From Tetrahymena thermophila SB210 (taxonomy: Eukaryota; Ciliophora; Oligohymenophorea; Hymenostomatida; Tetrahymenidae), in contig NW_002476399.1 in the NCBI RefSeq assembly GCF_000189635.1, forward strand, positions 284,415 to 348,414: a stretch of DNA of 64,000 nt. Direction: 5' to 3'. Under the pieces are notes generated by a model. It did not search any database. It worked only from the letters and a program-made list of their open reading frames with translations, and was not told the DNA's origin. A program made the translations under genes and the position numbers. This document shows, piece by piece, positions 1 through 64,000 of the stretch. Each line of letters opens with the position of its first letter. The first letter of the stretch is position 1.

Positions 1-91
1 GTTTTTAAAATTAAAATAATAACTTTTATAACAAATTATTCATTAATAATCTGACTAAAAAGTAAAAGCTGTCTTCTTTATAAATATAGTT

Positions 92-2301
92 ATGCTAAAA
101 TTAGATTTATTCCCTTCAGAGTTTTTCTTTACTCTTAGCGATTAAATATACTAGAAGAAAACATTTTCAGGAATGATACTTACTCTATTTGTAGTTTTCA
201 CGTTGCTCTTCTATTTTCTTTATTTACTTAGTCAATATGTAAATAATTAAATTGATCCAAAATTTAGATCCTAAACCTTCATAGTCAATCATAAATAGCA
301 AATTGAATTCTCTAATGATCTTGTTGGATTTGCATTTTAATATAACTCTTCAATGACTATCGATGAGTATCAAGCAAAGTAAAATTTAACATATCTAGTG
401 TATTATCCATAATATTATTATGCTGACAATATTAATAATATTACTTTGCTTATTGATCTTGATGTAATTCCATGCACAGACTCTTCGCTCTCAGGATTAA
501 ATTGTATAGATTTTTCAAAAATAAGCAATTAAACTTTAGTGCTAGATATCGGTAATAAAATCTACTCCTCTTTACAAATTAATGTTTATGGTTGTTTAGA
601 TTTAGATACCGTAAAGACTACTATTCCTTCTAATTGCGCTTAATAGACTGACATAGATAATATTATTAATGGTATAGATGCATAATTTTATCTAAAAATG
701 AAGACATAGTAATATAACACAACTTCGAAGTAGATTTAAACTAATTATAGAAATATCTATAGCTATGTGTTATCATCTTAAATGATTATCAATACTTTGA
801 AGACATAGACATAGGAGACTTCAGTAAGCTAAGGGTTGATTTTTTAATAAAGTTAAATCTATTCTTCGCCTTATTAATATAGTTAACTTATTTAAAGTTT
901 TGATAGGTAGCAATCTTTATTAGCAGGGCTAGGACCTTATATCTAAGAAAATATTTTGATGGATGAACTATTACAATAATTCTAAATTTAATATCCTACA
1001 ATCACAGAAATTCTAGCCTTAGTTAACAGTATTGCATTTATCGTAATGTTTTCAAGAATGGCTGGTAGGTTTTTCTCAAAAAGACTAATTTAAGAAGACA
1101 TTTTTATGCTTATTTTCCGAAATTTATTTTAGGAAAATAACTATTAAATCTTAAAGCACAATAAACTGATTGAATAACAGATAGATTTAAATATTTAATC
1201 TTCGAATGATAGAAATGAAATAGATAATGATTAAATAGAGTAAGAAATTCCAACAAATAAAAAGATTCCAGCTTTTGAAACTAAGTTTAGAGATTATGTA
1301 GAAAAATAATAGGTTTAGATGAGTTATTCAGATAAAGAAGCTATTAACTATTAAACTTTCTTTACTTAAGAAGAAGACATTAAAGAATAATAAAGCGATG
1401 AAGCAAGAAATTTAAATAGAACAAATTTAGGTATCCTAAATACAATGTCAAGAAAATTAATAAGCATTTAGAATGGTTAAAGTTTTAATAAAAGAGCATA
1501 ATTAAAAACCTAAAATTCTTTACTTTTTAAATAAACAACTTAAAAAAGAATATCTATTTTTTAGAATAGATGTTCTTCATAATCTGAATAAATTTCTGTT
1601 AGAACTCCTTGTAATATTCAAAATACGCTTAACTTATCTTATGAATTGTAAAAAGAAAAACCTCCTTAAAATAAATAAATACTTAAAGACATAATTTCAT
1701 CAAAATTGAAAGCCTTACACAGTAATAAAATGAAGCATGCCATTCATAATTTAATATTTAAATTCAAGTAATTTATAAGTTTATTATCTTTGTTACTTTT
1801 ATGAATAATTTTTTTATTTACATTAACTTAATTTTTAGGGCATTTAAGTCTAAAGCGTTCCTTTTGTATAAAGGTATTGATCATAAATAAATAATGCATA
1901 TTGATTAAGAAGCTAAAAGGAGCTAAAATATCTATCATCTTTATGAAGATATAATCTTCTTAAAAAAAGCTATTTCAATGCTTCTAAGCTAAGAATAATT
2001 AGCTGCAATCAAACTTGTAAGTCTGACAGATAATTATTTTAATCTAGATTTAAAAAGTGAATAGATTACTAATCAATATAAAAGTAATTTTTTTAATTTT
2101 GATCATCTATCTTTTAATGAATTTTAAACAAAAAAAGGTATGTAAAATAAGCTAAATCATTTTGAGAAATAATATGTGCTATTTTAATCTGAAAAATTAC
2201 AAGCAGAATACATCGTTTAATTTTTTATGAACCATTAAACTTAAAGAACGAAAAATGAAATAGAACAAAGAATAATATCAAGTATAATAAAAAATAAGTG
2301 A
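92..2301 (+). CDS. Uncharacterised ciliate membrane protein, family A copy 1
   Basis: Three exons: 92-1767, 1839-2083, 2138-2301, giving 694 residues and ending at TGA. The introns (71 and 54 nt) are GT...AG and AT-rich; exon 2 (245 nt) and exon 3 (164 nt) have exactly the same length and phase as in the paralogue at 23119, which is strong support for the splice sites. A membrane span lies near residues 35-58, followed by the family motif NNQIDPKFRSQTF, a roughly 240-residue extracytoplasmic region with conserved Cys, a second span near residue 303 (ILALVNSIAFIVMF), then a Gln-rich tail with a conserved FETKFRDYVEK segment. The likely topology is two spans with a large lumenal or surface loop. 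I do not recognise a catalytic domain. The family is expanded locally (three copies in 28 kb). The start is the first Met before the conserved LDLF motif. Confidence 0.85.
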
Positions 2302-2865
2302 AGTATCCCTAAAGATTTGAATGTATTATAATAATTTATATTAAGAATCAATCGTATATCAAATTTTAGATCTTTTTTTATTTTTTATTTTTTTCAGATT
2401 TAACAAGAAAACTTTTTTTTTTGTTAACAAATTTTTATATGGTCATATATTTACCATATTTAGATGGTATTATTAGTGTGTACCATATTTTATACATAAC
2501 ATCTTATTTATAATATTTAAAAATCCAATATTATGAATGATATAATTTAATAAAATTAATATTTTTTTATATGTTTTATTATATAAAAAATATGATTTTA
2601 CAATAGATAAATTTATTAAATTATGTATAAATTCTATTTACATTAAAATTTTGATATTCATTAATATTCTAATATAATTAATTAATTTACTTTAATAAAT
2701 ACTTATTTTTTCTTAATTAACTAGCTAAAAACAAAATACTTTTTAAATGATAATAATTAATAAATCCCTTGTTAATTTAGTAAATTAAATAATATTTAAT
2801 AATAAATAAGGTATTTGATATAAACTCATAAGTAATATAAAAGTATTTTATAAAAGCTAATAAAT
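2302..2865. other. Intergenic spacer
   Basis: About 560 bases of very AT-rich sequence between two same-strand genes. I see no coding frame, repeat unit or RNA signature in it; it should hold the 3' end of the first gene and the promoter of the next. Confidence 0.6.
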
Positions 2866-5094
2866 ATGAGCTCTTTTAATAGCAAGATCTAATAAATTGA
2901 CAAATATATAGAGATTGATGAAGTTTATATGAAAAATCATTCTGATATATTTAATAGATATAGAGAACTAGAAGTAAATATTGATCAGATTATAAAAATG
3001 ATTTATAATAATGATAAAAATATGAATCCGATGAAATTCTTTCGAATATTAGAATCATAAAATTTACTTATTCTTCTCTTTGAAAATCTTATAGTCTTGA
3101 TTAAACCCATAAATGAATAAAAGTTTAAATTGTTATTCAATAAATTTATGCTTTTATTTGATAAGTTCAAGGCTGCAATCAAAAATATTTCTAAAAATTT
3201 AGAAGATACTTTTAGAACTGACCAGATTATTCCTTATGAAAATGTCTTAGAAGTTAAATCTAATCTCATAAAAACTTATAATGAGCTAATAACTATTAAA
3301 AGTGAGATATTCTGCTCATAATAATCTAAGAATTAAAACAATTATCAACTAAATAAGAGTGATTAAAATATTTTGGAGTCTGAATATGGTGATTTATTTC
3401 AGAAAAAGCAACAAATGGAGAAAATCGTAGACTAGATTTTAAAAAAGTTTTAAGACGATAAATCAATTCATTCAAGATAATGCATGTAAATTTTAGAATA
3501 GCTAAATTTGCTAAAACCTCTTTTTTAAAATTTTGATGACTCTATTAAAGACATAAATGAAGAAAAATTAATTTAATTCTACAAAAGCTTTTAGAAAATA
3601 TTCAAAAGATTTGAAACAAACACTAAGAATGCAAGTCAAATTATGGAAGATACTTTTTCAAATGGCAAAATCTCAAATGAGAAAATCTAGTAAATTAAAT
3701 AGTGTGTTTTAAGTACAAAGAATGATCTATTAAGTATCTAAAAAGGAATCTTTACAATTTCTTAAAAATATTTAATATGGATAGATTACAACTTAAAAGA
3801 TTTTGAAAATTAGAAATGTTTAAAAGAAATAAATTTGATTTGCGATCGAGTGATGAATGTTGTAGCATTTGATAAAGATTTAGATTTTAGATAATTTGTT
3901 AAAAATGAATAAGAACATATCTTGTATTTAATTATGAGTGGTAAAGCAGCTGGAGAACGCCCTGGTGATGGTTAAAATTTAAAATGGATTAAGTAACTTA
4001 TTTAAGAAAAATAAGGATATTAGTTTGTATATGGAATTTTTATATTCGCTTCTAATAATAATGAATAACAATACTTCACTCCTCTTCTTGAGTCAGATAA
4101 AGGACTAATCTTAAGTGTAACTTAATCTTAATAAACCATCCAAAATAATATCAAAGATATAGTTTTTCCAAAAAAAAGCCTAAGAGTTATAGATATAAAA
4201 TAGCTTTCTTCCTTTTTGAATGACAAAAAAGAAGAATTTCTTGATCTGGCTACAAAAGATTATTCAAATTACAATTTGGATGATTTTCATCCTGATAAAC
4301 CATTCATAATCTCCTCAGTTTACAAATCTATTTCAAAAGAAATAAGAGAAAGATTTGAAAAAAAGAATTTGTATCAAAGATTAAATGAAGCTTAATAAAT
4401 AATTTAAGAATGTCAAATTAGTATCCCAAAGTATATTATTGAACCTTAAGAAATATATGACGATTTAAAGCAGTGCTTCTCTGTTAATTAATATTAAAAT
4501 TATGTATAAGTTGATTCCAAGAAAAGAAATTAAGAGGTAGCTATAAAAATATTAAAACTTTATACTAGAGAATCTTGTTTCTATTAATTTGTCAATAGTT
4601 TGCTTAGTATTTTGAATTAAGATCTTTTGATAGTACTTTGGGATATCGTTTTATGCCTAAGAATTTCTTTAAGCATTTTTAACGATGAAGTTGACTCTCA
4701 AATATTTAAACCATACAAATAAGAAGGCTAAGTAGATAAAGTAAGATCAAAACTCAATCTTTATAGAGGGACTGCTATCCCATAAGAAGTATTTAATTCA
4801 ATATATAAAATAGGTTAAATTATTTGTATGTGTGGATTTTCTTCTTTTAGCTCAGAAATCAGCGTTGCTTATTTTTTTAGTAAAAAAGGCTAAGGAATAA
4901 AAGTTATTTTTGAATTTTTATATGAGTGTGGAACTGATTAATTTAGCCTAAGACCAAGATATTTAGATAAAATATCTGAATGTCCTGGTGAAAAAGAGTA
5001 TTTGTTAAATTGTGGATCAGTATTTAGGATAATAAACATATATGAAAAAATAGATAAATAAGTAAAATACACATTTGTATAACTAAAAATATGA
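2866..5094 (+). CDS. ADP-ribosyltransferase-like protein, long form (ART copy 1)
   Basis: Single exon, 742 residues, TGA stop. The C-terminal ~115 residues carry the R-S-E layout of arginine-type mono-ADP-ribosyltransferases: Arg634 in LYRG, a Ser-rich GFSSFSSE strand at 657-664, and Glu709/Glu711 in GEKEYLLNCGSVFRI, which matches the family ExE motif plus its following strand. By family knowledge such domains move ADP-ribose from NAD to protein side chains; activity here is inferred, not shown. The first ~420 residues are helical and Gln/Lys-rich; residues ~365-440 hold a shared central domain with MSGKAAGE and NLKWIKQLI. No signal peptide or membrane span, so a cytosolic or nuclear place is likely. 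Compared with its two downstream paralogues it has about 180 extra N-terminal residues. Confidence 0.8.
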
Positions 5095-6099
5095 AGATAA
5101 TTATTTATTTATTTATCCTTTATTTTAAATAATATTTAACTTCAATAAATATGATATTTATACCTTTTGACCACATTTTTTTCTAAATTCAATAAGTAAT
5201 TTGTAATAAATTTATAATGAATTCAAAAAAACATATTAATAAAATTATTTTTTTGTTTTAAATAAATGAAATTTTAAAAATCAACTAATTATATTAAATA
5301 TACAAGGATTTGAATATTTTTTAAATTTAATAAAATGATAGAATTATAAATTAAATAAATCAATTCAATCAAGACTTTTAAATTTTTAAACTAAAGCAAA
5401 ATGATAAACTAAACAAGAAAATTAAAAATGAATTTTTTTCAATTTTTTTTTCAATAATTTCTGTATTTTAAATAAATAAAAAAATTTTAAAAACTAAATA
5501 TTAATATTATTAATTTAAATAAATTTATTTCATTTTTAAGAAATATTAAAACTAAATAAAATTATTTAAATTTTTTTATTAAATGTTATCTTCAAAAAAT
5601 AAAAAATGATTGAATATTTATTTTTTTAAGATTAATTTTTGTGATTTTTAAAATAAGAAAAATATTATTTTTTTGAAAATTAAAAAAAACAATTTTTTGT
5701 TTTTGCCATTTTATCTAATTCTCTAGCAAATTTCATTCTGCTTGATTTTATTAGTTTTTTTATTAGCATAATAAAAAGAAGAAAAAACCATTCAATAAAG
5801 ATATTGAATGATAAAAAATATAAATTCGTTTTAAGCTAAAGAAAATAATGAAATTTTCATATCTATTAAATATTCTAATAGCTAAAACCCTATTTATTAA
5901 AGGAAGATTATTAATAATCTTTAATTAATTTCTTAAAATCTAAAACAAAGTTATTTAATTATAAATCAGATCAGTCTATATATTTATCCGCAAAGTATGA
6001 AGAATATTTCAATTCATTTAATTATTCGAAAAACAAAAATATGCTTTAAGCAAGGATAAGTTTTTTTTCATAAAAATAGAAATAAGGACTATTGATTAA
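5095..6099. other. Intergenic spacer, duplicated downstream
   Basis: AT-rich flank between ART copies 1 and 2. From about 5107 it is clearly homologous to 9948-10916, including the stretch just before the ART start. The bases directly upstream of the chosen ATG (about 6000-6099) are an open frame in both copies but contain no Met, so a spliced upstream exon cannot be excluded. Confidence 0.6.
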
Positions 6100-8075
6100 A
6101 TGCAGGATAGTTAGAAATAAGATTTCTTGTAAAATAAGGCTAAAATTGAAGAAGCAATAGATTCAATTTTGAAAAAGACCCATGATGAAAAATCTAAAGG
6201 ATCTAGAGAATGCATGTAAATCCTAGATTAACTTTATGAAATTCAGCCTCTTTTAGAAACTGTAGACGATTCTATAAAAGATGTAAACCAAGATAAATTA
6301 CAATAGCTGTATAAAACTTTTAGAAATCTATTTAAGTCATTCAAAGAGGATGTATCAGAAACTTCAAAAATGATAAACGATAACACATTTGATAAAGATA
6401 ATAAGATAAACAAAGAGAAAATGAAATAAGTCATAGAACGAATTAAAAATATGAAATAAGAACTAGAAAATTTAAAAAATAAAATATTTGTCCCTTACAA
6501 AAAGTATTTAGTTTGGATAGATTAATGTGTTAAAAATGATGAAAATTAATTTTATTTAATTGAATTTAACAAAATTTGCAATGGTGCTATTGAAATTCAT
6601 TCTTTCACTAATAATCAGGATTTTAGAAATTTTGTTGTAGAACACTCAGATTAAATGCTCTATATTATTATGAGCGGGAAGGCAGCTGGTGAGTCTTTCG
6701 AAGGGGATGGAAAAAACTTAAAATGGATCAAATAGCTAATTTAGTAGAAGTCTTCAAGTGAGTTTATTTATGGAATATATATATTTACTTCTTATGAAGG
6801 AGAAAAGTACTTTAAGCCTTTAATAAAATCAGAAAAAGGATTGGTCTTAAATGTTACTTGTGACCCAGGAACCATATTTGAAAATATAAGAAATTTAATT
6901 TTTCCAAAGAAATGCATAAGGGTATTACCAGTAGTCAAGCTATGTGAATTTCTTGATAAAGAGCTTATGGACTAATTTCTTTTATTAGCAAAACAGGATT
7001 ACTCTAAAATATAACTTATTGACTATCATCCAGATAAACCCTATCAAATCTAATAAAAATTTAAGCTTTCTGAATTATTAATTAATAAATTTTAAAACAA
7101 AAATTTAAAACAAAGATTAGAAATCGCTTTTGAAATTATTAAAGATTAAAAGATAGGTATTGACTAAAATATCTTAGATAATAATATATATTAATCTATA
7201 TTTGAGTGCTTTAAAAGTAAAGATAATAACCAAATAGCAGCAAGTATATTAAAGCTTTATACTAAAGAAACTAACTTCTACAAGTTCATAAATTCTTTGT
7301 TAAGTGTATTGAATCAAAACTTAATAATAATTTTTTGGGATCTTATTTTATGCTTTAGAGCAGCTCTAAATGTTTATGATGATTCTTAATTTTCTCAAAT
7401 TTAACCCCCTAAAATTATTAGTAAAAATAAATTACATTTTTATAACATTTTAACTTACTAACAAACTAACTAACTTATTTATTTATTTATTTTTTTAAAA
7501 ATATTCAGATAATTAATATGAAGAAAGAAAAGCAGCTACTCTTTATAGAGGAGTAGCTATACCAAAGGAGAGTTTTGAGTAGCTTTATAAGGTTGATTAA
7601 TATATTTGCATGTGTGGATTTTCTTCCTTTAGTACTGACATTAATATAGCTTTAAATTTTTCTTTGAATGGCAAAGGATTAAGAGTTATTTTTAAAGTAG
7701 ACTACTAATGTGGTAATTAACAGTATCCTTTGAGACCAAAATGCTTAATTAAACTTTCAAATTATGATGAAGAAGAATATCTAATGAATTGTGGAACTGT
7801 TTTTAAGATTAAATCCATTTATGATAAAATTGAAAACAATGATGTTATTAAATATGTAGAGCTAATTTTATGATGTTAATTATTATTTATAAATAAAACA
7901 AATGTATTTTTATTCTTAAATTCAAAATTTAAAAATTTATTTTATTTAAATTGATATGAATTATTTCCCAAATATAATTATATATTAAAATTTAATTATA
8001 AACTGAGGTTGGACATAAAATATTTTATCAAAAAAAATTTATAAAAAGTAATTCCCAAATTTGAAATAGCAAGCA
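5107..8075. repeat. Segmental duplication, copy A
   Basis: This block (spacer, ART copy 2 and its 3' flank) matches 9948-12868 almost throughout, with a few substitutions and short indels. The match begins inside the 3' flank of ART copy 1 and ends near the phrase AAAAGTAATTCCC in the flank of ART copy 2. The pair explains why two nearly identical ART genes are present. Confidence 0.85.
6100..7873 (+). CDS. ADP-ribosyltransferase-like protein, short form (ART copy 2)
   Basis: Two exons, 6100-7420 and 7509-7873 (intron 88 nt, GTAAAA...TTCAG), 561 residues. The intron separates the regulatory half from the catalytic-like domain. The shared central domain is present (MSGKAAGESF, NLKWIKQLI, LIFPKKCIRV), and the C-terminal domain keeps LYRG, GFSSFST and an acidic EEEYLMNCGTVF segment equivalent to the ExE motif, so the R-S-E triad looks intact. 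The start is the first in-frame Met after a TGA; the frame is open for about 33 codons above it, so the true N-terminus may lie on an upstream exon. Nearly identical to the copy at 10917. Role inferred: protein mono-ADP-ribosylation. Confidence 0.8.
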
Positions 8076-8287
8076 TGAAAAATATTTTTTATTATCAAGA
8101 TTTGATAGCTTAATCAAATAAATAAAAATGGCAATTAGTAATACTAACATTAAACTAATGATCGTTGATAACAAAATTTACCAAATAGTTTTTAACAATT
8201 TTATAAATAATAAGTACTATTCAATTAAATAATTAATTTTATTTATCTACTATAGACTGTTCAAAGATTTTTAATCATTTTAGTTTA
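7874..8287. other. 3' flank of ART copy 2
   Basis: AT-rich spacer. Its first ~200 bases are shared with the flank of ART copy 3; the remainder up to the transposon's TA site is unique to this place. No gene seen. Confidence 0.5.
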
Positions 8288-8289
8288 TA

Positions 8290-9423
8290 CAGGGCGGCCC
8301 AAAAAAAATTTCAATTCCTTTTATAATTTGTCATTATTATGTTCTTCTAAAACCTCAGATACATATTAAAAAATATGAGCTTTATCAATAAAGGTAATAT
8401 TTCTCCTTTCAAATTCTAGATTCCTGAAGATGAACCTATCTATATCAGGAGAATAAGGATGTTAAGGAATATATTAAATTCTTTAATTTTATAAAAAAAT
8501 TGATTGTTATCTAGAATTTTTGTGGATGGGCATTGTCCTGAATGATTATCAGGTTTTAATTTTTAAAATAATCTCTAAATTCTCTTAAAAATTGAATGTA
8601 CCTTTCTGAGTCAATAGTCAAATACTAATCGAGAATAAAATAGAAATATTCTCCATAGTAAGTCATAGCCAAAATTAATAGGTGTTTTTTTGCTGTAATA
8701 ATTCTTTTAAAAATTGTTTATTAGACAAAATTCTTATTATTTTTATCAACCGATTGTTGTTAATTTTATTTTGGTGATAATGGATCCATATAAATCCATT
8801 TTCCGTCTATTGCAAAGATATTTTCTTATATTGTATTCAGAATTATTTGAGTTTATTATATCTTATTTTAGATATTATTCTCATTAAAGTGATAAGTCAC
8901 CCATTTAGTCATAATGCTCTTTTTATCTAAATCCTCATTTAACATCGTTTATATCCTTGATTGTTATATTTCTGTGATTTTGATTAAGGCTTTCAGAAAT
9001 AAATGAAGGTCTTCTTCAATACATTACCTCACAATATATATGTTTTCTTATGCTCTAACTTCTAATTTACGACCCATCTTGATACTCTTTAGTCAGCTAA
9101 TAGACTCTTCTCTCTCCAATTTCTAAGTTGTCTCCCAAAGCATTTTGAAGCTACTAATAAATTATTGATGGTTTTTCATTGTTTAACACCATCGTTTAAA
9201 TAAAAAAATTTAAATTATCTTGCATTTTTTTTGAATAAAGCTATAAAACTAATTTCTATTTTTCTTTCTAATTAGCAAGCGAATTCTATTTCTTGTACAT
9301 ATATGAAATATATTATTTAAATATCAGTCTTGCTATGTATCATATTATAAATATTGAATTTAGTTATTAATCAAAAAAAGAAATACTAATTGTAAAAATA
9401 GAAATTTTTTTTGGGTCTCACAG
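8290..9423 (-). mobile_element. Relic mariner/Tc1-type DNA transposon
   Basis: About 1.13 kb bounded by TA on both sides (8288-8289 and 9424-9425), the target-site duplication typical of mariner/Tc1. The ends form imperfect inverted repeats: left CAGGGCGGCCCAAAAAAAAT, right (reverse strand) CTGTGAGACCCAAAAAAAAT. Between them the minus strand encodes a broken transposase. Such elements are normally germline-limited in ciliates and cut out when the somatic nucleus forms, so a copy on a telomere-capped somatic chromosome is notable. Confidence 0.85.
8330..9192 (-). pseudogene. Degenerate mariner-type transposase
   Basis: Minus-strand frames from an ATG at 9192 read as a mariner-like transposase, but with several in-frame TGA stops and frame changes. 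Recognisable pieces in order are an N-terminal helix-turn-helix-like region (NLEIGERRVYQL), a first catalytic Asp context (FAIDGKWIYMDP), a second (IIIQDNAHPQK), and in a different frame the YSPD motif near the C-terminus. These are the hallmark D...D...YSPD contexts of the family. At least three disruptions mean it cannot make a transposase. I rate family membership as secure and activity as excluded. Confidence 0.8.
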
Positions 9424-9425
9424 TA

Positions 9426-9747
9426 TTTATAATTTTAATTTGACATAAAAATTATGTTTTTATTCTACAAATTAAAATCATGCTTTAAATGAATTTCTAT
9501 CTATTTTATGATATTATTTCTTTCTAGTTATAAAACATAGATTGAATGATCAAATAAATTGAAATTAAAAATTAAATTTTTACTGTTTATTTATATAGTA
9601 TTTAACCTAAATTTTAAATAAATAGATTATAAATTCTTAACAAATTTAAAAAAACTTTTTTTATTATTTATTTTGAATAATTAAAATTACTTCAAAGAAA
9701 CATAAAATATAAGCATAAATAAAATATTAATAAATGAAGACTCTATT
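9426..9747. repeat. Duplicated 5' flank of the giant membrane-protein gene
   Basis: From about 9500 this stretch matches the bases just upstream of the gene at 13333 (about 13100-13345), including its start codon and first codons (ATGAAGACTCTATTT). Here the match stops abruptly and joins a fragment of ART copy 1. It therefore marks the junction of the segmental duplication: promoter of one gene joined to the inside of another. Confidence 0.75.
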
Positions 9748-9949
9748 TTTTCTAAGAAAAGAAATTAAGTAATAGCTATAAAAAGATTAAAACTTTATAC
9801 TAGAGAGTCTTGCTTCTATTAATTTGTCAATAGTTTGCTTAGTATTATGAATCAAGATCTTTTGATTGTACTTTGGGATATCTTTTTATGCCTAAGAATT
9901 ACTTTAAGCATTTTTAACGATGAGGTTGACACTCAAATATTTAAACCAT
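9735..9949 (+). pseudogene. Chimeric fragment: surface-protein start joined to ART fragment
   Basis: The ATG and first codons of the 13333 gene are joined to bases matching 4513-4710 of ART copy 1 (KRN..., ILKLYTRES, CFYQFVNSLLSI in the ART frame). The homology then jumps to the 3' flank of ART copy 1, so about 390 bp holding the whole catalytic-like domain are missing. From the ATG the frame differs from the ART frame and reaches TGA after about 40 codons. This is a non-functional product of unequal recombination; a short chimeric peptide is possible but I see no reason to think it is used. Confidence 0.75.
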
Positions 9950-10916
9950 ACATTTATCTTTTATTTTAAATAAAATATTTAACTTCTATATTTGTGATAT
10001 TTATACCTTTCGAAAACATTTTTTTTCTAAAGTCAATAAGCAATTTTTAATAACTTTATTATTAATTCAAAAAATTATATTAAAAAAGTATTTGTTTATT
10101 TTAAATAAATGAAATTTGATAATTATATTAAATATAAAAGTATTTGAATATTTTTTAAATTTAATAAAATTATTGAATTTTAAATTAAATAAATTAATTC
10201 AAGACTTTTAAATTTTTAAACAAAAGTAAAATGATAAACTAAACAAGAAAATCAAAAATGAAAATTTTTTAATTCTTTTATTAAATAATGTATGTATTTA
10301 AAATAAAAATTTTTAAAAACTAAATATTAACATTATTAATTTCTTTTTTAAAAAATATAAAAACTCAATAAATTATTTATTTCTTTTTATTAATTGCAAT
10401 TTTCAAATTTATTGAATATTTATTTTTTAAAAATTAATTAATAATCCTATCTAAAGTAGATTTTTAAAATAAGAAAAAAATTATCTTTTTTAAAAATTTA
10501 AAAAAGCTATTTTTTGTTTTTGCCATTTTATCAAAGACACTAAGAATAATCATTCTGCTTGACTTTGACAGTTTTTTTATTACCATAATAAAAAGAAGAA
10601 AAAACCATTCAATAATGAAATTGAATAATAAAAAATATAAATTCGTTTTAAGCTAAAGAAAATAATGAAATTTTTATATCTACCAAATATTCTAATTGCT
10701 AAAACCCTATTTATTAAAGGAAGATTTTTAATAATCTTTAATTAATTTCTTAAAATCTAAAACAAAGTTATTTAATTATAAATCAGATCAGTCTATATAT
10801 TTATCCGCAAAGTATGAAGAATATTTCAATTCATTTAATTATTCGAAAGATAAAAATATGGTTTTAGCAAGGACAAGTTTATTTTTATAAAAATAGAAAT
10901 CAGGACTATTGATTAA
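9950..10916. other. Intergenic spacer upstream of ART copy 3
   Basis: AT-rich flank homologous to 5107-6099. It presumably holds the promoter of ART copy 3. Nothing else seen. Confidence 0.6.
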
Positions 10917-12659
10917 ATGCAGGATAGTTAGAAATAAGATTTCTTGTAAAATAAGGCTAAAATTGAAGAAGCAATAGATTCAATTTTGAAAAAGACCTAT
11001 GATGAAAAAACTAAAGGATCTAGAGAATGCAAGTAAATCCTAGATTAACTTTATGAAATTCAGCCTCTTTTAAAAACTGTAGACGATTCTATAAAAGATG
11101 TAAACCAAGATAAATTACAATAGCTGTATAAAACTTTTAGAAATCTATTTAAGTCATTCAAAGAGGATGTATCAGAAACTTCAAAAATGATAAACGATAA
11201 CACATTTGATAAAGATAATAAGATAAACAAAGAGAAAATGAAATAAGTCATAGAACGAATTAAAAATATGAAATAAGAACTAGAAAATTTAAAAAATAAA
11301 ATATTTGTCCCTTACAAAAAGTATTTAGTTTGGATAGACTATAATATTGAAAATGATGAAAGTTTGTTATATTTAATTGAATTTATCAATATTTGCAATG
11401 GTGCTATTGAAATTCATATTTTCGATAATAATGAGGATTTTAGAAATTTTGTTGTAGAACACTCAGATTAAATGCTTTATATTATTATGAGCGGGTCGGC
11501 AGCTGGTGAGTCTTTCGAATGGGATGGAAAAAACTTAAAATGGATCAAATAGCTAATTTAGTAGAAGTCTTCAAGTGAGTTTATTTATGGAATATATATA
11601 TTTACTTCTTATGAAGGAGAAAAGTACTTTAAGCCTTTAATAAAATCAGAAAAAGGATTGGTTTTGGATGTCACTAGTAATCCAAAAATCATATCTGAAA
11701 ATCTAAGAAATTTAATTTTTCCAAAGAAATGCATAAGGGTATTACCAGTAGTCAAGCTATGTGAATTTCTTGATAAAGAGCTTATGGAGTAATTTCTTTT
11801 ATTAGCAAAACAGGATTACTCTAAAATATAACTTATTGACTATCATCCAGATAAACCCTATCAAATCTAATAAAAATTTAAGCTTTCTGAATTATAAATT
11901 AACAAATTTTAAAACAAAAGTTTAAAATAAAGATTAGAAATCGCTTTTAAAATTATAGAAGATTAAAAGATTGGTATTGACTAAAATATCTTAAATAATA
12001 ATATATATTAATCTCTATTTGAATGCTTTAGAAGTTAAGATAATAGTCAAATAGCAGAAAGTATATTAAAGCTTTATACTTAAGAAACTAACTTCTACAA
12101 GTTCATAAATTCTTTGTTAAGTGTATTGAATCAAGACTTAATAATAATTTTTTGGGATCTTATTTTATGCTTTAGAGCAGCTCTAAATGTTTATGATGAT
12201 TCTAAATTTTCTCAAATTTAACCCCCTAAAATGATTAGTAAAAAATTACATTTTTATAACATTTTAACTGATTTATTATTTTAAAAATATTCAGATAATT
12301 AATATGAAGAAAGAAAAGCAGCTACTCTTTATAGAGGAGTAGCTATACCAAAGGAGAGTTTTGAGTAGCTTTATAAGGTTGATTAATATATCTGTATGTG
12401 TGGATTTTCTTCTTTTAGTACTGATCTTAATATAGCTTTAAAATTTTCTTAGAAAGGCTAAGGAATAAGAGTTATTTTTAAAGTAGACTATGAATGTGGT
12501 AATTAACAGTATCCTTTGAGACCAAAATGCTTAAGTGAACTGTCAGAATATGATGAAAAAGAATATCTAATGAATTGTGGAACTGTTTTTAGGATTAAAT
12601 CCATTTAAGAAGAAATTGAAGATAATAATGTTATTAAATATATTAATCTAATTTTGTGA
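10917..12659 (+). CDS. ADP-ribosyltransferase-like protein, short form (ART copy 3)
   Basis: Two exons, 10917-12237 and 12295-12659 (intron 57 nt), 561 residues; both exon lengths are identical to those of ART copy 2 (1321 and 365 nt). Central motif reads MSGSAAGESFEWDG, where copies 1 and 2 have Lys in place of the second Ser, a change in an otherwise fixed loop. Catalytic-like residues are kept: LYRG, GFSSFST and DEKEYLMNCGTVFRI. The frame is intact throughout, and exon-length conservation despite many substitutions argues that selection still holds it. It probably works as a soluble protein-modifying enzyme, as inferred for its siblings. Confidence 0.8.
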
Positions 12660-13332
12660 TGTTAATAATTATTTAAAAAATAGAACCTATTTTTATTCTT
12701 AAATTCAAAATTTTAAAATATATTTTATTTTATATGAATTTTCCCAAAAATAATTAGATATTAAAATTTAATTTTAAAAAAGGCTGATAAGTTGGACATT
12801 AATTAATATTTCATTTATTTAAATATTTTTAAAAAAGTAATTCCCCAAATTTAAAAGAGTAAGCAATTAATTTTAAAAAAAAATATTTTACAAGTTTTTT
12901 TTGATATGAATACATCAAAATTTATAACATAGAGGTTTTCAGTTAGAAAGATGTTTAGAAAAATGAAAAATTAACTAAATCTGTTACCATTTAAATAATT
13001 TTTTTAAAATATTTACTTTATTTTTATCGATTTTAAAGTGTAGAAAGGAAAAAATCATAGATTTATTACCTTTCAAAAAATTATTTTTTATATTTTTTTT
13101 ACTTCTTTTATTTTTCTTTCTAAATAGTTATAAAAATATAGTAGATTGAATGATCAATAAAATTAAAATTAATTTTTTACTTTTTTTCTCTATCAAACCT
13201 TTGTATAAATAAATAGATTATAAATTCTATAACAATTTAAAAAATAATAATAATTATTTATTTATTTTGAATTAATTAATTAATACAACATTAAAGAAAC
13301 ACAATAGATAAGCATTAAAAAAGTGTTAATAC
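12660..13332. other. Spacer and promoter region of the giant gene
   Basis: AT-rich. The first 200 bases are the shared ART 3' flank, the last ~230 are the promoter-proximal segment also found at about 9500-9747. No gene seen. Confidence 0.5.
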
Positions 13333-16300
13333 ATGAAGACTCTATTTGTTCTACTTTACTTATTTATAAGCTTTTTATGTATTAAATAAGCTTTTTCTCA
13401 AAATTAAAACTGCTCAATAATTGGATGCTCATTATGCTATTTTGACTAAAACCAAAACAAAGAAATATGTACATAATGCAAAGAAGGGTACTCTTTAAAT
13501 AATCAAGGCTGCATTTATTAAAATTGTCCACCTTACCTATTTTATTAGACATCAAATTAAATTAGTGAATCTGAGGTAGAAGATGGGGAGTGTTTATCAA
13601 TATGTAACTAATTTTACAAAGGGAATCCCTATAACAATCTTTGTGAGTAAATATTTGAATGCACAACCTCAATAACCACACCAAATAGCATATATGATTT
13701 GAATTAATTGTAAAAATTTATAATCTATCAAGATAATTATTATGTTGCTGTTTACTAAAGCTACTTAATTATGTATACTTTTGAAGAAGGTACATTTGTT
13801 TAACATTATCAATTTGAAGCAGAAGATATTTTACTTTACTTTTTTAATGGAAAAATATTTATGCTGAGGAATGATAATTCTATTTAAATATGGGACCTTG
13901 TTAATAACAGTAGATTTAAAATTCCTTTGTAGTAGAACATTAAATTAGATAATAAAAGTTAACTAATATTAACAAATTTCTAATAAATACTACTTTTGAA
14001 TGCAAATATACAATCTAATTAATTTGAGTTCACATTTGTTTTTTCTTTTTCTTAATTAAATTAGTAATAGTAATATTCTTTTCAAATTTAATAAGAAAAC
14101 AAATTAATTTTCATTAGCGGCAATGATCTAATAATTACATACAACCAGCAATCTTTTTAAATTTTTATAATTCAAATGAATTAAATAAATTAATAATTAT
14201 TTGCAAATTTATTATTTGATTCAACTTAACAATCTGCCTCATTTTTACTCTCATAAAAACTAATATTTGCTTATAAATCATAAGAATATATAAATTTAAT
14301 ATTCTAAGATCAGTTTATACAAATTAATGATAAAAATGAAACAGATATAGTTTTAAAAACTCTAAATGTTGAAAAAGTAAGAGTTTATCAAGTAAATTAT
14401 CAGTAAAAATAATTAGATAAGATTCTATTTCTATCAAACAATTAGGTATTTGATGAATCAAGATATTTAATTTTATCTGGGGATAATAATTACTAAATAA
14501 TAGATTTTGAAATATTCTAAATAGGTTAAATAGATGAACTGATTTTATTTATAGTGACTAATCAACAATAATTAATCATTTTTCAATATCAAAGAGACTT
14601 AATGACATTCACATAAGTAAATTAAATTCAAGTTTTAATACCAAATAACTAAATAAAATTATTCCCAACAAGTGAAAATTTTAATTTTACGTCTACAATT
14701 TAATCTTCAACAAATTCTCAAGTTGTTATAGTGACAAATTAGATTTAAATTTTTTATGATATCTATCCAATTTAGAGGAAAATAATAAAAAATTTTGATT
14801 TACCTTATCCTCTTTTGTATAACTCAGCTAATGTAAATTCAATAGTATAGTTTTACCCTATTCAATAAGTTGCTTAATGCTTAAGTAATGGTGATATTGT
14901 AATATTTGATATATCTAATAATTAAAACTAAATTATTATTGGGTATTTTTAAAATTAAAATGATACATGCTTTTAGCTTTAGATAATTATAGGAAATATA
15001 TTGATTGCTTAAATGAATCAAAAACTTTTAATTATTAATCCATATCTTAATTTAGTGTAAAAAGTAATAACATACAATGAATAAATTATTATGATAAGTG
15101 TCAATTATGACAAGTTAGCAGTGTAAACAGTAAAGTGCTTAAATATTTTAAATGAAACCTTCTAAACAGTATTCGAAGAATGCAATTCTTTGATGAGTTT
15201 AAATAATGTATAAATTGCAATTTCTTAAAATGTTTATATTTATACTTAAAAGGAAACGAGTTTAAATCTTTATCAGATAGATTTTTTAAATAGAAATTAT
15301 TCTTTAATATATCAACAATCATTTACAAATGCAATTTAATTTTTTAGATTTATAAACTTCTAAACATAAAAAGATATAGAGTCGTATTCTTATAGTGTAA
15401 ATGAAATGATTGTTTTTGACACTCAAAGAAATTTTATAATTCTTAATTCTTAACTTAGAATAATTTACTCTGAAGCAAATTTATTTTTAAGCAATATTAA
15501 CGATGCAAGAAGAGTAATTAATGACATTAATGTTTATTTTATTATTGGGGTACCTGTATAAGACAATTCGAGCATATATTTAGGAATGATTTAAAAAGAT
15601 AAATAAAGTAATACAGTTTAAATTGATGGAAACATATTTTTTAATTCAATATTCTATGGAGATCCTGAGAAGATAATAAATGATTGTGGAGTTATTTACT
15701 ACCAATTTAGATAAATTATACCTAATGATTTATTTACAACAATAAGATAAATAACATTTGATCCTATAAGAAATTTATAAGTAACTAATGGTTTATATTA
15801 AGTAATATTATAATCAATCACAAAAACTGAATAAAAAATAACAATCCCTTCTGAAAACCACCTAGATTATGTAGGAACTAATAGAAGTTCATTATCAATG
15901 ACATATCTAAAAAAAAAAATTTATGAAGTAATAAATTTATAAAAGATTCTTCCATAATAAATCTAAAGCAATAGGTAAATATAGTAGTTAAAGCAAAGTG
16001 TTATACTAGGTGTCATATTTGTAAGGACGAATTATGAAGTAATTTTAATTTCTTTCTTTACAAATAAATTATTACAAATAATTACACCAACTTTAAAGTA
16101 ATTTGTTTTTAAAGATATGACTATATTAGAAGATATAAATTCTGCTCTTTTTATAAGTTAAAGAGAAGTTTAATTATTACATTTTAGCACTTCTATATAA
16201 ACTTACAAATACGATTAAATGACTTCTATAAAAGGAATTATATATGATTAATTCACAACATATTTTTATGTTTTCGGAAATGGAATCAACTGTCTTGATA

Positions 16301-19300
16301 AAAATCTTAACTAAATATATTAAATATTAAGTTAAGAAGTAAATAATACAGTAATGTAATGCTTAGATAGTAGAGATTTACTTGTATGTAATCTTTAAAT
16401 AAATTTAATCTATTTCATTGATAAAAAATCTAAAAGTATTATTTAAAAACTAGTAATAACGTAAATATAAAATTATAAAATGGCCTTAGATGAAACCTAC
16501 AATCGTATCTATGTCTATGATTAATCATTTGTAGTCTTTAATTTTTAAGGTTAATTCTTAAATATGTATTAACCTTAAGTTGGGTATATACTTTAGCTTT
16601 AGTTCGAAGACTAATTTTTGATACTTGTGTCTCCGATATGTAAAATTAATTTATTTATTTTTTTAAATAAAATTATTTGACTAGACAAGTTTATAATTTT
16701 TGAATATAAACCTAATAAATAAACTTTATACAATTCTAACTAAGAATACAAAAAATTTTTTTATAAATTTCATTGTAATTAAGTTAATATATGATAAATG
16801 CGCACTGTGACTAGTGGTAAATATTTAAAAGCAATACACCTACAAATTTTATTTTTGTGAATTTAAGTACTAGTATATTTATTAAATATTTTTATTTTTT
16901 ATTATATTGATATTTGATTTTTTTAGAAAATGTAAAATATATTTTAAAAGTAAATTTAATAAACTATTAAATACTTTTTAATTAGCTCTCAATAAATTTA
17001 TATATTAAATTTAAAAATGAGTGTTATCTAATTTTAATATATAAGCTAAATACTGGGATTCCCAGAAATATTATAATAGTATTAATAAATTTTTTAATTT
17101 TGTTAAAAAGGTATAATAATTTATGACAGAATAGATATTTTAGTGGAGACAAATATATAAACTGTTAGTGGTTTTTTAATTGATGGATATATTTATTGTA
17201 AAGAATTAAATTTGATAATATTTTACATAAATACTTCAATATTTGCTTAACTGTATGTATATGACATTAAATAGAAATTATAGATAGCTTAAATTACAGG
17301 AAATCTAAATTAAGATGGTTAAGTAGCAGGATTGACTTATGAGATCTAATCTTAGTATGTTTAGTTTATTGATACATTAGGAAACTATTATATTTTTGAT
17401 ATGTTTGATTCATTTAGTTTAGAAAATTTATTTAGAATAACTGAAGTAATAGATAGATAAGAAAAAGTTTAAGGATTAGATTATGATTACAGGACAAATA
17501 ATGCAATAATATATACAGATTAAAGTATATACATAATTGACTATACTTAAGTTAATTAATAATTTATGCCTTCTCTCTCTGACCAAAGAAGTTTATTCAC
17601 TCAAATAAATGAATCTACTTATATTTTAGTTGATAGCTAAAACTAATTATATAGATACTCCAACTAATCATTAAAATTCGAAAGATTTTTCGATAATTAA
17701 AATTTAAAAGAAGTTAGATATAATCAAGAAACTGATTCTTTGGTTATAGCTTTTGAAAACAAGATAAGTATATGTATTTAATACGAGTAAAATAGAATTA
17801 GTTATTTCAATCAAAATTGCACTGAAATTGATATGCCTTTTCAGTAATTTATTTTAGATAATATCTTTTTATCCTCCTCAAAAATAATCTATCATTATGA
17901 TTTGTCTACTGTCTAATTAATAAACTAAATAGTACTTAATCCATAATTGTTTCTTATAAAATTTTTAAAAATTTAAAATTTATTACTTTTCGGAATAAGT
18001 AATGGCACTCTTATTTAGTATGACATTTCTACCTAACAATAAGCATATTATAGCATTTCTTTATCTAATAATATAAATCAATCATTTCTATTTTTATAAA
18101 TAGAAAATGTTAATAGAACTATGATTGCTTACGCTGCTACAAATTTAGGAATAGTATTAATTATTGATTTATAAAAATAGATGATATTAGATTAAATAAA
18201 TTTACTTTTATTAAGTAATATCGATCAAGAATAAGGTACATTATTGACAGGTTTTTCATATGATGAGTTATATAATAGATTCATATTTTTTTTCAGCGGT
18301 GATAAGAAAGCTTATATTTGGGATTATAATAAAGATTAGCTTATAGGATACTTACCTTTAATTACTACTTTCAGAAACTATATTATCATGACAAAGAATT
18401 ATATAATAATATAAAATACATTTAATCTAAGCTTTTTTAAGAAATAAGATATCTATAGGTTAGTTTCAACTATTTAATTTCGCTTATAGTATGATATTTT
18501 GCAAGAATTTGAAATAATTGAGGAAAAATATTTGCTCTGCTTCTTTACTGATAAGTTTTAATTCTTTGTTTTATTTGAAGATTCATCAAATTAATAAATT
18601 ATAAATTTTTAACTTGAAAATCAAAAAGAATTGCCATATCCTTAGCTTCTTGGTTATAATTTAAATTTAGATTAAGGCTATTTGAAAGTATATGGAGTAT
18701 CTTAAAGAAATGTATTTGAAGATAAACACAACTTAAATATTTATCAATATAATTCTAATATTACTATCTGCTCGAGTCAAATAGAAAATTCTAATTTATT
18801 TGATAGTTAAAAGAATTTATAATCAATATAGCCATTAATGCAATCAATTTAAGGAGCTTATGGTAGAACACTAATTTAATAATAAAATTGGAGTTTTTTA
18901 ATATTTTTGGATATCTAAAATAGTAATTTGAAAATGCTTTAATCATTATTTTAATAATCAAATTAAATAAATATCTAAACATTTTTAAATTTTAGTACAA
19001 ATTCTAATGTCACCTTGAGTAATCAACTTTTCGAATTTTTTAATCAAGATTAATATTACTTATCAAACTTTAACTTTTTGTTTGACTAAGCTGGATCTCA
19101 AAATTATACTTTTGCCTTAAATTCTTCATTTACTGAAATTAGAATGTTGGAAATTAGTTTAGTTAATTAATTAATATAAGAATAGTAAATCATACTTAAT
19201 AACTAGAATTTAGTTGTTATTCAGAATTTAACAATTTCAGGAATTACTTTTAATTCATTAAAAAACAATGCTTCATCAGATTAATCTCTTATTATTTTTG

Positions 19301-22300
19301 ATTCTATTAAAACAATATCATTAATAAATTTAAATATTTTTGAAAATAAAGGAAACACAGCAAATGAAAATTTTATTATATTTAATGATATTAAAACTCT
19401 TATAATTAGTTAATTAAAAATAAATGATAATGATAATATTTTTTCTTTGATTAAATTTTAAAATGTAGAGACTTTGATTATTGAAAATTTATAAGTTCAA
19501 AGTAATATCATTAACAAAAATGGTTTTAATTTTTAAAATAGTAATGACTATAATAAATTTATAATATAAGAGAATAATTTGTGTTACAATACTATTCTTT
19601 GCTTTGTTGGATGCTAAAACATAACTATTAAAAACTCAAAATTAACAAATAATGAAGATTATAATTTAATATAAACATATTCATTTTATTACTAATAAAG
19701 CAATCTGATTTAGCTTCTTTTAAATGAAATAAATTTAAATAACTTAAATGTTACATAAAATAGTGCTAATCCTTTTTCTTTTTTGATAAGTTTAGATAAT
19801 ACTTTGGTAAATATTAATTAGCTGAATTGTATTAAAAATAATAACAATATGATAATTTAAAAATCAAAATCATTATTAATTAAAAATAGTTAATTTATAG
19901 AAAATTCATCATTAAATGGAGGTGCTATGTATTTAGATTAAATTTAGAATTCAATTTTGATCTAAAATTCACTATTTTAATATAACAAAGCAATACAGAG
20001 TGGTGGTGCTTTTTATATTTATGTAACTAAATAAATTACTTTTGAGATAGATCATAAAAGTTTAATTTCTAAAAACAATGCACTTATAGGAGGTGGATTA
20101 CGTTATATTTATCCAGATACTCCTTCTCCTTAAGAATATATCCCTTAAGGCTTTCCTTACAGTTATATTATTATCAAAAATACAGCTGAAATATATGGAG
20201 ATAATGTAGCATCATACTTAAAAAATATATAAATTAGTTAGATTATTATCTAAAATGATATTAATGTTGGAAATAAAGTATCAGAAAATGAAAATTCTAG
20301 TTCAATTAAATAATATGAAATAAATGATTTTTAAAGCGGAGGACAATTATTATTGAGAGTAATTTTGCTTGATCAAGAAGGAAGAAAACTAACTTTTTCT
20401 AAAGAAAATTTGATAGATTAATAATATCCTCCTGATATTTAGTAAGAATTAGAGAATATTTAAATTTAAATAACAAATTAGTAAAAAACAAAAGAAATAA
20501 TAATTTTAGGTAACAATTTAGTTAATTATTATGATTATAACTCAACCTCAAACACATTTGATATTTAAATATAAATTTAATCTAAACCTAAAACTTAAGA
20601 TTTACTTTAAGTTTAAGCCAACACAGCTATAGCAAATGGATTAATTCCTCCAATTAAAATAAATATAAATTACAGAAATTGTAAAATAGGAGAAATTATT
20701 TAAAATATCAACTCAAATATAATTATATGCTAATACTGCTCAAATGGAACCTACTCTATTATAGATCCAAATGTATTAAATTATACTTATTTATCTGTGG
20801 ATAACTATTGCAAATCTTGTCCCTAAGGTTCTGCAACCTGCTAAGGTGAAAATATTATTCTGTAAAACGGTTACTGGAGGATTAATAAACTATCTGATGT
20901 AATTTTATAATGCAGTTTAGCCAGTGAATATTGTTAAGGAGGTTACAATGAAGGTTGTACAGATGGGCATATTGGACCATTATGCTAAGAATGTGATATT
21001 TTAGGAGTGGAATAAAAAAATAATGTGAGATATACAGAGGGTGTATTAAAAGGAACATGCAATACTTGTCCAAGTTCTATAAGTTTGGTTTTTTATGAAG
21101 TATTTATGATATTAGTACTAACTGCTTATTTTTTTTTTAATTTCTACATATTTAAGAAAAGCTTCATTTATTAACAAACTTGCTATTACTTAAGAATATT
21201 ACATATTCTTCCAATCAATAAAAGCTCATTTAGGAGTATATAAGGTTCTTTTATAAAAATATATGTCAATTATTGCTAACTATCTTCAATCATAATTAAC
21301 GATACTAGATCAATACCTAATTTAAATATAGTTTAAGATTTTATTGGATCTTTTTGCAACAAAGTTATGATCTAATATATCTGTCTGATTGATGAATAAT
21401 TTCTGAAAAAGTATAGTAAAATTGGAATATAAATTTTTATCTATACTCTGATTCCTTTTTTACTTGGAGGTTTTCAACTTATTTGCTTGTTTATTTTCTC
21501 TAAAGTTTTCAAATATAATGTAAAGAAATATGACTATTTGTCATTTTTAAATATCTTACTGATGTACTTTTAAACCTAATAAACTTTTTTTTTTGCTTAA
21601 TCTCTTTCTTGCGTAGAGATAGGTTAATAAAACTATTCTAGTTTAGACTTAACTCAACAATGCTCATCTTAAATAGTTTTAGAAGTCATAAAACCAATAT
21701 CAATAGCTTTTATTATAATTTGGAATTTATTCCCTTTATATATTATCTATAAACTGTTTTAAAATTCACAAATACTGAATTTTTGTTCAATAAAATATTC
21801 TTTAGGTTATTACTATAATGAACTTAGACCATCGTATTATTACTGGGAGTTTGTCAGGATATACATCAAAATAGCTATTGTTTTAATTTTTGTTTTGCTG
21901 TAATAGAAATATAAACATCTCTCATACAATTTAATTAATGTCATCATACTTTTATATATAAAAAAAATCAGTGTAATAAAACCTTTCTTATTTAAAGATA
22001 TTAACAAATGTGAAATATACTCTCTATTAATGCTAATATCTAAAATAATAATACAAATGCTAATTGAGTTGAATATATTTCAAGTAAGCATTGACTTTAT
22101 AATGGTTGCAATGAATTACTTTTTACTATCATACTTTATTTTGATTATAATTGTGAAAGATTAATAGAGCACTTTAAGAAAATTAATATTATTTACTATA
22201 AACAAATTACTTACATAAAAATATAAAGATAAATTATAATTATCAAAAAATAATTAGCTAAAAACATTTATGAGGTGGAAGCTGTTAAGAAACTCAATTA

Positions 22301-22625
22301 AGAAAAAAAAGAATGAATAAATTATTATTAATATTCCGTAGCTTGATAGGACAAGATTAACTGAAAATATATCATTAAAAAAGTCAAAAAGTAATTTTTT
22401 TTATTTAGTTTCATAAATTTAAATAATTAAATATTTATATTAAAAATAGTTTTATCTCAAAATGAAAGGAAGTCTTTATTTGAAAATGAAGATTACTTGA
22501 ATTTTTCCTCCGATTTGTAGGAGTCCTAATCAAAAGCCTAGGATATTAAGCTATCTAGGTTTTCTAGTGGGGTTTATTTCAAAAAATAGCTTTAGCTTTC
22601 AAATTAATTTTCCTAAATAGATTGA
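13333..22625 (+). CDS. Giant surface-type membrane protein with Cys-rich and multi-span C-terminus
   Basis: Three exons: 13333-16639, 17111-22390, 22450-22625, introns 471 and 59 nt, 2920 residues. Both joins keep frame and the exon sum is divisible by three. A signal peptide (residues 1-22, MKTLFVLLYLFISFLCI) precedes a Cys-rich GYSLNNQGC-type segment to about 115. A very long extracellular part follows, with WD-like phrases such as IQIWDLVNNS, then an Asn/Ser/Gly-rich stretch around 2030-2130 (SLNGGAMYLD, SGGAFYIY) resembling parallel beta-helix repeats. A second Cys-rich, EGF-like block (about 2310-2420, KSCPQGSATC, GHIGPLCQEC) leads into several hydrophobic spans (about 2427-2780) and an acidic cytoplasmic tail. 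This is the architecture of a large ciliate family annotated only as transmembrane proteins; function unknown, surface or vesicle location inferred. The long first intron is the weakest part of the model. Confidence 0.8.
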
Positions 22626-22814
22626 TAATTTTTTAACTTAACATTCTTGAAATAACTTTATTTTTTTTATTAATATTTTTAGTTAAAAATAAAGTTTTTT
22701 ATTAATATTTATGTGCTAAAAAATTGCAAATCTATATTTTTAAACATTTGATTTATAAAGAGCAATAAAAAAAAAGAATTCAAATAGTTAAAAGCTATTG
22801 ACATAGAATTTATA

Positions 22815-23052
22815 ATATATAAAAAATAAAAATTAGTTAATATTGCTTTTTTTAATAAATTTATTTATTTATTTTGAAGATAACTATTTTAATTAAAAAA
22901 CCATCTAATAAAAATTTTTAAACAATTATTCTATTACTATCAATAAATTTTATAAATATAAAAAATAAAAATTAGTTAATATTGCTTTTTTTAATTAATT
23001 TATTTATTTATTGATTTAATTTTGATGATAATTATTTTAATTAAAAAACCAC
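22815..23052. repeat. Two-unit direct repeat in the spacer
   Basis: The phrase AAAAATTAGTTAATATTGCT followed by TTTATTTATTTATT and TTAATTAAAAAACCA occurs at about 22827-22903 and again at about 22967-23052, with about 140 bases between starts. It lies in the 493-base gap (22626-23118) between genes, which otherwise holds nothing I can recognise. Confidence 0.65.
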
Positions 23053-23118
23053 CTTAATTTAATAAATTTAAAGCAAAGTAGAACCAAACCTTATAATACA
23101 ATCTTTTCTATTCTAAAT

Positions 23119-25349
23119 ATGAAAATAACATAATTAGATTTGTTTTCTTCGCAATTTTAGTTTAATGTAGGAAAGTAATATTAGAAAAGCGGTACATTCT
23201 AAGGGTTGATATTGTCATTTTCATCTGTAATCTTAGTTCTTTCTTATTTTATCTACTTACTTAGTCTGTATCTAAACAACTAAATTGATCCAAAATTTAG
23301 ATTTCAAAGCTTTGTAGTTGATGAAAAAATTGAAGTACCTCTGAGTTAAGATCTAGTAGGGTTTGTGTTTAACTACAATGCCTCAATGAGTATAGACAAA
23401 TATCAAGAAGAAAAAAATAAAACATACTTAGTTTATTACGCCTATTTTTATTATCAAAATGGTACTTTTTCATAAAAATTTGACCTTGATGTTATAAAAT
23501 GTACTGATCCTAAGCTTCAAGGGTATAATTGTGTAGATTTCTCCAAAATAAGTAACTATACGCTTGTTTTAGATAACAGTGCTAATGTAATTTCATAATT
23601 ATTTATTAACCTATATAGCTGTTTGGACATAGATCAAGTCAAAAAAACTGTCCCTTAAAATTGTGCTTCGCAGTAAGATATAGATGATATAATAAATGGA
23701 AGTTAATCCTTATTTTATCTAAAAATGAAAGTATAATAATATAATACAACTTCAAAATAAATTTAGACAAATTATAGAAATATTTATAATTTTTTACTTT
23801 CCAATTAATTTACAATTACTACTTTAAAAACTTAAAAATAAGAAACATAAGTAAATGAAGGATTAATATTTTAGACTAAATAAAATTTCTAATCTCCCAT
23901 TTAGTACGACCCAGTTAATTTAAGCTATGATAGATAGTTCTCATTGCAATAAGGATTAGGACCGTATAACTAAGTTTCTATCTACTTGGATGAAATTGTA
24001 TAGCAATTCTAAATTTAGTATCCATCAATAACTGAAATATTTGCTCTTGTTAATAGTGTTGCTTCTATTGTCTTAGCTTCTAAATTTTTAGGACGGTATT
24101 ATTCCTAAAGATAAATCTAACAAAACTTCTTCATGCTTTTTTTAAGAAGATTATTTTAAGAAAAAAACCAATAAATATTTGAACATAATCAATAGGATAC
24201 TCTGTAAAACAAATAAAAGCTTTAAAATTAAAATGTTAATGAGGAAGCGACTGATGATTTTTTAGAACAGCAAAATAAAATTGATTTGAAAATCCCTAAC
24301 TTTGAAACAAAGTTTAGAGATTATGTAGAAAAAAGTCAAGTCAATAATTTTTAATAAGATAATTTAATAAATGAGTTAAAATTCAAAAACTAAGAAGATA
24401 CTATTTAAGAGTAAAAAGGGGATGATACAATTTAAATTAGTCAATCATCACATTTTTCAAAAAGCCCCTAAAATTAATACGAATTTAAAAACTATCAAAA
24501 TGATTCTAAAATTAGCATTTTTGATAAATAAATTCATAATTAAATTCAAACAAGTAAATTTTTTGATTTTTAGAGATAAGTTTTTCTTGATTAAAGAAGT
24601 TAAAGTTTGAGAAAATAAACAAATTTCAATATAAATGAGCTTGATAGTATAAACTTTACAAGTAGTGTAGAAAAAAAAGATAAAATGAATAACTTTGTTT
24701 CTGAAATAGAAGCTAAAAAGAAACTTTCTTATTTTTAAAATTAAGGAAGTATAAAAATTAACATTTCTTAAAAATTAAAAGCAATTTATAGTAATTAAGT
24801 GAAGCAAACTATTCAAAATTTTATTTTTAAGCCAAGGTAAGTATAATTTTATTTTGGATAAACAAAATCAAATAATTTTTTAAAAATAGATTATTGAATA
24901 CAAAATAGTACCTTAATTCTAAGGGTATATATGTGAATTCCTTAGCAAAAATTGGAAAAGAAGTTAAAAAGAGTTTAGATATTTATGAATTTTACAAAGA
25001 CATCATTTTCTTAAAAAAAGCTATTACAATACTTCTCAGCAAAGATTAATTGGCAGCAATTTAGCTTGTTAATCTGACAGATAATTTTTTGAATTTAGAC
25101 TTAAATAGTAAAGATTTTAAAACTGAATACAAAAGTAAATATTAAATTAAACAATTTATTTACTATTTTTAATATTTATTATTAGATTCAAAAAGAAAAC
25201 TAAATTACTTTGAAAAGTAATTTATAATTTTGCAATCAGATTAATTACAAGCTGAATATATTGAAAAATTTTTCAAAAGAAGATAGAAACTAGAATAAAT
25301 AAATGAAGTAGATTAAAGAATCATTTCTTCCATCTTTAATAAATAGTGA
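23119..25349 (+). CDS. Uncharacterised ciliate membrane protein, family A copy 2
   Basis: Three exons: 23119-24836, 24890-25134, 25186-25349 (introns 53 and 51 nt), 708 residues, TGA stop. Exon 2 is 245 nt and exon 3 164 nt, identical to copy 1. First span after GLILSFSSVILVLSYFIYLL, then NNQIDPKFRFQ, conserved Cys in IKCTDP and YNCVDFSK, second span in EIFALVNSVASIVLASKFLG. The C-terminal exons encode KKSLDIYEFYKDIIFLKKA and an amphipathic QLVNLTDN helix, so the tail is probably a cytosolic coiled region. Intact; function unknown. It is closer to copy 3 than to copy 1 in the N-terminal half. Confidence 0.85.
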
Positions 25350-26212
25350 TTAAAAAACCTAATTTATTAATTAAAAATTAAATATTTTTATTTATTGCTT
25401 TTTTTTATATATTCAATACACATTATTTGAAATTTAGTAGTTTTCAATAGACATTTACTTTCTTTAATTTATTTATTATAATTCAATATGTATAAATTCT
25501 TTTTCCATTTATTTAATTGAATTTAATAAACCTTATTCATTTTATAAAGCAAATATTTTTAAATGATATATCATTTATTAAGCATCTTTGTATGAAGGGA
25601 TGAACAATTATTCGTTTTTATCTTCTTCTTTTGAAAATTTAGATCAATATTATTTTATTTTTGCTCAAAATTTATAAATATTTTGATGATATACTAACTA
25701 TTTTTCATTTAATTCATTAAAATATATCAAAAAATAAATTTTATAATAATACATAATCTTTATTATTTTTTAGAATTGCAAAGTGCTATATAATGCTATT
25801 AAAAATAAAATCTTTGAAATATTATTTACTTAATCCATTAACTGATAAAGATTTAACTGGTAATAAACACATAACTTTATAGAATTATGCTAACTCATAA
25901 TATAAAGTCATTTACATTTCTTTAATTTATGATTTTTTTTTTTTTTTTTGATTTTAGATTTATTTTTAAGTTTTAATAAAAAACTACTGGCTTCATTTCA
26001 TTTTTAAGAAAAATGAGTAATTTTGAGTAGTTTAATTTTTGTATTTTTGTAAAGTAGTATACCACAGTTTATCTCATCAAAATAAACAATTTATTAATTT
26101 TGTTTATATTTACAAACTAAATAAATAATAACTTGAAAATTTTCAAAAAATAAGTTAAAAATCGATCTAAAGTAGAACAAAAGCAAGCATCACAAATTTT
26201 TCATTAATTGTT
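25350..26212. other. Intergenic spacer
   Basis: AT-rich gap between two family A genes, with a poly-T run near 25930. Nothing coding seen. Confidence 0.6.
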
Positions 26213-28650
26213 ATGAAACTAACTTCATTTGATTTATTTTCTTCAGAGTTTTATTTTAACATAGGAGCATAAAAATAGAAAAATGGAACATTTTAAGGCT
26301 TGACTTTATCTTTACTATCTGTTATCATTATTATTTCATACTTTTCATATTTACTTAGCTTATATGTAAGTAATTAAATCGATCCAAAATTTAGATCCCA
26401 AAGTTTCATTATGAGTGATAGAATTGATGTATCTCTAAGCTAAGACCTTTTAGGATTCATGTTTAATATTAACTCATCTACAAATATAGATTAATACCAA
26501 TAAGAGTCAAATAAAACATATTTAGTTTATTATGCTTAGCTATACTATTAAAATGGTAATTTCTCTCAATACATTAATCTTGATGTAATTAAATGCACTG
26601 ATCCTTAACTATAAGGATACAACTGTGTAGATTTTTCTAAAATAAGCAACTATTCTCTTGTCTTAGATAACTCAGTAGCACTATTTTCTCAAATACTTAT
26701 CAATGTATATGGTTGCTTAGATGTAGATAGTTTTAAAACAACAATCCCAAATAATTGTGCATCACAAAAAGAAATTGATGATATTATTAATGGAAACACA
26801 TCTGGGCTTTTACTAAAAATGAAAGTGTAGTAATATAACACAACTTCTAAATAAATTTAGACTAATTACAGAAATATATTCAGCTTTTTATAGTCAAGTT
26901 AATTTATTATTACTACTTTAAAAACATAAAAACAAGAGACCTAAGTAAATGAAGGCTTGTTATTTTAGTCAAAGTAGACTTATAATTCTCCCATTTAATA
27001 TGAATAAATGAGCTAAAACTTTGACAGGTAGTTCTCACTGGAGCAAGGTCTTGGACCATACAACTAAGTTTCTATTTATCTAGATGAAATAGTACAACAG
27101 TTTTAAATTTAATATCCAACTTTCACTGAAATTTTAGCTCTTGTTAATAGTGTTGCTTTAGTTATTTTGGCTTCAAAATTTATAGGTAGATACTATTCAT
27201 AAAAATAAATTGAACAGGATTTTTTTATGCTTCTCTTAAGAATTATTATTTTAAGATAAAAATTTATAGATTTTGAAGCAAAATTTTTTAATTGACTAAA
27301 ATAATGAAATTTAACTTTCAAGTTAGTAAACAAATGAAGTTTTTTTAGATGAAATTTCTGAAAAATAGAATAAGTTAGATTTAAATATTCCTTGTTTTAA
27401 TTCTAAATTTAGAGACTATGTAGAAAAAAACTAGATCACTCATAAGAAACATGAAATATTCCTATAAAAAGGAGATGATATATCTGTAATTAGTGAATCA
27501 ACTCTAAGCTGTAAAAATACTAATTAGCATAGATCTAAAACTTTTTAAAACGAATCAAAAATTAGCATAATAGATAAGCTTTAGCAAAATGATAATTCAG
27601 TAAAAAAATATTTGGAAATAAAACGACCAATTTTCCTGAAAACAAAAAATCAGATCCCTTTTAAACTATAAAAATAAAGTTAAAATCATCTTGAAAAAAC
27701 TGATTAAGTTGAAATCTCAGAAAAAAACGTCAAAAAAAATAGTCTATTTGTAGAAACATAAATAAAAAATAATCTTACCTAAAGCTAAAATTAAGGAAGT
27801 TTAAGAGAAGCCATTTCATAAAAATTACAAGCAATTTACAGTAATTCTATGAAAAATATCACTTAGAAATTAATTTTTAAATCAAGGTATCTAAAATTAT
27901 TAATAAAATAAAAAATATTAATCTCTTTTTATACAAAGATTGTTCAAAACCAAAGATTCCGATGCATATAAAAGTATAGATACAAATACTTTAGCATAGA
28001 TTAGTAAAGAAGTCAAAAAAAGTTTGGATATTTATGAATTTTATAAGGATATTATTTTTTTGAAGAAAGCTGTTTCAATGTTGCTTAATAAAGATTAGTT
28101 GGCAGCTATTCAGCTAGTAAATCTAACTGATAAATTTTTAAATTTTAATTTAAACAATGAAACATTAAAGACTGATTACTAGAGTAATTGTTTGTTTTAC
28201 ATAATTTCAATTTTATATTAATTACAAATATAAATAAATGTAGGTGCAAAAAGTTAACTAAACTATTTTGAAAAGTAGTTTCTTATATTATAATCAGAGT
28301 AGTTACAAGCACAATACATTGAGAAATTTTTCAAAAAAGTCCATGAGTAGAAGTAGCTGATCGAGGTTGATAAAAGAATAATTTAGTCAATTCTAAATAA
28401 ATAGAGAATATATTCAAAATATTATGTATTATTTTATTATTAGTAATTATTATACAAAAAACATATAAATTCTTAGAATTAAATGATATATTAAAAATAA
28501 ATATTAAAATCCAAGTCATTTAAATCATTAAAACACTATCTGGTTTTTTTAAATAATTTTAAATATTTATTCAAGATTAAAGTGTAAAAAATTATAAACT
28601 CTAAAATTTTAATTTTTCTAAGTGATTAGTTTTTTATTATTTTAGGTTGA
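26213..28650 (+). pseudogene. Family A copy 3, frameshifted and lacking its normal stop
   Basis: Same plan as copy 2: exons 26213-27886, 27939-28183 (245 nt) and a third from 28244. Two defects are visible. First, near 27241-27252 one extra base relative to copy 2 (AGAATTATTATTTTAAG against AGAAGATTATTTTAAG) shifts the frame just after the second membrane span; read literally it stops at TGA 27286. Second, the codon at the conserved end of exon 3 (28405-28407) is AGA where copy 2 has TGA, so the frame would run on to TGA 28648. The rest of the gene, including both introns and all motifs, still aligns. Most likely a young pseudogene; an assembly or read error at the homopolymer-like site is the main alternative for the first defect but not the second. 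Confidence 0.75.
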
Positions 28651-30521
28651 AATTTATAAAAGTAAAAATAATCCAAAATTAATGATTGAATATAAAAAAA
28701 AATACTACTTAATATAGTATTTAAAAACTCTTAATTAATATTGATAATATCATATTTAATATTTTTAGCTTTACTTGAATCAATCAATCTTTAAAATAGA
28801 TGTATGTAGTAAGATTAGATATTTGCATTTTACCACTTCGAATTATTTTCTTTAAAATTTTGTATCTATTTTAGCTACTAAAAGAGTACAATGAATTTAT
28901 TTGTCAATGTAGTAAAGATTAGCTAATAAAAGATATGATATAAAAAAGCAATAAAATGATACATCATTATTATCATAAAAACTAAATATTTTTTGATTTT
29001 ATTTTTGGTATTTTTTTAATGAAAGAATTAAATATTACTTAATTAGTATTTTTGATGAATAAACAATTGGAAGGAAGAGTCAATATATTTTGCACGTCAA
29101 AAACAATTGTGGAATAATTAATTATAATCAGTACGTCATTGAAAATTAAAAACAAAAAACTTATTAAGCTTTTATTAATTGCTTATTATATTTTGTTTTT
29201 AAAATATATTAATTTTGAAGCATAACTAATATTCTCGTTTAATATATATTACTTGAAAAAAAGTAGAAAATATCAAGGTTCTATTTAGTTGTTTTAATAT
29301 ATAACATAATTTTAGTTATTTATTCTATTTTTACCTATAAATAAATGTTTTTAAATGATACGTATTTAAATTTAGTTTTATTTTGAGAATTATAACAGTA
29401 TTAATTATCCTGCTAGATTGCGTATTATAATTTAATTAAATGATGAGTTAAATATTCATGGTTTTAAAGATATTTAAAGATAGTATGATCTTATGAAATA
29501 AGGAAACAAGTGTTAAATTTTTAAGTTTTAACAATAAAATTCTAGAATATTTATAGAGTTTTAAAACAGATAACAGGAATAAAGAGAAAGAAAATAACTA
29601 TTTAATTTCTATTTTTAGTATTTACAAATAAAATTTTAAAAATAAAAAAATTTTAAAGAATTTAATAAATTATTAATAAAATGTTTGTTTTTTAACTTAC
29701 TCTATTAGTTTTATTATGATAAAATTCAATTATTTTTTAGAATTGTATTTAGTTTTTCAAGAAACCATGTAGAAGCTTTTATAAAATATAAATACTAAAA
29801 ATTGTTTTGTATGATTTATCAACTGATAGTTAGAGAATGGGTTTGTTATAAAAAAAAAATAATTAAATTTAAGACTTCTACCAGAATTTAAAAAATAAAA
29901 ATCAAATAAATTTTAATTCATTTAGAAAAATAAATTGTGTAATTTAAAAAATTTTAGGTGACAAAAAGATTTTAAAAATATCAAAAATAATGACTTAATA
30001 ATTTAGAATTATTAGAAAGTATGTATTTTAATTAATACTAAAGTAATTATACTAACACTTATTGAATAGACTGAAATTTATATTTATTTCACAAAATCTA
30101 TCTTTGTTTTTCAAAGGAACTGCTTGCTATTTTCAATACCGTTTTTTATTTTACAATATTTTTTGTTGAATTTTTTATTTTGATTTTGTTTAAGAAAAAA
30201 TTTAGTTTCATGAATTAACTAACATTTTTGGCTAGTTATTAATATTTATCCAACTTTTGATGATTTAGGAGAGAAAGGTATATATAAAGAAGGTTTTTTT
30301 GCAAGAATGCAAAAGTTAATAATAAGGAAATACTGGATATATAAAAAGAGTTATACAAATAGCAATTTAACAATGTTTAAAATTAGTATTAGTTTATTTA
30401 TATCACTAAAAACAAAATGATTTATTTATTATTTATTTCGTCATTAGCGCAGTTTTTATAAGAAAGAAGATTTTTCATGTTAACTACTCAATGTATTTGT
30501 TATTAATTTTTAATTAGCAGT
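28651..30521. other. Long AT-rich intergenic region
   Basis: About 1.9 kb between a plus-strand and a minus-strand gene (both 3' ends face it). I looked in all frames and saw no sustained coding-like translation, no telomere-like or tandem repeats and no tRNA signature. It should hold the two 3' ends. Confidence 0.5.
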
Positions 30522-32308
30522 TCAATGCTTGAATTAGTTTTCAGTAGAGTCTTTGGAGGAGGCTAAGGTTTGAGATTCGGGTTGAACAAGGGCTTGGCAA
30601 GCATCAACGTAGTTAGCACCAGACCATCTATTTAATACAAATTAATTTTAATAAATGAATGAGTAAATAAAATTAGCAATTTATTATAGAGGTGTATAAA
30701 TAAAATATTCTTTTTATTTTTTAATAGATCGAATGAATGCTTTTGTTTGTTCTATTGCTTTTTTTGATATATTAAACATTGATAAATTGCTATTAAAAGA
30801 TCATATGATTGTCTATCTCTATTATTTGAATATTTTATTTATACCTACTTATCAGAGCCATTTTTTTTTATTTTATATAGATAAAAATGTTTTTATAATT
30901 ACTTTTGGTGGGTGAGTTGGTCGACTTTGTGCTTTTCTTCCTTTCTTTGGACAGTTTCGACGTAGGCGAGCATACCACGGGCAGCAAGATCCTTAGAGAG
31001 CTTTTCAGACTTGAGAGCATTCAAGTGGAAACCAGCTAAAGTAATGAATTACCAGGTGTATCCGAGTCTACCAAGGTCAGCACAGAAAGATTGGATTTGA
31101 GCATTGGACATGTTGAAAGCAGACCAGTTGAAAGAGGGGGAAAGGTTGTAAGCCAATAATTTGGTGGGATGGTTATTCTTTACCAAGGTAGAGAACTTAG
31201 TAGCAACTTCCAAAGAGGGAGTAGGAGTTTCCATCCAAACCATATCAGCATATCTTAAATATTACTTAGCACGAGCAGCACATAATTCAACACAACCGTC
31301 AATGGAGTAGAAACCTTCAGATGAACGGAGAGCTTCCCAGTCGAATTGGAAGTCAAAACCGAGAGTTCTAGCGTATTCGTGGGCTTGAGTGAGGGAAAGA
31401 TCGTAACACTTAGAGAGCCAGAGCTTGGTGACTTCTTGGACCTTAGCACCAGTGAACTTAGCCTTGATAGCTTCAAGACCTGCATTAGGGAAAGTTCTTT
31501 CCTTACCATCAGGGCAAAGACCAAGGATGAAGGGGTGGTCAACGGGGTCACAGTTGGAGTCAATAAGTCTAGCAGATAAAGCATCAGTTCTGGCGAGGAT
31601 AATTAAATCAGTTCCCATAATATCAGCTTGGAGTCTGCAAGCAATTAATCTGTTGACGTGTTCGCGAGTGGAGACAACGACCTTACCACTCATGTGACCA
31701 CATTTCTTGGTACCAGGTCTTTAATCTTCAAGATGGATACCAGCAGCACCAGCTTCAATGAATAACTTAATTAACTTCATGGTTGAAGTAATACCACCGA
31801 AACCAGCATCAGCATCAGCAATCATAGGAGCAAGGTAGTCAACTCTGGGAGTCTTAGCTCTTTATTCAGGGGTCAAATGAGCTCTTTGTTCATTTTGGAT
31901 TCTGTCTTGTAAAAGTTAAGCCTTGAAGAGTTGGTCAACTTTGTTGGGGACAGTGTTGGCAGGGTAATCAGCAAAATCTGGACCAGGTTCATTAGTAGTG
32001 GAGGCAGTGGCAGAGCATTACCATCCAGAGACGTAGACAGTTCTCAAGTACTTGGATAAGTTGATAACTTGAACGGGGTCTAAGGCACCGAAAGTGTGGT
32101 GGAATCCCTTGTTGGCTTGGGCTTCCTTCAAGAGTTTCCACATCTTCTTGGATTAGTAGTTGGAGGGGTAGTCCATGGGGATGGTGGGTCTTAAACGGGC
32201 AACATCTTAAGCTTAGTAGGGTCTTTCAACATTTTCCCAACGAGAGTTAGTCCACCATTTTTGGATTTCAGCAGTGATTTCTTAGAGTCTCTTTCCTTCA
32301 ACGTCCAT
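30522..32308 (-). CDS. ICL1: Isocitrate lyase
   Basis: Splits isocitrate into glyoxylate and succinate, the entry step of the glyoxylate cycle, in peroxisomes in ciliates. Two exons: 32308-30903 and 30627-30522, with a 275-nt intron; 503 residues. The catalytic loop KKCGHMSGK is complete, with Cys203; other family signatures are YVSGWQCSATAST near the N-terminus, [15 protein letters not shown] and LIILARTDA, and the last exon starts inside the HQKWSGA motif, which confirms the splice. Codon use is strikingly GC-richer than the neighbours (GCC, CCC, CTC, ACC), as in highly expressed ciliate genes. The C-terminus does not end in an SKL-type peroxisome signal, so import, if it occurs, uses another route. 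Length fits the eukaryotic family. Confidence 0.95.
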
Positions 32309-32419
32309 TTTAGTTTGTTTGATTTGCTATGAGTTATTAATTTGTTTACTTATTCTTTTTAAAAAGATTGAAAATCTTCTTTCTTTCTTGCTTTTTAATT
32401 TTTTTAAATTATTTGTTTT

Positions 32420-35400
32420 TTAATTAAATATTACGTTTATAGGATGGGCGCTCCCAAAAACATATAAATCAACGTATCTTTCCTTCATTCTACTTAATAA
32501 ATAAAATACGCAATTATTTAAAATTAATACAAAAAGCTTTGCTCTTAGATTTTTGATGACTTTAAATTCATGATTTACCAAATTTGTAACATCAATACTT
32601 AACCAACTCATCATATGAGATACTAATTGTTGAAGAATGCACCTTTTCACATCTGTTAGAAGTGGCTAGGACGAATATCTCATGTTAAGAAGGAGTAGGA
32701 TAAAGGAGCTTAATATTCATTCATTAATTAGACACTGCTTTCTTTCTACTTGATTAAATTAGTAAAATACAAGAAAGGCATTTAATTCAGTAAATATAAT
32801 TGTGTATGATATACATAATTGATAAAACAAGGTAGTTATCTTCCAATAAAATTATAAAATCAAATTTGCAATGACTGATTGTCATCATCATCAAAAATCA
32901 CTAGAAAACGCTTTTCAGGCTTTGAAGTTTTCACTTTAGTTTGATTAATTAATAATATCTATTATTATACTGCGTCACAAAAAATTTATCAAGCCAACGC
33001 TTATTACGCAAGATAGGCAATTAAAATTAAATGAACCTAAAAAGGGATTCAAAACCTAACAAACGAATCAATATTCTGCTTTTTTATTTGAGTGCTAACC
33101 AAAATTATCAGCAATCAATTGAGCAATCTAATTTAATTTGAAATTGATCAAGCAACCAAAGCCCTATATTAAGTAAATATCTTACGTCTTTCAATCATCT
33201 TTCCATTGATTGCGTCTTTATATTTAATCTTATTTACGTAAGTAACTAATTACTATTAAACAAAGGCTCTAAGTAAATGTGGGTACCCCTCTTCTTCTCT
33301 TAGCTTTCTTACTTCATTTGGCATATCTATGCTGCTACAACTTATTTTATCTGTCATTAAAATTAGCAACTAGCTATGCTATCTAAGAAGTATATAAATG
33401 TATGCAGATGATTTATGAAATCTGAGAGTGTATTTTGTTTCCCTTTAACCATTTAGGACTTCAATTACATCTTTTGAATTGAGAATAATTCTATTAGGAA
33501 ATGCATGAAATTTCAAATGCTATTTCAGATATAAAAAATCAGATGATATATTGTCCTCAACTTGCCTGTCATTTGATATATGTTTTATTACTAAAATATT
33601 TCTTAAATATCATCAAAGCATCAATTGAAGTCAAAGCTAATTTATGATTCATTTTAAAATAACTGCAATAATATAAATAAAAAACACTCTGCAAATTATT
33701 TGATAGTCAACTAAGATAGAAATTTAATAGTTAACAATAATAATATAAAGTGCTAATAAACAATATCTTTTTTAAATTTTTTATAAAAGGTTAGAAATAT
33801 CTAATTTATTTTTGTTTCCTTAAATTTGATAAAACACATTTTGCTCTAAATACATCTAAATGAATAAATATATTAAGCATAGCTGCTATCCATGTATAAT
33901 TTCCAAATAGCGATGAAAGAGTTTTAAAATAACAAATTATGAAAGAAACAGGCATGTACTTTTTAAAAATTATTCATATTTTTATAAAAATCATAAAGCA
34001 AAAAGAACTACTAAATATTTTCAAAGAAGATTATGTCTGCAATAAAATTATTTCTTAATGTGTAACTTAATAAATATTTGAAATTAGATAATAGTCTAAC
34101 AGCAACAGTTTAAACAACTAAATTCATACTGCAATCACTATAAATACATTTTATATTTAAAATTTAAGTTAAATTTCTAATTAAAAAATAAAAATATCAA
34201 TTTTAGAGAAGATGATCAAGTACACTTTATTATTCCATGTTTATAAAATATCTTAAGATGTTTAAAAATGTTAAATTTTATATATTTTCTTCTATTCCTT
34301 AGCAATAAATACAAAATTATGCAAAATAACTGCTTGGATCATTTAAAGACCTAGAACACCTAAATTGATGACAAAATACAGTTGTGTTTCATCTATTATT
34401 TTCAATAAAATTTGTATTTTCGAAATATTTTAAAGATTATTTGAGAAAATACCATTTTATAAATACGAAATCTGTAATTCTACTAAATTTACAAAATAAT
34501 TACACAAGTCAAAAATATAAAATAAGAAAATTTATTCGGTCTTTTCAACTCCATTTGCTTTTATAGCTTGCATTTTAGTTTGTAAAAACTCATTCTAATA
34601 AAATAATAGTGTTTCCCTTTGACTACTTGATAGCAACAGCTAGATATTTAGAGTTTACAAATGATTGTGTAAATTATATATTAAGCATTATTAACAAAGT
34701 ATAAATTGTTAAAACAATCAAAAATAAAATGAGGGATTATAAGTAAGATCTTGAATCTTTTAACCAAAACAATACTTGAGTAAACATCCTTACTATATTA
34801 AATATAAATAAGTATGCAGACAAGCTAGCAAAAAAATGGAATATGAATATTTATGAGGATCAACTTTCATTTTTAAATCTATTTTTAATACTATTGATCA
34901 AATTTAAAAGTAATTTACAAGAGGAATTATAAAAAGAAATACGCACCAAAATCACGAATTTTGGATAATTATCATCTATTTTAATACCAAAAATAGAATC
35001 AGATACATGATAATCTTTCGCTTATTTGATTTGATTAAGAGTGAAAAACGATTTAATATTTTCATTCAGCTTTTATCAAAATCTACTTTAATGTAATTTT
35101 TCATCTTGGCAAAAGCTTTCTTACATTCTTGAGATTTTTTTTACTCGAAAAAAATATGCAACATTTTCTTTATCCTAAACTATTTTTTGAAACCCAACAT
35201 TGTTAAAATGGTGGAAATTTTCACTTTCATGTTCGTTTTAAAACACTGAATTGATTTTAAAAAAGTCTAACAATATCAAGTAAAATTTAAAATATGACAC
35301 AATTATATCATATCTTAAAATCTATTACGACAAAAGCTAGTTAGTCATAGGTGTCGTCATCTCAATTAATACCCAAACTAATAATTGAATATAAAATATA

Positions 35401-35942
35401 ATTTATAAGCTTAACATCCTTTTAACAAATTTGAATGCACTCAAAAATCCTTAAAATAAATTAAATAGTCTTAGAATATCACAATATCCCCAATCAAATA
35501 AAACGTTAACTATTTTTTTCAACATTTTTTGATATTAAAAGAAATAACGCATATCTAAACCAAAGGATATTATTACAAAGCAAAAAATAAAATATAAATT
35601 GTTGATTGATCTGAACCTCTAAGCTTGATTTTTGGATCTGTGAGAACATCATTTTTGATGAAACCCCTAAAATATCTTCAAATAATTAACTATCAAATTT
35701 AGTACGCAGCATGATACTTGATTAATCGATTTTAGTATGCAATATGACTAAATTAAAATCATTGAGAGTTATCTGTACACTTAATTTAAATTATTACTAT
35801 TAGGAAAAATCAAACTATTTTTAGATTTCAAATTAATTTACCTTCAACTCACACCTAAATCTTTTGAATTCTAACATATATTTTTTTTATTTTGTTTCCT
35901 GTTTTTCGTCAATATTTTAGTTTCGCCATTTAATTTAGCCAT
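32420..35942 (-). pseudogene. Long decayed gene, family not recognised
   Basis: This gap looks empty, but the minus strand carries long coding-like translations broken by TGA stops and frame changes. A plausible start is ATG 35942 (MAKLNGETKILTKN), with a GTGAGT donor soon after. Further on come IKIDDNYPKFVILVRISFYN, ENFHHFNNVGFQKIVQDKEN, hydrophobic membrane-like blocks (SLILFLIVLTIYTLLIMLNI, YFVINLGVLGLQ), then MPNEVRKLREEEGYPHLLRA and KDAINGKMIERRKIF near 33250, and YVDLYVFGSAHPINVIF at the end. One frame runs about 350 codons with only three TGAs. Base composition is higher in GC than true spacers nearby. Best read as an eroded membrane protein gene; a real gene with many short introns is the alternative. 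I could not assign a domain family with confidence. Confidence 0.45.
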
Positions 35943-37136
35943 TTTTGTATTCCATCAAATTTAGATTCTTTTATTTATCTTCATTTAATTTTGAATACCA
36001 ACTCAAATAATCATCATCATCGTATCACTACTTTATCTTATTTTTTTAATTCTTAAATTTACTTTACTCTTATATCACTTGTATAGTTTAATTTATCAAA
36101 ATTGCGTCAAATATTAAAAACATTTATCAAAAATAACCTTTTTTATCTATATAATTTTAAATGACATGTATTATAAGAAATATTTTTAAAATATCTTAAA
36201 AAGCTACTTTTTTTAGTTCATAAAAATTATTCATGAGCAATATCATATACTTCAAATCAGATGAGTTTTCAAGAAAATAACATTTTTTTAGCTTTAAAGT
36301 ACTTACTAATTTTGTTAAATGTAGCTATTTTTATTATTCCATCACTATTATATCTAATACATTAATATTTACGCATTAAACAAAGAAACAAGCTACTGTT
36401 TTTATAGAAAAGGGAGGCTCTAAGCAAAAAAGAAAACCATACCAATAGCTACAAAATATTTTAACCTAATCAAATATTAAAATATGTAAATTTTTTATAA
36501 AATATTTTATAAAAGTAAATCTGTTAATCATAAATACCAAAGCTATTTCAATATCTAACGAATACTCAAATTGTATAATATCAATATAATAAATTAAATT
36601 AGCTAAGAACATTATGAGTAAAACTAAATGCACATTTTAAAAAAATAGCTTTAAAAATTGTAGCTTTCTTCAATATAAAAAATAAATAATATAATTTTTA
36701 TCAGAGTCAAAATGTTAAATTTTATCACAAAAGAGTTTAAAATGAATTCATTTGTGCAAAGATTTTTATTTAAGAAGTTAAACAAAAATTTCATAAATTA
36801 TTTAAAATTGACATTTTAAGAATAAATTTGTTAAAAATGGTGAAAATGTATTCTTCAATTTTTTTTAAGGAATAAATAAAAGTAGTATTTTTTATTAAAT
36901 CTTTTAAGATATTTTTTGATTAAAAACTAAAAGAAAGCCAAAAAGATAAAGATTTTTTAAGAATAAAATCATAAATTTTTGACTCAGAATGAAATAATTT
37001 TGATTTTTGCAATAAATATTATCATATTTTAATCAAATAATTAATAAAAATACATAGAATTAATTAATTTGGTTATTATTTGTTATAATTTATAAAAGAT
37101 TAAACAGAATTTATTGCTTGATAAAGAGTGTTTATT
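35943..37136. other. Intergenic spacer
   Basis: About 1.2 kb of AT-rich DNA between the decayed gene and the 3' end of the next minus-strand gene. Nothing recognisable. Confidence 0.5.
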
Positions 37137-40100
37137 TCATCCTCTAAATGTTTTTTCAAAGTCTTGATTAGTTAAAGGACAAATTGTTAATGATTAACCG
37201 TTGCTAACACATTTTTAGTCTGCAACAACAGCATTTGGATAAACACATACTGTTTTATCACCTATTGATTTATGACAAATAGCACATTTCTTTTCTTCTG
37301 ATATTCTTACATATGCCTTTTTTGCATTGGTTAAATTATACTTTACATTTTACAAATCCATTTCACTTAAATTTTTAGCACAGCTTACTTATCTTCTATT
37401 GTGAAGAGAAGAAGAAATAGTTTAAGTTAAGAAACTGTATAATCCATCATTTGCTGTGAAACTTTCACCAGAACTTTGGCTGGTAAATTCTTAAAGCACC
37501 CAGTCATCAGGAATCCTCTTTAATACTTCTAGAGTATCTAATTATGGGTGAGTGCTATACTTTTTCAAAAATATATTAATTCTGTTCAGCCATGTCTAAT
37601 GGAAATTAGTAAATTCTTCTCTCTTAGTGATATCAACCTTATCTTTGTTTAATAGCAAATCTTTAGCTGATAAATAGATATCCATATAAATATGGAACAT
37701 AGTTGTTAAAGTCATATCATTATTTTATAAGCAATAGTTTTCAGCTTCTGAGTGGCTATTCAAATCAACAATCAACTTCCTCAAAGCTTCTATATGTTTC
37801 TTGCTCTATTCAATAAAAATATATATTTTAATTCAAAAAATATTTTTATTACAGAAAATAGTTTTTTTAATTTGTTTTTTCTTTCTTTTTTTGATTCAAC
37901 ACATATTTATTACTTAAGAAATTAAATTTAAGAAAAAATTAAAGCTGAAAAATTATTTATTTATTTATCTTTATTAATTAAAAAATGAATTACCTTTCCA
38001 CAAAAGTAAATTTCTTCTTAAATCAACCAACTGTTTTGTACTTTTTCAAGAAGGAAAGAAGGTTCATAGTTTGAATTAGGGTCAGTGTAAAAAGCTTTAA
38101 ATTTTTCGTATATTTTTTTTCCACTTTCTGTTAACCTTGCAGCTTCGAATTTTGTATCTTTAGGAATTATATTAAACAAATTGTTAATATAAATTATAGC
38201 CAATTTGTTGTGGAAACGACTTTCTGCAACTTTTTTTTAAGTGATAATAATTTCCAAATAAATTTCTGCTAGTTTATCTGCTAGACTATATTCATTAGGT
38301 TAATATATTCCGTCGCTGATTAAATTAAGCATTTATTCTGGAGGCATCACACTTTCCTTAACATCTTTAAAGAATTATCTAGCAAAATCATAATTTTTTT
38401 TAATAACCCAAGGTAAGTATTCTATAATTCTCTTGCTATTTTTATATATTCAAATATTATAGTAAATAAATAATTTTTTTAGTTTTTTTTTACCTGTCTT
38501 CTTATTCAAGAAGAATTCTTATTGTTTCTTTACATGGAGTTTCATATTTTGATTACATTTAAGAACCTATAATTTTCCATCTTTCTAAAGCATCTTTGAT
38601 TCTATCAAACTTTTCATAGAAAAAGGCTATAATTTAAGGGTCTTTCTAATCTATTTAATCAGCTAATAAAGCCTTATGAATTTCATCATAATAATACTTG
38701 CAGTTAATAGGTTCTTTTCCTCTAAATAGATCACAAAGCTTTTTGGAATACTCTTTTCTCTTTAAACAAACTTTAATCAAAGCAAAATCTATCAATTTTT
38801 ATAACTCTGAAAGCTCTAAGTCCTTTTCTTGTCTAACCAAAGTATACTATGAAATATTATAAGTCATTTTCTGGTTTGCAAATTATTTGTATTGAGGCTT
38901 ACTATATTTTATTCTCATTCTTTCTAATATATTGACCAGCATTTCATAAGCTTCTCTCTCCATAAATTCCTTCACTTATTGATCCTTAATGTAAATAAAA
39001 ATATAGTTTACAATCTTTGAAACAAAAACTCTTTTATTAATTAATTAATATAATTTTTTTTCAGAGTTTTCAGAAGCTAATTAAAAACTTTATGATTTAA
39101 TTCATAGTTATTTTTTTAATTCAAAAGTGAATGAATAAAGTATTACTTATTATCTTCCTATGATAACTTATATGTTTTTAAGGTTGTCAAAAGTAATTTT
39201 GCCCAACATATCAGTTGGAATCAAATCTCTAAACAAAGCTAAAAGCTCTCTAATATCAAAATCTCTGATATAGGTCATAGAATCTCTATTTTCAAATCTA
39301 GCTGAGGCTTCTCTAAACTTTCCAACTTACAAAAGATTCCAAGCAGCATCAATATTGAAAGCTTCCTCTTTATCTTTGTAAGAAGGATTGTCCTTTGTTA
39401 CTGACTGGGAGAAAATAGCCATCGCTTCTTCAATTTTACAAGATTTAAAGCATTCATTAATTCTAGTCTCAAAAGGAATTTCTTCTAACATAACTAACTT
39501 TTGTTGAGTGGCATAAATAATATTTCCCTAAGAAGCTATGATTCTTTTAGCAGGTCCTAATTAAATTTCTGTTTCTTACATTTTTTTGGAATCTTGCATA
39601 TTAAATATTTAAAAGCAATTCTCATACAATATAATCAAGTATGGCTTCTATACTTAGATCTACACAATAGGCCTTACCAAAGGTTCAAATGTTGCTCTAG
39701 GTTTTAAATTGCAATCTCTCTATTAATATTAATAAAAAAGTCCATTTTGTATTTCAATATATTTGTCTTTAATAATTTCTATAAATTAACAAATTTTAAA
39801 ATAAAACAGTTGATTGGCAAGCAGATTATTTCAATTAATAAGCTAATTCATGTTTAATTTGGGTAAGGAGATATTTTTTGTGATAGGAATGTGCTTAATA
39901 AACGATTTCATTTTTTTCTATTAATTTTTAATAATAATTTTCTTTGTACTTTAGATTTCATGAATGCTAAAAAAACAAATTTTTCATTGAATCAAAATAA
40001 TTAATAAACATAATTCATCTATTTTAATAATATGCTATTTTATTCTGAAATGCTTTTTTCTTTTCTAAAATCCTGATATATAAAAAATATTATATTATCT

Positions 40101-41005
40101 ATTAAATTTTAAATATTTATTTAGAATTATCAAATTGTTTTATATTTTATGTTTCTGCCTTTATTTTTATAATTTTTGAATTATTTAACAAAGATTTTTT
40201 TTTTGCTTTTTGAATATTTTTAGATATATAAGCTTTAACACTTTAATAATACTAAGTTTTTTTTACTCCAATCAATAAGCCTGTGTTATTGTTAGTGACT
40301 AAGATCAAAAGTTCATCATTATCTGTGACTTTTATTTAGGGTGAAAAAGCAATATTCATCGAGGGTAGTGAATCAGGGGCAGTTTTTTTGTTTAAGTCAA
40401 TACGAAAATATTCTTTTTTAGTACCTAAATTTATTTAAATTAAAATATATTGAATGTAAATATAAAATATTAATTTGGCTACCATAGTAAATCATATTGG
40501 CTAGAAAAGCTACTGTTAATGGAGTGTCTGATAAAGATAAAATTGGTTACTTTTCTGAAACGAATTCTCCTGTGTTAATATTAAACTCTAATATGATTAA
40601 TTTGTTGTTTTTCAATTAAACCAGAACCTCATTTTTGTGAGTGCTTGCTTCATTTAAATATAAATTCACTATACTTCCAACATTAATCTACTACTTAGTT
40701 TGCAAAGAATCTCCATCAACGTGAAATAATTATGAATTCGCAATTACTAGCAGATCTTTACCAAATGGAAGTGCTTTTATCAAATCAATTTTTTGATTGC
40801 AAAGTTATTTAGAAATAGTTGGATTTTCTGATAAGAATTCTGTAGATTTTCTGTAAATTGTGTATTTGTAAAGCTTTCCATTCTAATCACCTAAATAAAG
40901 ATTGTTATTGCTTTCATCCATAGCATTGATTTTAAAGTTTGTGATTTTAATTTCTTTCTTAAACTTATAAACATCCTCTATCCCCTTATTTAACATCTAT
41001 GCCAT
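37137..41005 (-). CDS. VPS3/VPS39-type (TGFBRAP1-like) endolysosomal tethering subunit
   Basis: Six exons: 41005-40483, 40424-40242, 39778-39147, 38984-38494, 38435-37994, 37805-37137; introns 58, 463, 162, 58 and 188 nt; 979 residues, all phases consistent. The N-terminal ~350 residues read as a CNH (citron homology) beta-propeller (NNLYLGDQNGKLYKY, IIYATQQKLVMLEEIPFE), the middle is a long alpha-solenoid of clathrin/VPS type, and the C-terminus has the family zinc-binding end CAICHKSIGDKTVCVYPNAV...KC. These are the features of the Rab-binding CORVET/HOPS end subunits. Tetrahymena is reported to have expanded CORVET (VPS3, VPS8) and lost HOPS-specific subunits, so VPS3 is the better guess, by context only. 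The acceptor before exon 4 has an in-frame alternative 30 bases upstream. Confidence 0.85.
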
Positions 41006-42221
41006 TTTCCCTAACTAATTTACTAATTTATGATAATAATTATTGTTTTTAGAGCTATTAAAAAATAAATCTTTGTTTATATTTATTTATTCAATTAAAG
41101 ATTGCTTGCTGATAATTTTTACACAAATTAATTAAATTATTGATTAGTTAATCAATCTATTTATTTATTTTCTTTCAATATCTCAGCAAAGAAACAAACA
41201 AAACTAAAGAAATTATCTAAAATCTATCAGGCAAATTATATATTTTTTGATTGAAAAGCAAAATAGAATCTTGAGAATGTTAAAAACTGATATTAACATA
41301 ATTGAATACCTTCAATCCCTACTAAAATAAGTATTTGTTTGTTTACTATTTCAAATTAAAAAGTATTTCTCAATTATTATATTAATTTCTATATGAATAA
41401 AAAATCAAGTATTTTCTGATTTCTATTTTAACTTTAAAGCTTTATAGTATATTTTATTTATCAGATATAATATTTTATCATATAATATTTTATTCAAAAA
41501 TATTTAGTTGATTACTGCTTAAAATCATATCATATAGATTGTACTACAGATATAAATTTATTTAATAATATTTAGAATATTAAATTGTTTTGCTTAAAGG
41601 CCTTAGATATAATATAATTCTATCTTTATTCATTCATTTAATATTTGAATAAAAGAAATATTTTATATATTATACTATTAAAATCTGTATAACTGTACGT
41701 ACACCTTAATAAACTGAGTATTCGTTAAAAAATGACAAAAGGTTTTATCCCAAATTGAAATTTTTTATTGTAAATCCATCAATAAATTATCTATATACTT
41801 GACCCATGTATATTTTGGGTAAATTTTTTGATCCTTTAAGTGCCAAACTTAGAAAGATAACATTAAATAATAATTTCGTTTTAAATATATTTTCACTGAA
41901 ATATTATAAAGTATTAACTATTTATTTTAAATATTAAATTTTTTAACTTTATTTATTAGTCTATCTATCTATATTTTAAATATCATTTTATTATTTAAAA
42001 TAATTACTATTAAAATTAGGTTTTTAAATTATATATTTTTACATTCATTTTTTTATTTTTATAGTTTGGCATAAACTGATTTCATTATAAATATAAATTT
42101 TACCTTTATTATTTGATTAAATTCAAAATTTATTAGTAAAAACAGTATTTTAAGATACAATTTGCTTTTCTTTACTAAGAAAGATTGATTTAAATTAAAT
42201 AATACTTGAAAATTTAATTTA
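41006..42221. other. Divergent promoter region
   Basis: About 1.2 kb between the start of the minus-strand tethering gene and the start of a plus-strand gene, so it must hold both promoters. AT-rich; no further gene or repeat seen. Confidence 0.5.
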
Positions 42222-42848
42222 ATGGATTCTAATTAAGGGAAGTTAGATAGAGCTTTTTCGAATAAACCGAAGCTTTTTAGGGTTAATTAAGGGCAAAATT
42301 ATAACCCTTATTAAACCAATCACATAATGGGTTATCCTCCTCAAAATTAGATGTATTATTAGTAGCCTTAAATGCCTTATCCTCCTTAAATGCCCATGTT
42401 TGATCCATATTAATAAACATAATTTGAATATACTAACGAAATGGGATTTCAACCTCAAATAAATATTCCATTAAACTAAATTCAAGAAGAAAAAGAATAA
42501 GTATTCATTAACCAAGAAAATAGAAACAACTAAACTCAAAATTCAGGTTTGAGCCAATAAATGTAATAAACAATTAAATAGAGCTTTAATTATAAAAATA
42601 TGCCTGCCCCTCCTCCACCTCCTCCAGAAATGATAAAAGCGTTAACCTAATTAATTGAAGCTAGTGAAAATTAATAAGCTTCTCTTTAGCAATAGACTTA
42701 ACTGATGCCTATACCATAATTTCCTACTTTAGTTCCCTAGAGTATGGTCAAATCAAGCAACAAAATACAATTAACAAGACATATCTATAAAAATTAAAAC
42801 ACTCCTGATGAACCTTTAAATCCAAAATTTATAAAACCTAGTAAATGA
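42222..42848 (+). CDS. Pro/Gln-rich low-complexity protein
   Basis: Single exon, 208 residues, TGA stop. The first third is Gln/Pro/Tyr-rich (MGYPPQNQMYYQQPQMPYPP), there is an acidic short patch (QEEKEQ), and a PAPPPPPPEM proline run near residue 128, followed by a helix (IKALTQLIEASENQQASLQQ) and a basic C-terminus. No signal peptide or membrane span. Polyproline of this kind can bind SH3, WW or profilin-type partners, but nothing ties it to one. Composition is clearly coding: GC rises sharply at the ATG and falls after the stop. Function unknown. Confidence 0.75.
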
Positions 42849-44197
42849 ATCAAATATTAAAATTTAAGCTTATAAAAATAAAAGTATTTCAATTATCTTT
42901 AATATATTAAATTTAATGCTATAATAAAGACTTTAATATTTAGCTTTTCTTCAAATATAATATATTTTTGTTTTTAATGGGATTTAATATTCCATTTATT
43001 TTATTTTTTAAAAATTTTTGATAAAACTTTAAAATTATTTTACAATCATCAAAATATTTTATTTAATTACATAATTTGTTTTCTTTCAAATATTAATCAA
43101 TTCTTTGATGATCTCTTCAGATTTTTCTTGATTTCATAAATTTAGAACATTTTAAAAGTTTTCAAATAGCAGATTTATGAATATCCTACTAATTAATAAT
43201 CCAATATTTTTAAATTATCATTATTATTTAAAAAAATATTGATAAGATATAAAATAACTTTCTAAAAAAGCTTCATTTTCAAAAAAGTGAGAAATTTGAA
43301 TGTTCTACTTTAGTTTTTTGAAAAAATATGTTCATCTTCTGCAGCAACACACTTAATATCAGCTCAATTAATTTAGCACAATCATATTTAACTATTTAAA
43401 CAAAAATGATATTTGCTGCTATTTTCAATTAATTTGGAGGTATAGTTTATGCCAGATAAAAACTTTTATATGATAAAATTGCCAATTTAATCAATCTATA
43501 GCAACCATAAATTATTTTTTATATGTTTAAGCTATTGGGGTGATCATAAATCTTCTTATATTAAATAAAAAATAAATATTGTTATATGAGAACATATAAA
43601 TATCTATTTGATACTTATTGCATTCTCAACTAATTTTCTTTTAATATTTTTGAACTACAAGCAGAAAATATTTCTTTCTGCATTTAAGCATGGCAGGGAC
43701 ATCGTGAGGGAAAAATTATATTAACTAATGAATATTTATCACATATTAAATAAAAAGCAAAATTAAAGATATCTATATAGAAATAAGTAAAATATTTAAA
43801 GAAATTATTCACTTTATTATAAGTTTAATTAATGTATATTTAAATTTTTTATTTTAACAAAATATACGTAAAAAGCAGTAAAGTTAAATGTTCGATTAAA
43901 CAAATTTTAAATCAAATTGCAATAAATATTTCTCGAATACATGTTTATGAAGAAAAAAAAGATTATTAATTAATTATTTGCAAGTAAGTAATGCTTGATT
44001 GTTATTAATAAAACAAGATTTATTTTCATAAATATTTTGATGAAAGGTTATATTTAATTTTAACATTTTTGTAATTTATTAATAAGTAATTGATTTAAAT
44101 CTAAAGGGTAATTTAAGATTTAAATATAATAATTATTGATTAGTTTATAATAATTTTTTAAGATAAGACAAATTTATTTATTGATTTATATATATAC
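42849..44197. other. Intergenic region between convergent genes
   Basis: About 1.35 kb. Most is AT-rich with no coding signal. One patch near 43656-43715 is unusual: GCAGAAA and TTTCTGC can pair around a short loop, followed by GCATGGCAGGGACATCGTGA, much richer in GC than its surroundings. This could be a small RNA gene but I cannot assign a class. Confidence 0.4.
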
Positions 44198-45839
44198 TCA
44201 ATATTAATCTTTATTTCTGATGTTTTAATTAGAAATAAATTAATTAAACATTTGCAAAGCTAGAGCAGGTTGATCTACTGTAACCATGTGCCCTGATTGA
44301 TTTACTGTAAGGAATGAAAACTTACCAGCACTTTTAAATTAACCTCCAACTTTTCCATCTACAAGATAGTCTTAGAATTCTGCGTTTTAAAAATCTTTTT
44401 ACATACTCCAATTCATGTTTTCAGCCCATTAAAGCCCTCCGCTGTAAATATTAAATAAAAAGATTAAAAAATATTTAGAAAATAAATTTTTTTTACATAT
44501 AGTTGCATATAAAATCTAAGTCACCATAGTAAACTAGTACCTTAATTCCACTTTCTAAAACAAAAGCAACATCTTAAGCATAGCTTAAGTCATAGTCATA
44601 TTCAAGAGCATCATATACTGGATCAGATTCTATTTACCAGTTTCTTCCTGAGACTCCTAAAGCAGCCTAAACATCTGCTCTATTAAAATAATCAGATAAG
44701 CCATTGAAAGCACTTTCGCAATCAGGTCCAGTACATTTGACGTTGTAAACATCAAACTTAGGATTCTCTTCGTTACCTACTATATCATACATACCTCTCA
44801 TGCAAATAGGCTTAAAAATTTTATAAGGTGCTTTTTTAGCAATTAATTTAGAACAATTAGATAAGGTAGGCTTTGCAACTAAATTGTATTCATAAGAACT
44901 AATCAAGTTATTTTTGAAAGCAAATTCACCATAAGAAGGGTACTAAATTTAAGGATCTACCTATTAATAAAAAATATTATTAAAAAAACCTTTTAAAATT
45001 TAATTGTATCATAATAAAAACTAAAAAATACTCTTTAATTTTACTACTGTAGTATCTCAATACTAATGTTTATTTTAATATTTACAATTTTATTAATTTT
45101 TTTATAATTTATTAAATTATTATCAAACTTAAAAAAATTTTTAATCATACCAAATTATAGGTAATAAAGTAAACTTTATTGTATTAAATATTAAATTTTG
45201 CTAATTTAGGTAAATTTTAGCTTAAATAATTAAAGTGTAAATTTGATAAACCATTAAAATAAAAAAAATATTTACCCAACCATTACCAATAGCAAGACCT
45301 TATAAGTTAATTTTTGGGTCTTTCTTCTTAATTAAACTTGCACCTATAGCAGGAACAAAATGGCCTGCATATGATACACCAGTAAGGTAAAGTGGTCTTC
45401 CAATATACTAGGGATTTTATTCAAAAAAGCCTAAAAGGAATTAGTAAAAATCTTCTTCAACTTCACTCTCGCTTTTAGTTAATTCACCATTTCCAGCATT
45501 TGAAAAACCAGTTCCAACAGGCTAGTCCACAAAGACCATATTAGCTTAATTATTCCAAGCATATATGTTTGTTTCTAAAGTTTAATCTTACTAATTCAAT
45601 CTGTAAGGACCATTACCAGCAAGAACTGAGATCATAGATGAGGCACCAGGACCTCCAGCTAACCAGAAAGCTATAGGATCCTCAGAGGGATTACTTCTTG
45701 ATTCAAAATGCCAGTAAAAGATATCACTTGATTTTTTGATAGTAATGAGACCAGTGGTATAGGTTTCATTTAAAAATAAAGGATTTTATGTACCTAAAAC
45801 ACAACTTAAAGCGAGTAAAATCAGTATTGTTTATTTCAT
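44198..45839 (-). CDS. Serine carboxypeptidase (peptidase family S10)
   Basis: Removes C-terminal residues from peptides; lysosomal/vacuolar or secreted. Three exons: 45839-45276, 44960-44497, 44441-44198, introns 315 and 55 nt, 423 residues. Signal peptide at residues 1-16 (MKQTILILLALSCVLG). Family marks: FWLAGGPGASSM (usual WLNGGPGCSS), DQPVGTGFS, nucleophile Ser156 in GVSYAGHF, the acid in YYGDLDFICNYIGG (334-336), and His394 in QSGHMVTVDQP. The triad is complete. Odd: the residue before the nucleophile is Val, where the family almost always has Glu (GESYAGH) that helps bind the substrate carboxylate; the oxyanion-side loop also has Ala for Asn and Cys. Specificity or pH range may therefore differ. 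Both introns are well placed against the family pattern. Confidence 0.9.
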
Positions 45840-48352
45840 TTTAAGTAATTATTAAATCAAATCTTTAATATATTATTTCCTAATGAATTAATTTATGCCC
45901 TTTCGTATTTTAATATTATTTATTAATAAATTAAGTATTTAATGTATGTACATTTTCTTTTACTAAATCTATAAAAGATTTATTACTAATAAAGGATTTT
46001 TTTCTCAAATTTAATAATTATCTTCGAAAAGAAATCTGTTAAATCTTTTTTATCATCAAAAGCTAGATCAAAGCAGTAAAGTTATAAATATTAATAAAGA
46101 TCTTATCAAATCTTATGAAATAGAAAAATTAATTTATCTAATTAATGAAAGAATATTAAATACAAATTTGACTTATCTAATAAGAAAATAGCCAAACCAA
46201 TTAGCATCTTTCAATTATATTCATTATTTAATATTAATATCAAATTGGAAATGTAATTTGAATTAAATATTTCTATTTTTATAAACCAAAATATATTCTT
46301 TTTTACAAAAGCCAGTTTAATAAAAAATTTTTGTTAAATGAAAATGCAATTATTTTTAATCATTATGGTCTGTGTTTTTGCATTTATTTTATATTTTTTT
46401 TATTTTGTTTTTAAAAATATTTACATTTTTCTCCTTTTCGTTTAAGGGAAATTGTATGAAAAATATTAAAGAATTACATATATTTATCTAAATTAACTAA
46501 AATAGTATAAATAAATTTTATATCCTGTGTTTTAGATTTAAAAAATAATGTACTATTCATTTAAAACCTTTTAAAAAGTAAGTTCATTCTTGAAATTGAA
46601 ATTTTAGTATGAATAAAATTCAAAAATTGAATTTTATTTTATCTTACTATATTTTTTAATTATTTAAAAATTTCTTTAATTTTGTATTTATATTTCTGTT
46701 TTAAAAAAAGTTCTACTATAAATTTTATAATAATTTTAATAAAAATTAATTATTCTTTGTATATGAATCTGATTTTTATGAATTAACATCAAATTAAAAG
46801 TTAATTAGATAACAATTAAAGAAATTAATTTTTTTAAATTATATTAATAGATTTTGTATGTTTAAGTAGCTAACACATTTATTTTAAATAAGAATTAAAT
46901 TAATTCTTCTCAGTTTAACTTTTTTTAATTTTTGGCTAAATAACAATTAATAATGTAGTATAGATAAAAGTTTTCTAAATAATTTTATTTTTTGTTTCAA
47001 GAAAGAGTCAATCTTAGGATTTTTAATTATGTGAAAATATATTTTTTCAATTTTACTCAATATAAAATATATTTGAAAATTTTTTATCTTGACTCGAGTT
47101 TAATGGATTAGATTGTCTAGAAATTTATGAATATAAATACTTGTAATAAAAAATGGCATATAATCTTATGAACCTTAATTTAAGAAATTAATTATTTAAT
47201 TTTAGCTTATCAAATATTTTTTTCCTTCCAAAAAATGAAATTTGGTTTATAGGCAGGTCACGAGACTAGCTAAAACTCTTGTAAATTCCCTATAATTTCT
47301 AAAATAATAAGAGTTCCTGAAACCACTACATCATTAAAATTTGATTATTAGTATACTTATATAAAAATAAACAAACATATTATATGATGTATATGCAATA
47401 AGTAATACTTTTATTACTATTAATCGAATACATCTTTTTTATAACTTCCACACCAAAAATTTATTCATAAAATTTACCATTTAAAAAATATTTGAAAACA
47501 TTTAATATTTTTAGAATTTTTTTTATTTTTAATTGACCAATCAATGAAATTCCAAAATATTTAAATTTAAAAATATAACGATTAAATAATTTTAATAATT
47601 TAATACAATTAAAAAATTATAATAAATTAATCAAATTTAATAATTCTATCTCAAAAACTATTCCATTTCACCCAAATATTATAATAGATAATTACATAAT
47701 TAAAGAAGTAAATATAGGATATGGTCAAACATAATTTGATTAAAATAAAAAACCAAAATAAAATAAAATAAAATAATTTTGAAATAAATGTAAATATGTA
47801 TTAATATTTAAATAATTTAACATTTTTCTTTAAATTTGCTTGAAAATTTTTTAGCATATTATTTATTATCCATAATTTATAGTATGTATAAAATAAGATA
47901 TTTGTTTATTTTGTAAGTAATTATAATAAAATTACAATAATTCTAAAAAATTACACAATCTCTTTAAATTTTTAAAGATATGAGATAATTAAAATATAAA
48001 AAGAATGATTCTTATCTAAAAAACATGAATGATTAATCTAGATAATAAATCAAAAATTAATTCATTTACTATGTTAATTTTTATGATTCCAAGTAATGCA
48101 GTCCACAATATAAAAATATGAGATAATTAAACCCAAAAAAGAAAAGGATACTTATATATTAATAATTCTGATGAAATATAATATAATTATATACAAAAAT
48201 ATAAAAATTATTCAATTAGTTAAATAATTATATAACAAAATACCGGATAATAATAATCCATAAGTTAATTTTTAAAATCTGAAGGTTTTTAATTTATTTT
48301 TTTATTATTTTTTTAGTAGATATTAAATCTAAAGTCTTCAAAATCTGTGAGT
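45840..48352. other. Long divergent intergenic region
   Basis: About 2.5 kb between two genes pointing away from each other, so both promoters lie here. Very AT-rich. A short GC-richer patch near 47245-47335 (TAGGCAGGTCACGAGACTAG) stands out and might be a small RNA or a decayed exon; otherwise nothing seen. Confidence 0.45.
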
Positions 48353-49711
48353 ATGAAAGTAAATTTACTAGTTTATTGTATATTGATCATATTTTCAACC
48401 AATAATACATGTTTGGGTTAGTAAGATCAAAGTTAAAACTCAAATTAACCTGCTAATCCTCCACAAAATGCAGGGTAATCGCAAAACTTAGGATAACCGT
48501 CAAAATAAAATCCACCACCAAACCCCTGTGATCTTAGTATTTGTAATAACTGTGATAATCTTAATAATATATGCATTGAGTGCTATGGTGGATACAGCTT
48601 ACAAAGTAACGGTACTTGTGAAAGTTCAAAAAACTTTGAAAATAGAGGGGATACATACTCAAAAGTGATTGGGATTTTAAATATAATATTTATAGTTTCA
48701 GTCCACTTTGGGTGGTACTTCTTTTCTAGAAAAAATGTAGAAAATTTTATTGATGATATCTAGAATACAATAAAATATGACTAATAGATTACAAATCAAT
48801 AGATAGGTTTTGTTTAGCAGAATGGTAATTAACAAATTCATTTAAGAAATGGTGCATCCAATGACTTTGAAACATAAAGTTAAAACAGCAAATTCAACTA
48901 GCACTTAAATGCAAAAAATAAACACCAAAATAACAATCAATCTCCTATTTAAGTTCCCGCATATGATATGGATAAATAAAATGGTCCATCACCAGATTTA
49001 ACAAATTTATATATTTAAAACTAGAATTCAAACTAACAGGACAACAACATTTTTGTCCCATAATTTTAATAACAACCATTTGTCCCATAGTAAATTAAGC
49101 AAGTTAAGTAAAAATAGGTTGTTGAAAGCTATGGAGGAAACTAAGAATATTTAAATGGATATTACCTAACTCAGGCAGGAGATTATTCATTTAGGGAATT
49201 TAAAATGTATCATAGAATTAAACACGTTATGATTAATTTCATAATTTTGCAAAGACTTTTTACAAGCTTATTTAGTAGAATTAATGTTAGAGGAGATGAT
49301 AACGATGGATTCTAAGGTAAAGAGTTTATGTTTCTTGGTTTAATAATTGTTGTTGCGTTATATTGGGCTTTCACTTTAATTCCACCAGTCATAATTAAAA
49401 TTTTTTCTTGTTGCTGCTGTTTGAATAAAGAACCTAATGGAAGGTGTAGTTCTATTTTTATTGGTTTCTTGTTTTACTTTTTTTCTTTGATATTGACAGC
49501 CTTAACTACTAGTATTATTTTTAAAATGACAGGATTTGAATCCTAAGTATTTGTACTACTTTGTTTTACTGCACAAATTATCATTGCTTTCTTTGATAAA
49601 AAATCAATAGAAGTGATGAAAAAATATAGAGGAAGCTGGTTTGAAACCTTAGTTAAATTTAGAAAAATTGATTTCTACTCTACAAGCAAGCATTTTTCTG
49701 GTGGAAATTGA
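48353..49711 (+). CDS. Membrane protein with Cys-rich ectodomain and Gln/Asn-rich loop
   Basis: Single exon, 452 residues. Signal peptide at 1-24 (MKVNLLVYCILIIFSTNNTC), a Gln/Pro-rich linker, then an EGF/furin-like Cys cluster (CDLSICNNCDNLNNICIEC, then GGYSLQSNGTC) near 62-100. First membrane span about 110-130 (IGILNIIFIVSVHFGWYFF), a long Gln/Asn-rich loop to about 310, then three spans near 323-347, 369-390 and 399-415. A CCCC run after the second span is a likely S-acylation site. The ectodomain resembles the Cys-rich block of the giant protein at 13333. Function unknown; a surface or vesicle protein is the fair inference. Confidence 0.8.
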
Positions 49712-50009
49712 AAACAATAAAAAATTAAACAATATAGCATAATTACGTATAAATTGTATATATTTAACTATTAATTAATTTTTATGTTTTAAAAAGAAAT
49801 CTCAATTTTCCAGAGGTTTGAAATTAAAAGTTTTTTAAATTAAATCTTCTTATTACATAAAAAATTTATCATTAATATAAATAGGTTCTCCTCTAATTTT
49901 TGTATTAATTGTTATAAAGTTAAATATATTAAAATAACATTATTGATAGATTTTTATCTCTCTTTTATTAAATAAATTCAACTTTTCTATATAAGTAATT
50001 AAATTTAAG

Positions 50010-50605
50010 AAAAATTTAAACAATTTGATAAAAATTTTGATTACTTAGATAGTTAATACAGATTTGATATTTTAAAATTAATTTTGCAAATAATGGTATA
50101 CTAATCAATTGTATAAATTAATTGAATTTTTCAGAAATCTATCACTAAAAAAGCATAAAGGCTAATTAATTATATAAAATTTAAATAGAATTTAAGCCAT
50201 TTTAGAATTAAGAATCTCAATATACATTTTGTATTGGACTAAAATAGCTCAATTTACAATAACATAATACAATTCTCTCCAACAAGCGCAATCTTACTTT
50301 TTTTCAAATACTGAAGTTGAAGGAGACTTAATATGAGAGTCAAGTAAGGTGTACACATCTTTGATTAAACAATTTCTAATAGTGTGTAGATGAGAAAATT
50401 AGAAGTGATATTCTGTTTGTAAAATAAGTAATTTGCTTTACTTCACTTCCCAAAAAGAGAGAATATTATTATTGCATAAGATCAAAGATTAGAGAAAATA
50501 TATTTAAATTAAAGATATTATTTTTTCATGAAAATAAAAGGAATATAAGAAATCAATTTAATTTAGTTTTTACAGTATCCATAAATTATATAAATTTGAA
50601 TGAAA
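50010..50605 (+). pseudogene. C-terminal fragment of the zinc/coiled-coil family
   Basis: From about 50095 the sequence matches the last third of the genes at 52460 and 58413 (KPFQNQESQYTFCIG, RVKQGVHIFD, REVI-like REN III motif) and shares their 3' flank. It lacks the zinc-binding start and the coiled coil, has lost an internal block before 50090, and carries a one-base deletion near 50262 (33 bases against 34 in the 52460 copy) that breaks the frame. A dead remnant of a once longer tandem series. Confidence 0.8.
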
Positions 50606-51134
50606 TATTTATTATATTTGTAAATGTTTTGTAGAAGTATAAAAATTGCTTTATTATTTTTATATCAATCTTTCAAATACATACTAATATAAATATAAAT
50701 AAGTTGAAATAGAAAAACTATTTATTTATGGTGAATAAAATTTTTTTTCTTTCTCAAAATATATTTAAAAAATTAATAAAAAATTTACCAAAAATAGAAT
50801 TTTTTTACAAATAAAAAATTGTAAATTTATATATGTTTGTTAAAATTCTGTTAATTAAAAATATGAATGAATATGCTTTCTGTAAATAATTTATATTAAA
50901 AAATAAATTTATAAATTTTTTAACATTATTTTTTTTAATTGTATTAAGCAAAAAATAGTGAATTGAAAAACAATTTAAACTAGATATTTTATAATTAATA
51001 ATTATAATTATTGAAATTATTATAAAATAGTAATAATAGCTTATTATTTATTTGTTTAAAATGTATTATAAGATAAAAATACCTTATTAAATGTTATTTG
51101 TTTTAAAGAAAAATTAGAGTGTAAATGTTATTTT
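50606..51134. other. Spacer
   Basis: The first ~120 bases are the 3' flank shared with the two downstream paralogues. The remainder resembles 57830-58120, the flank upstream of the gene at 58413, so it too belongs to the duplicated unit. Confidence 0.5.
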
Positions 51135-52510
51135 CATATTACTTAGCAATAGAAACCTATGATTAATAATAGACACTCTTAACTAATTTTTAATTAATTA
51201 AGACATTAACTAATTAGCCCAGTTTATCTAATAACTAATTAGAATATATAAAACACTTTTATTTTTTATTAATAAAACAATCATTAATCAAATAAATAAT
51301 GGGAAAATATTTGATTAAATTTTTTAAGATATAAAATAATTAATCAATACAGAAAAAATTTTAGTAAGTTATTCATTAAAAAATAATTAAATACTTAAAA
51401 AAAATTCCTAAAATATAAAAATTCATGCTACCACAAATATATTAAAAGAAGTGCTCTTATCATGCGAATAATTATCATATTACTTAGCAATAGAAACCTA
51501 TGATTATAATTGACACTTTTAACTAATTTTTAATTAATTAAGACCTTAATTAATTAGCCCAGTTAATCTAATAACTAATTAGAATATTAAAAATTGAGAT
51601 AAAAACACTTTTATTTTTTATTAATAAAATAATCATTAATCAAATAAATAATGGGAAAATATTTGATTAAATATTAGTCAATACAGTATAAATTTGAGTA
51701 AATTTATCATTAAAAAATAATTAAATACTTAAAAGAAATTCCTAAAATATAATAAACTCTAGCTACCACAAATGTATTAAAAGATGTGCTCTTATCATGC
51801 GAATAATTATCATATTACTAAGCAATATAAACCTATGATTATAATAGACACTTTTAACTAATTTATAATTAATTAAGACCTTAACTAATTAACCCAGTTT
51901 ATCTAATAACTAATTAGAATATTAAAAAGTGAGATAAAAACACTTTTATTTTTTATAAATAAAATAATCATTAGACAAATAAATAATGGGAAAATATTTG
52001 ATTAAATTTTTTGAGATATAAAATAAATAGTCTAAACAGTTTAATTTTTGTAAATTATTCATTAAAAATAATTAAATACTTAAAAGAAATTCCTAAAATA
52101 TAAAAACTCATGCTACCACAAATATATTAAAAGAAGTGCTCTTATCATGCGAATAATTATCATATTGCTAATCAATAGAAACCTATGATTATAATTTACA
52201 CTTTTAACTAATTTTTAATTAATTAAGACCATAAATAATTAACCCAGTTTATCTAATAACTAATTAGAATATTAAAAAGTGAGATAAAAATACTTTTATT
52301 TTTTATTAATAAAATAATCATTAGTCAAATAAATAATGGGAAAATATTTGATTAAATTTTTTGAGATATAAAATAAATAGTCTAAACAGTTTAATTTTTG
52401 TAAATTATTCATTAAAAATAATTAAATACTTAAAAGAAATTCCTAAAATATAAAAACTCATGCTACCACAAATATATTAAAAGAAGTGCTCTTATCATGC
52501 GAATAATTAT
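51135..52510. repeat. Four-unit tandem array of a gene's 5' end
   Basis: Units at 51135-51475, 51476-51810, 51811-52160 and 52161-52510 (341, 335, 350, 350 bp). Each starts with CATATTACTTAGCAATAGAA and ends with GTGCTCTTATCATGCGAATA, the latter being codons of the zinc-binding N-terminus of the gene at 52460. So what has been amplified is the promoter region plus the first ~17 codons. Units 1, 3 and 4 keep an ATG at the equivalent place; unit 2 has TAG there. A single related copy lies upstream of the gene at 58413. Confidence 0.85.
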
Positions 52511-54082
52511 TTAACATATTTGCAAATAGGTTAAAAAAAGCAAAATTAAATTGGAGCTTGCTATGAATGTATCACATCTAATGATTTGTCAGGTGAAAAT
52601 TTGATACTAATAAAAGATATTTTAAATATATCCCAAGATAACCCTATTTCAAAGAAATATCCTTTTTTATAGGATAAAAAACTTGTAAGTAATATATTAA
52701 GTGAGTACATTTCATAGGAATATAAAGACCCGTTAAAAGAGACACTAACTTTTTTGGGATAATTAAAGGATAAGGTTATAAATTCAATTGTAAATATCGA
52801 AAAATCTATTCAATAAAATCCCTAATAATATTTTGTTAACAAAGAAGACCTTCTCAATTCCTATTAAGAAATCTCTTAAAAGGGTAAATTTTTAGATTTC
52901 TTTAAAGATTATATACTTGAATCTGGCGATTAAGGGTAATAATTATCATAATTTTTGTTTGAGTTAAATAAAAATTAACAAGAAAATACTCAAATCTTAT
53001 AATCTAAATTAGAAAATTTCCAAAAAACTCAAGTGTTTATAAAGTAATAATAATCATTTTAGCTAAGATTTTAAGATATCACATTGAGTATTATCGACAT
53101 CATTGGAAAAATATTATCTTTTGATAATAAGAAAGATTGTTTTTACTAGTAAGTAGAGAATAATTTGTAAACCATTAACAACCAACTTGAAACATTCAAA
53201 TAACTTTTTTTACCTTCCAATTAAATTATAGTTGATAACTAAAAAAAGGAAACAATTCATTAATTCATAAACTAAAATAAAAAAGATATCTCTTATGAAT
53301 TGCTAAAGTTAACTAAAATTATTTATAATTAAGAAATAAAACTAAATGAAAGCCAAAAAGAACATGTGGTATATTATGAATAAAAAATAAAATAAATTTA
53401 AGAAAATCTTACAAAATTTGAAAGGAATCTTTACTAGATAACCAGTTGGTACATATTTTAAATATCGAATAAATTTCACATTTCAAACAACTTAATTTAT
53501 AATTATAACAAACATCAATAATTTACTCGTATTACTCCAAATTCCTTCTAAATAACACATCTTGCTCAAAATAATGATATACTAATCAGATGTATAAACT
53601 AATATAATTTTTCAGAAATATCTCACTAACACAGTATAAAGGCTAATTAATTATATAAAATTTAATTAGAATTTAAGCCATTTTAGAATTAAGAATCTCA
53701 ATATACATTCTGTATTGGACTAAAATAGTACAATTTACAACAAAAATAATACAATTCTCTCCAATAAGCGCAATCTTACTTTTTTTCTAATACTGCAGTT
53801 CAAGGTAGACTTAACACAAGAGTCAAGTAAGGTGTACACATCTTTAATTAAAATATCTCTGATAGTGTATAGATGAGAAAATTAGAAGTCATATTCTGCT
53901 TGTAAAACAAGTCATTTACTTTACTTGACTTCCCAAGAAGAGAGAATATTATTATTGCAGAAGACCAAAGATTAGAAAAAATAGATTTAAATTAAAAATA
54001 TTACTTTTTCATGGCAATTAAAGGAATATAAGAAATCAATATAATGTAGTTTTTACAGTGTCCATAAAATTAATAAATTTGA
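52460..54082 (+). CDS. Zinc-binding coiled-coil protein, family B copy 1
   Basis: Single exon, 540 residues, TGA stop. N-terminal metal site of C-x2-H ... C-x2-C type (KKCSYH, then GACYEC), like one half of a B-box or small zinc knuckle. Residues ~60-330 are Gln/Lys-rich and helical (coiled coil), e.g. FQKTQVFIKQQQSFQLRF. The C-terminal ~170 residues form a compact beta-rich domain with PFQNQESQYTFCIGL and RKLEVIFCL. The overall plan recalls TRIM-like proteins without a RING, but the C-terminal fold is not one I can name. The start ATG is in the last unit of the tandem array; the sibling at 58413 starts six bases later at ATGTAT, which here reads ATATAT. Confidence 0.75.
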
Positions 54083-55413
54083 ATGAAACATTAATTAATT
54101 AGAGTATTGTATATTTGTAAATGTTTTCATAGAAGTATTAAATTGCTTTAGTTATTCTTAAATCAATCTTTCATATACAAATTAGAAATAGAATAATATG
54201 AAATAGAAACCAATTTATTATGAATAAAAAATTAAAAACATTTCAATGTTAAAAAATATTTTACAAATAAATTTTAGAATTTGGCTTTGAATATAAATAT
54301 CAAGTCAATTATTATCCTTTATAATTTTTTTTTTAACTTTTATTCCAAATAAATAAGAAAGATTTTTTTTAAATTTAAGTATTTTTGGCGGATTTATGAA
54401 AAAACTATAAATATTTAAAACAAATAAGTCAAAATTAATTTTTATCAATTTAATTTTTTCAACAAATAGTAAAGATATCTGTAAAAAATTAAAATTGTAT
54501 TCTGTTTATGAAAATGCCTCTCTTTGATTTATTTATTTTATCTAAACCTAAAAGATCTCATAATAATTTTTTATTTTGCAGTCTATCAAAAAGTCTATTT
54601 AAAATTATATCTCATCAAAGAAAATGTTTATCTAATTTACTGTTATTAAAAAATAAAATTTATATAAGATATTAATTGATTTGTGAGTTATTATCAAATT
54701 ATTTTTATAAACAACTTTTTCCTTATGAAATTATTTTTAGAATTTTATATTTAAAAGTTACTTTTGATTTATTAAAATATATACTTAATTAGAAGACACT
54801 ATTTGATCTAACTAACCAAAATCTTAGTTCCTTGATTTATGGAAAAGCTGAATTATTGTTGGTGAAGAGGCGGCTGTTTTGATACTTCTTGTGAAAAATT
54901 GTATTGAGAAGCTTTATAGCTTATTTTTTGTTTGAAACATTATTATCTCTGGTTATTAATGAAATAAATTAAAAGAACATATCAGATTATTATGCTTTTA
55001 ACTCATATACACATGGTTTTTAATTCAGGAGGAGGAAGGGTGCAATTTATATAATTAAACTAAGATAAATTTCTGAAAATAAATTAACCAATAAGTGGCC
55101 ACAAGATGACTGAACCCAAGGGTTCAAATACATACATATATGTACTTGTTCAAACATAATATTATTCTTTAATTAACAGAAAATGTTTAAGCAAGCAATT
55201 TTTATTCAAGTAAGTTTACTTCAAAATAAATAGCTTTGTTCATTTTTTTTCTTCAAAGTTATTGTTTTTAATCCAAATATTTAGATAGATGATACACAAA
55301 AAAATATTTGATAAGCTAACCTTTTTTTTATTAATTAATTAAAAAATTTGTTTTCTTTCTCCTTTTTTTAATAAAAATAAACTGATAAATTATGTTGTTG
55401 TTTTTTTTTAAAT

Positions 55414-55455
55414 CTGATAAATTTTGTTATTTAATTAAATGACAAAATTTATCGG
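55414..55455. repeat. 42-base near-perfect palindrome
   Basis: Arms CTGATAAATTTTGTTATTTAA and its inverse, centred at 55434/55435, differing only at two base pairs. It sits in a cluster of CTGAT(A/T)(A/T)AATT words upstream of the gene at 55618. Could form a cruciform or hairpin; may be a terminal piece of a small mobile element. Confidence 0.7.
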
Positions 55456-55494
55456 AAAATTTTTATTTAATAAAATAAATTCTGATTTAATAAA

Positions 55495-55510
55495 ATAAAT
55501 TCTGACAAAA
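55495..55510 (+). repeat. Left member of an inverted repeat flanking a gene
   Basis: ATAAATTCTGACAAAA here, and its exact inverse TTTTGTCAGAATTTAT at 57603-57618. The pair brackets the gene at 55618-57210 and nothing else. Confidence 0.6.
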
Positions 55511-55617
55511 TTTTTTGGATAAATTCTGATTAATAAAAAAAATGGCTTATTAAATACAGATAAAAACCTAGATAAAAATTATAAACAATTAAAAAAAATA
55601 AAAAATAACAAAAAAAA

Positions 55618-57210
55618 ATGAGTGAAAAAGTATAATAAAACAAATAATTTGAAAAAAAATGCGAAATTCATGAAGGCTAAGATATTATCTATATACAAAC
55701 GGGTGACTAGAAATAAAAATAAATAGGAGTATGCGTAGAGTGTATAACAGCTAATGGACTATAAGGATAGAATTTGATGACATTAAATTCAATTCTTAAT
55801 GATATGAAAAATGAAAACTCAATATCTTAAAGTTACCCTCATTTTAAAGGTAATGATATTCTTAAGAAATATTCAGCATCTTACAATTCATTAGGATACT
55901 TGGATCCATCAAAATAAATCGAAGAATATAATGAAATATTTGCTAATTCTTTATAATTTATCAAAAATGCTTTGAAGTAAAAGCAAGATACGCATTTTGT
56001 TGACAAAATTGGTCTTATTAATTCATATAACAAAGTTGCTTAAAAAGGTGAATTTCTAACTAACTTTAATGATTATATGAGTGATACAAATGACAAAGGT
56101 TAAAAATTCAAAGTATTTTTAAATGAATTAAATCAGAAATCAGAAAGTAATGTGTAATTTTTGACAGAAAAATTAAGATAATTTGAAAAGACTCAAACAC
56201 TTTTATCAAAATTATAACCAATTAAAGAACAGCTTCAAAAAATCAGTCATAATATTGTAGATTTTATTAAAAAAATAATAACATTTGATGAGAATAATGA
56301 TTCATTTTACAAGTAGATTGAAAATAATTTGATAGGAATAAATTAATAATTTGAGTATAATAATTCATTATTTTAACCTCAGAATTCAGTCATGAATTAT
56401 CAAGCTTCAATAAAAATATCATTTTAACAATTCATGTATTAAGACTGTTAATTATAACAGTTTGAATCAATATAATTATTCCAAAAGATGCTAAGTTTAA
56501 AAAATTAACTAGATTTTAACCTAAAATAAAATTCAAACTAAAATAAAATCTCTCAAATCTAAACTTTAATTGAATAATTTAATATAGAAAATACGAGAGC
56601 TGTTGACAATTATTTTTTGGACTTATCAAAAAACATTTATATTTCAAATAATCTTGATATTGATTATAATTAACTGGGTAAATTTGTTTAATTTAGATAT
56701 AATACAGCATTAATTAATAAAATTCATCCTAATAATAATTATATTATAAAGTATTAAAATCAAAATAACTTTATAGAAATATTTAACACTTTAAAAATCG
56801 ATAATTAGTAACACTATCGAGTTTAGTTAGAGATCAAACCCTTTTTACAATCTGAAAATTAATATACTTTTGAAGTTGCAATTTAAAATTTTCCTAATAA
56901 TTATCAAAGAAATTAGAGGTTTGTTTTATCAAGCAAACATTATTTAAACGCTTAAAGCATATAACTTGATTAAGGCATTACAATATAAAATTAAGGAATA
57001 CCTTGCCGCCAATAAATGCGAAAATTAGAAATTCAATTCTGCCTTAAAAATAAACAATTCACTCTAAGTGATCTTCCAAACAGATAATATGTCATAGATA
57101 ATAAACTAGAAAGCATTGATTTAACCAAAGAGTTTTATTTCTTTATAAATACCCAACAAGTTGATGAAATAAATATCATAGAATTTAAATAATTAAAACA
57201 AATTCGTTGA
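55618..57210 (+). CDS. Zinc-binding coiled-coil protein, family B copy 2 (divergent)
   Basis: Single exon, 530 residues. The metal site is Cys15-x2-His18 ... Cys39-x2-Cys42 (KKCEIH, VCVECI). A coiled coil of about 250 residues follows, then the C-terminal beta-rich domain (KPFLQSENQYTFEV, RKLEIQFCLKNKQFTLSDLP). It aligns end to end with the genes at 52460 and 58413 but at clearly lower identity, and its 5' and 3' flanks are unrelated to theirs. It is the oldest or a transplanted member: the flanking inverted repeat and the hairpin at 57498 occur only around this copy. Likely a cytosolic scaffold; no enzyme motif seen. Confidence 0.75.
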
Positions 57211-57497
57211 TGTAGTTAAAATAGTAGATGATGAATATTTTATATTGGTTTTTTGTTTTTTTATGAAAACTTTTTTAATTATTTTAATTTTAAAGGTAAA
57301 TATTCTTTTATTTAAATTTTATTAAATTTAATAATAATATTTCATTTTACAAATAAGTTCTTTGAATATCTAATATTTATTAATCTTTTTTCATTAAATT
57401 TATATTTTTTAAAATAATCTTTCTTTCTAACTTGTTTATTTTACAGTTAAAATTAACAATAATAGTTAAGACTTCTCAATAATATTGCCAATCCAGG

Positions 57498-57545
57498 TAT
57501 TGAAATTCCGCTGACTGGATACACAAAGTCAGCTGAATTTCAATA
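57498..57545. repeat. 19-bp-arm hairpin
   Basis: Arms TATTGAAATTCCGCTGACT (57498-57516) and AGTCAGCTGAATTTCAATA (57527-57545) pair at 18 of 19 positions around a 10-base loop. It is GC-richer than the surrounding DNA and lies about 290 bases after the gene at 55618. It could be a 3' processing structure, a small-RNA precursor or a mobile-element end. Confidence 0.75.
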
Positions 57546-57602
57546 AGTTTTTATTTAAAAATTGAATACTAAGTAGCCTTCTTGTTTTTTATTTTTATTT
57601 TT

Positions 57603-57618
57603 TTTTGTCAGAATTTAT
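57603..57618 (-). repeat. Right member of the inverted repeat flanking a gene
   Basis: Exact inverse of 55495-55510. See that entry. Confidence 0.6.
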
Positions 57619-58412
57619 CAGATATACCTGAGATTTTATTTTTAAAAAAAATGCCTTTTAATTTTTTAAGAAAAATTAATTTTTTATTATTTTCTAAAAA
57701 AGATATTCCTCGCCCATTCCCCTCGCCATAATAAATAGGTTTTACGGTATAATAACAGTAAATTTAGAAAAATATTGTAATTAAATTAATTGATTTTTTT
57801 ATTTTATTTTGTTTAGAGCATTTAAGTTTTATCAAAATAGAATTTGTTTTAGTAATAAAATATTGTATATTTGTTTATATTTGTTTTAAATTCTGTTAAT
57901 TAAACATATAGATGAATATTTTTCCTATAATTCATCTTTAAAAGTAAATTTATAAATGTTTTAATATAATTTTTTTTTAATTGAATTAAGCAAATAATAG
58001 TGCATTGAAGAACTGACAAAACATGATATTTTATAATTATTGAAATATTATCAAATAGTAATATTAAATATTATTTAATATAATTTATTTTAAAGAAAAA
58101 TCAGAGTAAAATCTTTTTTCATATTTTTTAACAATAGAAACCTATGATTATAATAGACAATTTTAATTAATTTTCTCTTTGCCCTATTTATTTATTTAAT
58201 AATTAATTAATTAGAAGAAAATATTTAATTGAGATAAAAGACTTTTATTTTTTATTAATAAAAAAGTCATTAATCAAATAAATCATGAGAAAATATTTGA
58301 TTTAATTCTGTGAGGTATAAAAGGAAGAGTGAATAAAGTATAAATTATTAATTAAAAAATAATTAAATACTTAAAAGAAAATCTTAAAATGTAAAACCTC
58401 ATACAACCTTAA

Positions 58413-60023
58413 ATGTATTAAAAGAAGTGCTCTTATCATAATGATAAAGATATTGAATATTTGCAAATAGGCTCACAAAAGCAGCGTTAAATTGGAGCTT
58501 GCTAAAAATGTATCGTATCTAATGATTTGTCAGGTGAAAATTTGATACTGATTAGCGATATTTTAAATATGTAATCTATAGATAACCCTATTTCAAAGAA
58601 GTATCCTATTTTAAAAGATAAAAAGCTTCTCAGTAATTTATATAATGAGTACATTTCATAGTAATATAATAATCCATTATAACAAGCAAAAACATTTTTG
58701 GAAGAATTAAAGAATAAGGTTATAAATTCTATTCAAAGTATTGAAAAATATATTCAATAAAATTCCTAATAACATTTTTTTGACAAGATCGACCTTCTAA
58801 AATCCTATAATCAAATTTCTTAAAAGGGTAAATTTTTATCTCTCTTTAAAGATTATATGTCTGACTCTACGAATTAAGGTTTAGAGTTATCATAATTTTT
58901 GTTAGAGTTATATCAAAAGAAACAAGAAAATACTCAATTCTTATAATCTAAATTAGAAAGCTTCCAAAAAACTCAAGGGTTTATAAAGTAATAATAATCA
59001 TTTTAGCTAAGATTTTAAGATATCACATCGAGTATTATTGACATCATTGGAAAAATATTAACTTTTGATAATAAGAAAGATTGTTTTTATTAGCAAGTAG
59101 AAAATAATCTGTAAACCATTAACAACCAACTTGAAACATTCAAATAACTTTTTTTACCTTCCAACTAAATTAAAGGTGAAGATGATTTAAAAAAGGAAAC
59201 AATTCATTAATTCATACACTAAAATAAAAAAGATATCTCTTATGAATTGCTAAAGTTAACCAAAACTATTTATATTTAAGAAATAAAACTAAATGAAAGC
59301 CAAAAAGAACATGTGAATGAATAAAAAATAAAATAAATTTAAGAAAATATTCAAGTATTTAACAAAAATCTTTATCATATAGTAAATTAATACAGTTTTG
59401 ATATATCGAATAAATTTCACATTTCAAACAACTTAGTTTTTGATTATAATAAGGTATACTAATTTACCCCTCTTACTCCAAATTCCTTCTAAATAATAAA
59501 TGTTGCTCCAAATAATACTATACTAATCAAATGTATAAACTAATAGAATTATTCAGAAATCTATCACTATAAAAGCATAAAGGCTAATTAATTATATAAA
59601 ATTTAATTAGAATTTAAGCCATTTTAGAATCAAGAATCTCAATATACATTTTGTATTGGACTAAAATAACTCAATACATAACAACAATAACACAATTCTC
59701 TCCAACAAGCATAATCTTACTTTTTTTCAAATACTGCAGTTGAAGGTAGACTTAACACAAGAGTCAAGTAAGGTGTACACATCTTTGATTAAAAGATCTC
59801 TGATAGTGCATAGATGAGAAAATTAGAAGTCATATTCTGCTTGAAATATAAGTAATTTACTTTACTTGACTTACCAAAAAGAGAGAATATTATTATTGCA
59901 GAAGACCAAAGATTAGAAAAAATAGATTTAAATTAAAGGTATTACTTTTTCATGAAAATGCAAGGAATATAAGAAATCAATATGATATAATTTTAACAGT
60001 GTCCATAAATTAAATAAATTTGA
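58413..60023 (+). CDS. Zinc-binding coiled-coil protein, family B copy 3
   Basis: Single exon, 536 residues. Metal site C-x2-H ... C-x2-C (KKCSYH, GACQKC), coiled coil with FQKTQGFIKQQQSFQLRF, and the beta-rich end with KPFQNQESQYTFCIGL. Most of it is nearly identical to the gene at 52460, and the match extends into both flanks, so the two come from a recent duplication of a block of about 2.5 kb. Differences are mostly single-residue, with a few codon indels, and the frame is kept, which suggests both are still used. Start chosen at ATGTATTAAAAG, directly before the first Cys. Confidence 0.8.
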
Positions 60024-60628
60024 GTGAAATATTAACTAATTAGAATATTGTTTTTTGTAAATATTTTCGTAGAAGTATAAAAATTGTTTTAATTATTCCT
60101 ATATCAATATTTCAAATATAAATATAAATATGAATAAACTGAAATAGAAACAATATTTATTTATTCAGTTTAAAATATTTTTTCTCAAAATATATTAAAA
60201 AAATTTTAAAAAAAATCTAACATTTAAAAGTATATTTTGGAATATAATCTAATATAAAAAATATATATAAGTTCGAAAATTTATTTTTGAAAAAAAATAT
60301 GAAGTTAGTTTTTTTCTTTAAAAGTATTTTTTTTAATTCAGAGTTTTCAATAATATTAAAAATTTAGATTAAAAACTAATTTAATTTTAAATATAAGGTA
60401 TATATAAATAATAAAAACTTTAAATTTTGAAAAATTAGATGATTATAATGAAAATATCAAATTAAAAAAGTATTTAATTTTAATTAAAAACAAAAGTCAT
60501 TTAGAATAAACACTTTTAATTACATAAATATTTTAACTTCTCTATCATACTCGAATATATTTTTAGATCTTATTAATAAATGATATATATTTTTATATAT
60601 ATTTCTGCATAGAAAAAATAGTCTCAAA
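60024..60628. other. Spacer between convergent genes
   Basis: First ~120 bases are the shared family B 3' flank, the rest AT-rich DNA up to the 3' end of the leucine-rich-repeat gene. Nothing else seen. Confidence 0.5.
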
Positions 60629-63492
60629 TCATAGTTTTAGTTTAAGCTTAACTAATCTGACTACTTTTAAGGTTTTGTATTATAATTTTTTCATGCAATT
60701 TTTTCCAATAATATTGTTGCTTTTAAAACAGAAAAAGTTTTTAATTAAAAAATAATTTTAGAAGTTGGTATTTCAAATAATTTGAAACAAGTAAAATAAT
60801 CTTACTTTAAAGAGAGCGATAAAGTTTTTAGTTTGAAACACTTTTATAAGTGTGAACACAGTTACAAAGCTCCTTCTTCTTAAATTTTATTATTGCTTTA
60901 AATTTGAAAGAAATTAATTAGATAATATAAAGTAAAGATTTATTTAAAAATACATTTTAAATTAAATTTATAAATTTTAAATAAAAATAAATTTCACCTT
61001 AAATAGATTTTTAAATTTTTCATATTCTGACATTTATCTAATCCTATGCATAAATCAGAAATTGCTTAATCTTAAATAAAATTGTATCTTTTTGAATAAA
61101 AATATATTTAAAAGAAAATTAAGTTAATAATTAAAATAAAATCAATAAATTTTATTTAAATTTATTGCAATAAAACAAATAATTTTAATTCTTTTTTTAT
61201 ATAATTTTTTATTTATTAAATCAATTAAAATATTTAAATAGAAAAAAACCTGAGATCTAGTAAAAAACTTGAAAGATATTGACACTTTGAAAATCCTTAT
61301 GCTAAATCTGTTATCCCTTTATGAGTAATATTATTAACTCTTTAAATAATAGATTTATGTTATTATATAATTTAAGCTAAAAAACGAAATAAGTTCAAAA
61401 AAATTGAAATAACTAGTTAGATAGTTATCCTATGAAAATATTACATAAAATTTAGTAAAATAATATTAAGAATGTATTGTGAAGAAACAAAATTTACCTT
61501 AAATATAACTTGATAGTTTAAAGATTTAAGCATTTAGCTATTCCTTTTCCTAAATTTGAGACTCCATCATTCTATAAATCTGCATAACTAATTATTTAAT
61601 TTATATTAATATTATTAAAAAAGTAAAATTTTATTTTTTTATAAATAAATGAATAATTTTGTTTGTGAAAAAATTTTGTCCAAACAAGCAAAATTTAAAT
61701 AAATAAATTGAATTTTTAAATAATAAAAAGTTAATGAACTTCAAATATGAAAAAAACGTTACTAGATTAACCTAGTTTTAAAAAAATAATGAGTAAATAA
61801 TAAATTGATAAATACTTGAGATTTATGATTAAAGATATAAGTTAAGTATGTTATGCCAATCGAGAACCTAAGTTATATGAGCTTTGATCAATTAATTAAA
61901 AGTTTCTTTAAATTTATAAAATTAAAATATAATCAATATAGAAAAAAAAATATATTAAATAATATTAGTTTTTTAATAAAATAATATAAATTTTAAATTA
62001 AATTATTCATTTTATATTTTCTTCACTTAAAAAATATTCAATTATAAAAATTAATTCAATTTACTTAATGTCTAAAGTTAAGCTTTCAAGTCTAGAGTTA
62101 TTTTTAAATCCAAAATCTTACTCTAAATTATTTTATACTGTTTTTTCATCTAAACTTTATTGATAAAGATATTAAGAATATAATTCTCTCAATAATAATT
62201 AATTATCTCCTAAAATTATATAATTATCGAATTAGAGAAATGGCAAAAACTGTAAATCCTCATATATTAGCACCTAAAAGATACAAAATAACTACATTTT
62301 TAAATAAATTTTGGAACCTACCAAAAACAGGTTAAAAATTAATGGTCGTGGCGTGTGTGTATATGATGATTTACAGTATATACATTAGTAAAATAATAAA
62401 GTTAAAAAAATAAATAAATTTAAAACAGATTTACCTTAATTAAAGAGTTAAACTTGTTAAACTATAGCTCTAAGTTAATCCATAATCCAATACAAATAAA
62501 CCTCTAGAGCTTATTTAATTTTCTCTATTAAAATTTAAATATTTAACATTTAATTGAAAATACAAAATAACAAAATTATGAGGAAATGTAAAATAAAAAA
62601 TAATAACAACTTTATACAGGAGAAATAATTAATTAATTAATTAATTATTTAAACTGTAATTTATTTAAGTAATTTAAATGCTGTTTAGTATATTTTTTGT
62701 GCTAATTTAAATTTTCTTAAACATATTTTCTTAGCTAATTTAAATATCAAAATATATTAAATTAATTTACTGTATTTCTACTGCTAAAGTTGAGAGATTG
62801 CTTAATTTTGATAAATGGCTACTTAAATACTGAACTCCTGTGTCAGTTATTTAATTTTAGCTTTCAAAATAAATTATGAAAATAAGATAATTAATTTAAG
62901 TAAATATTTAAATTAAAAAGTCATGTATAATTTAACAAGTTATCTAAGTCAAAAAATATTTATGTTTGAATGATTGATGTTTAACTCTTTTCAATAAAAT
63001 AATATAAAATTATTTCATTAATCAATTAGCAAATTACCTTAAGCAAATCCTTAAATTTTCCAGATTTAAGCATTTTTGAAATGTACAACTTAAATTTTTC
63101 AACTCTAAATCATCAATATTTTAAGCTCTTTTATTAAAAAGATAAAAAATTTTTTTCAAACTTTCAAAAAAAAGATTATCTCATTATTTGGAAAAAGCAT
63201 AATAGTAAAATTGAAAATATTAAATTTTTGCTTTTGAAATATAAAAGCTATTTAAAAGATCAAATAAACTTTAAAATAATTAAAAAAATAAATGAAGATA
63301 ATTTGTTTTTTACCTAAGTTTGATATATAATTTATAATGATCTTCTAAGTTTGAGTTTAAAAACTTTTTAAATAAAATAAATAAATTTTATAATAATTAA
63401 TTTAAAGTTTTTATTTTTACTTTTTTTAGTTCTTTGTATTTTTAAATTTATTTAAATTAAGTTTTTTTTTAAGGAAAGCTAAATAAAATCAT
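60629..63492 (-). CDS. Leucine-rich-repeat protein with one-repeat exons
   Basis: Twelve exons on the minus strand: 63492-63421, 63363-63314, 63127-63038, 62860-62771, 62509-62435, 62154-62065, 61905-61816, 61587-61498, 61339-61250, 61087-60998, 60895-60806, 60719-60629. They sum to 1008 nt, 335 residues and a TGA stop. Eight of the nine internal repeat exons are exactly 90 nt (one is 75), all in the same phase, and each encodes one leucine-rich repeat, e.g. GVSNLGKGIAKCLNLQTIKL, GITDLAQGFSKCQYLSSFLL, ISDLCIGLDKCQNMKNLKIY. The last exon ends RLVKLKLKL. Ribonuclease-inhibitor-like repeats of this kind form a horseshoe for protein binding. No single exon is long enough to show up as an obvious frame, which hides the gene. 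Exon 1 (MILFSFPQKK) is the least certain part. Confidence 0.8.
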
Positions 63493-63972
63493 TGAAAAAA
63501 TTTTTAAGTTTAATTTAATTTTTATATTATTTATATAAAAAATTATGTTTATTGATTAATATAAAAGTGTCTTTTTTTAATTTTAGGAATTTTTATATTT
63601 TAAGTTAATAATTAAATAAAAATAAAGCATTCATAAATATAAAAAAATATAAAAAAATAAAAACATAATATAAATTAACTTTGATTATTAGAAATGATTT
63701 TAGTTATCAGAATTCATTTATTTATAAAAAATCAAATTAAATTTAGCAAATTAAAACTAATTCCATTAAACAAGCCATTACTTTTTCTAGACAATAATAT
63801 AAAAAATTAAGATTTACTTGATTATGATAATAAATTTTATTTGGATTATTTAAATAAATAATGATTTTAATTACTTTATTTACATATAAAAGAGTATGAT
63901 ATTAATTATGCTATTAAAATAATATTTATAATTCAATAACCTAATTAAATATAAAAGAAGAATTTAAATTTC
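63493..63972. other. Subtelomeric spacer
   Basis: About 480 bases of AT-rich DNA between the start of the leucine-rich-repeat gene and the telomere. No repeats or genes seen; it must hold that gene's promoter. Confidence 0.6.
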
Positions 63973-64000
63973 GGGGTTGGGGTTGGGGTTGGGGTTGGGG
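63973..64000 (+). repeat. Telomere repeats (GGGGTT)n
   Basis: 28 bases of uninterrupted GGGGTT, G-rich strand running 5' to 3' toward the end of the window, as expected at the right end of a Tetrahymena-type macronuclear chromosome. The array is cut off by the window or assembly, so its true length is not shown. Confidence 0.97.

Follow-up and report, generated by a model that had tools for sequence, protein, structure and literature searches.

Near the end of a Tetrahymena thermophila contig, the minus strand carries the model of a spliced leucine-rich repeat (LRR) gene whose frame stays open from its ATG to its TGA. It occupies 63492-60629 of the 64-kb stretch of DNA that we analysed (the window; C145:284415-348414 in an assembly of 445 contigs totalling 101.0 Mb). 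We are highly confident that this gene belongs to the Tetrahymena LRR family in which phase-2 exons of exactly 90 bp are set in arrays, and it seems to be one of the older members. Tandem exons of this kind were described, and the genes sorted by age, by Xiong et al. (PLoS Biol, 2019; PMC6564038). Because its 90-base exons are of a kind described in 2019 for a very large family, the gene is an ordinary one: its architecture has already been reported, and it is one more member of a described family.

Structure of the predicted gene

The model comprises 11 exons and ten introns and encodes 359 residues when TAA and TAG are read as glutamine and TGA as stop. The bounds are exactly those given in the initial annotation, and the spliced, open gene model is confirmed. 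Nine internal exons of exactly 90 nt lie between terminal exons of 179 nt (first) and 91 nt (last; Table 1). All ten introns are of phase 2, cutting the codon after its second base, and every exon after the first is read in this one phase. Each 90-nt exon encodes a single leucine-rich repeat of about 30 residues, and alignment of the nine repeats gives the majority consensus xNxIxxxGxxxLxxGLxKCxxLxxLxLxLx. The expectation that the internal exons would share a phase and hold one repeat each was thus borne out for nine of nine.

Table 1. Coordinates of the gene model, the telomere and related exon arrays (positions in the window)
Feature	Position	Strand	Remarks
Exon 1, 179 nt	63314..63492	-	ATG at 63492; donor GTAAAA; ends in phase 2; aligned with 14 segments upstream of paralogous arrays
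90-nt LRR exon 1 of 9	63038..63127	-	Phase 2
90-nt LRR exon 2 of 9	62771..62860	-	
90-nt LRR exon 3 of 9	62435..62524	-	Entry at an inner AG would start it at 62509 and shorten it to 75 nt
90-nt LRR exon 4 of 9	62065..62154	-	Most degenerate of the nine repeats (template score 6 of 9)
90-nt LRR exon 5 of 9	61816..61905	-	Donor GTATTT
90-nt LRR exon 6 of 9	61498..61587	-	
90-nt LRR exon 7 of 9	61250..61339	-	Donor GTTTTT
90-nt LRR exon 8 of 9	60998..61087	-	Donor GTGAAA
90-nt LRR exon 9 of 9	60806..60895	-	
Last exon, 91 nt	60629..60719	-	Ends in TGA; weakest part of the gene model
GGGGTT telomere	63973..64000	+	Window end is contig end (C145, 348414 bp)
Contigs with arrays of candidate 90-nt exons			C330, C128, C92, C288, C243, C22, C114, C400, C131, C355, C44

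The initial annotation had counted eight internal exons of 90 nt and one of 75 nt. The clock-like run of same-phase 90-nt exons stands, but the count is nine. Among the 75-nt candidates, 62509-62435 alone reads as an LRR in the right phase, and 62501-62427 overlaps it with a shift. The former is exon 62524-62435 entered at an inner AG, and it is most likely the 75-nt exon that had been counted. Since the repeat is complete, and in register with the other eight, solely in the 90-nt form, we take all nine exons to be 90 nt long. Similarly, eleven exons and ten introns give ten splice junctions, one fewer than had been predicted.

The introns measure 186, 177, 246, 280, 159, 228, 158, 162, 102, and 86 nt (mean 178 nt). 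Seven of the ten (63313-60720) have lengths divisible by three (one-sided P about 0.02, for one of several features checked). Introns of other arrays show no such bias (19 of 61 listed), and the excess is probably due to chance.

Because this sequence is so rich in A and T (about 84% AT) and is read with a single stop codon, we considered whether the pattern could be a chance or compositional artefact; indeed, the window holds 100 open frames of at least 150 aa by code 6. A scan for stretches of 90 open bases between an AG and a GT, in phase 2, scored on nine LRR template places with a template shaped in part by the gene's own exons, argues strongly against this explanation. At a score of at least 6, the gene chain contains nine exons, whereas 500 dinucleotide shuffles of the region reach a maximum of two (mean 0.14). 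With the stricter score of at least 7, the chain drops to five exons, because repeat 4 scores only 6, compared with a maximum of one in the shuffles. The rest of the window has only isolated 90-nt LRR candidates: two lie on the plus strand, and a single one lies below 60600 on the minus strand. Support that does not depend on the template comes from Pfam, where LRR_6 exceeds its cut-off with an E-value of 6.7e-8, and no other family does so, in a scan of 299 residues that excluded exon 1. A PDB sequence match (E 3.3e-6) to a chain labelled tubulin also aligns as LRR. The 359-codon frame is free of TGA against an expectation of 4.9 (P about 0.007), while the other two frames carry 4 and 8. Third-position GC is lower in the gene frame (0.172) than in the other frames (0.247 and 0.244). 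Given these results and the many similar arrays elsewhere in the same genome, we regard an artefact as extremely improbable.

For exon 1, a DNA search of the same genome found that 63470-63353 recurs with nearly identical ends at many places; these matches have 71-76% identity and lie in AT-rich sequence, where E-values are optimistic. We aligned 14 segments chosen from 13 loci, each upstream of and co-directional with an exon array, two of which (L021 and L022) match the neighbouring stretch 63413-63275 instead; L030 7485-7597, L032 6098-6217 and weaker matches on either strand were left out. In all 14 segments, the donor GT occupies one and the same alignment column. At the protein level, nine of 13 matches to the exon 1 peptide lie inside the chosen upstream segments (best E 2.4e-6). 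However, the reversed decoy of this peptide gave five matches with a best E of 2.1e-5. As the decoy nearly equals the true peptide, the case for exon 1 comes chiefly from the alignment of nucleotides and from its position. Matches between the introns and other loci were set aside, since many of them occur on both strands and have a compositional look. The peptide of the last exon had no match at E 0.01 among the examined loci of its own genome.

Family membership and age

Four features of the family can be recognized here. Where the family is marked by at least three consecutive 90-bp exons, the DNA-based model has nine; phase-2 introns precede the 90-bp exons, and the exons encode LRRs, as judged by LRR_6 and the nine-repeat alignment. 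A Tetrahymena host is indicated by the GGGGTT telomere, by TAA and TAG read as glutamine in open frames, and by ribosomal protein L3. The L3 of this genome is identical to PDB 4v8p chain BB, which we take to be from T. thermophila, at 190 of 190 and 176 of 177 residues in two pieces (366/367); the sole mismatch lies at an exon edge, on the residue where the alignment of the second piece begins. The window gene therefore has in common with the 90-bp-exon genes of groups II and III the tandem 90-bp exons, phase-2 introns, one LRR per exon and the ciliate code, and differs from them in sitting at a macronuclear end.

Arrays of this type are abundant. Among 38 other loci of the same genome, many of which were picked because they matched, 14 carry 3 to 16 candidate 90-nt phase-2 LRR exons on one strand, and the remaining 24 carry none to two. 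Some of these loci overlap, a single locus may hold more than one gene, and the count of 16 (L031) includes one artefact. A single typical repeat searched against the genome gave 6929 candidates at first look, a tally that is not a genome-wide count of arrays; 150 of the 150 scored matched at 86-100% identity. The best protein matches elsewhere in the genome (E down to 2.1e-18) are LRR stretches at C258:186510-187307, C57:45137-46021, and C54:83921-84421. These have the same protein-level repeat type as the window gene but, unlike it, continue through several repeats as a single open stretch that is not divided into 90-nt exons. Perhaps they correspond to group I of PMC6564038. LRR proteins of the LRR_6 or ribonuclease-inhibitor-like type likewise have repeats of about 30 residues; the window gene differs in its one repeat per exon.

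The published groups provide a scale on which to place the age of this copy. Group III, the youngest, has repeat units alike at the nucleotide level and introns near 257 nt in T. thermophila (232 in T. malaccensis), and its genes lie in pericentromeric or subtelomeric parts of the micronuclear genome, near REP retrotransposons. The older group II has 90-bp exons without nucleotide-level repeats and introns near 56 nt (PMC6564038). In the window gene, the nine exons have a mean pairwise identity of 48% (range 40-60%) and a longest common run of 14 nt. By comparison, ten young arrays in nine loci of the same genome have mean exon identities of 70-90% and longest common runs of 27-89 nt, and the median of their 61 introns is 257 nt, equal to the published value; together with L3, this median suggests that the genome is that of T. 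thermophila or a very close relative. The gene thus departs from group III in both exon identity (0.48 against 0.70-0.90, used as a proxy for the published consensus repeats) and mean intron length. An old-looking array at C288 (L035) has an exon identity of 41%, with eight of ten listed introns at 45-61 nt, and two loci at C114 (L021 and L022) have identities of 46-50%. Exon GC follows the same division (0.24 in the gene, 0.23 in the old array, and 0.32-0.36 in the young arrays). Exon divergence and GC therefore fit group II, whereas the introns, at 86-280 nt, are longer than in that group, and their mean falls between those of the two groups. By its sequence, the gene looks like a member of the older group with introns of middle length.

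One way to read this intermediate state is that the gene is mid-way in a proposed Tetrahymena intron-length cycle. It would then be a former young array with introns near 257 nt, whose exons have now diverged and whose introns are shrinking towards 56 nt; in addition, its start has a telomere added in development no more than 480 bp away, and could be affected if the sites of telomere addition are spread out among macronuclear copies. We consider this combined scenario speculative and rather unlikely.

Exchange between exons, decay and the chromosome end

It had been suggested that the repeat number of this gene could change by recombination or alternative splicing. The underlying logic is sound: exons of equal length and equal phase can be gained or lost with the frame kept, and just such shuffling, via unequal crossing-over and possibly also retrotransposition, has been proposed as the origin of the family (PMC6564038). 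The number of 90-bp exons per gene also ranges widely, from 1 to 51 in T. thermophila (PMC6564038), as would suit a live hotspot of recombination and alternative splicing in which repeat number varies between strains or transcripts. However, the divergence of these exons, so far below the identities and common runs of the young arrays, speaks against recombination of this kind in this particular gene. At 48% identity, exchange between its own exons looks unlikely today. The terms "alternative splic" and "exon skipping" are absent from the main text of PMC6564038, which means merely that the subject is undiscussed there; a literature search on alternative splicing of these genes gave a single listing, on sugar pine. 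Overall, a live hotspot appears very unlikely.

The position of the gene was thought to strengthen the case for recombination. Its distance of about 480 bp from the GGGGTT telomere is confirmed, but the added argument is weak because this end is macronuclear. The other end of contig C145 carries CCCCAA repeats, and the presence of telomeric repeats at both ends suggests that the contig is a whole macronuclear chromosome of 348 kb. In T. thermophila, cutting at breakage sequences turns the five chromosomes of the germline into about 225 macronuclear ones, to which telomeres are added anew (PMC7599177). On that account, a macronuclear end, being made in development at a germline breakage site, would usually be internal in the germline. 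Since heritable recombination is confined to the micronucleus (PMC6564038), the telomere would say little about recombination in the germline. The chromosome-breakage sequence is absent from the 64-kb window at up to two mismatches (chance expectation 0.57), as expected if the sequence is removed from the macronucleus.

The chromosome arm had been described as apparently empty, but a 544-aa open frame at 58389-60023 lies about 600 bp from the gene. It is one of three plus-strand frames near the chromosome end (52460-54082, 55618-57210, and 58389-60023), beside which lies a 350-bp tandem repeat in four copies (51130-52510). The first and third of these frames are 81-83% identical over two 300-nt stretches, and the middle one looks related by eye; 58389-60020 has no significant Pfam match. 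Further from the end, a direct duplication on the plus strand (5645-7873 and 10462-12659, spaced by about 4.8 kb) includes two 300-nt stretches that are 88% and 92% identical without gaps. The first duplicate consists of two overlapping frames, and the second is a single 580-aa frame with no significant Pfam family. On the minus strand, isocitrate lyase lies at 30488-32683 (PF00463, E 7.3e-172), where the GC content of the window is highest. The same strand encodes parts of two further proteins, a serine carboxypeptidase at 45126-45953 (PF00450, E 2.2e-59) and one bearing a Vps39 C-terminal zinc finger at 37140-37715 (PF10367, E 5.3e-9).

A further alternative is that the gene belongs to the same family but is a decaying pseudogene, its frame still open but a working product blocked by weak donors or by the degenerate fourth repeat. 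Non-GTAA donors follow three of the nine 90-nt exons (Table 1), compared with 15 of 120 candidate exons in other loci, some of them double-counted where loci overlap. Together with the degenerate repeat, these donors make decay possible. Because TGA is rare in AT-rich DNA, the open frame provides only modest evidence to the contrary. On the other hand, the exact length of 90 nt and the phase have been kept in all nine exons without a TGA, and the third-position composition looks coding. We therefore consider a pseudogene possible but unlikely.

Our preferred reading remains an apparently older member of the family. The model would be expressed and spliced to yield a 359-residue protein, for the most part a curved LRR solenoid, which most likely binds another protein or ligand. 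We infer that the gene arose by exon shuffling: its regular exons may be what is left of earlier tandem duplication of exon-intron units, and of exchange between them, in the germline nucleus, with the units of this copy having diverged since. The function of the family is itself hypothetical, with the sensing of bacteria or food having been suggested (PMC6564038). The same study covers ten Tetrahymena species, all except two of them with over 1,000 LRR genes. To a family known across these ten species the present gene adds a single member, and it raises no new question. It does illustrate that exon rhythm can lead a reader to a spliced gene in raw, AT-rich DNA of a ciliate.
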